DNA of 64,000 nt from positions 124,001 through 188,000 of the forward strand of contig JAURWS010000030.1 in the NCBI GenBank assembly GCA_030654835.1. Reading direction: 5' to 3'. The stretch comes from Gammaproteobacteria bacterium (GTDB lineage Bacteria; Pseudomonadota; Gammaproteobacteria; Pseudomonadales; Pseudohongiellaceae). Of this stretch, positions 1-64,000 are shown in pieces. The translations under genes and the position numbers were made by a program. Each line of letters opens with the position of its first letter. Within the stretch, counting starts at the first letter, position 1. The notes under the pieces were generated by a model. That model was not told the origin of the DNA. It saw nothing but the letters and a program-made list of their open reading frames with translations, and did no database searches.

Positions 1-1004
1 GAGAACTTGGGGTCAGGGACTTTCACAGAAATAATTGCGGTCAACCCTTCACGAGCATCATCACCGGTCGTTGCCACCTCTTTGTTCTTCTTGGTAGCCA
101 ATTCCTTATCTATATAGCTGTTCAGAACACGGGTGAGCGCAGCTCTGAAACCCGCAAGATGCGTACCACCATCTTTCTGCGGAATGTTGTTTGTGTACGG
201 GAAGATATTTTCCTGGTAAGTGTCATTCCATTGCAGAGCTATTTCTACGGTGATTCCGTCTTCCTCTCGCTCTGCCATGAAGTGAAAAATCTTGTTTATG
301 GGGGCTTTGTTCGTATTGAGGTAATTAACAAAAGCCTTCAAGCCGCCCTCGTACTTGAAAAGATCACTCTTGCCGCTTCTTTCGTCCTTGAGCTGAATTG
401 ACACGCCAGCATTCAAAAAGGCCAGCTCTCGCAGCTTTTTGGCCAGTATGTCGTAGTGGAACTCGATATTGGTGAACGTATCCTTCGATGGCTTGAAGTG
501 ACACTCGGTTCCTGTGGCGTCAGTTTCTCCCACCACCGCCAGGGGGGCCTGCGGCACCCCATGCACATAATTTTGTTCGTGGACCTTGCCACCTCTGCGA
601 ATGGTTAACTTCAGTTCTTCGGAAAGCGCGTTAACCACAGACACGCCTACGCCGTGGAGGCCTCCGGAGACTTTATAACTATTGTCGTCAAACTTACCGC
701 CAGCATGCAGCACTGTCATGATCACTTCGGCAGCTGATACACCCTCGGTGTGCATATCAGTAGGGATCCCTCTGCCATTGTCTGTCACGGTGACAGTTTC
801 ACCAGGGTGGATAACCACTCGAATGTCATCGCAATGGCCCGCAAGAGCTTCGTCAATGGAGTTATCTACCAGTTCAAAGACCATGTGATGAAGACCTGTA
901 CCATCATCCGTATCTCCGATGTACATGCCTGGCCTTTTCCTGACCGCATCAAGCCCTTTCAATACCTTGATGCTTGACGAGTTATATGTCGAGTCCTGAG
1001 CCAT
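1..1004 (-). CDS. gyrB: DNA gyrase subunit B (partial, N-terminal 334 residues)
   Basis: Gyrase B is the ATPase subunit that, with GyrA, introduces negative supercoils into DNA. The visible part holds the GHKL ATPase domain with the ATP-lid motif [12 protein letters not shown], followed by the transducer domain including QKDGGTH and ending at VKVPDPKFS. The TOPRIM and C-terminal parts run off the left edge. The start at 1004 is an ATG preceded by a good Shine-Dalgarno (AGGAGA). It is the last gene of the leftward dnaA-dnaN-recF-gyrB cluster, 116 bases after recF, as usual in gammaproteobacteria. Nothing odd is seen in the visible part. Confidence 0.98.
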
Positions 1005-1120
1005 CTATGCTATCTCCTACTCACTGAATTCTTTAAGTGTGCTACTTCACTGCGCCCTTGAGATGGACGCGATCTATTACCGAGGGTTTAATTGCCTGGG
1101 CCTTACAGCGAGGCAATCCC

Positions 1121-2203
1121 CTAGTATCTCTGCGCTATTTTACCATGTTCCACGTGGAACTTTCTTGGCATTAATCCCGCCGGCCATGATTTCTCGAGGT
1201 CCTCAGGGTCGACGCAAGTCATAAAAACCTGGCAATCCAACTCGTCCAAGAGAGCGCAAACTCGTCTTCGATTTGATGCGTCCAATTCAGATGGAAGATC
1301 ATCAAGCAAATAGACGCTCTTCACCCCGATCAGCTGGGACAGAAGGTAGCCTTGTGCAACTTTCATGGCACTGACCAAAAGCTTTTGCTGCCCGCGCGAT
1401 AGAATCTCGACCGCATCACTACGGCCAATCTTCACAACAAGATCCGCCCGGTGCGGACCATGCTGCGTTGCTCCATACTTCAAATCCTTAACGAGCCCGG
1501 CTTTTAGTACGCTCGCGAGATCCGCAGTATTGTCCCAACCCCTGCAGTACTGAAGATTCAAATCGGGAAGATCGATCAACTTTGCTACAGTTTCCAACAG
1601 GGCAGGGCAGAGCAGAGCAAAGTATTCGCTGCGCGAACTATCGATTAACTCAGAAAGCCTGCACAGTTCAATATCCCACGCGGCAAGCTGATCCCTGTCC
1701 GGGCTTCGCTGTTTCAATAGCAGATTTCTATGGGCCAAGCACTTCGCTGCCTTCCTCCAGGCCCCAACAAAATCTTGTTCCACGTGGAACACACCCCAGT
1801 CCAAATACCGCCTTCTAACCTTAGAGCTTCCCTCCAACAACAGGAAGCTTTCAGAGTTGAGAATTTGAACAGGAAGGTGTCTTGCTGCATCCGCCCAATT
1901 CCGCTGCTTCTCTCCCATGAGCTTCAGCTGATGGCCTTGCCTCCTTGATTTACTCAATCCAATTGAAGAGCCCTCAGCCAACTCACAAAAAACAACACAT
2001 TCCTCCTTTTCATTCTGAATAATCGAATCCAGTTTCTGGCTCCGGAATGAACGCCCCAAACCAAGCAAATGAATCGCCTCCAGCAGGCTGGTTTTGCCGC
2101 TGCCATTGTCGCCAAAAATAAGGTTCAGCTTTTGAGCTGGCAGGAGCTTAACGTTCGAAAGATTTCGAACATTAAGCACGTCCAGGCGAGAGATTACAGA
2201 CAT
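1121..2203 (-). CDS. recF: DNA replication and repair protein RecF
   Basis: RecF is an SMC-like ATPase that helps load RecA at single-strand gaps together with RecO and RecR. The 360-residue product has a Walker A motif GDNGSGKTS near residue 31, the ABC signature LSRGQQKLL near 270 and a Walker B stretch VYLLDDLPSELD near 300, at the usual family length. It lies 52 bases after dnaN on the same strand. Two parS-type palindromes sit inside the reading frame, encoding FHVEQ and FHVEH, so the gene also appears to serve as a partition site. Confidence 0.97.
   Translation of the reverse strand: MSVISRLDVLNVRNLSNVKLLPAQKLNLIFGDNGSGKTSLLEAIHLLGLGRSFRSQKLDSIIQNEKEECVVFCELAEGSSIGLSKSRRQGHQLKLMGEKQRNWADAARHLPVQILNSESFLLLEGSSKVRRRYLDWGVFHVEQDFVGAWRKAAKCLAHRNLLLKQRSPDRDQLAAWDIELCRLSELIDSSRSEYFALLCPALLETVAKLIDLPDLNLQYCRGWDNTADLASVLKAGLVKDLKYGATQHGPHRADLVVKIGRSDAVEILSRGQQKLLVSAMKVAQGYLLSQLIGVKSVYLLDDLPSELDASNRRRVCALLDELDCQVFMTCVDPEDLEKSWPAGLMPRKFHVEHGKIAQRY
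1146..1160. promoter_or_regulatory. parS-like ParB binding site 1
   Basis: The sequence TGTTCCACGTGGAAC matches the bacterial parS palindrome (consensus TGTTNCACGTGAAACA, with the Pseudomonas form TGTTCCACGTGGAACA) except that the final A is T. It lies in the 3' end of recF and encodes the peptide FHVEH. ParB, encoded about 12 kb to the right, is the expected ligand. The call rests on sequence match and proximity to the origin. Confidence 0.8.
1776..1791. promoter_or_regulatory. parS ParB binding site 2 (perfect palindrome)
   Basis: TGTTCCACGTGGAACA is a perfect 16-base palindrome identical to the Pseudomonas-type parS sequence. It lies in the middle of recF, where it encodes VFHVEQ, about 630 bases from the other copy. 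Two parS sites this close to oriC would place the ParB nucleation zone next to the origin, as in other bacteria with chromosomal ParABS. Confidence 0.9.
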
Positions 2204-2255
2204 ATCCCTTCAGTATTTCAGAGACTGCAGCGAGGAGTAGGGGGCAGATATTGAT

Positions 2256-3365
2256 TTAAAGGCGCATAGGCATAACGACATACAGCGCATCCCCAGTGCC
2301 ATCTGCAGCCTCCAGCAGAGCGCTGCTATTGGAGTCCAAGAGACTGATCTTGACCCTTTCTGAGCCCAACACGGACAACACATCAACGAGGTAACTGACG
2401 TTGAATCCAACCTCCAGCGCCTCTCCCTTGTAATCAACAGACACCGACTCCTCGGCCTCTTCCTGATCAGGGTTGTTTGCCAGAATTCTGACTTCGTTAT
2501 CTGTCAGCAGGATTCGGACTCCGCGGTATTTCTCATTCGACAGGATAGATGTACGGGTGAATGCTTGCCTGAGTTCATTTCTATCGCCAACCACAATTTT
2601 GTCACCGCCCTTGGGCAGCACGCGGTTGTAATCCGGGAATTTGCCATCAACAAGCTTCGAGGTGAATGTAAAATCCTTAGTCCGCGCACGCACATGATTG
2701 CGGCCAAACACCATCGAGATACTTTCCTGATCCAGGCTCAACAGCCTGCCCAGCTCTACAACCCCCTTGCGGGGCAATATCAGCTGTATTGGCACATCCA
2801 CTGCATTCTGCATATGTAAAGTCTGCATTGCCAAACGGTGGCCGTCAGTGGCCACCACTCGCAGATAACTGCTCGCCAACTCAAAAAGCATCCCGTTCAG
2901 ATAATAACGGACATCTTGCTGAGCCATGGCGAACGAAGTGCCATCCAGCAACGCTTTGAGGTCTTTCTGGGTCAAGGACAGTTCGATTGTGCCCGGTTCT
3001 TCCTCTGTATTCGGGAAGTCGCTTGCAGCAAGCGTGGCCAGGCTGAAACGGCTTCGGCCTGACTTAATGACCATCTTTGACTCTTCAACCGTAAACTCCA
3101 GCTTGGCATCCTCTGCAAGAGACTTGCAGATATCCACAAGCTTGCGAGCAGGAACGGTTATCTCTCCCGGTCTATTGGGTCCATCGACGCTGACACGCCC
3201 TATCAGTTCGACTTCCAGGTCCGTCCCCGTAATCGACAACATCGAATTTGAATCCAGGGATAGCAGGACATTCGACAACACTGGCAATGTCTGTCTTCTT
3301 TCCACAACACCCGTCACAAGCTGCAGAGGTTTTAGTATGGCTTCCCTGGAAATCACAAAATGCAT
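2256..3365 (-). CDS. dnaN: DNA polymerase III beta sliding clamp
   Basis: The beta clamp is a ring-shaped dimer that tethers DNA polymerase III to the template and recruits other proteins through its hydrophobic cleft. The 369-residue product has the normal length and three repeated clamp domains. It begins MHFVISREAILKPLQLV and ends with the conserved C-terminal YVVMPMRL that lines the cleft. The ATG at 3365 lies 82 bases after the dnaA stop, so co-transcription with dnaA and recF is likely. Confidence 0.98.
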   Translation of the reverse strand: MHFVISREAILKPLQLVTGVVERRQTLPVLSNVLLSLDSNSMLSITGTDLEVELIGRVSVDGPNRPGEITVPARKLVDICKSLAEDAKLEFTVEESKMVIKSGRSRFSLATLAASDFPNTEEEPGTIELSLTQKDLKALLDGTSFAMAQQDVRYYLNGMLFELASSYLRVVATDGHRLAMQTLHMQNAVDVPIQLILPRKGVVELGRLLSLDQESISMVFGRNHVRARTKDFTFTSKLVDGKFPDYNRVLPKGGDKIVVGDRNELRQAFTRTSILSNEKYRGVRILLTDNEVRILANNPDQEEAEESVSVDYKGEALEVGFNVSYLVDVLSVLGSERVKISLLDSNSSALLEAADGTGDALYVVMPMRL

Positions 3366-3447
3366 AACTATCTCACTAGTTGTATTTATCGTTGTTTAGA
3401 AATTAGCCCGCCGGACCAAGCGGCGCGATATCGCGCCCAGTTGCTGT

Positions 3448-4923
3448 TCAAGTCGCCAAAGCGCGCAACAGATTGTTGTAATCCTCGGCAATATCGGATG
3501 ACGAACCGCGCAAATTCTTCACCTGCTTGCACGCATGCAATACGGTGGTGTGATCCCTCCCACCAAAAGCATCTCCGATTTCAGGAAGACTGTGGTTAGT
3601 CAGCTCCTTGGACAAACACATCGCGACCTGTCTGGGACGAGCAACAGAACGATTCCTCCGCTTCGACAACATGTCGGACATCTTGATCTTATAGTACTCA
3701 GCCACAGATCGCTGAATGTTATCTATAGTGACCAGTTTGTCATGAAGCGCAAAGAGATCTTTCAATGCCTCTTTCACCAACTCGAGATCAATGGGTCTGC
3801 CGACAAAATTCGCATGAACTATCACTTTCTTCAGAGCGCCTTCCAGCTCTCGGACATGCGAGCGAAGACGCTGTGCGATGAACATCGCTGCGTCACTTGG
3901 CAATTCCACGTTACTTTGTTCAGCCTTGTTGATCAGAATCGCTGCACGAGTCTCAAGCTCCGGGGGTTCTACCGCAACCGACAAACCCCAACCAAAACGA
4001 GACTTTAATCTCTCTTCTAACCCATTGATTTCTTTGTGGTATTTGTCACTTGTCAGGATTATTTGCTGGCCGCCTTCCAGCAGCGCGTTAAATGTGTGAA
4101 AGAACTCCTCTTGAGATCGCTCTTTGCCCGCGAAGAATTGTATATCATCGATCAACAGAGCATCCACGGACCTGTAGTAACGCTTGAACTCATTGATGGC
4201 ATTCAACTGAAGCGCCGTCACCATGGTAGCCACAAAAGTTTCAGAGTGCAGATAGACAACTTTAGCATCGGGCTTTCTTGCCACCAGGTAATTGCCGATA
4301 GCATGCATAAGATGGGTTTTACCCAAGCCTACACCACCATATATAAATAGAGGGTTATACGCGCCTCCTGGGTTCTCTGCTACCTGCAGGGCCGCCGCAC
4401 GAGCCAATTGGTTCGACTTCCCTTCGATAAAATTATCGAAGGTATTCTCAGGATTCAAGCTGCCCTTGTGACTCAGTTTACCATCGATAATGACCTCCAT
4501 ATTCCTGGAGGTGCGTCTGATCAAGCTACCTGTAAGCGGTTTAGCGGCCTGCTCAATCACGGGCGTACGAATGACGGGGAGCGAATCTGCGATATTGCGT
4601 TCGCCGGGATTTCTCGGAATTTCTGCAGACGGCCTTGGCTGTAATGAACTGGAGGAATCCGGAGATTGGAGCGCCTGACGTTGGCCGCCAATCTCAAAAA
4701 CCACATCAACCGTTGTTCCACGAGAATGCTCCCTCAGGAGCTCCATGATCCGACTAAGAAATTTGTCCTTAACCCAGTCCAGGACAAATCGATTTGGGGC
4801 ATAAAGCCTGAGCTCGTTTGCCGAACTTTCCGCATGCAGGGGTCTAATCCATGTATTGAATTGCTGAGAAGGCAGCTCATTTTTCAAACAACTCACACAA
4901 CTTTGCCAATTTACCGAATTCAC
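3448..4923 (-). CDS. dnaA: Chromosomal replication initiator protein DnaA
   Basis: DnaA binds DnaA boxes at oriC, melts the origin and loads the DnaB helicase. Domain I ([24 protein letters not shown]) is followed by a variable linker, the AAA+ domain with Walker [10 protein letters not shown] and Walker B LLIDDIQF, and domain IV with the DnaA signature [16 protein letters not shown] place the start at the GTG at 4923, which gives VNSVNWQSC and matches where the family normally begins; a GGAAAGG lies about 10 bases upstream. The in-frame ATG at 4968 would add 15 residues not typical of the family. The start choice is moderately sure; the gene is certain. Confidence 0.97.
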
Positions 4924-4992
4924 TCTTTTTATTACCTTTCCATTTTCGTCTGGAATTAACTGGAGCATGGATTCTAGCCTGACTGAACATAG

Positions 4993-5001
4993 TTATCCAC
5001 A
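4993..5001 (+). promoter_or_regulatory. DnaA box 1
   Basis: A perfect TTATCCACA on the + strand in the dnaA-rpmH gap, about 70 bases upstream of the chosen dnaA start. It may serve both origin firing and DnaA autoregulation. Confidence 0.85.
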
Positions 5002-5132
5002 CCCGCAGCAACACATACGAATATCGCCAAACGATAAATAACCACCTATATATCATAATGTTACTAACATTAATGCGCTCCAGAGGCATAGGTTTACGAC
5101 GCAAGAAGATAGGCATCCCCAGCAAGCAAACC

Positions 5133-5141
5133 TGTGGATAA
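5133..5141 (-). promoter_or_regulatory. DnaA box 2
   Basis: TGTGGATAA on the + strand, a perfect TTATCCACA on the - strand, 131 bases from box 1 and facing it. It is followed on the right by an AT-rich segment. Confidence 0.85.
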
Positions 5142-5233
5142 CTTGTTATTAACAGCGTATAAATTGTAACCCCCTGTATTTTTTTTATTTCCTGAAAATG
5201 CGGGAACTTACACCACATTTCTCAAGGTTTGAA

Positions 5234-5262
5234 TTGCAATAGATGCTTGAAACATCTAGAAT
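5234..5262 (+). promoter_or_regulatory. Predicted sigma70 promoter of rpmH-rnpA
   Basis: A -35 element TTGCAA (5234-5239) and a -10 element TAGAAT (5257-5262) are separated by 17 bases. Transcription would begin near 5269, about 50 bases before the rpmH ATG. It would drive rpmH, rnpA and probably yidD-yidC. Confidence 0.65.
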
Positions 5263-5318
5263 TCGCGCTCGGTTTAGAACCGGCTAAATTTATTCTTTGG
5301 ATCAACCTGGACTTCATC

Positions 5319-5453
5319 ATGAAAAGAACCTTTCAGCCCAGCTTATTGAAACGCGCCCGTACACACGGCTTCCGTGCACGTATGGCTACTCGCGGTGGTC
5401 GCCTCGTCATTAAACGACGTCGTGCCTGTGGTCGCGCCAAACTTACAGCGTAA
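5319..5453 (+). CDS. rpmH: 50S ribosomal protein L34
   Basis: L34 is a very small basic protein of the large ribosomal subunit. The 44-residue product starts MKRTFQPS and contains the family signature [14 protein letters not shown], followed by a basic tail. Length and sequence are normal. It is the first gene of the rightward rpmH-rnpA-yidD-yidC cluster beside the origin. Confidence 0.98.
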
Positions 5454-5496
5454 TCGGTTTTCCTTTTAGTCTGCAGCACTCACGAAAGTAGAACCT

Positions 5497-5889
5497 GTGT
5501 CTGACTTTGGCTTTAGCAAGAAGCTGCGTCTGCTGGGTGCCGCAGACTACCAACCCGTATTCAAAAACGCCCGCTATAAAGTCTCCTGCCAATACATTTT
5601 GATATTGGCAGTGACCAGCACTGTGGCACGTCCGCGTCTTGGACTTGTTATCGCCAAGAAGAACATTGCGAAGGCCGTTCAGCGCAATCGCGTCAAACGC
5701 ATCTTTCGCGAGTCTTTCCGACACAATCAGCGTTTGCTCCCCGCGCTCGACATCGTTATCCTAGCGCGCAGTGGCTTAGGCTCATTAAGCAATGAGCTGG
5801 TGCACAAAAATATCGAACGGCTGTGGCAGGAGCTTATCAATAAAACTCGCCGCTCCTCAGTGACAAGAGACCAAGCGAATGCTGGATAA
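5497..5889 (+). CDS. rnpA: Ribonuclease P protein component
   Basis: RnpA is the protein cofactor of RNase P, which removes the 5' leader from tRNA precursors. The 130-residue product carries the signature RNRVKRIFRESFR at residues 66-78, and the preceding KKNIAKAV is typical of the RNA-binding face. The start is a GTG at 5497, 43 bases after rpmH, and no strong Shine-Dalgarno is seen, so translation may depend on coupling. It overlaps yidD by 11 bases. Confidence 0.96.
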   Translation: MSDFGFSKKLRLLGAADYQPVFKNARYKVSCQYILILAVTSTVARPRLGLVIAKKNIAKAVQRNRVKRIFRESFRHNQRLLPALDIVILARSGLGSLSNELVHKNIERLWQELINKTRRSSVTRDQANAG

Positions 5890-6133
5890 TTTTGCCATCA
5901 AGCTGATCACCCTTTATCAGCACACTCTGAGCTATCTCATTGGCAATCAATGTCGCTTCTATCCCTCCTGCTCGCACTACACTCAAGAAGCGATCCAGAA
6001 ACATGGTTTCGCAAGAGGAGTTCGCTTGGGGGCCGGAAGAATTCTTCGTTGCCACCCTTGGCATCCCGGTGGCATAGATCTGGTGCCTGACACCGAAACT
6101 CACAATAATCCCTCAAAGTCATCTCTTCTGTAG
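5879..6133 (+). CDS. yidD: Membrane protein insertion efficiency factor YidD
   Basis: YidD is a small inner-membrane-associated protein thought to help insert membrane proteins along with YidC. The 84-residue product shows the family core CRFYPSCSHYTQEAI and the C-terminal LGAGRILRCHPWHPGGIDLVP. It overlaps rnpA by 11 bases and ends 9 bases before yidC, so the three are translationally linked. Length is normal. Confidence 0.96.
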   Translation: MLDNFAIKLITLYQHTLSYLIGNQCRFYPSCSHYTQEAIQKHGFARGVRLGAGRILRCHPWHPGGIDLVPDTETHNNPSKSSLL

Positions 6134-6142
6134 CAGCTGCAT

Positions 6143-7834
6143 ATGGACTCAATTAAATATCTAATCTTTGGTGGCCTGGCCGTCGTTTCCTATCTGTTAC
6201 TCCTCGCCTGGCAAGAGGATTATCCAAGGGTTCCAGTCGCTACTCCGACCGCACAAGCTCAGAGCGCAGCTTCAACTACACCTACATTGGTCACAGATGT
6301 CCCCGCTGTCACTCCCGGATCTGTAATCGGATCAGATGTCCCTGTTGTAGACTCCGCTGCTTCGTTCAGTACGGATTCCGCAAACAATGTCGTCACTGTC
6401 AAAACCGATGTGTTAACCGTCTCTCTCAGTCGTAATGGCGGTGACATCGTAGAAGTCACTCTGCCCGAATACCGCAGACAGATCGATGTCGAGAATGATC
6501 CGTTTATTCTGTTGGAAAACAGCGACTCCAGAACTTTTGTTGCGAAGAGCGGCCTGGTCGGAAGAAATGGCATAGACAGCACTCGTCGAGCGGTCTATCA
6601 GACCACCGCCAACGCTTATGAGTTAGCTGACAGCACAGATAGTCTTGTCGTTGAAATGAAACACACCGATTCACTTGGTGTGCAGGTCACCAAACGCTTT
6701 ACGTTCGAGCGAAGCAGCTACCTCATCGGTATCGAGTACGAAATCAACAATGCGTCCTCAGCAATCTGGCAAGCCAACCTCTTCGGGCAAATAAATCGCA
6801 ACAATTTCCCAGACCCGAGCAGTGCCGGCGGTGTGGGCAAATCTTCTTTTCTTGGTTTTGCTCTAACTTCGACTGATGATCCTTACTTCAAAGTAGCGTT
6901 CGACGACATCGACAACGCTTTGCCTTCGCACGAACTTACAGGCGGCTGGATTGGGTTAAGTCAGCACTACTTCCTCTCGGCATGGATTCCACCAGCAGAA
7001 TCGATCAACACCTTCTCTACTCGCATAAGCCCGCAGAACTCAAGTGAGTACATTGGCGGTTTTACCAGCCAGGAGTTCTCAGTCGCGCCGGGCGTAGTTG
7101 CTTCACAGAATCTCGGTTTCTATGCTGGGCCAAAAGATCAGTACGCACTTAGGGAGATATCTCCAAATCTCGATCTGACAATCGACTATGGCATTCTCTG
7201 GTTCATTGCATCACCTATCTATTGGCTGCTCAGACAGATTGATTCTCTGATTGGCAATTACGGCTGGTCAATCCTGTTACTCACCGTTTGCGTGAAAGGA
7301 CTCTTCTATAAACTCTCTGCTGCCAGTTTTCGTTCAATGGCCAATATGCGCCGGGTCATGCCAAAAATGGCACAGCTCAAGGAACGTTATGGTGATGACA
7401 AGATGAAGATGCAGAAGGCAACCATGGAGCTCTATCAGAAAGAGAAGATTAATCCTTTTGGTGGTTGTTTGCCGATGCTGGTACAGATGCCCGTATTCAT
7501 CGCGCTTTACTGGGTTTTGATGGAGAGCGTTGAATTACGACAGGCGCCTTTCATCTTGTGGATTAAAGACCTTTCGGCAATGGATCCGTATTTTATTCTG
7601 CCATTGTTGATGGGCGCATCCATGTTTGTGCAGTCTTTCTTGAGCCCCGCTCCACCAGATCCGATGCAGGCAAAAATCATGCGATTCATGCCCGTGGTTA
7701 TGACAGTATTCTTCCTGTGGTTCCCTGCGGGGTTGGTGCTGTACTGGCTCGCCAACAGCGTTCTCACAATCCTGCAACAGTGGTACATCACTCGAAAGAT
7801 TGATAGAGAGTACGAGGCCAAGAGCACGTCATAA
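6143..7834 (+). CDS. yidC: Membrane protein insertase YidC
   Basis: YidC inserts and folds inner-membrane proteins, alone or with SecYEG. The 563-residue product has an N-terminal membrane segment (about residues 5-22), a large periplasmic beta domain (about 55-340) and the C-terminal Oxa1-type core from about 350 with several membrane spans and the hallmark PFGGCLPMLVQMPVFIALYW. Length is that of gram-negative YidC. It lies in the rpmH-rnpA-yidD-yidC-mnmE cluster. Confidence 0.98.
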   Translation: MDSIKYLIFGGLAVVSYLLLLAWQEDYPRVPVATPTAQAQSAASTTPTLVTDVPAVTPGSVIGSDVPVVDSAASFSTDSANNVVTVKTDVLTVSLSRNGGDIVEVTLPEYRRQIDVENDPFILLENSDSRTFVAKSGLVGRNGIDSTRRAVYQTTANAYELADSTDSLVVEMKHTDSLGVQVTKRFTFERSSYLIGIEYEINNASSAIWQANLFGQINRNNFPDPSSAGGVGKSSFLGFALTSTDDPYFKVAFDDIDNALPSHELTGGWIGLSQHYFLSAWIPPAESINTFSTRISPQNSSEYIGGFTSQEFSVAPGVVASQNLGFYAGPKDQYALREISPNLDLTIDYGILWFIASPIYWLLRQIDSLIGNYGWSILLLTVCVKGLFYKLSAASFRSMANMRRVMPKMAQLKERYGDDKMKMQKATMELYQKEKINPFGGCLPMLVQMPVFIALYWVLMESVELRQAPFILWIKDLSAMDPYFILPLLMGASMFVQSFLSPAPPDPMQAKIMRFMPVVMTVFFLWFPAGLVLYWLANSVLTILQQWYITRKIDREYEAKSTS

Positions 7835-7855
7835 CCGCAACACGGCAGACCAGCG

Positions 7856-9259
7856 ATGTCGTATTCCACTGATACAGACACCATATGCGCAATAGCTACA
7901 CCACCAGGCAGAAGTGGTGTAGGTATTGTGCGTGTCTCAGGGCCGCTGTCACGTGACATAGCGCTTAAAATACTCCGCTTCCTTCCCACACCTCGTCATG
8001 CACATTTCACGAATTTCTACGGCACCGATTCACAACTTATCGATCAAGGGATAGCACTTTACTTTCCATCGCCTAATTCATTCACTGGAGAGGATGTGCT
8101 CGAACTACAGGGGCATGGTGGGTACTTCGTTCTCGATTTTCTCCTCAATGAAACCATCAAGGCTGGAGCCAGAATCGCCAGATCGGGTGAGTTTTCAGAA
8201 CGCGCATTTCTAAACGACAAGATCGATCTTGCACAGGCAGAAGCAATTGCTGATCTCATTGAGTCTAGCTCCGAAGAAGCAGCAAGAAGCGCACTGCGCA
8301 CATTGCAAGGGGATTTCTCGAAACTTATCAATTCACTCTGCTCTGCAATAGTAAGCCTTAGAGTCTATATAGAAGCTGCCATAGACTTTTCGGAAGAAGA
8401 AATTGATTTCCTGACAGAGGGAAAAACAGCGGAATCACTTCGAGGAATTATCAATCAGCTCAACTCCATACTTGCGCAAGCCAAGCAGGGTGCTCTACTT
8501 CGCGAAGGGATGTCTGTGGTAATAGCAGGTAAACCAAACGCCGGCAAATCCAGTCTGCTAAATGCGTTGGCAGGAAAAGACAGCGCGATCGTCACGGACA
8601 TCGCTGGAACCACCAGGGACACGCTGATAGAGCAAATCAATATCGACGGTATGCCTCTGCATATCACCGACACCGCAGGCCTTCGAGAGAGCGACGATAT
8701 CGTCGAAAAAGAGGGTGTCCGGCGTGCTCTTCAAGCCATTGATGGTGCGGATAGGATATTGCTTGTCGTTGATGCATCACAGGACACGGTAACGCCAGGA
8801 AATCTCGTCAGCTATCTATCTGAGCTCGGCTTCAGAAAACTGACCAATGCCGTCGACCCCAGCAGGGTCACAATCATCCAAAACAAAATCGATAAGGCGA
8901 ACCTTGAAGAGGGCATCCACAAGGACCACGACCAGCAAGGCAACATCATCACCACGCTTCATATATCCGCAAAAAATCAGATAGGGCTTGCGCTGTTAAG
9001 GGACCACCTAAAGGATTGTATGGGTTACCAATCAGCGGGGGAGGGTGGTTTTATCGCGAGACGTCGACATCTTGATTCGCTGGAGAGCGCTCGGAAATGT
9101 CTGCTTCAAGCAGAAACCCAACTGCTGGGCGCAGGCGCCGGTGAGCTAGTTGCCGAAGATCTTCGACACGCACATCAACATCTTGGAGAAATTACTGGTG
9201 AGTTCTCCACCGACGACCTTCTTGGAAAGATTTTTTCGAGTTTTTGTGTAGGGAAATAG
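7856..9259 (+). CDS. mnmE: tRNA uridine-5-carboxymethylaminomethyl(34) synthesis GTPase MnmE
   Basis: MnmE works with MnmG to modify U34 in the wobble position of several tRNAs. The 467-residue product has the N-terminal tetrahydrofolate-binding domain ([20 protein letters not shown]), an inserted Ras-like G domain with G1 GKPNAGKSS near residue 225, DTAG and the NKID motif, and the obligatory C-terminal FCVGK. It is slightly longer than typical (about 455). It starts 21 bases after yidC; mnmG follows after an unusually long AT-rich gap. Confidence 0.98.
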
Positions 9260-9670
9260 GTTTTTTTGCTTGTCCATATCATTGTAATAACCTGTATATA
9301 AACCAAGGATTGATCACTTTTATCAGTGGATAGAAAACGCAGCCGAATCATCCCTATGTATAAGTCAGCTATTTGTGCACAGCACACACAGAGTATCTGA
9401 AGAGCTTAAACAGGCTCTATCAACGCAGTTATAGTTCTATTAACTATATGATTTAAATAAGATTAAAGATGTTTTCCACAGAAGTATGCCTCACCATATT
9501 CATTAATAGCATTAAACTCTTTTCATATTTACATACATATAAATTTATACATTTATAATTTCTTACAAACCTCTTCAGCTTAAATTTCCTCTTGGAATTT
9601 AATACTTCAATTTTGAATTCCAAGGCTTATACTTATCGGCCCTTTGTTTCGGTCAAAAACCTGGTGTCTC
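9260..9670. other. AT-rich intergenic region between mnmE and mnmG
   Basis: These 411 bases hold no gene. They are strikingly AT-rich, above all 9430-9600, and include a DnaA-box-like TTTTCCACA (9472-9480) and a short inverted repeat ATAGTT-N5-AACTAT (9431-9447). In Escherichia coli the origin lies beside mnmG, so this could be a secondary DnaA-binding or unwinding element. It could equally be just the mnmG promoter region. Confidence 0.5.
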
Positions 9671-11581
9671 ATGGATTTTTCAAAAAAGTACGATGTGATT
9701 GTCGTTGGTGGCGGCCATGCCGGCACCGAAGCGGCTTTGGCAGCGGCCCGCATGGGTTCACGTACTCTTTTGATAACTCACAACATTGAGACGTTGGGGC
9801 AGATGTCGTGTAACCCAGCCATTGGCGGTATCGGCAAAACTCATCTGGTCAAGGAAATCGACGCTCTGGGTGGTGCAATGGCTCGTGCTACCGATCGCGG
9901 GGGCATTCAGTTTCGAGTCCTGAACAGTAGCAAGGGCCCGGCTGTGCGTGCCACGCGAGCACAGGCAGACAGAATTTTGTACAAAGCCGCTGTTAGAAGC
10001 ATTCTGGAAAATCAAGAAAATCTCGATATATTTCAACAGCCTGTAGAAGATCTCATTATCCACTCGGAAACTGTGGCTGGTGTCGTTACTCAGATGGGTT
10101 TGCGCTTTTTCGCACCAACCGTAGTGTTGACAGCGGGTACTTTCCTGGGCGGTAAAATACACATTGGCCTGGAAAGCAGCTCTGGAGGCAGGGCGGGCGA
10201 TCCACCCTCGATTGCTCTGGCACAAAGACTGAGAGAACTTCCCTTCAATGTCGGCAGGCTCAAGACGGGCACTCCACCACGAATCGACGCTCGGTCAGTA
10301 GATTTTTCAGTGATGACTCCGCAGGCGGGGGACACTCCAGTTCCCGTGATGTCCTACCTGGGTCGTGCAGAAGAACATCCACAACAGGTCAATTGCTATA
10401 TCACGTCTACCAACGAGCGTTGTCATGAAATCATTCGTGGCGGGCTCGACCGTTCTCCGATGTACACAGGGGTGATCGAGGGGCTTGGTCCTCGTTATTG
10501 CCCGTCCATCGAAGACAAAGTCATGCGCTTTGCCGATAAGACTTCACATCAGGTTTTCGTGGAGCCCGAAGGCCTCAGCACTCACGAACTCTACCCCAAT
10601 GGCATCTCCACCAGCCTGCCATTTGATGTGCAGCTTGCTTTGGTCAGACAGATCAAAGGGTTTGAAAATGCGCACATCACCCGACCCGGTTATGCCATCG
10701 AATACGACTATTTCGACCCGCGCGATCTGCACTATTCGCTCGAAACCAAGTTTATCAAGGGCCTCTTCTTCGCCGGTCAGATCAACGGTACTACAGGATA
10801 CGAAGAAGCAGCCGCTCAAGGGTTGCTGGCGGGGCTCAATGCCTCGTTGTACGCACAAGGCAAAGAGAGCTGGTGCCCTCGTCGTGATGAGGCCTATATC
10901 GGCGTTTTGGTAGATGATCTGATCACCCTCGGGACAACTGAGCCGTATCGAATGTTTACCAGTCGTGCCGAGTACCGCCTGCTGTTGCGCGAAGACAATG
11001 CGGATCTGCGACTTACCCCGAAGGGCAGGGAGTTGGGCCTTGTCGATGATGAACGCTGGGAGCATTTCAGCATCAAGAAAGAGGCCATTGGCAAAGAACT
11101 GTCACGCCTGAAAACCTCGTGGATTCAACCAACATCCACCAAGGCTGAAGAAATCAACAAGCTGCTTGAGAAGCCAATGGTCCGCGAATACAGTCTCGCA
11201 GACCTGCTTGCCCGGCCGGAAGTCACTTATGAGACTCTCGCGCAAGCAATCTCCGAGGTGTCCGCAGACTTGCCAGCATCTCCTGAGCTGGCGAGGCAGA
11301 TCACCGAACAGGTTGAGATTCAGCTGAAGTATCAGGGGTACATTGATCGTCAGGAAGAAGACATCAAGAAACTGAAGCGCCAGGAAGATACGCCTTTGCC
11401 AGAGGATTTTGACTACCAGCAGATGCAGGGTCTCTCCAACGAATTGAAGCAAAAGCTGCAGAAAGTTCGTCCGGAAAACATCTCCAGAGCGACCAGAATT
11501 CCAGGCATGACCCCGGCTGCCATCTCTCTGTTGCTGATATATCTGAAAAAATACCAGGCAGTCCGCGCTAAGTCGGCCTGA
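9671..11581 (+). CDS. mnmG: tRNA uridine-5-carboxymethylaminomethyl(34) synthesis enzyme MnmG
   Basis: MnmG (GidA) is the FAD-dependent partner of MnmE in wobble-uridine modification. The product begins [20 protein letters not shown] with the FAD-binding GGGHAG motif, then contains NPAIGGIGK, the conserved [21 protein letters not shown] and the helical C-terminal domain for MnmE contact. I use the ATG at 9671 (636 residues), because the upstream TTG at 9644 adds nine atypical residues. It ends 20 bases before rsmG, likely in one transcript with rsmG-parA-parB. Confidence 0.98.
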
Positions 11582-11601
11582 TCAACGCGGATCGGTCTAA
11601 C

Positions 11602-12285
11602 ATGGCAAGCAAAGACATTGCAGAGAAGTTGCAGATTGGGCTGGATCAGCTCGAGCTGACACTAAATGAACAACAGAAAGCACTGTTGCTCGATTATCTT
11701 GACCTGCTGCTCAAGTGGAATAAAGCCTTCAACCTGTCAGGAGTGAAAGACTCCACGGAGATGCTGTCCAGACATCTGCTGGACAGCCTCACACTGGTGC
11801 CGTTCATCACAGGGCAACGCATTCTGGATGTCGGCACCGGACCCGGTCTGCCAGGCATCCCCCTTGCTATTTGTTTTCCAGAAAAGACCTTCGTTCTGCT
11901 GGATAGCAATGGCAAGAAAACGCGCTTTATTTTCCAGGCAAAGCTGCAGTTGGGGCTTGATAACGTCGATGTTCAGAATACGCGTATCGAGAAGTACTAC
12001 AGTCAGGAACCAGTCGACATTATCGTATGTCGTGCCTTTTCCTCGCTGGCTGACCTTGTCAATATGACTAGACATCTCACCGAGCGATCTGACGAGGCAA
12101 GTAGGGCAAGAGCTACCACGCCGACGAAGATCATCGCCATGAAGGGTCAGTATCCGACGGATGAGCTGGCCAAGTTGCCTGATGACTTCAAGCTTGTAAG
12201 TGCGAACAAAGTGGACGTTCCCGGAAGTGCGGGAGAGCGGCATATTATCGAAATGATGGCGTCGGAGTTACATCCAATTGGGTAG
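11602..12285 (+). CDS. rsmG: 16S rRNA (guanine(527)-N7)-methyltransferase RsmG
   Basis: RsmG (GidB) methylates N7 of G527 in 16S rRNA using S-adenosylmethionine. The 227-residue product has the family entry KWNKAFNLSGVKD, the SAM-binding loop ILDVGTGPGLPGIPLA near residue 74 and RAFSSLADLV further on. A stretch SDEASRARATTPTK near residue 155 looks like a small insertion relative to short homologues. It overlaps the predicted TTG start of parA by 8 bases. Confidence 0.97.
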   Translation: MASKDIAEKLQIGLDQLELTLNEQQKALLLDYLDLLLKWNKAFNLSGVKDSTEMLSRHLLDSLTLVPFITGQRILDVGTGPGLPGIPLAICFPEKTFVLLDSNGKKTRFIFQAKLQLGLDNVDVQNTRIEKYYSQEPVDIIVCRAFSSLADLVNMTRHLTERSDEASRARATTPTKIIAMKGQYPTDELAKLPDDFKLVSANKVDVPGSAGERHIIEMMASELHPIG

Positions 12286-13057
12286 AGTACTGGCAGTTGC
12301 TAATCAGAAAGGAGGGGTCGGCAAGACCACTACGTCGGTTAATCTGGCGGCGTCGTTGAGTGCAACCAAACGGCGGGTGCTGCTGATCGACCTCGATCCG
12401 CAGGGCAATGCCACTATGGGTAGCGGCATCAACAAATCCGACCTCGAGCTTTCCATCTACGAGGTGCTGATGAACGAAGCGAGCATCCCTGAGGCCGTAG
12501 TGGAAACCCCGGGTGGCTACGATCTCCTGCCGGCGAATGGGGATTTGACTGCCGCAGAGGTGGCGCTGCTACAGGCCGATAACAGGGAAACTCGTCTTCG
12601 CGAAATCATTGCGACGGTGAAGGAGCAATATGACTTCATCGTTATCGATTGCCCGCCCTCATTGAACATGTTGACGATCAACGCGCTGGTTGCAGCGGAG
12701 GGCGTCCTCATCCCGATGCAGTGCGAATACTACGCTCTGGAAGGATTGTCGGCGTTGGTGGAAACCATTCAAGCCATCAGCAGCACGCTCAATCCGCCGT
12801 TACAGATCGAGGGCATCCTGCGAACCATGTATGATCCGCGCAGCAGGCTGACAGTAGAGGTTTCCAATCAGCTCTACACGCACTTCGGTGACAAGGTCTA
12901 TCGTACCGTTGTGCCTCGCAATATCAGGCTGGCGGAGGCTCCGAGTTATGGTGTGCCGGTATTGCAGTATGACCGTCAGTCCAGGGGGGCAATCGCCTAT
13001 CTGGCATTGGCGGGTGAAATGATCAGACGAATTGAGCAGGCACAACAGATCGCTTGA
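12278..13057 (+). CDS. parA: Chromosome partitioning ATPase ParA (Soj)
   Basis: ParA is a deviant Walker-type ATPase that binds the nucleoid and moves ParB-parS complexes to segregate new origins. The 259-residue product begins GRVLAVANQKGGVGKTTTSVNLA, containing the deviant Walker A KGGVGKTT, then DLDPQGNAT and DCPPSLNMLT. The only start that keeps the family N-terminus is a TTG at 12278 inside the end of rsmG, so translation is probably coupled and rather weak. parB follows in the same operon. Confidence 0.96.
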   Translation: MGRVLAVANQKGGVGKTTTSVNLAASLSATKRRVLLIDLDPQGNATMGSGINKSDLELSIYEVLMNEASIPEAVVETPGGYDLLPANGDLTAAEVALLQADNRETRLREIIATVKEQYDFIVIDCPPSLNMLTINALVAAEGVLIPMQCEYYALEGLSALVETIQAISSTLNPPLQIEGILRTMYDPRSRLTVEVSNQLYTHFGDKVYRTVVPRNIRLAEAPSYGVPVLQYDRQSRGAIAYLALAGEMIRRIEQAQQIA

Positions 13058-13105
13058 TGTGGCAGGATTCCTGCGACAAAAAAATTGAAAAGAACGGAAT
13101 TTGAG

Positions 13106-14002
13106 ATGACGGCTAAAAAGAAACTGGGCAGAGGGTTGGATGCGCTGTTGGGCGGATCCACCAATAAATTGGCGAACAAGCCAGCCGCTGGCATGGAATC
13201 GAGCCCGATTCGTCAGGACAAAGACGGCGATCTCAGGAATATTCCGATAGATCTGATTCAGCGCGGCAAATATCAGCCTCGAACAGATATGCACGAAGAG
13301 GCCCTCCAGAACCTGGCCATTTCGATCAAGGCACAGGGCGTGATGCAACCGATCGTGGTTCGCCCCATTTCTGATACTCGCTATGAAATCATCGCGGGCG
13401 AAAGACGTTGGCGTGCAACGCAGATCGCCGGCCTCGACATGATCCCCGCGATTATCAAACCGGTCAGCGACGAATCCGCCATCGCCATGGCGCTGATCGA
13501 AAACATTCAGAGAGAAAATCTCAATCCCATCGAAGAGGCTGTTGCCCTCAAGCGTCTGCAGGATGAGTTCGACCTGACACAGCAGGAAGTTGCGGATGCA
13601 GTGGGGCGCTCTCGTGCAGCGGTCGCCAATCTGTTGCGTCTGATTGGTCTTACCCCGGATGTGCGACTGATGCTCGAACACGGTGATCTGGAGATGGGTC
13701 ATGCTCGCGCACTATTGACCTTGTCCGAGTCGCTGCAGAACGAAGCTGCCAAAACAGTCGTTGGCAAAGGTCTGTCCGTAAGGCAGACAGAAGCGTTGGC
13801 ACGACGACTTCAATCCGAAGAGGGCGCCGCGAAAAAACCTGGGTTTGTTAGAGATCCCGACATCAAGAGCCTCGAAGAGAGGCTCTCGGAAACGCTCGGG
13901 GCGCACGTCCAAATTCAGCACACCTCCAAAGGTGCGGGTAAATTGACATTAAAATACAACAGCCTGGATGAACTTGACGGCATATTGTCCCATATCAAAT
14001 GA
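13106..14002 (+). CDS. parB: Chromosome partitioning protein ParB (Spo0J)
   Basis: ParB is a CTP-dependent DNA clamp that loads at parS and spreads. The product starts MTAKKKLGRGLDALLGG, then has the ParB/Srx domain (DLIQRGKYQPR, the CTP-binding GERRWRA, ENIQRENLNPIEEA), a helix-turn-helix (TQQEVADAVGRSRAAVANLLRL) and a C-terminal dimerisation domain. I use the ATG at 13106 (298 residues) over the TTG at 13085. The two parS sites in recF lie about 12 kb to the left. Confidence 0.97.
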   Translation: MTAKKKLGRGLDALLGGSTNKLANKPAAGMESSPIRQDKDGDLRNIPIDLIQRGKYQPRTDMHEEALQNLAISIKAQGVMQPIVVRPISDTRYEIIAGERRWRATQIAGLDMIPAIIKPVSDESAIAMALIENIQRENLNPIEEAVALKRLQDEFDLTQQEVADAVGRSRAAVANLLRLIGLTPDVRLMLEHGDLEMGHARALLTLSESLQNEAAKTVVGKGLSVRQTEALARRLQSEEGAAKKPGFVRDPDIKSLEERLSETLGAHVQIQHTSKGAGKLTLKYNSLDELDGILSHIK

Positions 14003-14015
14003 AGGTGCTTTACTG

Positions 14016-14044
14016 TTGATTAGGGTTCCCAATGTCCCTATAAT
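14016..14044 (+). promoter_or_regulatory. Predicted sigma70 promoter of the atp operon
   Basis: TTGATT (14016-14021), a 17-base spacer and a perfect TATAAT (14039-14044) form a strong consensus promoter just after parB. The expected start near 14051 leaves only about six bases before the atpI ATG at 14057. AtpI may therefore be made from a near-leaderless message or from the GTG at 14093. Confidence 0.75.
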
Positions 14045-14056
14045 GCGCTGCCTTGC

Positions 14057-14479
14057 ATGGTATTGGATGCTGTTGGAAAAAATAAAAGCACCGTGTCAAC
14101 CATAAAAGCTCCTCCTATCCGAAAGATAATTGCCAGTCAGTTCGCTACTGCGGTGCTAATTGCAGTGGTCGGCTACGCGGTACAGGGTTGGGTAGTGGCT
14201 TATTCTTTGCTGTCTGGCGGTTTGATATGCGCCATACCAAATGCGTACTTTTCAGTAAAAGCGTTTCGGTATAGAGGTGCGAGAGCAGCAAAGAAAATCG
14301 TCAGAGCATTTTACGTCGGCGAAGGGATCAAGATTTTATTGACCTGTGCCGGTTTCGCTTTGGCCTTTGTATTCGTAGAACCTTTGAGCACGCCAGCACT
14401 GTTTTCAGGGTTCATAATTGTGTATTTAACAGGCTTGACGGCGTTGATCATGACGCATACGGACAAGCACGGAATTTAA
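14057..14479 (+). CDS. atpI: ATP synthase accessory protein AtpI
   Basis: AtpI is a small membrane protein that helps assemble the c-ring and may help magnesium supply; it is not part of the finished enzyme. The 140-residue product has four hydrophobic segments, with LLSGGLICAIPNAYFSVKAFRYRGARAAKKIVRAFYVGEG in two overlapping blocks being the recognisable core (positions about 14205-14325). It heads the operon. The ATG at 14057 is unusually close to the predicted transcription start; an in-frame GTG at 14093 is an alternative. Confidence 0.9.
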   Translation: MVLDAVGKNKSTVSTIKAPPIRKIIASQFATAVLIAVVGYAVQGWVVAYSLLSGGLICAIPNAYFSVKAFRYRGARAAKKIVRAFYVGEGIKILLTCAGFALAFVFVEPLSTPALFSGFIIVYLTGLTALIMTHTDKHGI

Positions 14480-14512
14480 GTTCCCAAAATTTACTTTTAT
14501 AAAGTTTAATTC

Positions 14513-15361
14513 ATGGCAAATTCACACGAAGTAGTAGAAACGACGCAAACCGCATCGGAATACGTTCAGCACCATCTCGGGTTTTTGACGTACGGCAAAC
14601 ATGCTGACGGCACTTGGGGCTTTGCGCATTCCGTTGAAGAAGCAAGAGAAATGGGCTTCTGGGCGATCAACGTCGACTCCATGATGATCTCCCTGCTGCT
14701 GGGGTTATTGTTCCTCGGCCTGTTCCGCTTCAGCATTTCCAAAGCGACCTCCGGCAAACCGGGCGGCCTGCAGAATTTCCTCGAAATCATCGTCGAGATG
14801 GTGCAGACCAACGTCAAGAATACCTTCTTCGGCAAGAATGATCTGGTTGGCCCGCTGGCCCTGACCATATTCTGCTGGATCTTCCTGATGAACGCGATGG
14901 ACCTGATCCCCGTGGACATCATCCCCATGTTTGCACAGTGGGTTTCTGGCAATCCTCACCTCTACTTCAAAGCTGTGCCAACCACCGACCTCAACATCAC
15001 CGCCGGTTTCGCAATCGGTGTGTTCATCCTGATTATTTACTACAGCATCAAAGTCAAAGGCCTGGGCGGATTCCTCGGTGAGTTTGCATTCCACCCGTTC
15101 GGCAAGTGGGCTCTTCCTCTGAACCTGCTGCTGGAACTGCCTGGCTTCTTCGCGAAATTTGTATCACTGGCATTGCGACTCTACGGTAACTTCTTCGCCG
15201 GCGAGGTGATCTTCCTTGTGATCGGCCTTGTGGGTTACTGGCAGTTGCCAATGCATTTTGGCTGGTCGGTATTCCACATTCTGGTGGTCACACTGCAGGC
15301 CTATCTGTTCATGATGCTCACCATCGTGTACATGAACCAGGCTCACCAAACGACTCACTGA
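14513..15361 (+). CDS. atpB: F0F1 ATP synthase subunit a
   Basis: Subunit a forms the two proton half-channels that drive c-ring rotation in the inner membrane. The 282-residue product has several membrane segments, the conserved FVSLALRLYGNFFAGE with the essential arginine, and a C-terminal segment LQAYLFMMLTIVYM. It lies 33 bases after atpI and before atpE. Length is normal for gammaproteobacteria. Confidence 0.98.
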   Translation: MANSHEVVETTQTASEYVQHHLGFLTYGKHADGTWGFAHSVEEAREMGFWAINVDSMMISLLLGLLFLGLFRFSISKATSGKPGGLQNFLEIIVEMVQTNVKNTFFGKNDLVGPLALTIFCWIFLMNAMDLIPVDIIPMFAQWVSGNPHLYFKAVPTTDLNITAGFAIGVFILIIYYSIKVKGLGGFLGEFAFHPFGKWALPLNLLLELPGFFAKFVSLALRLYGNFFAGEVIFLVIGLVGYWQLPMHFGWSVFHILVVTLQAYLFMMLTIVYMNQAHQTTH

Positions 15362-15411
15362 TAAACCCATTAATCAATAACTTTAAATTTTAGTAAACCT
15401 TGGAGATAAAA

Positions 15412-15654
15412 ATGGAAACTATACAAGCCTTTTCTTTGCTCGCAGCCGCAATCATTTTCGGCATCTGTGGTGCTGGAACCGCGATCGGTTTCGGAAACCT
15501 CGGCGGCAAGCTGATTGAGAGCTCTGCTCGTCAACCAGAACTGACACCGAAACTGCAGACCCAGTTCTTCCTGGTAGCAGCATTCGTGGACGTAATCTCC
15601 ATCATCGGCGTGGGTATGGCGTTCCTGTTCATTTTCGCAAATCCCTTCATCTAA
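15412..15654 (+). CDS. atpE: F0F1 ATP synthase subunit c
   Basis: Subunit c is the hairpin proteolipid that forms the rotor ring. The 80-residue product has two membrane helices joined by the polar loop SARQPELTPKL. The second helix (FFLVAAFVDVISIIGVGMAF) carries an acidic Asp in FVDVIS as the proton-binding residue. The ATG at 15412 has a well-placed GGAG. The Asp rather than Glu, and no alkaliphile-type motif, suggest a proton-driven enzyme. Confidence 0.98.
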   Translation: METIQAFSLLAAAIIFGICGAGTAIGFGNLGGKLIESSARQPELTPKLQTQFFLVAAFVDVISIIGVGMAFLFIFANPFI

Positions 15655-15728
15655 TCGATAGAACGGATAGTCAGGCAGTTAACGGTTAGAACGATGTTAA
15701 CTACAAACGTTTATTTTGGGGTACTTGC

Positions 15729-16199
15729 ATGAATCTCAACGCAACCATAATCGGGCAACTTATTGCGTTCGCAGTATTTGTCATGTTCTGCATGAAATAT
15801 GTCTGGCCTCCCATTACCGCGATTCTTGAAGAAAGACAGAAGAAAATTGCAGAAGGGCTTGAAGCAGCTGAGCGAGCCCAGCGCGATTTGAATCTTGCAC
15901 AGAATAAAGCGGCTGATGAGTTGCGCGCAGCGAAGCAGCAGGGCGCTGAACTGATTGAGCAAGCGAACAAGCGCGCCAATCAGATCATTGATGAAGCGAA
16001 AGACAAAGCTCGACTAGAAGGGCAGCGTCTGATTACAGCCGCACAAGCCGAAATCGAAATGGAAACGCAAAGAGCCAGAGAAGCGCTGCGTGCACAAGTT
16101 GCTGCGATTGCAGTGGCTGGCGCAGAGAAGATTCTGGGGCACGCAATCGATCAGGCCGCCAACGAAGAGCTGATGAATAAGCTCGCAGCAGAGCTATAG
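15729..16199 (+). CDS. atpF: F0F1 ATP synthase subunit b
   Basis: Subunit b is the peripheral stalk linking F0 to F1. The 156-residue product has one N-terminal membrane helix (about residues 6-26) and then a long charged coiled coil starting [17 protein letters not shown], as expected. It begins 74 bases after atpE and is 10 bases from atpH. Length equals that of E. coli AtpF. Confidence 0.98.
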
Positions 16200-16209
16200 G
16201 CGATAAGCA

Positions 16210-16746
16210 ATGGCAGAGTCAATTACACTAGCCCGACCCTACGCGAAGGCTTCTTTTGAAGTCGCGCTCGCGGCTGGCGAGCTGAACGTCTGGTCTCAGG
16301 CGCTCAAGTTGCTGGCAGACGTCGCTGCGAACGAAACGGTTCGCAGAACCATGCTGTCGCCAGCACTGACAGCAACGGAACAAGCCAGCATCCTGATAGA
16401 ACTGTGTGGCGACGAACTTTTGCCCAAGGCCAGAAACCTGGTTCGATTGTTGGCAGAGAACAAGCGTCTGCTGCTTCTGCCAGAGATCTCCCAGCTGTTC
16501 GATGCATTGAAAGCGAATCAGGAAATGACTGTTGATGTAGAGTTGTCGACAGCGTTTGAACTGAACAAAGAAGTTGTGAACAAAATTACCCAGGCACTCC
16601 AGACTCGCTTGAACAGAGCAATCAATCTGCAGACTCGAGTTGATCAATATCTGATTGGTGGCGCTGTTATCAGAGCAGGCGACACCGTGATTGATAGTTC
16701 TGTCCGGGGAAAATTGACCAAATTAGCCGAAGCAATGAATTCCTAG
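16210..16746 (+). CDS. atpH: F0F1 ATP synthase subunit delta
   Basis: Subunit delta caps F1 and joins it to the b stalk. The 178-residue product begins [17 protein letters not shown] and ends with the family signature [24 protein letters not shown] in two overlapping parts (about residues 145-170). Length and order (b-delta-alpha) are normal. Confidence 0.97.
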
Positions 16747-16771
16747 AAAATCTGGGAATGAGGGAAAAAGC

Positions 16772-18316
<1,545 letters not shown>

Positions 18317-18336
18317 CTGATAAAGAACGGTGAGAT

Positions 18337-19197
18337 ATGGCTGTCGGCAAAGAGATTAGAACCAAGATCTCCAGCATCAAGAACACGGCGAAGATTACCA
18401 GTGCGATGGAGATGGTTGCGGCCAGCAAGATGCGCAGGGCCCAGAACCGCATGTCGCTTGGCAAGCCCTATGCGTTGCGCATGAGGGAAGTGATTGGGCA
18501 TGTGGCTAACGCGACGCCCGAGTACCACCATGTTTATTTCAGCAACAGAGCAGTCAAGCGTGTTGGCTACATCGTCGTATCCTCAGATCGTGGCTTGTGC
18601 GGCGGTCTGAACGTCAACTCCTTCAAGGCAACGATGAAGGCGATGATGGGATGGAAAGAACAGAATGTCGGTATCGACATCGGTGTGATCGGAGCCAAGG
18701 CGGCGTCCTTCTTCAACAACTATGGTGGCAATGTGGTTGCCTCCGTACGTGGTATCGGTGATGCACCGAAAGTGGAAGACGTGATTGGCGCCGTGAAGGT
18801 GATGCTGGACAAGTTTGCAGTCGGTGAAATCGATCGTCTGTATATCGTCAGCAACTCTTTCGTGAACACCATGACTCAGACGCCAGTGGTCGCGCAGTTG
18901 CTGCCACTGGAAGCGTCCGACAATAAGGCGTTCAAGCACCACTGGGACTACATCTACGAGCCGGAGGCCCAGCAGCTTCTCGACTCTCTCCTGGTCCGTT
19001 ACATCGAATCACAGGTGTATCAGGCTGTTGTGGAGAACATCGCCTGCGAGCAGGCGGCCAGGATGATGGCGATGAAAAATGCCACGGAGAACGCCGGTGA
19101 CCTGATCAAAGACCTGGGCTTGATTTACAACAAAGCCAGACAGGCATCGATCACGCAGGAACTGTCCGAGATCGTCAGTGGCGCGGCCGCAGTCTGA
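18337..19197 (+). CDS. atpG: F0F1 ATP synthase subunit gamma
   Basis: Gamma is the central rotor shaft of F1. The 286-residue product starts [20 protein letters not shown], contains [11 protein letters not shown], and ends with [15 protein letters not shown] and the C-terminal helix, which are the family signature regions. It follows atpA after 20 bases, with atpD 90 bases downstream. Confidence 0.98.
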
Positions 19198-19275
19198 CAA
19201 GACAGCAGGTCGGCGCCGCAAGGCGCAAAGATTGGCAAACAGGCATTCAGAAAGAATCCGGAATTTAGTAATTAA

Positions 19276-20685
<1,410 letters not shown>

Positions 20686-20713
20686 GAAGAACCGGTAAAC
20701 AGAGAGCTACGCC

Positions 20714-21127
20714 ATGGCTATGACAATGCATTGTGACATCGTAAGCGCAGAGGAAAAGATATTTGCCGGACTGGTAGAACTGGTCGTGGCAACTGGAACC
20801 CTCGGTGACCTCGGTGTTACCCCCGGCCACGCGCCACTGCTGACGGCCCTGATTCCAGGCCCAGTCAGACTAGTGATGCAGGATGGGTCAGAGCAAGTGT
20901 TCTACGTATCAGGCGGATTCCTCGAAGTGCAGAGCGGCGTCGTTAGCATTCTGGCCGACACCGCGCTGCGCGCCGATGACGTGAATGAAGCGGCTGCCCT
21001 GCAGGCGATTCAGGATGCCAACGACGCAATTGCCAACAAGGACGCCGAGTTCGAGTACTCACGTGCCGCAGCCCAGCTGGCCGAGGCCGTCGCTCAGCTG
21101 CGAGCACTGAAGCAACTGAGAAAATAG
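20714..21127 (+). CDS. atpC: F0F1 ATP synthase subunit epsilon
   Basis: Epsilon sits at the foot of the rotor and inhibits ATP hydrolysis. The 137-residue product has the beta-sandwich domain with [16 protein letters not shown] and [16 protein letters not shown], then a C-terminal two-helix hairpin. It is the last gene of the operon and is followed 26 bases later by a strong intrinsic terminator. Confidence 0.97.
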
Positions 21128-21153
21128 CTTTTACATTCGTGGTAAAAACTATT

Positions 21154-21184
21154 AAAAAGGGTGGCATCAGCCACCCTTTTTTTT
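21154..21184 (+). terminator. Rho-independent terminator of the atp operon
   Basis: AAAAGGGTGGC pairs with GCCACCCTTTT across a four-base loop ATCA, and the stem runs into a tract of eight T residues. It lies 26 bases after atpC and clearly ends the operon before glmU. Confidence 0.93.
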
Positions 21185-21275
21185 GCGCTGGAAATAGCGC
21201 CACACCTACTCTCAACACACTGGCGACTACTTCAGCCCCCGTAACCGATCATTGTCCTTCCAGCAGTCAATTACT

Positions 21276-22655
21276 ATGAATTCACATACACACACCACGC
21301 TTGAAGTCGTTATCCTCGCGGCCGGTAAGGGCACGCGCATGTTTTCCGACAAGCCCAAAGTTCTGCACCGAATTGCTGGCAAGGCAATGCTCCAGCACGT
21401 CGTCGAGAGTGCACACCGTCTGCAGGCGCGCCGCATTCACCTTGTTGTAGGGTTCGAAGGTCAGAAGATTCGCGATGCGCTGGCCGGGCAGGATTTGCAC
21501 TGGATCAATCAGGATCAACAATTAGGCACCGGTCACGCCGTTATGCAGGCACTGCCGGCCATTGATGACGAAAGCACGATACTGGTGCTCTATGGTGATG
21601 TTCCGCTGATCAGCACCGACACCCTGGCGAAACTGATCGCACGCACCGCCCATGGCGCGCTTGCTGTTCTGACTCTGATCAGCCCGGACCCGACCGGGCT
21701 TGGCCGCATCATCCGCGACGCCCACGGTCACCCGGTTGCCATCGTGGAGGAGAAGGACGCCAACGCCGAGCAGAAGCTGATCAAGGAAACCAACAGCGGG
21801 ATTCTGGCCGGCCCGGCGCGGCAGATGCGCGAGTGGATAAGTCAGCTGGAGACCGACAACGCGCAGGGCGAGTACTACCTGACCGATGTTATCGAAATGG
21901 CGGTAGTCGATGGCGCGCATGTCACGACGCTAACGGTTGAAGACCCCATGGAGGTGCAAGGCGTGAACAATCGCCTGCAGCTTGCGCAGCTTGAGCGACA
22001 TTACCAAGGGCTTCGTGCGCACGAACTGATGCTCAGCGGCGTGACACTCGCCGATCCCGCACGCTTCGATCTGCGCGGAGAATTGCACTGCGGCAAAGAT
22101 GTCGAGATCGATATCAACGTCATCATTGAAGGCAAGGTCACGCTTGGCAATCGCGTCGTCATCGGGCCTAACGTCTACATCAAGAACGCCAGCATTGGCG
22201 ACGACACGCACATCCTTGCGAACTCTCATGTCGATCATGTCGAGATTGCTGATAAGTGTACCGTTGGGCCCTACGCCCGTCTTCGCCCTGGCACCGTACT
22301 GAACACCGGTTCAAAAATCGGCAATTTTGTCGAAACCAAAAAAGCAAAAATCGGCGCTGGCTCCAAGGTGAATCACTTGAGCTATATTGGCGATGCCACG
22401 CTGGGCAAGAACGTCAACGTCGGCGCTGGCACGATCACCTGCAATTACGATGGCATCAACAAATTTGAAACGCACATCGATGACAACGTGTTCGTGGGCT
22501 CGAATACCGCGCTGGTCGCTCCAGTGACACTCGGCGAGAACGTCACCATCGGTGCGGGCTCGACCATCACCGGTGACGTACCCAACGGCAATCTCGCCGT
22601 CGCCAGAGGGCGTCAACGCAACATCGACAGCTGGAAACGCCCGGTTAAAAAATAA
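21276..22655 (+). CDS. glmU: Bifunctional UDP-N-acetylglucosamine pyrophosphorylase / glucosamine-1-phosphate N-acetyltransferase
   Basis: GlmU acetylates glucosamine-1-phosphate and then makes UDP-GlcNAc, the precursor of peptidoglycan and lipopolysaccharide. The N-terminal uridyltransferase has LAAGKGTRMFSDKPKVLH; the C-terminal half is a left-handed beta helix of hexapeptide repeats with the conserved GDATLGKNVNVGAGTITCNYDG in two blocks (about residues 375-395). The ATG at 21276 gives 459 residues, near the usual length. glmS follows, as in many gammaproteobacteria. Confidence 0.98.
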   Translation: MNSHTHTTLEVVILAAGKGTRMFSDKPKVLHRIAGKAMLQHVVESAHRLQARRIHLVVGFEGQKIRDALAGQDLHWINQDQQLGTGHAVMQALPAIDDESTILVLYGDVPLISTDTLAKLIARTAHGALAVLTLISPDPTGLGRIIRDAHGHPVAIVEEKDANAEQKLIKETNSGILAGPARQMREWISQLETDNAQGEYYLTDVIEMAVVDGAHVTTLTVEDPMEVQGVNNRLQLAQLERHYQGLRAHELMLSGVTLADPARFDLRGELHCGKDVEIDINVIIEGKVTLGNRVVIGPNVYIKNASIGDDTHILANSHVDHVEIADKCTVGPYARLRPGTVLNTGSKIGNFVETKKAKIGAGSKVNHLSYIGDATLGKNVNVGAGTITCNYDGINKFETHIDDNVFVGSNTALVAPVTLGENVTIGAGSTITGDVPNGNLAVARGRQRNIDSWKRPVKK

Positions 22656-22658
22656 CCC

Positions 22659-22683
22659 TGTGGGAGTCTGCCTGGCAGACGAT
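22659..22683 (+). repeat. REP-like palindrome, copy 1
   Basis: A TGTGGGAG head is followed by a hairpin GTCTGCC-T-GGCAGAC and the tail GAT. It lies between glmU and glmS. The stem differs from the other three copies but pairing is kept (GTCTGCC/GGCAGAC against GCCTGC/GCAGGC), which points to selection for the hairpin. It resembles Pseudomonas REP sequences (GTGGGAGC head). Confidence 0.7.
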
Positions 22684-22704
22684 GCATTAAAAAGGAGCAA
22701 GACA

Positions 22705-24543
22705 ATGTGTGGAATAGTCGGCGCGGTTGCGCAACGTGATGTATCTCAGATTCTTCTCGAAGGATTGAAGCGCCTCGAATACCGAGGCTACGATTCCGCT
22801 GGCATGGCGCTGATAAGTGTGCAGACCAACGAGATCGATTGCATCAAAGCGATGGGCAAGGTCGAGAAGCTGGAAGCCTCCATGAAACAGCGTCCGTTCG
22901 CAGGCCGGGTCGGCATCGCTCACACCCGCTGGGCCACGCACGGCGAGCCGAGCGAGCGCAACGCCCACCCGCATATCTCCGACGATGAAATCGCCGTCGT
23001 ACACAATGGCATCATCGAAAACTATCAGACCCTGCGCTCAAATTTGCAGGATGTCGGCTATCGGTTTCTGTCAGAGACTGACACCGAAGCCGTGGTGCAT
23101 CTCATTCATCAGGCGTGCCGAGACGAAGGGCTGAGCCTGCTCGCCGCAGTCAAGAAGACGGTGAAGCAATTGCATGGTGCCTATGGTCTCTCTGTGATCA
23201 GCCGCAGCGAGCCGGACAAGATTATCGTTGCCCGCAGTGGCAGCCCGCTGGTGATTGGCGTCGGTATCGGCGAGAACTTCATCGCCTCGGATGCGCTGGC
23301 ACTTGGTCAGGTGACCGACCGTTTCATGTACCTCGAAGAGGGCGACATTGCGGAAGTAACGCTCACCTCCGTGCGCATCTGGGATGTCAACGACAAGCCC
23401 GTGAAACGCAGCATCACCATGATCACCAGCGAGATCGCCTCGACAGACAAAGGCGAATTTGGCCACTTCATGCTCAAGGAAATTTATGAGCAGGCACACG
23501 TCATCCGCAATACGCTGAACGGGCGCATCAGCGATACACACGTGTTGGAAGAAGCCTTCGGTGTGAAAGCCAAGGCGATCTTTGACAAGGTGACGAGTGT
23601 GCAGATCGTCGCGTGTGGCACCAGCTTCCACGCGGGTCTTGTCACCAAATACTGGCTCGAAGACATCGCCAGAATTCCCTGCCACGTCGACATCGCCAGC
23701 GACTATCGCTATCGCAATATCATTGTGCAACCCGGCACCTTGTTCATCAGCATTTCTCAATCCGGTGAGACTGCCGACACACTCGCCGCACTGCGTTTTG
23801 CCAAACAGGCTGACTACGTTGGTCGCCTGGCGATCTGCAATGTCGCCACCAGCTCGCTGGTGCGAGAGTCCGACTTCTGCCTGATGACCAACGCTGGCCG
23901 CGAAATTGGCGTGGCTTCCACCAAGGCCTTCACCACGCAACTGTGTGCACTGCTGCTGATGACCCTCGTGGTGGCGCGTCGCCATGGCATGACGGACGCC
24001 GTCGAGCAGCAGTACGTGCGCGACCTCAACGAACTGCCCGCGCTGGTCACCAAAACGCTGGAGCTGGACCCGGAAATCCGCACACTTTCCAAGGCGCTGC
24101 GCGACAAACAGCACGCATTGTTTCTGGGACGAGGAATCCAATACCCAGTGGCGAAAGAGGGCGCGCTCAAGCTCAAGGAGATCTCCTACATCCACGCCGA
24201 GGCCTATCCTGCAGGCGAGCTCAAGCACGGGCCGCTGGCGTTAGTGGACGAAAAGATGCCGGTGATCGCGACAGTGCCTAACGATGACTTGCTGGCGAAG
24301 GTGAAGGGCAATTTGATGGAAGTCAGTGCGCGGGGCGGCAAGCTGTTCCTGTTCGCGGACGAGAAGGCCGGTTTCGAGAACGACCGCAACTGCAAGGTCG
24401 TGCACATGCCGAGTGTGCCCGATGTGCTCAGTCCGATCATCTACACCATTCCGCTGCAGTTGCTGTCCTACCACGTCGCCGTCCTCAAAGGCACCGATGT
24501 GGATCAGCCGCGCAATCTGGCGAAGTCGGTGACGGTGGAATAG
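22705..24543 (+). CDS. glmS: Glutamine--fructose-6-phosphate transaminase (isomerizing)
   Basis: GlmS makes glucosamine-6-phosphate from fructose-6-phosphate and glutamine, the first step to UDP-GlcNAc. The product begins MCGIVGAV, exposing the catalytic Cys after Met removal, then has HTRWATHGEPSERNAHPH in the glutaminase domain and two SIS sugar-isomerase domains (CGTSFHAG, SQSGETADT), ending LAKSVTVE. The ATG at 22705 has AAGGAG eight bases upstream; 612 residues is normal. No glmS ribozyme is expected in this group and none is seen. Confidence 0.98.
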   Translation: MCGIVGAVAQRDVSQILLEGLKRLEYRGYDSAGMALISVQTNEIDCIKAMGKVEKLEASMKQRPFAGRVGIAHTRWATHGEPSERNAHPHISDDEIAVVHNGIIENYQTLRSNLQDVGYRFLSETDTEAVVHLIHQACRDEGLSLLAAVKKTVKQLHGAYGLSVISRSEPDKIIVARSGSPLVIGVGIGENFIASDALALGQVTDRFMYLEEGDIAEVTLTSVRIWDVNDKPVKRSITMITSEIASTDKGEFGHFMLKEIYEQAHVIRNTLNGRISDTHVLEEAFGVKAKAIFDKVTSVQIVACGTSFHAGLVTKYWLEDIARIPCHVDIASDYRYRNIIVQPGTLFISISQSGETADTLAALRFAKQADYVGRLAICNVATSSLVRESDFCLMTNAGREIGVASTKAFTTQLCALLLMTLVVARRHGMTDAVEQQYVRDLNELPALVTKTLELDPEIRTLSKALRDKQHALFLGRGIQYPVAKEGALKLKEISYIHAEAYPAGELKHGPLALVDEKMPVIATVPNDDLLAKVKGNLMEVSARGGKLFLFADEKAGFENDRNCKVVHMPSVPDVLSPIIYTIPLQLLSYHVAVLKGTDVDQPRNLAKSVTVE

Positions 24544-24561
24544 CCTCCAAGCGACTGACCA

Positions 24562-25461
24562 ATGAGCGAGCCGACATTACCGAACATAGATGAATTTCTG
24601 CGCCGCCTGCACCTGGGGTCGGAAGTCTACTATGTCGGGCAGCTCTGCAATGCGTGGCACATGTCCACTACGGGGAGCGACGCCACGACATTTCATCTCG
24701 TGTGTCACGGTGAGGCGTGGATCCACATGTCAGGCCATGAGCAGCCCACACGGATGTCAGCCGGTGACATCGCCTTTTTTCCAAACGACGCAGCACACAC
24801 GTTCAGTGGCCTGCCAAGCCTTCCCGATCAGCCCTTTGACTACAGCAATCCGTTGCCGCTGGACAGCAACGCACCCGGCACCGGTCTGCTGTGCGGGCAT
24901 CTGAAACTGCCGCTGCACATTCGTCGGCTTCTGCTCGCATCCTTTCCCGACTTCATGTTGATTCGTCCAGGCACGAGCCCCGTCGGTCAACAAATGCGTC
25001 ATTTGATTGAGTTGATGACGGAAGAGGCGGCGCAGAATGATCTTGCTGTGACTGCCATTCTCGATCGTCTTTCCGATGCGCTCTTCCTTTACGTTCTCCG
25101 GCACGCGCTGCACATTGAGCCGAAGATGTCGCCGCTGTTGGCTGCGCTGTCAGATGAACACCTGCGTCTGGCCGTGTTGTCCTTCATCGAAAAGCCGGCC
25201 GAATCCTGGACCGTTGAGCGCATGGCCGGGCTGGCCTTCCAGTCGCGCTCGGCGTTCTCCGAACGCTTTACCCAACTCATCAAGATGGCGCCCATGGAGT
25301 TCGTCGCCACGTGGCGCATGCAAATGGCCACCGGAATGCTGGCGCAGGGCAAGGCCAACATGCTGGATGTTGCGGCGCGTTGCGGTTACGAATCCGAAGC
25401 CGCGTTTCGCAAGGCCTTCAAACGCATCATCGGCGTTCCTCCCGGCAAAGCACGTGGCTGA
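24562..25461 (+). CDS. AraC-family transcriptional regulator (cupin sensor)
   Basis: This 299-residue protein has an N-terminal cupin-type sensing domain (about 1-190, with GEAWIHMSGHEQPTRMSAGDI in two blocks) and a C-terminal pair of AraC helix-turn-helix motifs (about 215-299, ending EAAFRKAFKRIIGVPPGKA). The cupin type (AraC_binding_2/Cupin_6) often occurs beside genes for oxidoreductases or AhpD-like proteins, and such a gene follows on the same strand. I infer that it controls that neighbour; the ligand is unknown. Confidence 0.9.
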   Translation: MSEPTLPNIDEFLRRLHLGSEVYYVGQLCNAWHMSTTGSDATTFHLVCHGEAWIHMSGHEQPTRMSAGDIAFFPNDAAHTFSGLPSLPDQPFDYSNPLPLDSNAPGTGLLCGHLKLPLHIRRLLLASFPDFMLIRPGTSPVGQQMRHLIELMTEEAAQNDLAVTAILDRLSDALFLYVLRHALHIEPKMSPLLAALSDEHLRLAVLSFIEKPAESWTVERMAGLAFQSRSAFSERFTQLIKMAPMEFVATWRMQMATGMLAQGKANMLDVAARCGYESEAAFRKAFKRIIGVPPGKARG

Positions 25462-25588
25462 TTCACTGCAGGTGAATCTGGACGATCAGACATAATTCAC
25501 GGTCCTCCGGTCATGGAGGAGAATCTCTCGGTTCCCGACAATACGCATCAGCAACATGTCGTTGCGAAACCTATTCAAGGAGATCGTT

Positions 25589-26173
25589 ATGAGTTCATTC
25601 AAACTGCACACACCTACTACAGCACCGGCCGGATCAGTCACGATTCTGCAGACCGCGCAAAAAGGGCTGGGATTCATTCCCAATCTTTACGCAGGAATGG
25701 CGGACGCACCCACTGCACTGCAGGCCTACAAGCAATTGGGGGAATTGCTCGAACACAGCGAGCTGACTCTGGCGGAGCAGCAGGTGGTTCTCATCTCTGC
25801 CAGTGTCGAAAACAACTGCGCGTATTGTGTCGCTGCGCATTCGTTTCTCGCGCGCAATCTGGTCAAGGTTTCTGGCGAAGTGATCAGCGCGCTCCGCAAC
25901 GGCCAACCAATACCCGATGCCAGATTGAATGCGCTTAGCCGACTGACCAGAGCAATCGTGCGCGAGCGCGGCTGGGTTGCAGGAAGCAAAGAGTTGAGCG
26001 ACTTCTTCGCCGTCGGGTACACCGCACAGAACGCGCTGGAGGTTGTGCTTGGCGTCACCATGAAGACCCTCAGCAACTACGTCAATCACATGACCGACAT
26101 CCCGCTCGACGCCACGTTTGCAGGAGAGGCGTGGAAGGCGTCATGCAAGAGCGCGGCTGCGTGCGCTCATTGA
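25589..26173 (+). CDS. AhpD-like / carboxymuconolactone decarboxylase family protein
   Basis: The 194-residue product has the AhpD-like CMD fold with the redox motif NNCAYCVAAHS (CxxC plus His) near residue 83, typical of peroxidase-related alkylhydroperoxidase-like proteins. The ATG at 25589 has AAGGAG six bases upstream, so I start there rather than at 25556. An AraC-type regulator lies just upstream. A role in peroxide or electrophile detoxification is likely from the family; the exact substrate is unknown. Confidence 0.88.
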   Translation: MSSFKLHTPTTAPAGSVTILQTAQKGLGFIPNLYAGMADAPTALQAYKQLGELLEHSELTLAEQQVVLISASVENNCAYCVAAHSFLARNLVKVSGEVISALRNGQPIPDARLNALSRLTRAIVRERGWVAGSKELSDFFAVGYTAQNALEVVLGVTMKTLSNYVNHMTDIPLDATFAGEAWKASCKSAAACAH

Positions 26174-26180
26174 CCCCCAA

Positions 26181-26245
26181 TGTGGGAGCCTGCCTTGCAA
26201 GCGATTAGCCTCCGCGCCCAATCGCCTGCAAGGCAGGCTCCCACA
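26181..26245. repeat. Inverted pair of REP-like palindromes (REPIN-like), copies 2 and 3
   Basis: Copy 2 (26181-26205, + strand) and copy 3 (26221-26245, - strand) share the head TGTGGGAGCCTGCCTTGCA and face each other across 15 bases. The arrangement is that of a REPIN or BIME element. It follows the AhpD-like gene and may also act as a transcript end or mRNA-stabilising hairpin. Confidence 0.8.
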
Positions 26246-26392
26246 GGGCAGGCCCATACGACGGCGCCGCGTGCCGATTGGCGTCAAATCTGAATGCGAG
26301 TGCCGAGCTCAGGAAATAGCTGGTTTGAAAAATCGGGATGACCAACCCATGTGCCGCACAATGCTTATATGAGCCTCTCATACAGGCGTGCC

Positions 26393-26716
26393 CTACTCCG
26401 CAAACAGAACACTCGTGCGCCCATTGCGCTGGGCGCTTGAAGATTCGCGAATCACAATTTCTACGTCCTGCCCCAACCGATTAAGGCAGTCGAGCATTTT
26501 AGCTTCGCTGATTCCCCGGAACTGTCCCCGCAGCATCCCGGACAACTTTGGTTGCGGCATGCCGAGTATTTCCGAAGCACTGGCCTGGGTCATTCTGGCG
26601 CTCTTGATGATCTGCGCAATCCTGCCAGCGAGGCGCGCTTTTATCTGCATTTCGGCGGCGTCAGGATGGCCAAGATCCTCATAGACATTGCCGCTGCTGA
26701 TTTCAATATTGTTCAT
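26393..26716 (-). CDS. XRE-family antitoxin (HigA2-like)
   Basis: The 107-residue product has a helix-turn-helix core MTQASASEILGMPQPKLSGML in two blocks (about residues 42-62) with the GMPQPKLS pattern of antitoxins paired with Gp49/HigB-type toxins. It overlaps the toxin gene upstream by four bases (toxin first, antitoxin second), the usual HigBA order. It should bind the toxin and repress the shared promoter. Confidence 0.9.
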   Translation of the reverse strand: MNNIEISSGNVYEDLGHPDAAEMQIKARLAGRIAQIIKSARMTQASASEILGMPQPKLSGMLRGQFRGISEAKMLDCLNRLGQDVEIVIRESSSAQRNGRTSVLFAE

Positions 26717-27075
26717 TGCGTACCTCCTGCTGCGTGAGCCTGTGCAGCACTCAGTCTTGCGTGAATTAGTTCTCTGTCGGGTTTTGGGGTTTTGATACCG
26801 CGCGCCGATTTCTTTTGGAAACAGTGCAGGACATAGACAGCATCGCCAACGGTCACTGTGTAAACAGCCCTATAGGCGTTGCCCATGTAGTCCTCCATGA
26901 CCTCAAGTACACCAGCACCGTTGAATCCTTTCAGTGGCTTCGACTGTGCGTGCTTTTCGCCATTCTGGGCAAGGTGCAGCGCGTAGCCAAAAACATCTTG
27001 AACATCCTCGGGCATGGTTTTCAGGTCACGTTTTGAGGAGCCCACCCAAAATAGGGGCTTTATGAATTCGTCCAT
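26713..27075 (-). CDS. Type II toxin, RelE/HigB (phage Gp49-like) family
   Basis: The 120-residue product has the family entry KPLFWVGSSKRDLKTMPEDVQ and the core GVLEVMEDYMGNAYRAVYTV in the middle, followed by the basic VLHCFQKKSARGIKTP. Members cleave mRNA on the ribosome. It lies first in the pair with the XRE antitoxin. A TATAAT reading leftward at 27079-27084 sits directly before the ATG, so the message may be almost leaderless. Confidence 0.9.
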   Translation of the reverse strand: MDEFIKPLFWVGSSKRDLKTMPEDVQDVFGYALHLAQNGEKHAQSKPLKGFNGAGVLEVMEDYMGNAYRAVYTVTVGDAVYVLHCFQKKSARGIKTPKPDRELIHARLSAAQAHAAGGTQ

Positions 27076-27181
27076 GAAATTATACCTATATGGATATTAA
27101 GGCAAGGCCATTGAGCGTCCTGCTCGATAGCGTAATCACTCTAAGTATAGGTGGAGTTTGGAATAGCGATGGGGGGAGCGA

Positions 27182-28036
27182 TTAAGTCTTGTACGTCCGC
27201 AGTGACCGCAAGCTCTTGTTCATCCGCTTCAGGTGATCCTTCAGCAGCTCCTTGCGGTGGCGCGCCACGCCCATCGCCAGCACGTCGATCACCAGCAGGT
27301 GGGCGATGCGAGAGGAGACCGGCGTGAACGCGTGCTGGTCCTCCTCCACGTTCACGTAGATGGGAATGCTGCACAGCTCGCTCAGCGGCGTGCCTTGGGG
27401 CGCCAGACCGATCACCGTTGCACCGGCCTCCAAAGCAAGCGTCACGCTCTGGATCAACGCCTTGGTGCGGCCTGACTGCGATATCGCCACCACCACATCC
27501 TTCGCGCCGAGCGAGATCGCGGACATCAGCTGAATGTGCGGGTCCGTATACGCGGCAGTGGAGAGTTGCAGACGGAAGAACTTGTGCTGCGCATCCGCCG
27601 CCACCGAACCCGACGCGCCGAAGCCATAGAACTCCACGCGGCTCGCATGGCACAGCGTATCGATAGCCTTTTCCAGCACGGCTGGGTCCAGCTGATCGCG
27701 CACCGCCAGCAGCGAGCCGATGGTGGATTCGAACACCTTGTTGCTCAGGTCTGCGGCGGTATCCGTATCGTCCACCGAGAACTGCGAGTAACTCGCGGCC
27801 GCCCCTAGGTGCTGGGCCAGCTGCAGCTTGAAAGACTGAAAACCATCGAAGCCCAGCGCGCGGCAGAAGCGGAGCACCGTCGGTTCACTCACCTCGGCAG
27901 CCGACGCCACATCCACAATGCGCATGTTGATCACGGCGGTTGCGTGGTCGAGAATGAAATCGGCCACCCTGCGCTCCGACTTGCGCAGCGCGTCATGGTG
28001 TTCCTTGATCTTGTTGATTGGATTATGCGGTTCCAC
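27182..28036 (-). CDS. hexR: MurR/RpiR-family regulator, HexR-like
   Basis: HexR-type proteins repress central carbon genes such as zwf, edd and eda and respond to 2-keto-3-deoxy-6-phosphogluconate. The 284-residue product has an N-terminal RpiR helix-turn-helix (VASAAEVSEPTVLRFCRALGF in two blocks, about residues 42-62) and a C-terminal SIS domain with EFYGFGASGSVAADAQHKFF and AISQSGRTK. No zwf/edd neighbours are seen here, so HexR is the best family guess, and another RpiR regulator is possible. Confidence 0.82.
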   Translation of the reverse strand: MEPHNPINKIKEHHDALRKSERRVADFILDHATAVINMRIVDVASAAEVSEPTVLRFCRALGFDGFQSFKLQLAQHLGAAASYSQFSVDDTDTAADLSNKVFESTIGSLLAVRDQLDPAVLEKAIDTLCHASRVEFYGFGASGSVAADAQHKFFRLQLSTAAYTDPHIQLMSAISLGAKDVVVAISQSGRTKALIQSVTLALEAGATVIGLAPQGTPLSELCSIPIYVNVEEDQHAFTPVSSRIAHLLVIDVLAMGVARHRKELLKDHLKRMNKSLRSLRTYKT

Positions 28037-28169
28037 GCGGAGTTTCCCTGATTCGAAGCAGCCCGCAATATAACAGGAAATACAGAGGTTTAACTACCGG
28101 GCGGCAGGGCCCGGGGTTGATAACCCGCCGTGCTATGGCCAGAATGCCAACACCGCCACGCTACGCTCC

Positions 28170-28193
28170 TGTGGGAGCCTGCCTGCAGGCGAT
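28170..28193 (+). repeat. REP-like palindrome, copy 4
   Basis: TGTGGGAGCCTGCCTGCAGG continues to CGAT, with the stem GCCTGC-CT-GCAGGC. It is a single copy in the gap between the HexR-like gene and the FemAB-like gene. Confidence 0.78.
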
Positions 28194-28228
28194 AGGCGGC
28201 ACCACCCCAACACACCCAGAGATCAGCA

Positions 28229-29416
28229 TTGCCAACACCATACAAATTCCACTTCCACGCCAGCATCGCCAATATCCACGCCGATCTCTGGAATGGCTTG
28301 GCGCAGGCAAATCCCAACACGGCCAGCCCCTTCCTGCGCCATGAATTCCTGCTGGCGCTGGAACAAAGCGGCAGCGCCTGCACCGACACTGGATGGCAAC
28401 CCCATCACCTCACCGTCAGCCAGGGCAGCAAGATCATTGCCGCCATGCCGCTCTACATCAAGAGCCACTCCTACGGCGAATACGTCTTCGACTGGTCCTG
28501 GGCCAAGGCCTATGAACAGCACGGCCGCCGCTACTATCCCAAGCTCCTCACCGCCATCCCGTTCACGCCCAGCCACGCCGCACGCCTGCTGATCGCACAC
28601 GGCGAAGACGCCGATGCCATCACCGCCGCTATTGCGCAGCGCGTGATAGAAGAGGCCAGGCACCTGCGCGCCAGCTCGTGGCACGTGCTGTTCCCCACGC
28701 AGGAAGAAAGCGCCAGACTCGCGCAGCTTCCGTCGCAAGACCATGGGCACCACCGCCTCCACCCGCGCATCGCCACCCAGTTCCACTGGTTCAACCGAGG
28801 CTACACTTCGTTCGACCACTACCTCGAATCCTTCAACTCCCGCAAACGCAAAAACCTGCGCAAGGAACGCGAGGCTGTAAGTGCCGATAACGTCCACTTC
28901 GAACGTTTCAGCGGCAACGCCATCACAGAAGACCTGTGGCAGGATTTTTACCGCTTCTACCAGAACACCTACCAGGTCCGAGGCCAGCACGGCTACCTCA
29001 CGCTCGATTTCTTCCGCCAACTCGGCGCTACCATGCCCGACAACATTCTCATGATTGTCGCCACCCGCGACGGCCGCCGCATCGCCGCCGCGCTGAGCCT
29101 GCGCGACAACACCAAACTCTACGGCCGTTACTGGGGCAGCCTGCAGGAATTCCAGTTCCTGCACTTCGAAACCTGCTACTACCAGGGCATCGAATACTGC
29201 ATCGAACACGGCCTACAAAGCTTCGACTCCGGCGCGCAGGGCGAGCACAAGATCCAGCGTGGATTTGAACCGATCATCACGCATTCGAATCATTGGATTG
29301 CGGATGCTGAGTTTGATGCGGCGGTTGGGGATTTTTTGAAGAGGGAGCGGGAGTATGTGGAGCAGTATCGGGGGGAGGCGGAGGGGTTGTTGCCGTTTAG
29401 GGTGGGGCAAGTGTAA
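28229..29416 (+). CDS. GNAT/FemAB-like peptidogalycan biosynthesis family protein (DUF482)
   Basis: The 395-residue product matches the DUF482 type of acyltransferase (FemAB-related): AAMPLYIKSHSYGEYVFDW in the first part, FNSRKRKNLRKEREAV in the middle, and a C-terminal YGRYWGSLQEFQFLHFE and QRGFEPIITHS. The substrate is unknown. The only start that keeps the N-terminus is a TTG at 28229 with a weak ribosome site. It is the last housekeeping-looking gene before the defence island. Confidence 0.85.
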   Translation: MPTPYKFHFHASIANIHADLWNGLAQANPNTASPFLRHEFLLALEQSGSACTDTGWQPHHLTVSQGSKIIAAMPLYIKSHSYGEYVFDWSWAKAYEQHGRRYYPKLLTAIPFTPSHAARLLIAHGEDADAITAAIAQRVIEEARHLRASSWHVLFPTQEESARLAQLPSQDHGHHRLHPRIATQFHWFNRGYTSFDHYLESFNSRKRKNLRKEREAVSADNVHFERFSGNAITEDLWQDFYRFYQNTYQVRGQHGYLTLDFFRQLGATMPDNILMIVATRDGRRIAAALSLRDNTKLYGRYWGSLQEFQFLHFETCYYQGIEYCIEHGLQSFDSGAQGEHKIQRGFEPIITHSNHWIADAEFDAAVGDFLKREREYVEQYRGEAEGLLPFRVGQV

Positions 29417-29522
29417 AGGCTGCCTATTCATTTATGCTAAATCGGTTTAGAATCCCGTCAATTCAATGAAGAAGTGCGCGATTGCACTAATTCAATGTTG
29501 GAGCCAGGCAAGAATCAGCACA

Positions 29523-30935
29523 ATGCCAACGTCACTTTCAATGTTGATAGACCTTCCTCAATCTGCGCTGAACAGCCGCGGCGCCTTTGACCCAATTCTT
29601 GATTTGGATACACGCTTATTTATCGATCCGCATTTGCTTAAGCATGAAGATATTCCGGAATTCAGAAATAGCTATATAAGTCTCCAGGCACACTTTCAGC
29701 GGATATCAAAGCTGCTCAGTGCAAGTGAAGCCATTAACGATGTGTTCTGGCGAAATGCCGACAAAATGATGCAGTGGTCAGAGGTTAAAGGTCTCTGTAT
29801 TGGGTACGCGAGCAAGGGAACTTCGGGAAGCGGGATTGGGCCTGAACTTCGACGTCGACTATTGAGCACGGCAAAAGCAATTATTTCCAAAGGCCGTGAT
29901 GAACCTGAACTATTTGAGCTGGTAGGACTTCTTGAAGAGGATTTCGGCCCAGATCGAATTAGTGATATGAGTGCCAATGTGATCCGTGACGACTTGGTTA
30001 CTTTTACGAAGCGCATCTATAGAGAGCTTATAGAGGCAGGTGGAACGCCACTAGCAATCGACACGAAAACCGATCTTCCAATTAATCCGTTTACAGATCA
30101 GCCAATTCTGTTGGTCCCCATATCCTTATTGAGAGATCTTCCTGTTGCGCTTGATTGGAGTAGCCGAGACATCATCGCGCAACACAACGAAGAGTTGCGA
30201 CAACGAGTCAACCATATCATTGGCCAGTCTTGGAAAGAAGCAACTCGCGGCCTTAAGAAAGGCGACCTTAAGGAAATATTGCTTGAGAATCCCGAGCTAA
30301 TTGACGATCTGGTGAAACAGTACGCAGCGAAGGAAGCGCAAAAATATGACTTCGTAAATGATCGTGCTGGGGAATACATCTGGTTTTCCATATCGCGCCA
30401 ATTTGTCAAAGATAACCCGCTGAGTTTACTTTTGCCGACACATCCGACAACTGATGATGTTTATAAATTGGTTCTTTCGATTTGCGTAAAATTTAAGAAT
30501 CTCGTAGAAAATAATGGTCTTTGCAAACTTTTCTACAACGAAGATGGCACCGCAAAGCATGAGAGTGCGATTCAGTTAGTCTTTTTTGGAATCTCAGATT
30601 CATACTGCCAGGCAAACAAACTTCTGATTGCGCCTGAATCAGACTCTGGTAGGGGACCTGTGGATTTTAAGTTTGGCACGAATATGGAAAATAGCGTGCT
30701 CGTAGAAATTAAGAAATCTACAAACACTTCCGGGCTCAAGAAAGGAATAGAAAAACAGCTTCCGGAGTATATGAATGCAGAAGGCTCTAAGCGGGCTGTC
30801 TATTTGGTTGTCGATGTTGGGAGTACCCAGGCGGCGATTAATCGACTAAGTGAAATTAATAATAAGATTAACGGGACGGCGATCAATATTCTGAGAGTTG
30901 ACGGCATTCCCAAAGTGAGTGCAAGTCGGCTCTAA
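29523..30935 (+). CDS. Uncharacterised protein with PD-(D/E)XK-like C-terminal nuclease motif
   Basis: I do not recognise this 470-residue protein by family. Its C-terminal part contains GPVDFKF, then VLVEIKKSTNTSGLKKGIEKQ, then RAVYLVVDVG (about residues 378-430). The spacing of Asp and Glu-x-Lys fits the core of a PD-(D/E)XK nuclease. The N-terminal 250 residues (LDLDTRLFIDPHLL and a helical region) show no known motif. The base composition is richer in A+T than the gene before it. It lies upstream of a nucleotidase and the type I RM locus, suggesting a defence role; this is inference. The upstream ATG at 29466 has no Shine-Dalgarno. Confidence 0.6.
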   Translation: MPTSLSMLIDLPQSALNSRGAFDPILDLDTRLFIDPHLLKHEDIPEFRNSYISLQAHFQRISKLLSASEAINDVFWRNADKMMQWSEVKGLCIGYASKGTSGSGIGPELRRRLLSTAKAIISKGRDEPELFELVGLLEEDFGPDRISDMSANVIRDDLVTFTKRIYRELIEAGGTPLAIDTKTDLPINPFTDQPILLVPISLLRDLPVALDWSSRDIIAQHNEELRQRVNHIIGQSWKEATRGLKKGDLKEILLENPELIDDLVKQYAAKEAQKYDFVNDRAGEYIWFSISRQFVKDNPLSLLLPTHPTTDDVYKLVLSICVKFKNLVENNGLCKLFYNEDGTAKHESAIQLVFFGISDSYCQANKLLIAPESDSGRGPVDFKFGTNMENSVLVEIKKSTNTSGLKKGIEKQLPEYMNAEGSKRAVYLVVDVGSTQAAINRLSEINNKINGTAINILRVDGIPKVSASRL

Positions 30936-30992
30936 TAAGAGATCAGTCGTCCCGTATTGTACGCGTTAGGCCCCACCTTCACCGGAGCACAC

Positions 30993-31949
30993 ATGGCATT
31001 TGATCTCTCAGAAACGCTTGTCGTTGGAATCTCTGCAACGGCACTCTTTGATTTGACGGAGGCAGACAAAGTTTTTCGGGAAAAATTTGCGAGCGACAAA
31101 GAGACGGCAGTCTCAGAGTATCGAGCCTACATGCTCGCACATGAAGACGAGCCGCTTTGTGACGGAACGGGAATGCCGTTAGTAAAAGCACTACTTCAGC
31201 TAAACAAATACAAGAAGGAAGGAGACAAGCCGCTAGTGGAAGTTGTCGTTATGTCGCGCAATAGCCCAGAAACAGGCATCCGTGTTTTCAACAACATTCG
31301 CGCACAGAGCCTCCCGATATCTCGCCACGCATTCACCGGAGGGGAATCGGTCGTTCGCTACCTTGATGCCTTCGATGTCGACCTATTTCTCACTACCAAT
31401 ATCAATGACGCGCAGCGAGTAATTGACGACGGCAACTGCGCAACCGCGATTGTCAAAGCACCGCCAAGTGACTTGGCATCAATACCAGAAGGGCAGGTGC
31501 GAATCGCTTTTGACGGTGACGCCGTACTTTTCGACGACAGCAGCGAGCTCGTCTACAAGGCGGAAGGACTTCAAGGATTTCATGCAAACGAAGACGCCAA
31601 ACAAGACGTACCGATGCCAAATGGCCCTTATGCTGTCTTCCTTGAAAAGCTCTCTCGACTTCAAAAGAGGCTTCCGTTTGGTGTCGAGTTCTCACCTGTT
31701 CATATGGCAATTGTCACTGCCAGAAATGCGCCTGCGGAGATGAGAGTTATCAAGACGCTTCGTCACTGGGGCGTCTATGTCAATGAGATATTCTTCTTGG
31801 GAGGAGTTGAGAAAGCCAAAGTTCTCAAGGCATTCCGTCCTCATATTTTCTTCGACGATCAAGATCTTCACCTTGACGCTGCGGCTAAGCACGTTCCAGC
31901 AGGAAAGGTTCCGTACAAATCAAACTCGCCTCTCAACGTGAAAGAGTGA
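30993..31949 (+). CDS. Cytosolic 5'-nucleotidase (PF06189 family)
   Basis: These enzymes dephosphorylate nucleoside monophosphates. The 318-residue product begins MAFDLSETLVVGISATALFD, contains VVVMSRNSPETGIRVFNNI, the HAD-type catalytic IAFDGDAVLFDD near residue 172 and FFDDQDLHL near the end, all features of the cN-I-like family. The ATG at 30993 has CGGAG upstream. It sits between the PD-(D/E)XK-like gene and hsdR. A nucleotide-pool role in defence is possible but unproven. Confidence 0.88.
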   Translation: MAFDLSETLVVGISATALFDLTEADKVFREKFASDKETAVSEYRAYMLAHEDEPLCDGTGMPLVKALLQLNKYKKEGDKPLVEVVVMSRNSPETGIRVFNNIRAQSLPISRHAFTGGESVVRYLDAFDVDLFLTTNINDAQRVIDDGNCATAIVKAPPSDLASIPEGQVRIAFDGDAVLFDDSSELVYKAEGLQGFHANEDAKQDVPMPNGPYAVFLEKLSRLQKRLPFGVEFSPVHMAIVTARNAPAEMRVIKTLRHWGVYVNEIFFLGGVEKAKVLKAFRPHIFFDDQDLHLDAAAKHVPAGKVPYKSNSPLNVKE

Positions 31950-32070
31950 GGCACTGCATTACAAGTGTCCCAGCACCAAAATGCCCAATCCCGGCATTCA
32001 CAAGGTATACTCCAGCCCACCTGTTGCCCAATAACAATACCTGCATGCATCTGAAGGAGCGGGAGAGCGC

Positions 32071-34890
32071 ATGACCAGTACCCCAGTGAACCAGAACCCG
32101 GAACAAAGGGCCCGGGATCGCATAGATCGGCAGCTAATCGCCGCCGGATGGCTTGTGCAGAACAAAAACGCCATCAACCTCAACGCAGGCGCGGGTGTTG
32201 CCGTGCGTGAATATCAAACTGATGTCGGCCCCGCCGACTACGTGCTGTTTGTGAACAAGCAGGCAGTGGGCGTAATCGAGGCCAAGCCCGAAGATTGGGG
32301 CCACAAGATCACCACCGTAGAAGACCAATCCCAAGGCTACGCCAACGCCACCCTGAAATGGGTCAACAACAGCGCCCCATTACGTTTCGTCTACGAAAGC
32401 ACAGGCGTGATAACCCGCTTCACCGATGGTCAAGACCCCGCGCCCCGCTCCCGCGAAGTGTTCAGCTTCCCCCGCCCGGAAACACTCGTCGACTGGATGG
32501 GCCAGGCGACCAAACATGAAGGCACACTGCGCGCTCGCCTGCAGCAGATGCCAGCGCTCAACACCGATGGCCTGCGTGCCTGCCAGATCACAGCCATCAC
32601 CAACCTGGAGGCCTCTTTCAAGAAGAACAAGCCGCGCGCTCTGGTGCAGATGGCAACAGGCTCCGGCAAAACCTTCACTGCCATCACGTCCACGTACAGG
32701 TTGCTGAAACACGCTGGCGCCAAACGCATCCTGTTCCTGGTCGACACCAAGAACCTCGGTGAGCAGGCCGAGCAGGAATTCATGTCCTTCCTGCCGAACG
32801 ACGACAACCGCAAGTTCACCGAGCTGTATACCGTGCAGCGGCTGAAATCCTCTTTCGTTGCCAAGGACAGCCAGGTCTGCATCAGCACCATTCAGCGCAT
32901 GTACTCCCTGCTCAAGGGCGAAGAACTCGACGAAGCCGCTGAAGAGACCACCAGCATGCTGGATAAACAGCCGTTGCCAGTGATCTATAACGAGAAGATC
33001 ACGCCGGAGTTTTTTGACTTCATCGTGATAGACGAGTGTCACCGCTCCATCTACAACCTGTGGCGCCAGGTGATCGAATACTTCGACGCCTACCTGATCG
33101 GCCTAACCGCCACGCCGGACAACCGCACCTTCGGGTTCTTCCACAAGAATGTCGTCAGCGAATACGACCACGAAAAAGCTGTGGCTGATGGCGTCAATGT
33201 CGGCAACGAGATCTTCGTCATCGAAACCGAGAAATCCAAACTGGGCGGCAAACTCACCGCCAAGCAGCAAATAGAAAAACGGGAACGCCTCACGCGCAGC
33301 AGGCGATGGGAAATCCAGGACGAAGACGAAGCCTACACGGCCAAGCAACTCGACCGGGACATCGTCAACCCCGATCAGATCAGAACCGTCATCGAGGCCT
33401 TCCACAAGAGCCTGCCCGACATGTTCCCCGGCCGCACGGAAGTGCCCAAGACGTTGATCTTCGCCAAGACCGACAGCCATGCCGACGACATCATCAACAT
33501 CGTGCGTGAGGAGTTCGGCGAAGGAAATGCGTTCTGCAAGAAGATCACGTACCGTGCAGCAGATGGCCGCAAGGACATCGACGGCAATGTCATCGAGAAA
33601 GGCGAAGATCCCAAGTCCGTGCTGGCCCAGTTCCGCAACGACTACAACCCGCGCATCGCGGTGACCGTAGACATGATCGCCACCGGCACCGATGTGCGTC
33701 CGCTGGAATGCCTGCTGTTCATGCGCGATGTGAAAAGCCGCAACTACTTCGAGCAGATGAAGGGCCGTGGCACCCGCACGCTGGATGCCGACAGCCTGAA
33801 GAAGGTGACGCCCTCCGCGATCACCGCTAAAACCCACTATGTGATTGTCGACGCCATCGGCGTCACCAAGTCCCTGAAGACCGCCAGCCAGCCGCTGATC
33901 ACCAAACCCGGCGTCTCACTCAAAGACCTGGCCATGGGCGTGATGATGGGCTCGGCCCGCGACGAAGACTCCGTGTCATCACTGGCCGGCCGTCTCGCGC
34001 GCCTCGACAGACAACTGGAGGACAAGGAGCGCGCCCGCATCAGCGAGAAGGCAGGCGGCAAACCCCTGTTGCTGATCGTTGGCGAACTGCTCAACGCCAT
34101 CAACCCCGACGTCGTGGAACAGAAGGCATTGGAAATTGCACAACAGCCCGCAGGCACCGACCCCGGTGACGGTGCTCGCAATCAGGCCCGCGACCAGCTC
34201 GTGGGTGTGGCAGCCAGCGTCTTCACAGGTGAATTGATAGACCTGATCGACAGCATTCGTCGCGACAAGGAACAGACCATCGTTCACGATGATCTGGATA
34301 ACCTGCTGCGTGCCGAATGGGACGGCGACACCACCGACAACGCCAAAGCTCTCACGCAGGAGTTCGCCGACTACCTGAATGAACATCGCGACGAAATCGA
34401 CGCTCTGACCATCTATTTCCAGCAGCCCGCGCGCCGCTCCGAAGTCACCTACCCGATGATCCGTGCACTGCTTGAACGCCTGCGTCAGGACAGACCCAAA
34501 CTCGCACCGCTGCGCGTCTGGACCGCCTATGCACATCTCGACAATTATCGAGGCGAGAACCCGATCAGCGATCTTACGGCGCTGGTCGCCTTGATTCGCC
34601 GTGTCACGGGACTGGACACAACACTCACAAACTACGCCGCCACGGTACGCCGCAATTTTCAGAGCTGGATCATGCAGCACCACAGCGGCGCGGGTGAAAA
34701 ATTCAACGAGGAACAAATGGCCTGGTTGCACATGATTCGCGAGCACGTCATAAGCTCCTTCCACATCGAGCGCGATGATCTGGAAATGGCACCCTTCGAC
34801 AGCAAGGGTGGGATGGGACGCATGTATCAATTGTTTGGTGAAAGGATGGATGGGGTGATTGAGGAATTGAATCGGGAGTTGGTGGCGTGA
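32071..34890 (+). CDS. hsdR: Type I restriction enzyme R subunit (EcoEI-like)
   Basis: HsdR cuts DNA after translocating it when the HsdM2S complex meets an unmodified site. The 939-residue product has the N-terminal nuclease with GPADYVLFVNKQAVGVIEAK (PD-ExK core, residues 51-70), a helicase with Walker A MATGSGKT near 193, IDECHRS near 320 and a SF2 C-terminal half (DMIATGTDV, MKGRGTRTL). The C-terminal region resembles EcoEI_R_C. It overlaps hsdS by four bases. The base composition looks like the host's. Confidence 0.95.
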   Translation: MTSTPVNQNPEQRARDRIDRQLIAAGWLVQNKNAINLNAGAGVAVREYQTDVGPADYVLFVNKQAVGVIEAKPEDWGHKITTVEDQSQGYANATLKWVNNSAPLRFVYESTGVITRFTDGQDPAPRSREVFSFPRPETLVDWMGQATKHEGTLRARLQQMPALNTDGLRACQITAITNLEASFKKNKPRALVQMATGSGKTFTAITSTYRLLKHAGAKRILFLVDTKNLGEQAEQEFMSFLPNDDNRKFTELYTVQRLKSSFVAKDSQVCISTIQRMYSLLKGEELDEAAEETTSMLDKQPLPVIYNEKITPEFFDFIVIDECHRSIYNLWRQVIEYFDAYLIGLTATPDNRTFGFFHKNVVSEYDHEKAVADGVNVGNEIFVIETEKSKLGGKLTAKQQIEKRERLTRSRRWEIQDEDEAYTAKQLDRDIVNPDQIRTVIEAFHKSLPDMFPGRTEVPKTLIFAKTDSHADDIINIVREEFGEGNAFCKKITYRAADGRKDIDGNVIEKGEDPKSVLAQFRNDYNPRIAVTVDMIATGTDVRPLECLLFMRDVKSRNYFEQMKGRGTRTLDADSLKKVTPSAITAKTHYVIVDAIGVTKSLKTASQPLITKPGVSLKDLAMGVMMGSARDEDSVSSLAGRLARLDRQLEDKERARISEKAGGKPLLLIVGELLNAINPDVVEQKALEIAQQPAGTDPGDGARNQARDQLVGVAASVFTGELIDLIDSIRRDKEQTIVHDDLDNLLRAEWDGDTTDNAKALTQEFADYLNEHRDEIDALTIYFQQPARRSEVTYPMIRALLERLRQDRPKLAPLRVWTAYAHLDNYRGENPISDLTALVALIRRVTGLDTTLTNYAATVRRNFQSWIMQHHSGAGEKFNEEQMAWLHMIREHVISSFHIERDDLEMAPFDSKGGMGRMYQLFGERMDGVIEELNRELVA

Positions 34891-36386
34891 TGCAGAAACT
34901 TCCAGTAGGTTGGACTGACACGTCAGTAGGTGAAGTATTCGAGTTCGCTTATGGGAAAGGGTTGGTGAAGTCATCTAGAAAAGTGGGAGGTCAGTTTCCT
35001 GTTTATGGTTCAAGTGGAGTTGTCGGATATCACGATGAATTCCTTGTGAAAGGGCCGAAGATTGTTGTTGGTAGAAAGGGTGCCGCCGGGTCTGTCCACC
35101 TTTGTCCCGAAAACTGTTGGCCTATAGATACAACATACTTCGTTAATCCAAAAAAAGAAGTAAATGTAAAGTTCGCCTACTATTTTTTGAAAAATCTTCG
35201 ACTACACCAGTTTGAAACCTCGACGGCCATACCAGGGTTAAATAGAGATGATGCCTATCGATTGGACTTTTGGTTGCCGCCCATCAAAGAACAACATCGC
35301 ATCGTCGCCAAAATAGAAGAGCTGTTTTCCGAACTTGACAAAGGCATCGAATCCCTCAAGACCGCCCGCGAACAACTGAAAGTCTACCGCCAAGCAGTCC
35401 TCAAACACGCCTTTGAAGGTAAACTCACCGCCCAATGGCGCGAAGAAAATAAAGACAAACTGGAATCGCCCGAGCAACTCCTTGCTCGAATTCAGCAGGA
35501 ACGTGACGTCCGGTATGAACAACAACTACATGATTGGCAAGCTGCCGTTAGCGCTTGGGAGAGATCAGAAGACGGAAGCAAAAAGCCAACGAAGCCGATA
35601 GCGCCAAAGACATTACCTAATCTGACATCAAATGATCTAGATCGGCTCGGTGATCTTCCGAGTGGATGGATTTGGGTAAAGCTAGGAAATCTCTCATCCA
35701 AAATTACGGATGGGGAGCATTTCAGACCAAAGGTGCAGGAGCAAGGAATTTATTTCCTATCTGCAAAAGATGTCAGAGACTCTGGTGTTTCGTTGGACGC
35801 GCCTCTCTATGTCGATAAAGAGACAGCACTAAAGGCAAGATTGAGGTGTGATCCGAAAAAGGGTGACATACTAATCGTTAGCAGAGGCGCCACGGTTGGA
35901 AGAATGTGTGTAGTTGATACCGACGAACTTTTTTGCCTGTTGGGAAGCGTCATTTTAGTCAAAGCCACAAGTTGCATTGAGAGCCTTTACTTGTGCTCTG
36001 CTCTCAAATCACCCGCAATCAGCAGAGCTGTCGTTTCCTCGTCTGGCGCGACTGCACAACAAGCAATTTATCTTAGAGATATTCAGCATGTTGCAATTCC
36101 AGTGTGTGGCGAGCTTGAGCAACTTGAGATTGTTGCTTCAATAAGTCAGCAGATGAGCACAATAGACTATCTTTATCAAGAAATTGAAAATCAGCAGGCT
36201 ATGTCTGAAATCCTCCGACACGCAATCCTAAAAAAAGCCTTCTCTGGTCAGTTAGTAGCGCAGGATTGCAGCGATGAACCTAGCACTACCATACTGGAGC
36301 GAATTAGAAAGGAGACGTCCGTAGAGATGAGCGGCAAAAAAAAAAGAAAAAGCATTGGTGATCAGACGCAATCTCGAGATAACTGA
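34887..36386 (+). CDS. hsdS: Type I restriction enzyme specificity subunit
   Basis: HsdS recognises the two half-sites of the target for both HsdM and HsdR. The 499-residue product has two variable target-recognition domains, with conserved segments at the end of the first (PPIKEQHRIVAKIEELFSEL, then a long coiled coil) and at the C-terminus (LRHAILKKAFSGQLVAQ). It begins ATGA with the hsdR stop. A run of ten A residues (36336-36345) lies near the C-terminus and could slip. It is followed not by hsdM but by a Gabija-like pair. Confidence 0.95.
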   Translation: MMQKLPVGWTDTSVGEVFEFAYGKGLVKSSRKVGGQFPVYGSSGVVGYHDEFLVKGPKIVVGRKGAAGSVHLCPENCWPIDTTYFVNPKKEVNVKFAYYFLKNLRLHQFETSTAIPGLNRDDAYRLDFWLPPIKEQHRIVAKIEELFSELDKGIESLKTAREQLKVYRQAVLKHAFEGKLTAQWREENKDKLESPEQLLARIQQERDVRYEQQLHDWQAAVSAWERSEDGSKKPTKPIAPKTLPNLTSNDLDRLGDLPSGWIWVKLGNLSSKITDGEHFRPKVQEQGIYFLSAKDVRDSGVSLDAPLYVDKETALKARLRCDPKKGDILIVSRGATVGRMCVVDTDELFCLLGSVILVKATSCIESLYLCSALKSPAISRAVVSSSGATAQQAIYLRDIQHVAIPVCGELEQLEIVASISQQMSTIDYLYQEIENQQAMSEILRHAILKKAFSGQLVAQDCSDEPSTTILERIRKETSVEMSGKKKRKSIGDQTQSRDN

Positions 36387-36401
36387 AAAGGAGGTCAAAG
36401 C

Positions 36402-38648
36402 ATGAAAATAGCTCACATAGATATCCGAAACTTTCGGAAACTGAAATCATGTCGTGTTGAGTTAGCGGAAGGAAAAACTATTTTCGTCGGCGCGAACAAC
36501 AGCGGAAAAACGTCTGCAATGGATGCGCTGATAATGTTCTTGAAGAAATCGAAGAGGAAAGAACTATCAACAACCGATTTTACATTATCCAATTGGGCTG
36601 CGATAAATAAGATTGGCAATAGCTGGGTCGCTGCCATTGACGAACAGGCACCTGATTTCTCATTGGAAATATGGCGCCCGCATCTGCCTTCGATTGATGT
36701 TTGGCTTCAGGTGGATGATGCGCAAATTCACTATGTCAGTCACATACTGCCAACTTTGGATTGGACCGGTGGATTGTTGGGAGTTCGATTAGCTTTAGAG
36801 CCGAAGAAGCCGGAAGAGTTGTATAAGCGATTCATCTCTGCATTCGAATCTGCCAAGGCAACAATGAGTTCCCGACCGGTTTCAGGGGGCAAGGGGCTGG
36901 CCTCCACACTAAAACTGTGGCCGCAGTCGATGCGTGATTTTTTGGACAGAGAAATGCAAACTTTTTTCTCTGTAAATGCGTTCATACTTGATCCATCAAA
37001 AGTTAATCAACCAAACGCACAAGATATTGCAGATGATGTTGAGCCACTGGAAGGCGACCCGTTCGATGGTCTATTCAAAATAGACATTATCAATGCCCAA
37101 AGAGGCTTTTCCGATCCCAACTCGGGGGAGGGAATTAGCAATGCAGACCGACGCCTTTCGTCGCAGCTGCGACAATATTTCGATAACCACTTAGATCCCG
37201 CTGAGTTGCCAGACATTACTGATCTGGATGCTCTGGAAGCGATGGAGGCTGCACGTTCGGCTTTCGATGTTAGACTCAAAGCAAGTTTCAGTTCCGCAAT
37301 TGGGGAATTAGAAGGTCTAAACTACCCCGGCTTCAGCGACCCTCAAATTCTCTTGTCAAGCAAAATGAACCCGCTTGAAAGTCTGAATCATGACTCGGCT
37401 GTACAATTCAAAGTTACTAGAAATGATGCGCCCGAAAGTGATGCTTTGTGCTTGCCAGAAAAATACAACGGGTTGGGTTATCAGAACCTGATTTCCATGA
37501 TATTTAGCCTTATTCGCTTTCGTGATGAATGGATGCGTATCGGAAAAGCAGGGAAGAGAGAAGCTGATGATAGCCGTCCAATTCAACCCCTTCACTTGAT
37601 GTTAATCGAAGAGCCAGAGGCGCATTTGCATGCACAGGTGCAGCAGGTATTTATCAAGAAAGCATTTGGCGTTCTCAGAAGTCACTCAGACTTAGGGAAT
37701 AACAAGCAGTTTGTAACACAAATGGTAGTCAGCACACATTCCAGTCATATCGCGCACGAAACCGACTTTGCAAGCTTACGCTATTTCCGCAGACAAAATC
37801 CTTCCAGGCCGGGTGACGTGCCTTACGCAACAGTCGTCAATATGACGAACACGTTTGGAGGAAATTCAGATACTGCAAGGTTTGCTACTCGGTATCTGAA
37901 AACTACCCATTGCGATCTCTTCTTTGCGGATGCAGTCATTTTGGTTGAAGGGCCAGCAGAACGAATGCTGGTGCCACATTTTATTCGCTGCCAGTATCCT
38001 GACTTGGATAGAAGCTATATATCTCTGCTCGAAATTGGCGGCAGCCATGCGCATCGATTATGCCCGCTTATAGATGCACTTGGACTATTGACGCTGGTGA
38101 TAACCGATTTGGATTCTATAGCTGCGGATACGAGCTCTAAAGTATTGCCGGTGAAAGGCCAGGGTTTTAGGACAGGTAATGACACGCTAAAGAGTTGGAT
38201 ACCAGTTGAAACGATGCTGGACGAACTGTTGAAGGCTTCCTCCGAGAGCAAAGTTGCACGTTGCGGTCGGGTAAGAGTTACATATCCGTGTGAAGTTGCT
38301 TTGAATTATCAAGGCAGCGAAGGAAAGGCCATTCCATACACATTCGAAGATGCGCTCGTGTTGGGAAATCTTGGGTTGTTCAAAATCAAGACAGGGACTG
38401 CCGGGCTACTTAAGAAAATGGTTGATGCTGTGAACTTAGGAACCCTTAGCGAAGCCTGCGAAGCGATGTTTGAAGCGCTTAAGAGTGGTAGAAAAGCTGA
38501 GATGGCCTTGGAGCTGCTTTACACCACGGAGCCAAGCACGCTTCAAACACCACAATACATAACGGAAGGGCTTGATTGGTTAAAAGCCAAGTTAGCTGCA
38601 AACGAGCTCGAACAGATTTACACTCCAGCCACCGTGGAGGCTGAGTGA
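36402..38648 (+). CDS. OLD-family ATP-dependent nuclease, GajA-like
   Basis: OLD nucleases couple an ABC-type ATPase to a TOPRIM DNA nuclease; Gabija GajA is of this kind. The 748-residue product has Walker A GANNSGKTS near residue 31, LIEEPEAHLHAQVQQVF near 401, the H-loop STHSSHIAHE, and a TOPRIM domain with VEGPAERML near 515 and DLDS near 569. It is longer than described GajA (about 580). It has a strong AAGGAGG and abuts a UvrD-like helicase gene, the class 2 OLD arrangement. Richer in A+T than hsdR. The Gabija label is family inference. Confidence 0.85.
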   Translation: MKIAHIDIRNFRKLKSCRVELAEGKTIFVGANNSGKTSAMDALIMFLKKSKRKELSTTDFTLSNWAAINKIGNSWVAAIDEQAPDFSLEIWRPHLPSIDVWLQVDDAQIHYVSHILPTLDWTGGLLGVRLALEPKKPEELYKRFISAFESAKATMSSRPVSGGKGLASTLKLWPQSMRDFLDREMQTFFSVNAFILDPSKVNQPNAQDIADDVEPLEGDPFDGLFKIDIINAQRGFSDPNSGEGISNADRRLSSQLRQYFDNHLDPAELPDITDLDALEAMEAARSAFDVRLKASFSSAIGELEGLNYPGFSDPQILLSSKMNPLESLNHDSAVQFKVTRNDAPESDALCLPEKYNGLGYQNLISMIFSLIRFRDEWMRIGKAGKREADDSRPIQPLHLMLIEEPEAHLHAQVQQVFIKKAFGVLRSHSDLGNNKQFVTQMVVSTHSSHIAHETDFASLRYFRRQNPSRPGDVPYATVVNMTNTFGGNSDTARFATRYLKTTHCDLFFADAVILVEGPAERMLVPHFIRCQYPDLDRSYISLLEIGGSHAHRLCPLIDALGLLTLVITDLDSIAADTSSKVLPVKGQGFRTGNDTLKSWIPVETMLDELLKASSESKVARCGRVRVTYPCEVALNYQGSEGKAIPYTFEDALVLGNLGLFKIKTGTAGLLKKMVDAVNLGTLSEACEAMFEALKSGRKAEMALELLYTTEPSTLQTPQYITEGLDWLKAKLAANELEQIYTPATVEAE

Positions 38649-40534
38649 TGACGGAGCCTAATTTCGTCAATTCAGTTGATGAAGAAATATATGGCTGCCT
38701 TAATTTGAACGCTCCAAGGAGCTTCTTTTTGTTCGCTGGAGCTGGCTCTGGAAAGACTCGATCTTTGGTTGAGGTTTTGAAGCGGTTTCGCAAGGACAAC
38801 ATCCAGCGCTTAAGACTGAATGGGCAGAAGGTTGCCATCATTACTTATACAAACGCCGCTCGTGACGAGATCAATCGGCGCTTGGAGTTTGACCCTGCAT
38901 TTAGTGTTTCTACAATCCACAGCTTTTCTTGGGAACTAATCAAGTCCCATCAGCAGAACATTAGAGAATGGCTGAAAAGTCATCTTCGAACAGAAATTGG
39001 AGAACTAGAGGCAGCCCAAGCTAAAGGTCGTGCCGGTACAAAAGCTGCGGAAGATAGGCCAAGACAAATTGCAGCTAAGACAAGACGATTGGAATCCCTG
39101 GATCAGATCAAAGCATTTACCTATAACCCAAATGGCGCAAACACAGGCAAAGACTCACTAAATCACGCGGAAGTTATAAATCTGGCATCAGAGTTTCTGG
39201 CAGCTAAACCACTCATGCGGCGAATTCTTATCCGTAAGTTTCCGATACTGTTAATCGATGAAAGTCAGGACACAAAAAGAGAGCTCATGGATGCTTTTTT
39301 TGCAGTGCAGAAACAACATGGTGGTGAATTTTCGCTTGGTCTTTTTGGAGACACTATGCAGAGAATCTACTCAGATGGGAAGACTGATCTTGGCCAAAAT
39401 ATTCCTGATGACTGGGTTAAGCCTGCGAAAAAGATTAACTACAGATGCCCGCCACGAGTAGTTGCCCTGATTAACAGAATCCGAGCTGATGTAGATCAAC
39501 AAATGCAGGAAGTTCATAAATCTGATGGGGATGGTTTTGTTAGGTTATTCATCGTCGATACAAGTACTTTTTTTGATAAAGAAGAATTTGAAAATGCTGT
39601 TAGTTTAAAGATGGCTGAAGTCACCGGTGATGATAAATGGGTTGATCATGTGACGGGTAATAAGACCTTAACTCTAGAGCATCATATGGCTGCGTTGCGA
39701 GGAGGGTTTTCCGCTTTTTTCGATCCATTGTATGGCGTGGATAGTCTAAGAACGGGGTTGCTGGACGGCTCACTTTCTGGCATCACCTTCTTCTCAAGTA
39801 AAATTCTCCCACTGGTTAAAAGCTTTCAGGCGAGCGACCAACTCTCTTTATCGCGGATTGTCACCAGATACTCTGACTTATTGTCGAAAGATAAACTGAA
39901 AGCCAGCACCAACCCTAGAGCGGATATAGATACCGCAAAGCTGGCCGTTGATTCACTTTGTGCTTTGTGGAATAAAGACAAAGCACCAACCTTGGTAAGT
40001 ATTCTCACAGAGATTTATCGAAGTGGGTTGTTCAAAATCCCTGAAAATCTAGGAACAATTGCGGCAAGAAGCGGAGATACCTTTGAGGCTGCTGAAGATG
40101 AGAGTGATGTAAATCCGATCATCGATGCCTGGGACACTGCCTTGCAATGTGGATTCAGTGAATTCGAAGAATATGTCCGATATATTTCTGACCAGTCTCG
40201 TTTCGGCACACACCAAGGAATCAAAGGATTACAGTTCCCTCGCGTAATGGTGATTTTGGACGATGAAGAGGCGCGAGGTTTTCTGTTCAGCTACGACAAA
40301 TTGTTCGGAGCCGCCGAGCCATCAGCAAATGATCTAAAGAATAAATCTGAGGGAAAGGAAACAAGTGTTGATCGAACCAGGCGACTCTTTTATGTAACTT
40401 GTAGTCGAGCTGAGGATAGTCTGGCAATTGTTGCCTACACAAAAGATCCGAAAAAAGTTAAAGGATATGTTCTAAAACAAGGCTGGTTTGCGGAGGAAGA
40501 AATAATTCCCTGTGATTTAGGCATTGTGCCATGA
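38648..40534 (+). CDS. UvrD-like superfamily 1 helicase, GajB-like
   Basis: The 628-residue product has Walker A FAGAGSGKTRS near residue 30, the AYTNAARDEI-type motif Ia (IITYTNAARDEINRRL), TIHSFSW, DESQDT near 205 and a C-terminal UvrD_C_2 part with RRLFYVTCSRAEDSLA. The ATG at 38648 shares its A with the stop of the OLD gene, and translational coupling is certain to be tight. Gabija GajB is a shorter helicase of the same class. Together with the OLD gene it forms the likely two-gene defence module. Confidence 0.85.
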   Translation: MTEPNFVNSVDEEIYGCLNLNAPRSFFLFAGAGSGKTRSLVEVLKRFRKDNIQRLRLNGQKVAIITYTNAARDEINRRLEFDPAFSVSTIHSFSWELIKSHQQNIREWLKSHLRTEIGELEAAQAKGRAGTKAAEDRPRQIAAKTRRLESLDQIKAFTYNPNGANTGKDSLNHAEVINLASEFLAAKPLMRRILIRKFPILLIDESQDTKRELMDAFFAVQKQHGGEFSLGLFGDTMQRIYSDGKTDLGQNIPDDWVKPAKKINYRCPPRVVALINRIRADVDQQMQEVHKSDGDGFVRLFIVDTSTFFDKEEFENAVSLKMAEVTGDDKWVDHVTGNKTLTLEHHMAALRGGFSAFFDPLYGVDSLRTGLLDGSLSGITFFSSKILPLVKSFQASDQLSLSRIVTRYSDLLSKDKLKASTNPRADIDTAKLAVDSLCALWNKDKAPTLVSILTEIYRSGLFKIPENLGTIAARSGDTFEAAEDESDVNPIIDAWDTALQCGFSEFEEYVRYISDQSRFGTHQGIKGLQFPRVMVILDDEEARGFLFSYDKLFGAAEPSANDLKNKSEGKETSVDRTRRLFYVTCSRAEDSLAIVAYTKDPKKVKGYVLKQGWFAEEEIIPCDLGIVP

Positions 40535-40613
40535 CTATCAATCCCGCCAATCAGCTCAAAGAGAGGTCTCCGAAGAGCCAATTCGGAAGCATTAGTAGCA
40601 ATGAGGGGCAAGT

Positions 40614-42083
40614 ATGACCATCGAGCGTAATTTGGAATATCTGCGCTCACTGCTGCGCGAATTGTTGCATTTGACTCACGAAACTGAGTGGGTGGAGTTC
40701 AAGCACAACAACGAAGAGCCAGTGATGATCGGCGAATACATTTCCGCATTGGCGAATTCTGCCGCACTTTATGGCAAGAAGTGCGCCTACATGGTGTGGG
40801 GCATTAACGATTCTGATCAGAGGGTGTTGGGTACAACATTCAGACCCAGCACTACTCGATACAAACAACAAGAATTGGAAAGTTGGTTGTTGCAAAAGAT
40901 TGCCCCAAAGATCAATTTTCGCTTTTATGAATTTTTCACTGATGATGAGTTGCCAGTGGTTATTCTGGAAATTCAGGCGGCGACTCATACGCCAGTGCAA
41001 TTCGACGGTGCCGAGTTCATTCGAGTGGGATCGAACAAAAAGAAGTTTCGCGAATTTCCTGAAAAGGAACGCGAGTTGTGGCGGGTGTTTGACCGGATTC
41101 CGTTCGAACAACAAATCGCTGCTGCGGCAGTGAGCATTGAAGATATTCTCAAACTGCTTGATTACCCGACTTACTTCGATCTGCTGGAGCTTCCACTGCC
41201 TGAGGGGCGAGAGGGCATTCTCAGCGCTTTGCAGGCAGACCAATTGATCCACCCTTCGGATGCGGGTTCGTGGAATATCACCAATTTGGGCGCCATTCTG
41301 TTTGCCAAACAACTCTCCAACTTTCAGCACCTGGCTCGTAAGGCTGTCCGTCTGGTGCTTTACAAGGGTGATGATCGCTTTGAGACTATTCGAGAGCTGG
41401 AGGGCAAGAAAGGGTATGCCATCGGCTTTGAAGGTTTGATTGATACGTTGAAAACTTTGCTGCCCTCTAACGAGGAAATTGGCAAAGCGCTGCGCAAGGA
41501 GGTTCCGATGTACCCGGAGTTGGCGCTGCGCGAACTCGTGGCCAATGCAATTATTCATCAGGATTTTAATCTTACCGGCACCGGCCCGATGATCGAAGTG
41601 TTTGCTAATCGCATTGAGATCACTAATCCTGGCACACCATTGGTTGCAACAGATCGTTTTCTTGATAGCCCGCCGCGTAGTCGCAACGAGGGTCTGGCTT
41701 CGTTGATGCGTCGAATCGGTTTTTGCGAGGAGCGTGGCAGCGGTGTAGACAAGGTGGTTCATCAAACGGAAATCTATCAGCTACCTGCACCGATATTTGA
41801 AGCCTTTGAAGAGCATACCCGCTGCGTACTGTTTGCCTATCGTGAATTCAGGGATATGGACAAGGAGGAGAGGATCAGAGCCTGTTATTTGCATTCGGCT
41901 TTGAAATACCTGAATCATCAGCCAATGAATAACACCAGCTTACGTGAGCGTTTTGGTGTTGATACCAAGAACAGTGCCATGGTCAGCCGTATCATCAAAC
42001 AGGCAGTAGAAGTGAGAGCAATTCGGCCTTACGACGAGTCGGCGGGCACGAAGGCCATGCGCTATGTGCCTTGGTGGGCGTAG
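40614..42083 (+). CDS. AlbA_2 (Schlafen-type) domain ATP-binding protein
   Basis: The 489-residue product has an N-terminal AlbA_2 domain (HETEWVEFKHN near residue 22; AYMVWGINDSDQRVLGT) and a central GHKL-like ATP-binding part (ELVANAIIHQDFNLTGTGP near 304; EERGSGVDKVV), with a C-terminal winged-helix-like segment. Such proteins are common in type I RM and other defence loci; some are thought to be transcriptional regulators, others nucleases or sensors. The ATG has GAGGGG upstream. It stands between the helicase and hsdM. Confidence 0.85.
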   Translation: MTIERNLEYLRSLLRELLHLTHETEWVEFKHNNEEPVMIGEYISALANSAALYGKKCAYMVWGINDSDQRVLGTTFRPSTTRYKQQELESWLLQKIAPKINFRFYEFFTDDELPVVILEIQAATHTPVQFDGAEFIRVGSNKKKFREFPEKERELWRVFDRIPFEQQIAAAAVSIEDILKLLDYPTYFDLLELPLPEGREGILSALQADQLIHPSDAGSWNITNLGAILFAKQLSNFQHLARKAVRLVLYKGDDRFETIRELEGKKGYAIGFEGLIDTLKTLLPSNEEIGKALRKEVPMYPELALRELVANAIIHQDFNLTGTGPMIEVFANRIEITNPGTPLVATDRFLDSPPRSRNEGLASLMRRIGFCEERGSGVDKVVHQTEIYQLPAPIFEAFEEHTRCVLFAYREFRDMDKEERIRACYLHSALKYLNHQPMNNTSLRERFGVDTKNSAMVSRIIKQAVEVRAIRPYDESAGTKAMRYVPWWA

Positions 42084-42088
42084 CCCGA

Positions 42089-42120
42089 ATTTGCTTGACC
42101 GTTGCTTGATCGAGCGGCCG
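42089..42120 (+). repeat. 32-base direct repeat upstream of hsdM, copy A
   Basis: The repeat TTTGCTTGACCGTTGCTTGA continues to TCGAGCGGCCG, six bases after the AlbA_2 gene stop. The same sequence with one mismatch recurs at 42539-42570. A partial third copy (AATTTGCTTGATTGATAG) lies around 42626-42643. Confidence 0.85.
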
Positions 42121-42450
42121 GTGTAGTTGCGCCGCATTGATAGACATTTTTTGAGAAATTGCCAGTTGTTCCAGACGAACACCGAAAGCATCGTAAAGTG
42201 AAGGGCCTTCTGAAAGCCACGAAATATCAAGGGGTTATAGAGCCAATAGGAAAGGTTTGGCGAATATCTAAACCCGATTCCTAGACATTTTTTAGATATT
42301 CCCCATGGTGAGAAATTGAAGCGTTGGGCGGGAAGAACGTGCAATTACATGTCGTCAGATAGCAACTTTATACGCCTCGTTGGTGATATGGCGCATAAAA
42401 CGACGAAATGGACTACCGACAATATTTACTTATAAAACAGCAGGATAAAA
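42121..42450. other. Intergenic region with inverted repeat and repeated motifs upstream of hsdM
   Basis: No gene is seen here. It contains a perfect 11-base inverted repeat GAATATCTAAA (42262-42272) / TTTAGATATTC (42291-42301) and a motif TAGACATTTTTT seen at about 42140 and 42281. A related motif with TAGATATTCCCGATGG recurs at 42677-42692. The pattern suggests operators or remains of a duplicated hsdM control region. Confidence 0.5.
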
Positions 42451-42603
42451 ATGTTTGATTCAGCATTATTCAAAAAAGCACAGGTTTTTATGCGCTCTTT
42501 ATGCGCCTTTTATGCACCTTTGGTGCGCAGAAATATCGATTTGCTTGACCGTTGCTTGATCGAGCCGCCGCTAAATCAGGCTGGCAGAACCAAATACTTT
42601 TAA
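42451..42603 (+). CDS. Possible small protein (50 residues) between AlbA_2 gene and hsdM
   Basis: An ATG with GGATAAAA upstream opens a 50-residue frame beginning MFDSALFKKAQVFMRSLCAF and ending TKYF. It contains RNIDLLDRCLIEPP, which is encoded by repeat copy B. I recognise no family. It may be a leader or control peptide for hsdM, or a chance frame. Confidence 0.3.
   Translation: MFDSALFKKAQVFMRSLCAFYAPLVRRNIDLLDRCLIEPPLNQAGRTKYF
42539..42570 (+). repeat. 32-base direct repeat upstream of hsdM, copy B
   Basis: Same as copy A with a single G to C change, about 450 bases downstream and 203 bases before hsdM. The two copies bracket the inverted repeat and most of the small frame. Confidence 0.85.
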
Positions 42604-42773
42604 TAAACAGTAAGTTGAGAGCGCGAATTTGCTTGATTGATAGCTGTCGCAACTGAGCAAAATCAATAGGCATTTCTAGATATTCCCGATGGCCACTGCT
42701 ATCGCAACCGTACAAGTAACCGATCAAGTACCGTACAAGTAACACGTCCACAGAACCACTACCAAGGAACCCA

Positions 42774-44261
42774 ATGACCACCGCCCCCATCATTTCCAAA
42801 GTCTGGAGTTTTTGCACCACCTTGCGCGACGACGGTGTCGGCTACGGCGACTACCTGGAGCAACTCACCTACCTGATCTTCCTGAAGATGGCTGATGAGT
42901 ATTCCAAACCGCCCTACAACAGGAACGTCGGCATTCCCGAGCAGTACAGCTGGGCTTCGCTGAAGAGCAAGCGCGGCGCCGAGCTGGAGGTGCTCTATGT
43001 GGAACTGCTGCGCGCGCTGGGTGTTCAGAAGGGCATGCTCGGTCAGATATTTACCAAGGCGCAGAACAAGATTCAGGACCCGGCCAAGCTCTATCGCCTG
43101 ATCGACATGGTGGACAGCACGCAGTGGGTGATGATGGGCGCCGACGTCAAAGGCGACATCTACGAGGGCCTGCTGGAGAAGAACGCAGAAGACACCAAGT
43201 CCGGCGCTGGCCAGTATTTCACTCCGCGTGCGCTGATCCGCGCCATGGTGGAGTGCATGCGTCCGGAGCCGGGCAAGACGATTGCCGACCCTGCCTGTGG
43301 CACGGGCGGTTTCTTCCTCGCGGCCTATGACTTCCTGACCAGCCCCGACAACTTCAAATTGGACAAGGCGCAGAAGACGTTTCTGAAACACGAAACTTTC
43401 TACGGCAACGAGATCGTCGCCAACACGCGCCGCATGTGCCTGATGAACATGTTCCTGCACAACATCGGCGAGATCGATGGCGACAGCATGGTGTCCCCGA
43501 ACGATGCGCTGGTCGCCGCGAGCCCGAAGAGCTTCGACTACGTGCTGGCCAATCCGCCCTTTGGCAAGAAAAGCTCGATGAGCTTTACCAACGAGGAAGG
43601 CGAACAGGAAACAGATGATCTGACCTACAACCGTCAGGATTTCTGGGCCACTACTTCCAACAAACAGCTCAACTTCGTGCAGCACATTCGCAGCATGTTG
43701 AAGACGACTGGCAAGGCAGCGGTAGTTGTGCCGGACAACGTTTTGTTTGAAGGTGGCGCTGGCGAAATCATCCGCAAGAAGCTGCTCGAAAATACCAACC
43801 TGCATACCATCCTGCGTTTACCCACTGGCATTTTCTATGCGCACGGCGTCAAAGCGAATGTGCTGTTCTTCGATAACGAACCAGCCAGTCCTAAACCGTG
43901 GACGAAGGAAGTGTGGTATTACGATTACCGCACCAACATTCACCACACGCTGAAGAAAAAACCGCTGCGCTTTGAAGACCTCGCGGAATTCGTCAAGTGC
44001 TACAACCCGCAGAACCGCCACAAGCGCAAAGCTACTTGGGATGCTGAGAAAAGTCCGGAAGGCCGTTGGCGCAAATTTACTTACGAAGAGTTGATTGCGC
44101 GGGACAAGACAAGCCTTGATGTGTTCTGGCTCAAAGACAAAAGCCTGACTGACCTCGACAATCTGCCAGAGCCGGATGAGTTGGCGGAAGAGATAATCGA
44201 GAATCTGGAGGCGGGGCTGAATAGTTTTAGGGAAGTGTTGATTGGGTTGAGGCGATCATGA
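42774..44261 (+). CDS. hsdM: Type I restriction-modification system methyltransferase subunit
   Basis: HsdM transfers a methyl group to adenine N6 of the target. The 495-residue product has the helical N-terminal HsdM_N domain, SAM-binding motif DPACGTGGFFLA near residue 170 and catalytic NPPFGKK near 260. AAGGAACCCA lies before the ATG. It comes last of the three hsd genes and is separated from hsdS by about 6.4 kb of cargo. The base composition resembles hsdR rather than the cargo. Confidence 0.95.
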   Translation: MTTAPIISKVWSFCTTLRDDGVGYGDYLEQLTYLIFLKMADEYSKPPYNRNVGIPEQYSWASLKSKRGAELEVLYVELLRALGVQKGMLGQIFTKAQNKIQDPAKLYRLIDMVDSTQWVMMGADVKGDIYEGLLEKNAEDTKSGAGQYFTPRALIRAMVECMRPEPGKTIADPACGTGGFFLAAYDFLTSPDNFKLDKAQKTFLKHETFYGNEIVANTRRMCLMNMFLHNIGEIDGDSMVSPNDALVAASPKSFDYVLANPPFGKKSSMSFTNEEGEQETDDLTYNRQDFWATTSNKQLNFVQHIRSMLKTTGKAAVVVPDNVLFEGGAGEIIRKKLLENTNLHTILRLPTGIFYAHGVKANVLFFDNEPASPKPWTKEVWYYDYRTNIHHTLKKKPLRFEDLAEFVKCYNPQNRHKRKATWDAEKSPEGRWRKFTYEELIARDKTSLDVFWLKDKSLTDLDNLPEPDELAEEIIENLEAGLNSFREVLIGLRRS

Positions 44262-44276
44262 GGCCACAACTCTAAG

Positions 44277-44753
44277 ATGATCGAATACAAAACAGGCGAC
44301 ATCCTTCGTGAAGATGCCGACGCAATTGTCAACACAGTGAACTGTGTCGGTGTGATGGGGCGTGGTATTGCGCTTCAGTTCAAGAAGGCCTTCCCCGAGA
44401 ATTTCAAAGCCTATGCTGCCGCATGCAAGAATGCGGTCGTTCAACCAGGGAGTATGTTCGTATTTGAGATTGGACGGCGGACCTCTCCGCAGTTCATCAT
44501 CAATTTTCCAACCAAGCGCCATTGGCGTGATGCCAGTCGAATGGAGGATATCGAATCCGGGCTCTTTGCCTTGAGGGAAACCATTCGCCAGTACCAGATC
44601 AAAGCGATTGCCATCCCGCCGCTGGGCTGTGGACTGGGAGGTCTCGACTGGGTAGACGTCAGGCCACGCATTGAAGCGGCATTGAGCCCTCTTTCTGACG
44701 TCAGGGTTATCGTGTATGGGACTAAAGGAACACCACCGGCCAGGTCGCTGTGA
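44277..44753 (+). CDS. Macro domain protein, DarG-type ADP-ribosylglycohydrolase-like
   Basis: The 158-residue product is a single macro domain. It has IVNTVNCVGVMGRGIALQFK near residue 17 and IPPLGCGLGGLDW near 119, the pattern of the DarG macro domain that removes ADP-ribose from thymine bases of DNA and counteracts the DarT toxin. There is no DarT upstream and no C-terminal DarG extension, so it stands alone. It starts 15 bases after hsdM and is probably translated with it. The activity is inferred from the motif. Confidence 0.85.
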   Translation: MIEYKTGDILREDADAIVNTVNCVGVMGRGIALQFKKAFPENFKAYAAACKNAVVQPGSMFVFEIGRRTSPQFIINFPTKRHWRDASRMEDIESGLFALRETIRQYQIKAIAIPPLGCGLGGLDWVDVRPRIEAALSPLSDVRVIVYGTKGTPPARSL

Positions 44754-44828
44754 TCAGAGGAGTGATTTGCAATTGGGTCCATTAGTGCAAAACACTGCCC
44801 CTTGATGAGAAGTCCAGTAAACCAATCC

Positions 44829-44912
44829 CTACTAATCTACAAACAAATTAGTAGACCTCCCCCAGACATCGTTACTATACTAATTCCTACTAATCCATCA
44901 CCAATTTAGTAG
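44829..44912 (+). promoter_or_regulatory. Fic gene promoter flanked by two dyads
   Basis: Dyad 1 is CTACTAAT (44829-44836) and ATTAGTAG (44847-44854) with a 10-base spacer. Dyad 2 is CTACTAAT (44887-44894) and TTAGTAG (44906-44912). A -10-like TATACT (44876-44881) lies between them, with a weak -35 TAGACC (44852-44857). The dyads bracket the promoter as operators of an autoregulated gene would. Confidence 0.65.
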
Positions 44913-44955
44913 AAAAATGCGCCTGCCACAATCAGCCCCGTCGCTAAGAGCCAGT

Positions 44956-46260
44956 ATGAAATCGCTGACTCCTGCCCGGATGGTGGAGTTGCTGCCCCAC
45001 ATGACGCCTCTCCCGAGCGGAAAGTATCTGCATTGGGACGAACTGCGGCGGCGGCCTGCGCCGGAGGGCCTGAGCCACGCCGAGTGGTGGGCGGCGGTTG
45101 CCCTGTCGCGAAAGCCTCTTGTCCAGCCGTTGCCGCTGCTGGACAAACAGGGGCAGCCCTTCGTGTTTGCCACACCGTCCCCGGTCACCATCGATTTGCA
45201 TCACATTGACCGTGATGCAGCAGGCCAGATCCGCAGTGCGGGCACGGCATTGCAGTCGGATTCACACCGTTTTTTGATCAGCTCGCTGATCGAAGAGGCC
45301 ATCACATCGAGCCAGTTGGAAGGCGCTGCCACGACGCGCAATGTGGCGGCTGCCATGCTGCGCAGTGGGCGCAAACCGCGCGACCATAGTGAAAGAATGA
45401 TCTTCAACAACTACCGGGCCATGGAGCATCTGCGCTCCTTGCGTAACGAAAAGCTGACTCCGGAGCATGTTCTGGCCCTGCACCGGATGCTGTCGGAAGA
45501 CACATTGGATAACCCGCAGGATGTGGGCTGCTACCGCCGCAGTGATGATGTTCATGTCGTCGATGTCCGTGACAATACTGCCCTGCATGTGCCGCCCACG
45601 AATACCGAGCTACCCGAGCGCATGCAGCGCCTGTGCGACTTTGCCAATGCAGATGAGACTGCTCAGCCCTTCATCCATCCTGTCGTACGCGCCATCCTGC
45701 TGCACTTCATGATTGGCTATGACCACCCCTTTGCCGACGGCAATGGGCGAACAGCACGCGCGCTGTTCTACTGGTCCATGGCGCGCAGTGGCTACTGGCT
45801 GATGGAATACACTTCGATCAGCCACATTCTGCGTATGGCACCAGTGAAATACATGCGCGCCTATCTGCACACTGAAACGGACAAGAACGACACCACTTAC
45901 TTCCTGCTGCATCAGTTGCAAACCATTCGCCGTGCCATCGCCGCCCTGCATGAGTACGTGGATCGCAAGGTGCGCGAGCAGAGGGAGACACAGAATTTGT
46001 TGGCGACCTCCATGGCCTTGCGCGGGCGCTTCAATCACCGCCAGCTGGCGCTGCTGGATCACGCGCTGCGCAATGCCGGGGAGGCTTATCGGGTCGACGC
46101 TCACCAGCGTTCCCATGCGGTGGTTTACCAGACGGCGCGAAGTGATTTGCTGGCGCTAGCAGAATGGGGCCTGTTGGAAAAAACCAAGCAAGGCAATGCG
46201 TATGTGTTTTATGCTCCTGCAGACTTGCGCGATCGTTTAAGTAATCTGACAGGAACCTGA
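44956..46260 (+). CDS. Fic family protein (Fic/AMP-transferase type)
   Basis: Fic proteins transfer AMP or related groups onto target proteins. The product has a Fic_N-like N-terminus, the inhibitory-helix motif TSSQLEG (S-x-x-x-E-G type) near residue 115, and the active site HPFADGNGRTAR near 257, with a C-terminal winged-helix-like part ending AEWGLLEKTKQGNAYVFY. The inhibitory motif in the same chain marks class II. I use the ATG at 44956 with AAGAG upstream (434 residues); an in-frame ATG at 44917 lies only five bases after a dyad. Target unknown. Confidence 0.9.
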   Translation: MKSLTPARMVELLPHMTPLPSGKYLHWDELRRRPAPEGLSHAEWWAAVALSRKPLVQPLPLLDKQGQPFVFATPSPVTIDLHHIDRDAAGQIRSAGTALQSDSHRFLISSLIEEAITSSQLEGAATTRNVAAAMLRSGRKPRDHSERMIFNNYRAMEHLRSLRNEKLTPEHVLALHRMLSEDTLDNPQDVGCYRRSDDVHVVDVRDNTALHVPPTNTELPERMQRLCDFANADETAQPFIHPVVRAILLHFMIGYDHPFADGNGRTARALFYWSMARSGYWLMEYTSISHILRMAPVKYMRAYLHTETDKNDTTYFLLHQLQTIRRAIAALHEYVDRKVREQRETQNLLATSMALRGRFNHRQLALLDHALRNAGEAYRVDAHQRSHAVVYQTARSDLLALAEWGLLEKTKQGNAYVFYAPADLRDRLSNLTGT

Positions 46261-46279
46261 GTGGAAAACAGGAGGTACC

Positions 46280-46597
46280 GTGATACTCGAAGTCGCAGTT
46301 CTCGACATAAAGCCTGGTATGGAGTCTGACTTCGAATCAGCCTTTGCACGCGCCCAGCAAATCATCTCCAGCATGCCCGGCTACATTTCGCACGAATTGC
46401 AGCATTGCCTGGAGAAGACAACCCGCTACATTCTGCTGGTCAATTGGGAAACGCTGGAGCATCACACGGTGGGTTTTCGTGAGTCACCGCAGTATCAGGA
46501 ATGGCGTTCCTTGCTACACCATTTCTACGATCCTTTCCCGTTGGTTCAGCACTATGAGTCGGTATTCAACAGAGCAAATTCTGGACGCGTTGATTGA
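46280..46597 (+). CDS. Antibiotic biosynthesis monooxygenase (ABM) domain protein
   Basis: The 105-residue product is a small dimeric alpha/beta-barrel type with ILEVAVLDIKPGMESDFESAF at the start in two blocks, MPGYISHELQHCLEKTTRYIL and WETLEHHTVGFRESPQY. It starts at a GTG with a strong GGAGG. The fold is shared by monooxygenases and other proteins, so a function cannot be given. It starts 19 bases after the fic gene on the same strand and may be co-transcribed. Confidence 0.85.
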   Translation: MILEVAVLDIKPGMESDFESAFARAQQIISSMPGYISHELQHCLEKTTRYILLVNWETLEHHTVGFRESPQYQEWRSLLHHFYDPFPLVQHYESVFNRANSGRVD

Positions 46598-46707
46598 CTG
46601 GTCGTCAATGGAGCTCTGTAAAAGGCAGCAATCGTTTTGTGGTGCTATTCTTTCAGTGCTGTAGAAATTTAAGGATATGCCTTGAATGATGTAGGGATAC
46701 TGCAAAC

Positions 46708-47468
46708 ATGAAAACTGAACTCATACATAGTCTGACCGACACCTTTGAAGGGCACGCCCAACAAACTGAAGGCGGTATCGAATACTGGCTGGCCCGAGAC
46801 CTTCAGCATCTGTTGGGCTACAGCAAGTGGGATAACTTTGTTGGTGTCATATCCAAGGCCAGAACGGCGTGCGAAGTCTCTGGCCACAAGGCGCTCGATC
46901 ATTTTGCCGACGTCGGCAAAACGATCCAAATGCCCAAAGGCGCAACTAAAGAAGTCCCCGATATTATGCTCACCCGCTACGCCTGCTACCTGATTGCGCA
47001 GAACGGTGATCCCAAGAAGCCAGAAATCGCCTTTGCCCAAACTTACTTTGCCATCCAGACCCGTCGCGCCGAACTGATCGAGCAGCGCTTGCTGGAAGCT
47101 GAGCGCCTCAACGCCCGCAAGAAACTCAGTGCCACTGAAAAAGAACTCTCTGACGTCATCTTCGAGCAGACCGGTGGCACCGAGAACTTCGCACTCATCC
47201 GCAGCAAAGGCGACTATGCGCTGTTCAATAAAAACACGCAGGCCATGAAGGCGCAGTGGAAGGTGCCGGACAGTCGCCCTTTAGCTGACTTTGCGCCGAC
47301 CATCATTCTCAAGGCTAAAGACTTCGCCGCTGAAATCACCATCTTCAACGCGGCATTCGTCCGGAGTCCCTGTCACCCGCCGAAGATGTGAAGAAGGTTG
47401 AACGAAGACTGGCTTCAGAGGAAAAGAAGTCGCTGAAGAATCCTGATGCGCTGACGTCGGATGACTGA
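46708..47468 (+). pseudogene. dinD: dinD-like gene, broken by an internal deletion and frameshift
   Basis: DinD is an SOS-induced protein that interferes with RecA filaments. The first 220 residues are intact (QTEGGIEYWLARDLQHLLGY; PDIMLTRYACYLIAQNGDPKK; FEQTGGTENFALIRSKGDYAL) and stop soon after EITIFN. The C-terminal part continues in another frame as RGIRPESLSPAEDVKKVERR, then LASEEKK, ending at 47468. Compared with DinD, about 35 residues between the two parts are missing. The truncated product may still be made, but the gene is not whole. Confidence 0.85.
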
Positions 47469-47477
47469 TGTCCTGGA

Positions 47478-47511
47478 GTTATGCCTCATGAGTCATAAAG
47501 AGGCGCATAAC
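47478..47511. repeat. Imperfect inverted repeat after dinD
   Basis: GTTATGCCTC (47478-47487) pairs with GAGGCGCATAAC (47500-47511) with a two-base bulge. There is no T tract, so it is probably not a simple terminator. It may be a stem-loop in the tail of the message. The region 47469-47572 holds nothing else. Confidence 0.45.
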
Positions 47512-47572
47512 TGCTGCAAAGACGTGTCAGCAATAATTGCATTATAAAACAATTAGATAGAAAGATAGCATC

Positions 47573-48112
47573 CTACATCACGGGTAAATCATACGGGTGC
47601 ATATTCTGCCCCTGACCGATCACCACACTGGTCTGCCCAACTCCCAGCGTCAGCTCATAAACCTCCCCCGGCACCGTCAGTTCTGGAACGCCCTTGAAGT
47701 TGCGGCCGCTCACGCGCAGCAGACATTCGCACAGGTTGATGGACGTGCCGTCTTCGCGCACATGGGTGAGCTTGGCGGTGAAGTCCGTGTCCACGGCGCT
47801 GGTGGACGCGAACAGCTTCAGCGTGACGGGGCCGCTGATTTCCATGTCCTGCTCGAGGGGCTGCGACGTGTAGACCAGCACATCCTGCCGCGACTCGATG
47901 GCGGCCTGATCCATGGGGCCGGCGCGCATGCCGGGTACGTTCAGTCCGCCGATAATGGCACCGCCCAGTGTCGGCACCGGGTTGTGCGGGTCGTAGTTGA
48001 AGCGATCGCTTGCGGGCGTTTGGGCTTGTTGCGGCGGCTGGGTCAGCAGCGCGCCGTCACCGGCTGCGGAGTTGGCGTTGCCTTGGCTGTGCATATAGAG
48101 GCGCCTGCGCTG
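47573..48112 (-). pseudogene. CocE/NonD-family hydrolase, C-terminal fragment (copy 1)
   Basis: This leftward frame encodes about 178 residues matching the C-terminal beta-sandwich of CocE/NonD hydrolases (PepX_C), beginning LYMHSQGNANS, then NPVPTLGGAIIGGLNVPGMR and SGPVTLKLFASTSAVDTDF. The alpha/beta hydrolase half with the catalytic Ser (about 400 residues) is absent, so it cannot be an active enzyme. The middle part (47883-48037) is duplicated at 52076-52230. An ATG at 48094 allows a truncated product. Confidence 0.85.
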
Positions 48113-49090
48113 TTACTGGTTCCTCACTGCTTCCATAAGCGCCTCACGATTACTCTCGAGTAATTGCTCCACGCTGGTTGCCGGCCGACCGGCCAAGAGT
48201 TCAACCGCATTGCTTGTCACATCAAACGAGTTGAAGCCAGCAATGGCACCGGCGGCCTGAGGTTCACCGCCCGCACCTTGAATCAATTCGATCGGGCGCC
48301 CCGTGATCTGGCTCGCGATGCGGGCGATGTCGCTGCGCAACACAGCGGTGGGGCCTGTGATGTTGTAAATCATGTTTTCATGCCCCGGCATGATAAGCGC
48401 ACCTGCCGCAGCTGCTGCACAATCTTCACGAGTGACAAATGCTGTCGGAATTTCGTCGGGCTGAACTACGACCTGGCCGGCCGCCAGCATGCGTGCGGCC
48501 TGTCCAACGATTCCGTCAGCGTAGAGTTGATTACGCAGTATCGTCCACGCCACTCCGCTGTTCCGAAGAATGGTTTCCGTCTCGCGGTGCATGGCCGCAG
48601 ACTGTGCGGCTTCGTCCATATTCTCGGCATCGACGGTTGAGGTGTACACAATATGTCGAACTCCTACCTGAACCGCCGCATCAATCGCGTTCTTGTGCAG
48701 TTGCGGCCGATTATCCGGACCGGCACTGATACTTATCAGAAGCAATCGCTCACCACCTTCGTAGGCCGCGGGTAACGACTCTGGTTGAGTAAAATCACCA
48801 AATCGCGTCGCCGCTCCGAGTTGAGCGTATCGGGAGAGCTCATCTGGTGTCCGGCTTACCAGGATCAGATCCTGCGGTGGCACACCACGGGAGAGCAACT
48901 CTTCTACGACCATCGATCCGACTTGTCCGGACGCCCCCGAAACAATGATTCGTGAGCGATCGCTATCTGCTGCATATGCGGGCGACCAGGGAGAAAACAG
49001 AAGTACTGCGACTGCCATCGACAATGCTGCCATAAGGATGACGCTGCGGTTATGGATTTGTCTCGAGAGTGTTCGAATTTCCTGAGTCAT
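48113..49090 (-). CDS. NmrA-like NAD(P)-binding protein with signal peptide
   Basis: The 325-residue product has a hydrophobic N-terminal segment (VILMAALSMAVAVLLFSPWSPAYA, in two blocks, residues 17-40) ending in a signal-peptidase-like AYAAD, then a short-chain dehydrogenase-like NAD(P)-binding domain with IIVSGASGQVGSMVVEEL. NmrA-type proteins are usually cytosolic redox sensors, and an exported member is unusual. It starts at 49090, and its stop touches the cocE fragment. Confidence 0.82.
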   Translation of the reverse strand: MTQEIRTLSRQIHNRSVILMAALSMAVAVLLFSPWSPAYAADSDRSRIIVSGASGQVGSMVVEELLSRGVPPQDLILVSRTPDELSRYAQLGAATRFGDFTQPESLPAAYEGGERLLLISISAGPDNRPQLHKNAIDAAVQVGVRHIVYTSTVDAENMDEAAQSAAMHRETETILRNSGVAWTILRNQLYADGIVGQAARMLAAGQVVVQPDEIPTAFVTREDCAAAAAGALIMPGHENMIYNITGPTAVLRSDIARIASQITGRPIELIQGAGGEPQAAGAIAGFNSFDVTSNAVELLAGRPATSVEQLLESNREALMEAVRNQ

Positions 49091-49215
49091 GATTAGAATT
49101 CCTGTTTACTTATAGTGATATGAATTTTGGAATGTCACCTGTCTGTTGTGATTTCTGCCTGACCGTCTACAAGAATGATTTGCTCCTTCCGTGGAAAATT
49201 GCACTTCGCGTACAC

Positions 49216-50691
49216 TCAACTGGGGGCGGTAGGAGTTGCGACGTTTACAACAATGCCTGCGTCTTCACTTTCAGGAATTTTTCCCGGAGACATACAGTTG
49301 CTGTTACGATATCTGCGTCCCAACCACAACACCAACACCAACCACGCGGCAGACACAGGAACCATACTGAAGGCAAGACCGCTCACGCCCAGCCCGAGCC
49401 ATCCCATCCATGTATAGGACCACGCACCGACCTGATCACCAACACGATAGACGAACGTATCATTGAAGTTCTTCGCCTTGTATTTTTCTGTTCGTGGCAG
49501 AATCGTGTAGAGAACCTCCCGTGCTGGACGCTGGATTGCGTAGTTGCCCGCGCGACGCAATATCTGAAGCACCACCAGCACCGTTAAGGCGGGCGCCACC
49601 CCGAGAATGCTGAATCCCACCAAACTGACGACGGGCAGGAATGCAAGACTGAATCCGATGCCCATCCACTTGAGCAGCCGTCCCGTAAGAAACAGTTGAG
49701 TCACGAGGGTGATGATGTTGACAATGAGATCGATGTTCGCAAATAGCCGGGTACGTACGCTGGAGTCCTGCGATGCTCCATTCACGATCTCTGCCTGCAT
49801 GAAATAGAGATAGGTGGAAGTAATCGTGAACATCAACATTAGTACTGCAATTCCAATCAAGTAGGGAGACTTCAGGACATCAACGACTCCTTCAAAAACA
49901 CCGCCGCCGATAATCTCCGATTGCTTGGCGGCCACTGCCTTGATCACGTCGGATTTCTGTTCGTTGGTGGGTTCCACGTTTCCATCGTTGGAGCTGGGCG
50001 TAGCCAGGATCGAATTACGTTCCAGATTTCCCGAATCCTCCATCTCATCCCGCAGCGCGGCCAAGGCAAGGCTCTCTTCCGATTTCTCCAGCCTGTTTGA
50101 TACGCGCGCAGCGGCTTCCAACAGCAGCGCGGAAACCAGCAATAAATTCATTGGACCGAGCACCGATACAAGCGCTGAGGTAATGGATGACCCCATGATC
50201 GCACCCGCCGTACCTCCGACCGCAAGGATGCCGAACAACCGCTTGCTCTGAGCAGAGCGGTAAAGGTCAGTCATGAAAGACCAGAACACCGAGATCACGA
50301 ACAGGTTAAATACGCTGACCCAGATAAAGAATATGCGACCAATCCAGATGCGGTTCTCTTCCGAAATCAATTGAAATAATGTAAAAAAGAGCACGAGATT
50401 GACAATGAAAAAGCGGTAGATGAGTGGCACAAACTGATTTCTGGGCAGCTTTCTTACCAGAGCTGAGAACACAGGATGAATGAGCAGCATGCCCAACAAC
50501 GTGCCGGTGAATAGCCAAGCCAGGTTGTCGACGCCACCCGCGACTCCCATCTCGTCGCGGATTGGACGAAGGATATAGTACGCGCACAACAGGCAGAAAT
50601 AGTAGGCGAAGGACCAGCCAAGTGCGGCCTCTTCGCCCTCTCGCAGATCTACAACACGGTCCAACAGCACTGCAAGTGTTCTTTTTTTCAT
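49216..50691 (-). CDS. Npt1/Npt2-like nucleotide transporter (MFS-related, 12 membrane segments)
   Basis: The 491-residue product has about 12 membrane segments, the entry LGWSFAYYFCLLCAYYILRPIRD in two blocks, FWSFMTDLYRSAQSKRLFG and the late RPAREVLYTILPRTEKYKAKNF in two blocks. This is the pattern of the nucleotide-exchange (Npt/TLC) family; free-living homologues have unknown substrates. A loop of about 70 residues between segments 6 and 7 is polar. The divergent regulator gene lies 222 bases upstream. Confidence 0.85.
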   Translation of the reverse strand: MKKRTLAVLLDRVVDLREGEEAALGWSFAYYFCLLCAYYILRPIRDEMGVAGGVDNLAWLFTGTLLGMLLIHPVFSALVRKLPRNQFVPLIYRFFIVNLVLFFTLFQLISEENRIWIGRIFFIWVSVFNLFVISVFWSFMTDLYRSAQSKRLFGILAVGGTAGAIMGSSITSALVSVLGPMNLLLVSALLLEAAARVSNRLEKSEESLALAALRDEMEDSGNLERNSILATPSSNDGNVEPTNEQKSDVIKAVAAKQSEIIGGGVFEGVVDVLKSPYLIGIAVLMLMFTITSTYLYFMQAEIVNGASQDSSVRTRLFANIDLIVNIITLVTQLFLTGRLLKWMGIGFSLAFLPVVSLVGFSILGVAPALTVLVVLQILRRAGNYAIQRPAREVLYTILPRTEKYKAKNFNDTFVYRVGDQVGAWSYTWMGWLGLGVSGLAFSMVPVSAAWLVLVLWLGRRYRNSNCMSPGKIPESEDAGIVVNVATPTAPS

Positions 50692-50913
50692 AGGGCGGTC
50701 CAGTCAAAGAAAGATTGGGACGTTAACGAGTCGGCTCGCATCGGTGAGAGGCGATGCTTCCAACGTCGTGGAAATCTGGCAGCTTCAGCCGTCGAATACC
50801 TGACGAAAAGTGAACTTTTAATCCAGAAAAAGTGAAGACGGCAGGTTGTGCGGCGGTAGCATGGGAATTTCGACTAAAATCTCAGCGGATTGATTTCTGA
50901 CTGACACAAATGG

Positions 50914-51942
50914 GTGTACATCATGGGCAGCAACGCGAACAGTGATAACGAACGTGCAACCTTCTTCCGTCTGGACCGTTGGGTTGTGCACCCGCAGCGT
51001 AATGAGCTCGTTTGTCTGGACAGTGGGAAGCGACACTCGCTTGAACCCCGATTGATGCGCTTGTTGTGCCTTTTGGCGACGGCCCCACAGAGAGTCTTCA
51101 GTCGCGATGAGTTGATGAGCCATCTCTGGCCACGGGTCATTGTTAATGAAAACTCTCTGACCCGCGCCGTCGCGGAACTGCGCAAGCAACTGAACCATGC
51201 GGGTATAACGGACAAGCTGATTCAAACTGTACCCAAGATCGGCTACCGTCTGGCAACAGAGTACCAGGTGCAGGATTACATAACGGAGTTGGAGAAATCA
51301 GATTCTTCGCATCAATGGACTCGGTCAGCCGTCTTGACTGCAATTCGCTCTAGTGTCATGTCGTTGACGGGTATGGCAACTGCGGTGCCTTTGGTTGTTG
51401 GCGCAATTATTGGCGTAATGCTGCAGATGCAGAGTCCATTTGAGCAGCAACACACGCCAACCAGATTTACCGCAGCCGACATCAACCTCAGCGGCCAAGC
51501 TGCCTTCAACGCATTGGTTACTGGACGGCAGGTGGGTGCACCCGAGCAGACCAACGTGAACGGTGAGGCTGGTGAATTTGCAGACGTAGGTTCTCTTGGT
51601 GCATTTCAACCAGTGGTGTCGCATGACGGTGATCTATTCGCCTATATCCACTACAACGAGCAGGGTTCAAGTCTGGTAGTTGGATCAACCCAACTGCCCG
51701 GCTCTACAATCACTGTGTTCACGACTCAGGACTCCATCTACAACCTGCAATGGTCGCCAGCCGACAGAGCATTGCTCTTCGCGCACACTCCTCGCTTGTC
51801 ATCGGCGTCGCTGGTACTAGCTGAGGACCAGGCCATGGTGGTTCTATTCGATCTGGAAAATTTCACAACCAGAATTATCGACAGACCTGCGGCAACAACC
51901 GAAAACCACGAAGACGCCGACCATCAACGCCACTCCAGCTGA
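50914..51942 (+). CDS. CadC/ToxR-like winged-helix membrane regulator, C-terminus possibly broken
   Basis: The N-terminal 110 residues form an OmpR-type winged helix (HSLEPRLMRLLCLLATAPQ; LWPRVIVNENSLTRAVAELRK; TVPKIGYRLATEYQ). A membrane segment follows (GMATAVPLVVGAIIGVMLQ, about 152-170), then a periplasmic domain with beta-propeller-like GAFQPVVSHDGDLFAYIHY. The frame stops at 51942 after a low-complexity tail. The +1 frame stays open to 52024 with TDFYLYFTQVLDQLAALS, so a frameshift near 51900 is likely. Divergent from the transporter. Confidence 0.8.
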   Translation: MYIMGSNANSDNERATFFRLDRWVVHPQRNELVCLDSGKRHSLEPRLMRLLCLLATAPQRVFSRDELMSHLWPRVIVNENSLTRAVAELRKQLNHAGITDKLIQTVPKIGYRLATEYQVQDYITELEKSDSSHQWTRSAVLTAIRSSVMSLTGMATAVPLVVGAIIGVMLQMQSPFEQQHTPTRFTAADINLSGQAAFNALVTGRQVGAPEQTNVNGEAGEFADVGSLGAFQPVVSHDGDLFAYIHYNEQGSSLVVGSTQLPGSTITVFTTQDSIYNLQWSPADRALLFAHTPRLSSASLVLAEDQAMVVLFDLENFTTRIIDRPAATTENHEDADHQRHSS

Positions 51943-52020
51943 CAGCACTGACTTCTATCTGTATTTCACCCAAGTGCTCGACCAGTTGGCTGCTCTCTCT
52001 CAAAAGGAACAGATGGGGTA

Positions 52021-52326
52021 TTAACCCCCCATCGCCATCTCCAAATAAGACAACCTCTCCACCCCATGCCATATCTCCTGCCGCGACTCGATAGCGGCCT
52101 GATCCATGGGGCCGGCGCGCATGCCCGGCACGTTTAGTCCGCCGATCATGGCACCGCCCAGTGTCGGTACCGGGTTGTGCGAGTCGTAGTCGAAGCGATC
52201 GCTCGCGGGCGTTTGGGTTTGTTGCGGCGGATGAGCTTGGGGGTGGGTTTGGGGTGCGCTCTTGTTCTGGTTTTTGAGTCGATTCAAGGGAAGGGCTGCG
52301 GCCCACACAACCGTGAGTTTCGGCAA
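52021..52326 (-). pseudogene. CocE/NonD-family fragment (copy 2)
   Basis: A 101-residue leftward frame whose middle (52076-52230) repeats copy 1 with about nine in ten bases the same: ASDRFDYDSHNPVPTLGG, IGGLNVPGMRAGPMDQAAIE. It stops matching after ESRQ and runs into unrelated sequence, so it is a shorter remnant. The two copies face the same way and flank the NmrA-transporter-regulator block. Confidence 0.85.
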
Positions 52327-52332
52327 GAACTA

Positions 52333-52356
52333 AAATCATGACTACACTTAATGCCA
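52333..52356 (+). repeat. 24-base direct repeat flanking brnTA, left copy
   Basis: AAATCATGACTACACTTAAT continues to GCCA. The right copy (52941-52964) differs at two bases and includes the end of brnA (AAA TCA TGA). The left copy therefore looks like a remnant of another brnA end. Confidence 0.7.
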
Positions 52357-52435
52357 GAAGTGCTGCAGATGCATAGACTGGTATTTTTAGCCGACAAAAG
52401 TATGGCGTTTTATATGGCTAAGGAGTAGGCTGCCC

Positions 52436-52726
52436 ATGACATCAAGTCACTTTGATTGGGACGAGGACAAGGATAGGGTCAACCAGGAAAAGCACCGTGT
52501 GCCCTTCCAGTTGGCTCAACGTGCCTTCTCTGATCCACAGCGCGTAATCGCAAAAGATGTCGAGCATAGTCAGAGCGAAGATCGCTTCTACTGCTTTGGC
52601 ATGGTCTATGGTGGTGTTCTTACGGTCCGGTTCACTTATCGAGACCAAATAATCCGCATCTTCGGCGCGGGCTACTGGCGCAAGGGCAAGGCTGTTTATG
52701 AAATCGAAAATCAAATACACAGATGA
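52436..52726 (+). CDS. brnT: BrnT family toxin
   Basis: BrnT is a RelE-like ribonuclease toxin. The 96-residue product has the family motif FDWDEDKDRVNQEKHRVPFQ, RAFSDP and RFTYRDQIIRIFGAGYWRKG. AAGGAG lies upstream. It overlaps brnA by 29 bases. Length and motif are normal and the gene looks intact. Confidence 0.93.
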   Translation: MTSSHFDWDEDKDRVNQEKHRVPFQLAQRAFSDPQRVIAKDVEHSQSEDRFYCFGMVYGGVLTVRFTYRDQIIRIFGAGYWRKGKAVYEIENQIHR

Positions 52727-52949
52727 GCCGATCGGCGAGATAGCGATAGTTCCCAACTTTCTGCCTTCACCAGAGGAGTTGGCTTTTCGAGAGGAGGGCG
52801 TAAAAGTCACTTTGGCGCTCAGCAAGAAAAGCGTGGAATTCTTCAAGACTGAGGCATCGAAACACCACACGCAGTATCAGCGAATGATACGCAGGCTGCT
52901 CGACAGTTATGTAGAAGCTCAGGAGAAGTCTGTGGCGAAGAAATCATGA
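52698..52949 (+). CDS. brnA: BrnA family antitoxin
   Basis: BrnA neutralises BrnT and represses the operon through its ribbon-helix-helix. The 83-residue product has VKVTLALSKKSVEFFKTEAS and YQRMIRRLLDSYVEAQ (about residues 38-75), the DNA-binding end of the family. It starts inside brnT and ends in the right-hand 24-base repeat. Confidence 0.92.
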   Translation: MKSKIKYTDEPIGEIAIVPNFLPSPEELAFREEGVKVTLALSKKSVEFFKTEASKHHTQYQRMIRRLLDSYVEAQEKSVAKKS

Positions 52950-52964
52950 TTACACTTAGTGCCA
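52941..52964 (+). repeat. 24-base direct repeat flanking brnTA, right copy
   Basis: AAATCATGATTACACTTAGT continues to GCCA and contains the brnA stop codon. It matches the left copy at 22 of 24 positions. Confidence 0.7.
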
Positions 52965-53016
52965 CAAAGGCACGCGCGATGACCGAAAATCAGTACAGAT
53001 TTAATGAAAACAAATT

Positions 53017-53469
53017 ATGACTGTTGATTCGCTAAAAGTGCGTGGCCAATGCCGCTGTGGCAAAACGCAATTTGAAATGACGTCCACGCCGTTGATCACG
53101 ATGGCGTGTCATTGCACTGGATGCCAGAAAATGACGTCCAGTGCTTTCAGCCTGAGCTCGCTGTTCCCAAGCGCCAGCTTCGCCATCACATCGGGAGACC
53201 CCGTTATCGGTGGTCTGCACGGCAGCACACGCCATTATTTCTGCGACCACTGTATGAGTTGGCTATTCACACGCCCGGAAGGGATGGATGACTTCGTCAA
53301 TGTGCGCTCAACCCTGCTGGAAGATTCTCAACACTACAAACCGTTTATTGAAACTTATTTGGATGAAAAGCTTGCGTGGGCTGTGACAGGAGCAGTACAC
53401 AGTTTCAACAAGTTCCCTCCGCAGGAAACCTTCCCGAAATTGCTTCAGGAGTTTGCTGAGCAACAGTAG
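53017..53469 (+). CDS. GFA family protein (glutathione-dependent formaldehyde-activating type, zinc-binding)
   Basis: The 150-residue product has the GFA cysteine pattern: [26 protein letters not shown] and [10 protein letters not shown], giving the zinc ligands of the Mss4-like fold. The family is common and most members have no proven substrate. It stands alone between the brnTA locus and the GNAT remnant. Confidence 0.9.
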
Positions 53470-53511
53470 GGTTAATGTTAAATGGGGCAAGTGCCTCTGC
53501 CGAGTTCTGTC

Positions 53512-53912
53512 ATGCAACCAACACTGCGCTCATCGCGTCTGATTCTCCGTCCGTATACTCTCGACGACGCTGCTCAAGTTCAACGCCTCGCGAAGGCTAT
53601 TGCACGGAAGCAGTCCGCTGCCTCATCAATTTCGCGATCGAGCAATTGGGGATGACCAGAATTGTGGCCCGATGCCTTGCCAGAAATCCGGTGTCTGCGC
53701 GAGTCATGGAGAAGGCCGACCTCACGCTGGAGGGCTGTCAGCACCGGCACGTTTTGAAGAATGGGGTTTATGAAGACATATTGCTTTTGGGTTGGTCCTG
53801 CCTGGGCGGGGCGCGACCTGAATGCGCTACCGGACTCCCCCGCTCCCTCGTCGCTCTTATCCCTTCACAAAAACACTCGGAGACACCGCAAAGCGTTGCG
53901 CCAGTTCTTTGA
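53512..53912 (+). pseudogene. GNAT acetyltransferase (RimJ/RimL type), internal deletion
   Basis: An ATG at 53512 opens MQPTLRSSRLILRPYTLDDA, a typical N-terminus of this family. The frame is soon lost, and the C-terminal half appears in another frame as GYCTEAVRCLINFAIEQLGM, then RNPVSARVMEKADL. About 60 residues including part of the acetyl-CoA site are missing between them. The tail after GVYEDILLLGW is not family-like and overlaps higA. It is not functional as a full enzyme. Confidence 0.75.
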
Positions 53913-54264
53913 TCTGACGAACATTCAGCGCACGTTTGCCAGACAGAATTTCCGACACCACGCCCTGGCTCCCCACCTCCGGCAAGTCCGACTGCCCCAG
54001 AGCATGTTGCGTCATGAGAAAGCGCAGAACCTCGGCGGGTGAAGTGTGAGGCACGCGCCACTTCTCTTCGTAGTCACTGATCAGCTCCCCGAGAGTCGCC
54101 AGCAGGTCCGCGAGAGGATGATCTTCGTCGGCAACCCCTGCATCCAGTAAGGAGTTCATCGCGACGACAGCCCGACCATAATCTGCTTCGTTACGAATCG
54201 AGCGCAGGGGTACCTGTGCACACAGCGCCGAGTAATGATCAATGAGATCTTTGAGAACTAGCAT
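53857..54264 (-). CDS. higA: HigA-type antitoxin
   Basis: The 135-residue product (ATG at 54264) has an N-terminal helical region that contacts the toxin and a C-terminal helix-turn-helix (VLRFLMTQHALGQSDLPEVG; GVVSEILSGKRALNVRQIKEL, in parts). This is the arrangement of HigA proteins that pair with HigB_toxin-type HigB. It overlaps higB by 26 bases. Confidence 0.9.
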   Translation of the reverse strand: MLVLKDLIDHYSALCAQVPLRSIRNEADYGRAVVAMNSLLDAGVADEDHPLADLLATLGELISDYEEKWRVPHTSPAEVLRFLMTQHALGQSDLPEVGSQGVVSEILSGKRALNVRQIKELAQRFAVSPSVFVKG

Positions 54265-54547
54265 CGTTGGGCCTCCAGTGGTCGTACTGCGAATGTGTGA
54301 ACACATGCCGCACGTAGAGTTTTTGCTGATTGAAATGGATTGCGGCAATTACACGGTACTTGTTTCCACCGATATTGAAAACGTAAAAATTCTTGACTCG
54401 ATCCACCGAGTTGAACGCCGCGCGCAAATCGGCAAACGAGCAGAATGCGGTGCATTCAATTAACCGACGCCACGCCTGCAACGGCAGGTGAGCATCGGGA
54501 TTTGCAGACGCGAAATCCAACAACATCCTGTTGCTGATCAAGTGCAT
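54239..54547 (-). CDS. higB: HigB-type mRNA interferase toxin
   Basis: The 102-residue product matches the HigB_toxin family (PF09907): WRRLIECTAFCSFADLRAAF, NFYVFNIGGNKYRVIAAIHF and QKLYVRHVFTHSQYDHW near the end. It cleaves mRNA in the translating ribosome by family. It is first in the operon, 18 bases after a long perfect palindrome that overlaps a promoter. Confidence 0.93.
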   Translation of the reverse strand: MHLISNRMLLDFASANPDAHLPLQAWRRLIECTAFCSFADLRAAFNSVDRVKNFYVFNIGGNKYRVIAAIHFNQQKLYVRHVFTHSQYDHWRPNDASSQRSH

Positions 54548-54565
54548 GTAATTCTTCTTTAGGCG

Positions 54566-54596
54566 GCCAGATATCTCATTATGAGATATCTGGCAA
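54566..54596 (-). promoter_or_regulatory. higBA promoter and 14-base-arm operator
   Basis: GCCAGATATCTCAT and its exact inverse flank a single T (54566-54594). On the - strand, TTGCCA (54591-54596), a 17-base spacer and TATCTG (54568-54573) form a plausible promoter, so the palindrome covers the whole region from -35 to -10. It is the expected site for HigA-mediated repression. Confidence 0.75.
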
Positions 54597-55041
54597 GCTT
54601 CCTTGTTTGCTTAAGCAACAGTATAGATGGCAATCGAGGGAGCGACTTTCTCGGGCTCTGAATACCCATTAAGAGCGTTGTACGAGCAGAGCGTAATCAG
54701 ACTGCGAGAGACTGATAGCTGAGTGAAAATGCGATCATTCACGAATGATCCGTATCCCGTGCCGAGTGATGCACTTCCTGCCGCGCCATCACCCCATGCG
54801 CATCGATGATGACTGAACCCTTGCTGTCAGGCACATACAAAGCAGGTGCGAAGATCTCAAACACAGCCTATTATTGAATCGTTGTTATTCGCGCCACCAC
54901 TGGACGGTGAGACCGGTTACCCGCGAAGCTAATTCGGTGGAACAGACCTTCATCGTGGATGTAAGTCGTACAATTAGCCCGACCTTCCCGGAGTATTAAA
55001 TACACTACGCCAGAGCTGCCAAGGCGAACAAGAGCCCACCC
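54597..55041. other. Intergenic region with short inverted repeat
   Basis: No gene is supported. It holds an 8-base perfect inverted repeat GATCATTC-AC-GAATGATC (54733-54750). A leftward open frame without a clear start (about 54740-54866, FEIFAPALYVPDSKGSVI) could be a remnant of a lost gene, though I do not recognise it. Confidence 0.5.
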
Positions 55042-56214
55042 ATGCAAAGACGCCAATTCCTCAAACATTCAGCAGCACTGCTCGCCGCAATTCCGGTCAG
55101 CTCGGCGCTGTCATCTGAAAACACTGCCGCGACACTTGGCACAGGCAGCGCGCAATTTTCGCCGATCATCGCGAGCGCGGACCGGATTATCGAGATGAAT
55201 GTCTGCACGCGGCCGTTTCGTGCCCAAGGGCCGCGCATTGAGACCGAGCGGATGCGCCGCAAAACGGTGGTGCACAATTACGGCCACGGGGGCAGTGGCT
55301 GGTCATTGTCCTGGGGTAGCGGATTGTTGGCAGTGGAGATGGCGAAGACAACCGGTCAGCAGCAGATTGCTATCGTCGGCTGCGGGGCCATAGGGCTGAC
55401 GACAGCGCTGGTTGCGCAGCAGGCCGGGCTGAAAGTAAGCATCTATGCGAAGGAGCGATTTCCGTTCGTGCGTTCCTACTTCGCAACCGGAGCCTGGACA
55501 CCGGCTTCGCGCATTTGCAGCAGTGAGCATGCGTCAGACTTTGCTGAGCGCTGGGAGTCGATGGCGCGCTACTCCCATCGCCGCTTTCAGTCCTTGCTTG
55601 GTGTGGCAGGTGATCCTGTTGAGTGGCGCGACATGTACAATTTGTCCAATGCGTCGATCACTTCGAATGAGATGCGTGGTGGGAGAGGGGAGCCGAGATA
55701 TCCGGATTTCGAAAAAGAATTGATAAAGGATATTACGCCGCAAGCGGTAGAGCTCAGCAATCAGCCACATCCATTTCCTGTCCGCTATGTCACTCGCGCA
55801 CCCTCTTTGATTTTCAATATTGCCGCTTACTCGCGTTTGCTGATGGATGAGTTTCTCGCTGCGGGAGGTATCATCGAAAACTTCGAACTGAAGGATCGCA
55901 GCGACTTTTCCGCTCTTGACGAGCGCACTATCATCAACTGCACCGGCTATGGCGCACGGGAATTGCTCGCTGATGACACGATCGTACCGGTCCGGGGACA
56001 GACCGCGAAGTTGATTCCGCAGCCGGAAGTACACTACGGTTTCCACTACGCCGAGCGGGGAATATCTGTGTACCCAAGACGTGATGGCTTGCTGGTGCAG
56101 GCGGGTGCCGGTGGAGATTTTGACAATGCGCGCGAGAACCTCAATCCAGAGGAATCAATCAGGGCGGTGGAAAGAGTGGCGGCAGTTGTCGAAGGGATGA
56201 GATCGAAAGTTTGA
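55042..56214 (+). CDS. FAD-dependent D-amino-acid-oxidase-like oxidoreductase with Tat-like signal
   Basis: The 390-residue product starts MQRRQFLKHSAALLAAIP, a twin-arginine-like signal, so it may be exported folded with its cofactor. The FAD-binding fingerprint QIAIVGCGAIGLTTALVAQQ lies near residue 107, and the C-terminal DAO domain has YPRRDGLLVQAGAGGDF. It resembles D-amino acid oxidases (DAO). The substrate is unknown. LD-carboxypeptidase follows after 59 bases, which hints at cell-wall peptide turnover, but this is inference. Confidence 0.85.
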   Translation: MQRRQFLKHSAALLAAIPVSSALSSENTAATLGTGSAQFSPIIASADRIIEMNVCTRPFRAQGPRIETERMRRKTVVHNYGHGGSGWSLSWGSGLLAVEMAKTTGQQQIAIVGCGAIGLTTALVAQQAGLKVSIYAKERFPFVRSYFATGAWTPASRICSSEHASDFAERWESMARYSHRRFQSLLGVAGDPVEWRDMYNLSNASITSNEMRGGRGEPRYPDFEKELIKDITPQAVELSNQPHPFPVRYVTRAPSLIFNIAAYSRLLMDEFLAAGGIIENFELKDRSDFSALDERTIINCTGYGARELLADDTIVPVRGQTAKLIPQPEVHYGFHYAERGISVYPRRDGLLVQAGAGGDFDNARENLNPEESIRAVERVAAVVEGMRSKV

Positions 56215-56273
56215 CCGCAGAACAACAATCAAAGTCAGAATAAAATACGACAAAACCTTTAAGTGATACTCAG

Positions 56274-57311
56274 ATGATACGACTCCCAGCACCACTGCGC
56301 CCAGGCGATCTGATTGCAATTACAGCGCCATCTTCAGGCGTAACCGGCAACATGCATGCGCGACTCGACTTGGTGCTCGACACTCTTCGCCATCTCGGCT
56401 ACCGAGTGGTCGAGGGGCAGTGTCTGAGAAGTGAGCACAAGAATGCGAGCGCTCCCTGCCTCGATCGGGCTCACGAACTCTCTCGATTTTTGAACGATCC
56501 GGAAGTCGCCGCGATATTCCCGCCTTGGGGTGGTGAACTCGCCAGCGAGATACTCGATCACATTGACTTCGTGAAGCTGAGGTCGGTTCCTCCGAAGTGG
56601 CTTCTTGGTTTCTCTGACATCAGCACAATCCTACTTCCTTTGACGCTGATCTCCGGCTGGGCCACCGCTCACGGTTCGAACATGATGGACCTTGCACCAA
56701 CGCAGACGGACCCCCTGACAACTGCGGTTCTGTCGGTACTCGGCAGCGATTTCAGTTCGCCTGTACTTCAGAGGTCAACGACCCTGTATCAGAAGCAGTG
56801 GATCGATTTCGCTGTTCAGTTTGATGCGCCGCTCAATCTGACTGAGAAGACAGAATGGAAACGTCTGGACGGATCGCGGGCGCCACTCGAGGTTGAAGGC
56901 CTGCTCATTGGCGGTTGCCTGGATACCATTGCGTGGTTGGCAGGCTCAGCGTATGGCGACATACCTGCCTTCGTTGATCGCGCGGGAAAGCACGGTGCTA
57001 TCCTCTATCTTGAGAATGCTGATTTGGCACCGCCTGAGGTTGTCCGCGCGCTGTTGTCGTTGCGGCGCCAAAGGTGGTTCGAAGGAATCGCTGGCCTGAT
57101 GCTTGGACGAAGTGCTGCGCCCGAGTCGGACTCGCCATCGAGTCTCAGCTATGTGGAGGCTTTGCAATCGGTGCTCGGCGATTTACCTTGCCCGGTGCTC
57201 TACGATGTCGACATCGGTCACCAACCCCCGCAGTTCACTTTGATCAACGGCTTGCTGGCGAAGATCAAATACAAGGACGGTGCAGGTAGTATCACTCAAG
57301 TGGCCGTTTGA
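56274..57311 (+). CDS. LD-carboxypeptidase family protein (peptidase S66)
   Basis: S66 enzymes cut the L,D bond in muropeptides, or in MccF-like members hydrolyse antibiotic conjugates. The 345-residue product has IFPPWGGE, the serine nucleophile in LLGFSDIST near residue 115, GLLIGGCLDTIAWLAGS and a late DIGHQPPQF with the catalytic His. Length is nearer MccF-like proteins than to E. coli LdcA (304). It is coupled to the DAO-like gene. Confidence 0.9.
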   Translation: MIRLPAPLRPGDLIAITAPSSGVTGNMHARLDLVLDTLRHLGYRVVEGQCLRSEHKNASAPCLDRAHELSRFLNDPEVAAIFPPWGGELASEILDHIDFVKLRSVPPKWLLGFSDISTILLPLTLISGWATAHGSNMMDLAPTQTDPLTTAVLSVLGSDFSSPVLQRSTTLYQKQWIDFAVQFDAPLNLTEKTEWKRLDGSRAPLEVEGLLIGGCLDTIAWLAGSAYGDIPAFVDRAGKHGAILYLENADLAPPEVVRALLSLRRQRWFEGIAGLMLGRSAAPESDSPSSLSYVEALQSVLGDLPCPVLYDVDIGHQPPQFTLINGLLAKIKYKDGAGSITQVAV

Positions 57312-57361
57312 CGGCGTTGAAATGGCACTCGTTCTTGGCATTAAAAATCACGGAGCATCGA

Positions 57362-57772
57362 ATGAGCTACGAAATCAGAGCCGAAGTTCCCACAGTTCGG
57401 AATTATATAGATATTCGCATTCGCTCCGGTCTATCCCGAAAATCGGAAGAGGCCGCCGCTCGAGGTCTGCCAAACTCGATCTACAGCGTGGTGGCCTATC
57501 ACTCCGATCAGCCAGTCGGGCTTGGGCGCATAGTGGGTGATGGAGGATGCTTCTATGAAGTGACGGACATCTGCGTCCTGCCAGAGCACCAGAAGAAAGG
57601 TGTAGGCGTCATGATCATGCAGGCGCTCATGACGTACCTTCATGCGAATGCGCCGAGCACCGCTTACGTCACATTGATGGCCGATCACGGCACGCCATAT
57701 TTCTATACAAAATTTGGTTTCCAGTTCAATGAAATGCCGAAGTCATCAGGAATGCATTTGCGGATCAAGTAG
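57362..57772 (+). CDS. GNAT family N-acetyltransferase
   Basis: The 136-residue product has the GNAT core: LGRIVGDGGCFYEVTDICVL, then QKKGVGVMIMQALMTYL for acetyl-CoA and FYTKFGFQ near the C-terminus. The substrate is unknown. The ATG at 57362 has GGAG, so I start there and not at 57308. It follows the LD-carboxypeptidase. Confidence 0.92.
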   Translation: MSYEIRAEVPTVRNYIDIRIRSGLSRKSEEAAARGLPNSIYSVVAYHSDQPVGLGRIVGDGGCFYEVTDICVLPEHQKKGVGVMIMQALMTYLHANAPSTAYVTLMADHGTPYFYTKFGFQFNEMPKSSGMHLRIK

Positions 57773-57826
57773 AGCGCAAGCGATTCGAACAAAATTGGTT
57801 AAGGTTCTGAGAAAAGTAGGGGGCTA

Positions 57827-58621
57827 ATGTCAATCACGAAGTCACAAGCACACCTTGTAAGAATTGGCATCGCCCAACTCCAGAACACCTCAAACTGGGA
57901 TCGCAACTTCCGCAAAGCCATCGCGACGATAAACCATTTCGCAAGGAACAAGGTAGATCTGGTCTGCTTTCAAGAAGCGTTTCTCAGCGGCTACTTCGCC
58001 AGTGTCATCGAGAAAGACTACGCGCCGATGCAAGACTATCTAGACAGAATCAGAGCACACGCGTACAAGAAAGACATTTGCGTGATGATGCCTTCACTAT
58101 CAAAGCGCAACGACAAACTCTACAACTCGATCTTCGTCTACAGCAGCGACAAGGGAGATTCCATACTTCACAAGAAAGGACTGACTGAGGCCGAAGCAAC
58201 TGTCATGAAACCGGGCGGTGGCCCCAGAACATTCCAAGTCAATGGTTACAAGTTCGGCGTCATCATCTGCCGCGAGATCAACGACAAACACTATAGCTAC
58301 CTCAACAAGAATCAAATGCCCGATATGTTATTGTGGCCAGCAGTATGGGGAATGTTCTACCACAGTTCCTGGACAACTCTGGATCCGGAGAATCCGAAAT
58401 GGAACAAGGCTTTTGCAAAAGTTGCCAAGTACAAAATTCCAATGGCGCTGATCAATCTGTCTCATCAATACAGAGAGAAGACTGGCGAATTAAAGAAGCT
58501 CGGAAAGTCATACTGCGTGTCGGCGGAAAACAAGGTTGTAGCAGTTGGAGCTTATGGGAAGCCAGATAGAATTGTCTTGCAGCTGCAGGGTAAGAAGTTG
58601 ACGAAGATTGGAAATATTTAG
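57827..58621 (+). CDS. Carbon-nitrogen hydrolase family protein (nitrilase superfamily)
   Basis: The 264-residue product shows the Glu-Lys-Cys triad: CFQEAFLSGYF, LHKKGLTEAE and FGVIICREIND. This is the pattern of amidases and nitrilases of this superfamily. It starts 54 bases after the GNAT gene. The substrate cannot be read from the sequence. Confidence 0.9.
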   Translation: MSITKSQAHLVRIGIAQLQNTSNWDRNFRKAIATINHFARNKVDLVCFQEAFLSGYFASVIEKDYAPMQDYLDRIRAHAYKKDICVMMPSLSKRNDKLYNSIFVYSSDKGDSILHKKGLTEAEATVMKPGGGPRTFQVNGYKFGVIICREINDKHYSYLNKNQMPDMLLWPAVWGMFYHSSWTTLDPENPKWNKAFAKVAKYKIPMALINLSHQYREKTGELKKLGKSYCVSAENKVVAVGAYGKPDRIVLQLQGKKLTKIGNI

Positions 58622-58631
58622 TCAGTGAACG

Positions 58632-59235
58632 ATGGTGCAATACCCAATGAGACTATCCCATTTCCTGATTACTTGCCTTCTCCTTTGGCCTTCAGCGACT
58701 TACTCGGCTGAACCTATCAATGATCAGGATCGCATAGCCAGGATTCAAAATTTATTTGCGGCTTCCCAGAATATATCTTTGGGCCGGGCGCAACTGCTGG
58801 ACCTTTGCATTGGCTTGGATGGAGTGCGCTAGTGTGAAGGGTATATCTCAGCGCTTCTCACCGTATACCAGATTCCACGGAATCTGTTTGCCCAGAACTG
58901 ACATGGCGCCTTTCATGAACGGTCAGGTTTGGGAGTTGACCAGTAGCTGGCTATACGGGCAGCCGGAGGCTTCGCGCTTCACTTTCTTTCAGGCGGTTAC
59001 TACCGCTCTCGCCGAACAGGACAGGTGTCCGATGAACGCCATGCTCCCGTACGAAGGCCGCGAACTCATTCCCTTATCTGACTTCGAACTTGATCAGATG
59101 CGGAACGAACGAGCATTTCTGCCCTTGGAAGAAGTGATTCCCACTTATCCGTCCGTTGCCGAGCGTGATGGGATTGAGGGCTGGTCTCAGGTGAATGTAC
59201 AGTATGTGTTTCGGTTTAATCTGGAGCAGAAGTAG
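58632..59235 (+). pseudogene. Rap1a/Tai-like protein with TonB-like C-terminus, broken
   Basis: The first frame gives a signal peptide (MRLSHFLITCLLLWPSATYS) and NISLGRAQLLDLCIGLDGVR, then a stop. The same frame continues as CEGYISALLTVYQIPR before a +1 shift to GICLPRTDMAPFMNGQVWEL, which is the Rap1a/Tai-type core. The tail contains IPTYPSVAERDGIEGWSQVN, like the start of a TonB C-terminal domain. With one stop and one frameshift it looks dead. The Rap1a label is moderate. Confidence 0.6.
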
Positions 59236-59377
59236 CAGTGGTGCCCCAAGAGATTTATGTGACGGCCTGTACCTAATTGGCCAATATTGATAATCGAGGC
59301 TATAGTACTTACAGCACCGTCGTGCGAGTGCCACTTGGAAGAGGCAGATATCGTAAATGGTTGTGGGGGCCAGACAT

Positions 59378-59545
59378 ATGCAGAATCTCACAGAAAAATT
59401 GGCAGAGAGCAATATAGCTCTGGCTGAGGCCGAGGGATTGGCAAAGGCACTTGAACGGGATAAGGAAATCGAAACAGGGAAAGTAGTACCTATCGATCAC
59501 TCTGAGTTCCGGCGCCTTACGGGTGGTGCCGGGAATGAGGATTGA
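59378..59545 (+). CDS. Putative small antitoxin upstream of a ParE/RelE-like toxin
   Basis: A 55-residue frame MQNLTEKLAESNIALAEAEG continues LAKALERDKEIETGKVVPID and ends RRLTGGAGNED. It is hydrophilic and helical, as are addiction-module antitoxins, and overlaps the toxin start by 11 bases. GGGGGCC lies upstream of the ATG at 59378. No DNA-binding motif is recognised. Confidence 0.65.
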   Translation: MQNLTEKLAESNIALAEAEGLAKALERDKEIETGKVVPIDHSEFRRLTGGAGNED

Positions 59546-59838
59546 GTATCACCCTCGGGTAGCTTTGGAACTGAACGACGCGGTTACCTACTATGAATAT
59601 GAAAGAATTCAAGCAGGTCTTGGCTCACAATTGCGGAGGGAAGTTTACGCCGTTATTGAAAGAATTTTAGCCAATCCAAACTGGTATAAAAAGCAGGAAG
59701 AACAGATTCGAAGGTGCCCGGTACGCAACTTTCCTTGGACAATCTTTTACCGAGGCTTTCGACGACGCTGAAGTTGTGCGGATCTTGGTGATTCGCCATC
59801 AGCGTCGTCGCCCGCACTATGGACTTGCCCGCAATTAG
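59535..59838 (+). pseudogene. ParE/RelE-like toxin, C-terminal frameshift
   Basis: The ATG at 59535 opens MRIEYHPRVALELNDAVTYY, then QLRREVYAVIERILANPN and RNFPWTIFYRGFRRR and stops at 59771. The normal C-terminus appears in another frame as EAFDDAEVVRILVIRHQRRR, continuing to PHYGLARN at 59838. One base change near 59750-59757 would join them. The toxin is therefore probably inactive. Confidence 0.75.
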
Positions 59839-59896
59839 TCATGGCTCGCACCGTTTTTGATCTCTACATTCCTACGCTTTCAAATGGACAATAAAA

Positions 59897-60667
59897 ATGA
59901 CCACGCTGAAGCGCACCACCCTGCACCTGCTCTTTCTAGCCTGCGCGATTCTCACCTGGTCCGCCTCGTCCATGGCACAGGACTACGTCGAATGGAGCAC
60001 CGAGACGCGCACCTCGCTCGGCTTCCGCGTCAATGCAGCATCGATCACTCCTCTACTCCCCGATGGGTGGAGTGTTGCCACCATCGCAGACGCACCGGGC
60101 CAGGTGAATCTTTCGGTCACGTTCATGGATCGCCATCTGGTGCTGGACGCGCAAGGCCAACCAGTACGCACCGGCACGAGCCGTTACATGGTGATGTCTG
60201 TGCAGGCGCGCAACGCGAGCGGTGAGCAGGTCGGCACCATGATCGTGAATGGTATTTCGCCGGAAGGGCCTGGGGCTTACGAGGTGTATCAACCCGCAGT
60301 CGTGGCGCGAGTCGAACGGACCTCATCCGGGCAGGCCGAGGAGAGTGGACACACAGAAGAGACATGGGAGCTTGCAGCAGAAAGTGGCGACAGCGTGACG
60401 TTGAATCTGCGCTATCGCAAGGCCACGGCGGTGAGGCGGCAATCCGAGGTCGTCATTCGCTCCAGCCGCCGCCCGGAGTTCACGCGCACGTATCACATCG
60501 ATCAGGCGTCCGATGTGCTGGGCCTTCCCGATGCCCCCGACAGCCGGATCGAAGAGCTGTCGTTCACCGTCGCGGGGCCGCTGTTCTCACATATCTTCGA
60601 TGGCACCGAAGTGCTTACGGGCGTTACCGCAATTCCGTGGTATAGCCGCGAGATATTTATTCCGTGA
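59897..60667 (+). CDS. Secreted protein of unknown function
   Basis: The 256-residue product has a signal peptide (LHLLFLACAILTWSASSMAQ) ending before DYVEWS. The mature part contains SLGFRVNAASITPLLPDGWS, NLRYRKATAVRRQSEV and GPLFSHIFDGTEVL. I do not recognise a domain. It is probably periplasmic. No clear partner is seen; the RhuM gene follows on the same strand. Confidence 0.7.
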   Translation: MTTLKRTTLHLLFLACAILTWSASSMAQDYVEWSTETRTSLGFRVNAASITPLLPDGWSVATIADAPGQVNLSVTFMDRHLVLDAQGQPVRTGTSRYMVMSVQARNASGEQVGTMIVNGISPEGPGAYEVYQPAVVARVERTSSGQAEESGHTEETWELAAESGDSVTLNLRYRKATAVRRQSEVVIRSSRRPEFTRTYHIDQASDVLGLPDAPDSRIEELSFTVAGPLFSHIFDGTEVLTGVTAIPWYSREIFIP

Positions 60668-60760
60668 TGACGACACTGTTCATGCATACAGCATTCTTGT
60701 GCTACTCTCCTTAGAGAAGGTCTTGTTGATCGCTCTCATGCCGCAAGGAGGCACCAGTCG

Positions 60761-61651
60761 ATGAGCACAAAATTGATCCGCAACAGCACCGCTGAATTCC
60801 TGATCTTCACCGGGCAAGCCGGCGAACAGAGTATTGAAGCGAGATTTGAAGATAACTCCATTTGGTTGACGCAGAAGTTGATGGCGGAGTTGTTCCAAGT
60901 ACAGCCGCAAAATATCACTCAGCATTTGAAGAACATTTATGCGGAAGGTGAAGTGCAGAAGGCCGCAACGTGTAAGGATTTCTTACAGGTTCAAACTGAG
61001 GGTGATCGGCAGGTCAAGAGGCAGCAAAAACACTACAACCTCGACGCCATCATCTCCGTTGGCTACAGAGTCAATTCTTTACGAGCCACACAGTTCCGCC
61101 AATGGGCCACGCGCGTGTTGCGCGAATTTGCGATCAAGGGCTACGTGATTGACCGCGAGCGCATGGAGAATGGCAGTTTTCTCGACGAGGACTACTTTGA
61201 GCGCCTGCTCGAAGAGATTCGGGAGATCCGGCTCTCCGAGCGGCGCTTCTATCAGAAGATCGCCGATATCTATGCAACCAGTCTGGATTACAACAAGGAT
61301 GCGCCTACCACCAAAGCCTTCTTCGCCACGGTGCAGAATAAACTGCACTTTGCCATGAACTATCTGAGCAAGGATGAGTTGGGCTCGCTGGGCCGTATAG
61401 TCAACGCGTATCTGGAATTGGCCGAAGACCGTGCCACACGCAAGATTCCCATGACCATGGAAGACTGGGCAAAGCGCCTTGATGCTTTCCTGCAATTTGA
61501 CGAGCGGGACATCTTGCAGGACAACGGGAATATCAGCGCATCAATAGCCAAAAAACACGCCGAAAGTGAATTCGAGAAGTATCGGATTGTGCAGGATCGT
61601 TTGTACACGAGTGATTTCGACAAGTTGGTCAAGACAGCGGAAACCACATGA
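60761..61651 (+). CDS. RhuM family protein
   Basis: RhuM-type proteins were named for a Salmonella pathogenicity-island gene, and their function is not settled. The 296-residue product has the family start LTQKLMAELFQVQPQNITQH, then KHYNLDAIISVGYRVNSLRA and RQWATRVLREFAIKGYVID, and a C-terminal helical part. AAGGAGG is upstream. Members are frequent in defence and mobile regions. It overlaps the dioxygenase gene by four bases. Confidence 0.88.
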   Translation: MSTKLIRNSTAEFLIFTGQAGEQSIEARFEDNSIWLTQKLMAELFQVQPQNITQHLKNIYAEGEVQKAATCKDFLQVQTEGDRQVKRQQKHYNLDAIISVGYRVNSLRATQFRQWATRVLREFAIKGYVIDRERMENGSFLDEDYFERLLEEIREIRLSERRFYQKIADIYATSLDYNKDAPTTKAFFATVQNKLHFAMNYLSKDELGSLGRIVNAYLELAEDRATRKIPMTMEDWAKRLDAFLQFDERDILQDNGNISASIAKKHAESEFEKYRIVQDRLYTSDFDKLVKTAETT

Positions 61652-62451
61652 ATTCCTTCCCTCGCGCACTCTTCATCTCCCACGGCGGCGGCCCCATGCC
61701 GTTGCTCGGAGACCCGGGCCATCGCCAGATGGTGTCGTGTCTGCAGGGCATCGCGGCAAGCATCCCCAGACCGGATGCGATCCTCGTCATCAGCGCCCAT
61801 TGGGAAGAACCGCTTCCTGCCATCACCTCAGGCAGCAAGCCCGCGCTGATCTACGATTACTTCGGCTTTCCACCAGAGTCATACGAGATTCAATATCCGT
61901 GTCCCGGCGATCCAGCGCTGGCGCGTGAGGTTCAGCGATTGCTCGGAAATAGTGGAATCGATGCGAAGTTGGATGAAGCGAGAGGGCTCGATCACGGGGT
62001 GTTCATCCCGCTGAAGATCATGTATCCGCAAGCCGACATTCCCTGCGTGCAATTATCTCTGGTCAACACGCTCGATCCGCTCGTCCACATCGAAATGGGC
62101 AATGCACTGCGCAGCCTGGCAGACCGACGAGTTCTGATCATCGGTTCAGGATTTTCCTTCCACAATCTGAGAGCATTTTTCTCGGCCGATTCCGCTGATT
62201 CTCGTCAGCGCAACGATGCCTTCGAAACGTGGTTGCAGAACACCTGCAGTGATCGTGAACTCCCCGAGCACGCCAGGCGTGAACAACTGATTCACTGGAG
62301 CAAGGCGCCAGGAGCCCGCTTCTGTCATCCGCGCGAAGAACATCTGTTGCCGCTGCATGTGTGCTACGGCGCAGCGCAAACTCCCTGCGCGCAGCTGTAC
62401 GAAGTTGTCGTCATGAACAAGAAGGCGAGTATGTATTTGTGGAAAGTCTAG
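61648..62451 (+). CDS. DODA-type extradiol dioxygenase (class III, YgiD-like)
   Basis: The family opens aromatic rings of dihydroxyphenylalanine-like substrates with a non-heme metal. The 267-residue product has FISHGGGPMPLLGD with an early His, ISAHWEEP, ARGLDHGVFIPLKIMYP and IGSGFSFHNLR, the usual metal and catalytic histidines. It overlaps the RhuM stop by four bases. The substrate is unknown. Confidence 0.92.
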   Translation: MNSFPRALFISHGGGPMPLLGDPGHRQMVSCLQGIAASIPRPDAILVISAHWEEPLPAITSGSKPALIYDYFGFPPESYEIQYPCPGDPALAREVQRLLGNSGIDAKLDEARGLDHGVFIPLKIMYPQADIPCVQLSLVNTLDPLVHIEMGNALRSLADRRVLIIGSGFSFHNLRAFFSADSADSRQRNDAFETWLQNTCSDRELPEHARREQLIHWSKAPGARFCHPREEHLLPLHVCYGAAQTPCAQLYEVVVMNKKASMYLWKV

Positions 62452-62459
62452 GGAGTCGT

Positions 62460-63260
62460 ATGGCGAGCACACCAGAAAATGACGACTTCTACCTCGACGA
62501 GCGCGGCCTCGCTTCCTACTTCGAGTGCTCATGGCTGAGCAAATTCCGTGAGCTCGGCAACGCTACACCACTGACATCTGCATCAGGAAAAATTCCCGAA
62601 GATTTTATCGACTCGCCATTCTTTGCCAAGGTTGCCGGCTTTGTCTTCGACAACACCAAAGAGTTTTTCCCTGCTCCTCAAAATATGTTGGAGATTGGTC
62701 CCGCTCTCGGCCGGACCTGTCATCAAACGTTGCAAAATTTTCCTTCCATCACCAGCGTCACCGTTGTCGAACCATCAAAGAGATTGTTGAACGGTTTTCG
62801 AAGACTGCTGGTGGAAGGCCAGATCACATCTTTCCCCTACATCCACAGCCTTCGAGAATTCAAATCGCTAGAGGTTGATACCCGCAGGATAGCGGATGAA
62901 TATCGTCATGTGGATTTCACGCTGATCAATGAGCCCATGCAATCGAACACAATTACCGGTCAGTTCGATCTGGTGTATTGCCTGAATGTCATCGATCAAG
63001 TCACGACACCCATCGAGATCGTCAGCGCTGCGAAAGCCTGCACGAAACGCAATGGCATTTTGGTGCTCGCCTGCAGTTATCAATGGAGCAAGAAATATCT
63101 GGAAAGACCTCAAGACATGGTAGGCGATATCAACGAGTACTTCGATACGTCATGGGAGCAACTCGGCGAAACCAACTTCGAATACAAGTTCAGATTCAAC
63201 GAGCGCTTCTCGCAGTTGTTCTGCGTCCACGTGGTGTTGTATCGAAAGAGCGCTCTGTGA
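62460..63260 (+). CDS. SAM-dependent methyltransferase (class I)
   Basis: The 266-residue product has a SAM-binding loop MLEIGPALGRTC near residue 78, an acidic strand end VTVVEPSKRLL and the later FDLVYCLNVIDQVTTP. The N-terminal 60 residues are not family-like. It resembles sugar or small-molecule methyltransferases, and the substrate is not clear. AGGGAG precedes the ATG at 62460, 8 bases after the dioxygenase. Confidence 0.82.
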   Translation: MASTPENDDFYLDERGLASYFECSWLSKFRELGNATPLTSASGKIPEDFIDSPFFAKVAGFVFDNTKEFFPAPQNMLEIGPALGRTCHQTLQNFPSITSVTVVEPSKRLLNGFRRLLVEGQITSFPYIHSLREFKSLEVDTRRIADEYRHVDFTLINEPMQSNTITGQFDLVYCLNVIDQVTTPIEIVSAAKACTKRNGILVLACSYQWSKKYLERPQDMVGDINEYFDTSWEQLGETNFEYKFRFNERFSQLFCVHVVLYRKSAL

Positions 63261-63333
63261 GAGCGTTCAACACTTTCGTGAGCTAACCCATTGAAGAATG
63301 CTTGGAGAGAGTAAACCGATATCGGATAAATTC

Positions 63334-64000
63334 ATGGACATGACCTCAGATAAAAAACAACTCCCGCTTTTTATGCTTGATGAAGAAGGCCCTGGAAATG
63401 AGGTGCAAACTTCCCTGGAAAAGGCTGAGACCGAGTCGTCTTTTGGAAGCTACATTGTTTATGTAGATGAAAGCGGTGATCACAGCTTGACGAGTATCGA
63501 CTCAAATTATCCGATATTTGTGCTGGCGTTCTGTGTATTTCATAAGCGTCATTACAGTGAAGTCATTGTGCCCGCTTTGGAGAAATTCAAATTCAGTTAC
63601 TTCGGACATGATCAGGTTGTTCTGCATGAAAACGAGATCAGAAAAGAGAAGGGAGCATTCAATATTTTCAAAAGTCGTGCTGACAAGCACCAGTTCCTTG
63701 ATGGTTTAACGGCAATTATTGACCAAAGCAACTTTATTTTGATCAGCTGCACAATTGATAAACGCCTAATCCGAACTCAGAGTGATATAGAGTCAAATCC
63801 TTACCATACTGCACTAGGATTTTGTATGGAGTCCCTGTATGAATTTTTGCAGGAAAAAGGTCAGCAAAAGAAGAGGACGCATATCGTGGTGGAATGCAGA
63901 GGAGATAAAGAAGACAAGGATCTTGAGCTGGAGTTTCGACGAATCTGCGATGGCAGTAACAGGGTAGAGGCAATCTTGCCATTCGAGCTGCGATTCGCCG
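63334..64000 (+). CDS. DUF3800 domain protein (partial)
   Basis: An open frame from 63334 runs off the right edge. After a polar N-terminus it has YIVYVDESGDHSLTSIDSNY and FVLAFCVFHKRHY, then VVLHENEIRK, which is the DUF3800 pattern (RNase H-like fold with conserved Asp-Glu). Such proteins are common near restriction and mobile genes. The visible part is 222 residues. An ATG at 63340 is an alternative start. Confidence 0.85.
   Translation, partial: MDMTSDKKQLPLFMLDEEGPGNEVQTSLEKAETESSFGSYIVYVDESGDHSLTSIDSNYPIFVLAFCVFHKRHYSEVIVPALEKFKFSYFGHDQVVLHENEIRKEKGAFNIFKSRADKHQFLDGLTAIIDQSNFILISCTIDKRLIRTQSDIESNPYHTALGFCMESLYEFLQEKGQQKKRTHIVVECRGDKEDKDLELEFRRICDGSNRVEAILPFELRFA

Follow-up and report, generated by a model that had tools for sequence, protein, structure and literature searches.

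Why should the methyltransferase gene of a type I restriction-modification locus be separated from its specificity gene by a second defence system, and does the position of that system carry any meaning? The question is raised by a 64,000-nt stretch of DNA (the window) from Gammaproteobacteria bacterium (GCA_030654835.1, contig JAURWS010000030.1, 124,001-188,000), in which domain calls from Pfam, PADLOC and NCBIfam point to what is quite probably a layered anti-phage operon, with a type I core and the hsdS-hsdM junction acting as a cargo slot (Table 1).

Table 1. Features of the hsd locus and its surroundings (positions in the window)
Feature	Position	Strand	Basis or remark
Block of ~15.4 kb holding the whole locus	29418-44774	+	Absent in same-genus genome
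489-aa low-GC ORF, block start	29466-30935	+	Weak partial PADLOC PDC-M36A match
5'-nucleotidase	30957-31949	+	Pfam; PADLOC candidate PDC-S08
hsdR, 939 aa	32071-34890	+	Pfam ResIII + EcoEI_R_C; PADLOC REase_I
hsdS, 499 aa	34887-36386	+	Two Methylase_S target-recognition stretches (Pfam, PADLOC)
gajA, 748 aa, OLD-type ATPase/TOPRIM nuclease of Gabija	36402-38648	+	PADLOC PDLC00093
gajB, 629 aa, UvrD-like helicase of Gabija	38645-40534	+	PADLOC PDLC00111
albA_2, 489 aa, Schlafen-type + GHKL ATPase	40614-42083	+	Pfam SLFN_AlbA_2, HATPase_c_4
Non-coding stretch, 690 bp, former-cargo remnants and direct repeats	42084-42773
Remnant 1, C-terminal tail and stop of L035-kind AlbA_2 protein	42153-42284	+	tblastn
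Probable remnant 2, linker repeat TVQVTDQV of L049-kind AlbA_2 protein	42706-42743	+	blastn
hsdM, 495 aa, type I methyltransferase subunit	42774-44261	+	Pfam N6_Mtase; PADLOC MTase_I, 650 bits
Macrodomain ORF, 158 aa	44277-44753	+	Matches N-terminal part of DarG only

Organization and composition of the locus

A preliminary description of this DNA had placed hsdS next to hsdR with a four-base overlap, hsdM about 6.4 kb after hsdS and, between them, an OLD-TOPRIM nuclease of 748 residues, an overlapping UvrD-like helicase and an AlbA_2/Schlafen-type ATPase, all genes facing right. Checked coordinates and domains agreed with this picture: the order was hsdR-hsdS-gajA-gajB-albA_2-hsdM with all six genes on the + strand, hsdR and hsdS overlapped by 4 nt (34887 against 34890), and the hsdS-hsdM gap of 6,387 bp held a complete two-gene Gabija, the gene of the AlbA_2/GHKL ATPase and a 690-bp non-coding stretch. 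gajA starts 15 nt past the hsdS stop, preceded by AAGGAGG, and overlaps gajB by 4 nt. The full set of subunits that type I restriction-modification requires was found with its motifs by Pfam, PADLOC and pattern search (GSGKT, DECH and AD..EAK, here ADYV..EAK, in HsdR; DPACGTG and NPPF in HsdM), and the six main ORFs were full length relative to their families, with their catalytic motifs kept. HsdR is a type I restriction subunit ending in an EcoEI_R_C domain.

Base composition, computed per gene, was not uniform. GC (GC3) reached 58.2% (75.7%) in hsdR and 55.2% (74.6%) in hsdM, against 46.4% (45.8%) in gajA, 43.7% (39.5%) in gajB and 49.4% (55.5%) in albA_2, so that the cargo is indeed richer in A+T than hsdR and hsdM, as had been suggested. 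It is not singled out by its composition, however, since hsdS is equally low here (45.5%, GC3 42.2%) and in C1, another type I locus of this genome (43.9%, GC3 40.5%). GC steps down where hsdR gives way to hsdS and up again where hsdM starts; because the low-GC block begins at hsdS, composition alone is no evidence for a Gabija insertion, and low GC was rejected as its proof.

The block holding the locus was absent in a same-genus genome (G010, L267), where the femAB-fic site was empty; most likely, the whole block arrived by insertion next to the femAB 3' end. A mobile element as its carrier was rejected, as the 64-kb window has no tRNA, positions 26000-50000 gave no match in Rfam, and Pfam showed neither integrase nor transposase domains in the block's nine main ORFs. 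The DarG-like macrodomain ORF, which the preliminary description did not mention, was rejected as part of an active DarTG, given that no DarT match was obtained in the genome in a search run without a positive control.

The preliminary description was also silent on the contents of the 690-bp stretch before hsdM, which, judged by similarity, retains one remnant of former AlbA_2-type cargo and probably a second. The first (51% over 41 aa, E 2.8e-12, the best among 20 block shuffles reaching 0.001) resembles an AlbA_2 protein of a different subfamily from the resident one. The candidate second lies directly 5' of hsdM and matches at 90% over 39 nt (E 1.3e-6) a segment that is coding in its L049 counterpart (..QQVTEQVTEQV..); it is short, is missing from the listed tblastn hits that gave the first and, with weaker evidence than the latter, is regarded as probable. 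A promoter and terminator scan gave fewer promoter-like sites than shuffled sequences and was discarded as uninformative; it listed none in the 690-bp gap. Since hsdM also lies 690 bp past the last cargo gene, its co-transcription with the cargo is uncertain.

Identity of the genes between hsdS and hsdM

The nuclease and helicase had been assigned to the Gabija layout, and both fall within the PADLOC families GajA (PDLC00093, 917 bits over residues 1-738 of 748) and GajB (PDLC00111, 828 bits). GajA presented AAA_15 and OLD-like_TOPRIM domains (Pfam) and the motifs GANNSGKT, EEPE, VEGPAE and DLD (pattern search), and its profile, built with 16 relatives, matched solved GajA chains at 3.9e-20, ranking second behind the OLD nuclease 6p74. 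Alignment to the prototype placed in it the TOPRIM E and DxD, the Walker A K and the nucleotide-sensing H expected of Gabija; E516, D569, D571 and H446 were invariant and K36 nearly invariant among 16 sequences, and counterparts of prototype GajA D511 and K541 were not located in the window protein. GajB harbored GAGSGKT and DESQ by pattern search, the third pattern searched being without a match in it; its profile matched solved GajB at 5.3e-15, with Rep, PcrA and UvrD scoring higher, and by the PDB profile search alone this protein is classed as UvrD-like.

The Gabija of Bacillus cereus VD045, as described in the excerpts used here (PMC8136825; PDB 8jq9, 8sm3), likewise consists of an OLD-type nuclease and a UvrD-like helicase, and its GajA shares with the window protein the Walker A K, the H of STHS, the TOPRIM E and the DxD. 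The window pair differs from this system in sitting inside an hsd operon, in its weak single-sequence similarity to the tested prototype (39.5 bits for GajA and 19.5 for GajB) and in the size of GajA, 748 against 578 aa. The proposal that the OLD protein is longer than described GajA thus held against the Bacillus prototype but not against the 736-aa and 752-aa models that PADLOC has for GajA, which match it nearly end to end, and length was rejected as a novelty.

The AlbA_2/GHKL protein, which carries the patterns E-x4-EFK, GIND and ELVANAIIH, is a recurrent companion of type I loci. Its relatives lay inside a type I locus in four of 12 regions other than its own (L291, L296, L297 and L301; L300 is doubtful as a fifth, and several of the 12 contigs are short), locus L083 reproduces the window arrangement without Gabija (R-S-AlbA_2-M), and a third type I locus in the genome of the window carries an AlbA_2 gene. 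The E23-x4-E28 and GIND of the window protein stand beside the catalytic E205/E210/D248 that literature excerpts give for SLFN13, the comparison being one of patterns only.

The hsdS-hsdM junction in related loci

Besides the window, 96 loci were read (16 regions and 80 named loci, the latter the best 80 of 571 confirmed). HsdM exceeded 500 bits in 91 of the 97, L043-L048 (six) falling below, and 61 of the 91 were kept for having an HsdR match of at least 200 bits (in some loci to part of the gene only) together with an HsdS match, no more than 14 kb ahead of hsdM; in the other 30, HsdR or HsdS was absent, truncated or unrecognised. Removal of L118, from the same genome as L038, left 60 loci, window included. 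R-S-M order was a requirement of this selection, so other orders drop out of the survey, and the more distant L043-L047 show R-M-S. Most surveyed loci are metagenome-assembled, and the record titles of the matches listed name Proteobacteria, Bacteroidetes, Verrucomicrobia, Chlorobi and others.

In this sample, drawn in part from the best 80 of 571, cargo was found between hsdS and hsdM in 50 of the 60 loci, the other 10 being empty, as compared with 15 of 60 between hsdR and hsdS. Cargo was called mechanically (same-strand ORFs of at least 130 aa, some short ones of which may not be real) and formed 44 clusters by single linkage at 1e-5, the largest mixing AlbA_2 and Fic proteins. GmrSD, DarTG, Fic, AbiEii, SIR2-HerA, AAA-protease, AlbA_2 and others were represented. 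Of the 94 cargo proteins, 40 were typed with Pfam (the names GIY-YIG and AbiEi rest on sub-cut-off matches); 11 of these 40 typed occupants had no Pfam match, and many typed domains are, in our reading, known from defence or toxin-antitoxin systems. Four-nt hsdS-hsdM overlaps occurred in seven of the 10 empty loci; where cargo is present, its first gene as a rule abuts hsdS or overlaps it (median spacing -4, n = 51). The junction of this R-S-M clade is either closed, mostly by a 4-nt overlap, or filled by same-strand ORFs, one or several, whose identity frequently changes even among closely related loci.

The contents of the gap vary among related loci, as they do for embedded cargo of the rlo/mlo kind, and the earlier proposal of an RM locus with interchangeable cargo is borne out in the loci surveyed, drawn in part from the best 80 of 571. 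Only 15 of 64 locus pairs at HsdM identity of at least 88% shared a cargo cluster, against 19 of 284 pairs at 80-84%; close relatives share cargo oftener than distant ones, which argues that part of the slot content is inherited. On the HsdM tree of the 60 loci, at least 14 changes were required for the largest cluster (18 carriers) and at least eight between empty and filled (10 empty). A count of 38 slot-content changes was rejected as evidence, because 31 states force 30 of them, and the two binary counts were relied upon instead.

Gabija occupied the slot in the window only (none of the 59 other loci, drawn in part from the best 80 of 571), no GajA or GajB match being found in the 96 other loci of the architecture table, and this slot content is known from one genome. 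Queries with the window Hsd proteins found no hsd genes around close relatives of GajA (15 regions, 13 genomes); GajB adjoined GajA in 14 of the 15. Among nine regions with C7 GajA relatives, L213 had an HsdM-like gene and no recognised GajB, and the other eight had GajB in seven, L214 lacking it. In L193, an AAA_15-type ATPase lies between hsdS and hsdR, with NsnB/AriA as its best PADLOC match and a weak one to GajA. A GajA match was present in 379 plasmid records, two of which were opened. The counts of 0/96 (best 80 of 571 included) and 0/15 led to rejection of the view that this operon regularly pairs with Gabija, and with one slot in 60 and relatives that are mostly free-standing, a special link between Gabija and the operon is weak.

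Proposed layered defence and its alternatives

Variable intervening ORFs in type I operons are already on record in the excerpted literature (rlo/mlo, PrrC, TgvAB, DarTG2), and the idea is not new. In Campylobacter jejuni, the hsd loci carry R-linked (rlo) and M-linked (mlo) ORFs (Miller 2005, via PMC5183652 and PMC4619093); RloF is a GmrSD homologue, a family that also occupies the slot described here, whereas those loci belong to the type I families IC, IAB and IF, and the excerpts of both papers name no Gabija. TgvAB of Vibrio cholerae VPI-2 is also a complete two-gene second system inside an hsd operon, directed at a different DNA target state, but according to the excerpt it lies between hsdR and hsdS, is of GmrSD rather than OLD/helicase type and is phage-tested (PMC11411939). 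The RRDM island of EPEC likewise embeds a defence module in hsd, in that case DarTG2, located between hsdS and hsdR and, in the portion cited, regulated by RptR (PMC12255303). EcoprrI has an accessory gene embedded in its type I operon as well, that of PrrC, described in the excerpts as a tRNA anticodon nuclease that stays latent within the restriction complex until inhibition of the complex by T4 Stp activates it (PMC3874165, PMC12707154); the likeness of the window Gabija to PrrC is one of embedding only.

In the layered operon proposed, the HsdR-HsdM-HsdS enzyme would, by its families, cut unmodified incoming DNA, and Gabija would form a second layer with GajB as the presumed partner of GajA. 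In the model for Bacillus GajA, as excerpted, NTP and dNTP restrain the nuclease until phage replication depletes them, leading to DNA nicking (PMC8136825). By analogy, the window GajA may be restrained by nucleotides and nick DNA upon their depletion, a mechanism carried over from Bacillus GajA, the window proteins being far from that prototype. AlbA_2 could be either a third effector or a regulator. Recombination within the conserved flanks, hsdR and hsdM, may swap the cargo, in many cases along with hsdS, and the cargo would be retained for using the expression of the operon and spreading with it.

A less likely explanation, to be entertained only tentatively, is that the locus is a defence-island hotspot tolerating insertions, in which position means nothing beyond linkage. 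Turnover, the dead-cargo remnants and the 10 empty loci of the 60 surveyed would fit such neutrality, but many of the ORFs, counted on the same strand only, overlap their neighbours by 4 nt, hsdS-hsdM shows roughly three times the occupancy of hsdR-hsdS in that sample, and many typed proteins seem to come from defence or toxin-antitoxin families. This explanation is compatible with the slot part of the preferred one.

It is decidedly unlikely that Gabija, perhaps with AlbA_2, guards restriction and fires upon phage anti-restriction in the manner of PrrC/EcoprrI. Its embedding with tight junctions, the different Gabija pair that this genome has attached to its second type I locus, and literature excerpts that present PrrC and PARIS as RM guardians and, in one paper, state that Ocr activates Gabija would speak for such coupling; yet dozens of unrelated ORFs enter the slot in the surveyed loci, needing no special coupling, and Gabija relatives are mostly free-standing. 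Equally doubtful is the extension in which the slot would be a docking site for guardians, Gabija with or without AlbA_2 being co-expressed with the restriction enzyme and triggered by Ocr/ArdA-type inhibition; if true, guarding would be the reason why one genome recruited Gabija from two distant subclades to its type I loci. That debris has severed hsdM, leaving a dead restriction system with scrap for neighbours, is very improbable, since the 690-bp gap with its remnants and a DarG of which only the macrodomain is left (the genome gave no DarT match in a search without a positive control) stand against six full-length main ORFs with catalytic motifs and a longer pre-hsdM gap, 876 bp, in one other locus (L125).

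The survey shows, with numbers attached, that a defined position in a widespread type I operon is a high-turnover site for second-line genes. It offers a rule for finding new ones, namely to inspect the gene between hsdS and hsdM, and a ready candidate list in the 11 of 40 typed occupants lacking a Pfam match. Whether embedding ties the second system functionally to the failure of restriction, or is a matter of gene linkage only, becomes a testable question, and bacteria seemingly exchange their second-line weapons at this slot.

The split operon and its Gabija pair

It had been claimed in the preliminary description that a type I locus is split on one strand, with a four-base overlap between hsdR and hsdS and with hsdM about 6.4 kb after hsdS, and the gene coordinates bore this out, the hsdS-hsdM interval (hereafter the slot) measuring 6,387 bp. 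An overlap of 4 nt also joins gajA to gajB, the gajA start lies 15 nt past the hsdS stop and is preceded by AAGGAGG, and the main proteins carry catalytic motifs. In the gap 5′ of hsdM, the copies of a 32-nt direct repeat (97% identical) lie 450 bp apart, at 42089-42120 and 42539-42570.

Genes of the type I operon, in window coordinates
Feature	Position	Strand
hsdR	32071-34890	+
hsdS	34887-36386	+
gajA, OLD-type ATPase/TOPRIM nuclease, 748 aa	36402-38648	+
gajB, UvrD-like helicase, 629 aa	38645-40534	+
albA_2, AlbA_2 (Schlafen-type) + GHKL ATPase protein	40614-42083	+
gene-free stretch between albA_2 and hsdM, 690 bp		
hsdM	42774-44261	+

The OLD/UvrD pair had been described as Gabija-like, an assignment upheld by PADLOC (GajA, 917 bits; GajB, 828 bits). 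A 16-sequence GajA profile matched solved GajA at 3.9e-20, with the OLD nuclease 6p74 ahead at 9.8e-27, and a 10-sequence GajB profile matched solved GajB at 5.3e-15, with Rep, PcrA, and UvrD ranking ahead. A single-sequence PDB search gave 39.5 bits for GajA and 19.5 bits for GajB against the Bacillus prototype, from which the pair is, judged by sequence, remote. The OLD protein does exceed the prototype chain (578 aa) in length, yet two PADLOC GajA models, 736 and 752 aa long, align with almost all of it.

The cargo, that is, the ORFs in the slot, had also been described as richer in A+T than hsdR (58.2% GC) and hsdM (55.2%). This held for gajA (46.4%), gajB (43.7%), and albA_2 (49.4%), but the property is not cargo-specific, hsdS being equally low (45.5%); in 300-bp steps, GC falls at the hsdR/hsdS border and climbs at the hsdM start. 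A further type I locus in this genome has a low-GC hsdS as well, which makes hsdS together with the cargo the low-GC unit.

Among 15 regions with close GajA relatives, read from 369 class-level and 144 related genomes, GajB adjoins GajA in 14, and none contained hsd genes when queried with the Hsd proteins of the window. Two annotated plasmid Gabija pairs also sit outside hsd operons, one with a separate HsdR_N-domain protein upstream. The window's own genome holds a second type I locus (contig C7, 4389-14413, minus strand) encoding HsdR, PDC-S22, and a fused HsdM-HsdS of 870 aa, whose stop is overlapped by a Gabija pair of another subclade (GajA, 679 aa, 671 bits; GajB, 667 aa, 542 bits). A third locus (contig C1, 7733-14449) is ordered hsdM-hsdS-AlbA_2-hsdR, its AlbA_2 protein being 41% identical to that of the window, and AlbA_2 relatives lie inside type I loci in four of 12 further regions. 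At L213 (genome G275, contig C3), one strand carries in a row the genes for HsdM-like (532 aa), OLD-type (655 aa), AlbA_2-type, and Fic proteins.

Contents of the slot among relatives

The search for HsdM relatives matched 66 of 144 related genomes, which supplied 16 regions, and a named bacterial and archaeal genome collection supplied the best 80 of 571 confirmed loci. These 96 loci and the window were read; 61 had HsdR, HsdS, and HsdM in order within 14 kb, or 60 without a duplicate, this order being a condition of the count and not a result. Same-strand ORFs of at least 130 aa were counted as cargo.

The cargo had been proposed to be interchangeable, and the comparison of gaps supported this: in this sample, drawn in part from the best 80 of 571 loci, the slot was filled in 50 of 60 loci and the hsdR-hsdS interval in 15 of the same 60, 44 sequence clusters were found across the slots, and a common cluster occurred in 15 of 64 locus pairs whose HsdM proteins were at least 88% identical. 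Sharing was lower in more distant pairs (19/284 at 80-84% HsdM identity and 75/767 at 60-76%, in the same sample), so that some inheritance is visible. On an HsdM tree of these 60 loci from a quick search, in which 17 of 57 inner branches were starred, at least 14 changes were needed to account for where the largest cluster occurs (18 carriers) and eight for the empty or filled state (10 empties); the nearest rows to the window were L049 (HsdM 90% identical) and L033, with a fork support of 81. In the same sample, hsdS and hsdM overlap by 4 nt in seven of the 10 empty loci, and in filled ones the first cargo gene mostly begins within or just past hsdS (median spacing, -4 nt), the last ending a median of 54 nt from hsdM (both n=51, with the window and the duplicate).

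Pfam typing of 40 of the 94 cargo proteins gave no match for 11; the matches comprised AlbA_2+HATPase, Fic, RhuM-Fic, GmrSD, AAA_21, AAA, subtilisin-like protease, SMC/AAA, DUF1828, DarT, macrodomain, zeta toxin, SMEK, SIR2, HerA, Transposase_31, Bro-N, PLD nuclease, YhcG nuclease, HTH-M78, DUF3800, a cytidine deaminase domain, DUF4357 with sub-threshold GIY-YIG, and AbiEii with a sub-threshold AbiEi partner. GajA and GajB were not found in any of the 96 other loci, which include the best 80 of 571. The L049 slot carries genes for SMEK, zeta-toxin-like, and AlbA_2-type proteins and for a product that Pfam did not match, and that of L033 (genome G053, contig C8) carries seven ORFs: an SMC/AAA-type ATPase, an AAA and subtilisin-like protease pair, DUF1828, a DarG-type macrodomain, and two more. 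At 11,086 bp, the L033 slot is the longest of the 61 loci (drawn in part from the best 80 of 571). A Bro-N protein of 227 aa is encoded in the window at 46708-47391, downstream of fic, and Bro-N is also slot cargo in locus L076. As for plasmids, in one from Gemmobacter a helicase-type gene stands where hsdR would, followed by hsdS, a DUF262 gene, and a methyltransferase gene (overlaps of 4, 11, and 4 nt); hsdS adjoins hsdM without cargo in a Vibrio plasmid; and the stretch fetched from a Methylomonas plasmid has hsdM, with hsdR and hsdS not annotated.

Turnover in the slot and probable arrival of the block

Direct evidence of turnover inside the window's own locus comes from sequence remnants in the 690-bp gap. 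A clear remnant at 42153-42284 preserves the C-terminal tail, with its stop, of an AlbA_2 protein like the one in locus L035 (E 2.8e-12, against 0.001 for the best of 20 block shuffles). A weaker candidate, at 42706-42743, resembles a repeated-linker piece of the L049 kind of AlbA_2 protein (90% over 39 nt, E 1.3e-6) and did not appear among the hits listed when the gap was compared with proteins, the others of which (E 0.008 and worse) were no better than shuffles. The resident AlbA_2, one of the queries, had no match in the gap among the listed hits, so the slot has lost one or more former occupants. Locus L083, whose AlbA_2 is close to that of the window (483 bits), has the order R-S-AlbA_2-M, the same arrangement but without Gabija.

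The whole operon lies in a block (29418-44774) flanked by femAB and fic. In the same-genus genome G010, this block is absent and fic directly follows femAB, both at ~91-92% DNA identity to the window, the femAB stop differing at the junction; the surroundings of femAB in six other same-genus genomes, some covering only 2-5 kb past it, contained neither the window's hsd genes nor fic. Since the block is missing from G010 and no such hsd genes lie near femAB in the other six, these comparisons point to a gain of ~15.4 kb in the window's lineage as most likely, the alternative being a loss from G010. No recombinase domain was found among the block's nine main ORFs.

The block also holds three further ORFs. 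The first (489 aa, 29466-30935) is low in GC, has a weak partial PDC-M36A match and none in Pfam, and ends 21 bp before a 5′-nucleotidase gene (30957-31949). The latter, a PADLOC candidate PDC-S08, shares the block with Gabija, a nucleotide-sensing system, and its nearest relative among 38 genomes is 69% identical (G012), the rest reaching 41-48%. Downstream of hsdM, a 158-aa ORF (44277-44753) matches the N-terminal macrodomain part of DarG and is 68% identical to the slot DarG of L033 and L057; the window lacks the remainder of DarG, and no DarT match turned up in the genome.

Embedded cargo and probable layered defence

Cargo embedded in type I loci has been described before, RloF/GmrSD being one case. 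Others are the C. jejuni rlo and mlo ORFs (cited in PMC5183652 and PMC4619093), TgvAB (PMC11411939), PrrC (PMC3874165, PMC12707154), and DarTG2, whose site was remarked upon as a possible recombination hotspot (PMC12255303). Neither a Gabija system inside a type I operon nor a comparable count of slot contents was seen among the papers listed in searches of an open-licence library.

Type I enzymes cut unmodified DNA. According to PMC8136825, B. cereus GajA is a nicking enzyme inhibited by NTPs and dNTPs, and its authors proposed that nucleotide depletion during infection activates it. By analogy, it is possible that Gabija serves here as a guardian set off by inhibitors of restriction, as described for PrrC and PARIS in PMC12707154; activation of Gabija by Ocr is stated in PMC12255303. 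The explanations were scored as not mutually exclusive. Most likely, the operon combines two or three independent layers, in which restriction, Gabija, and possibly AlbA_2 would act separately while being encoded in common.
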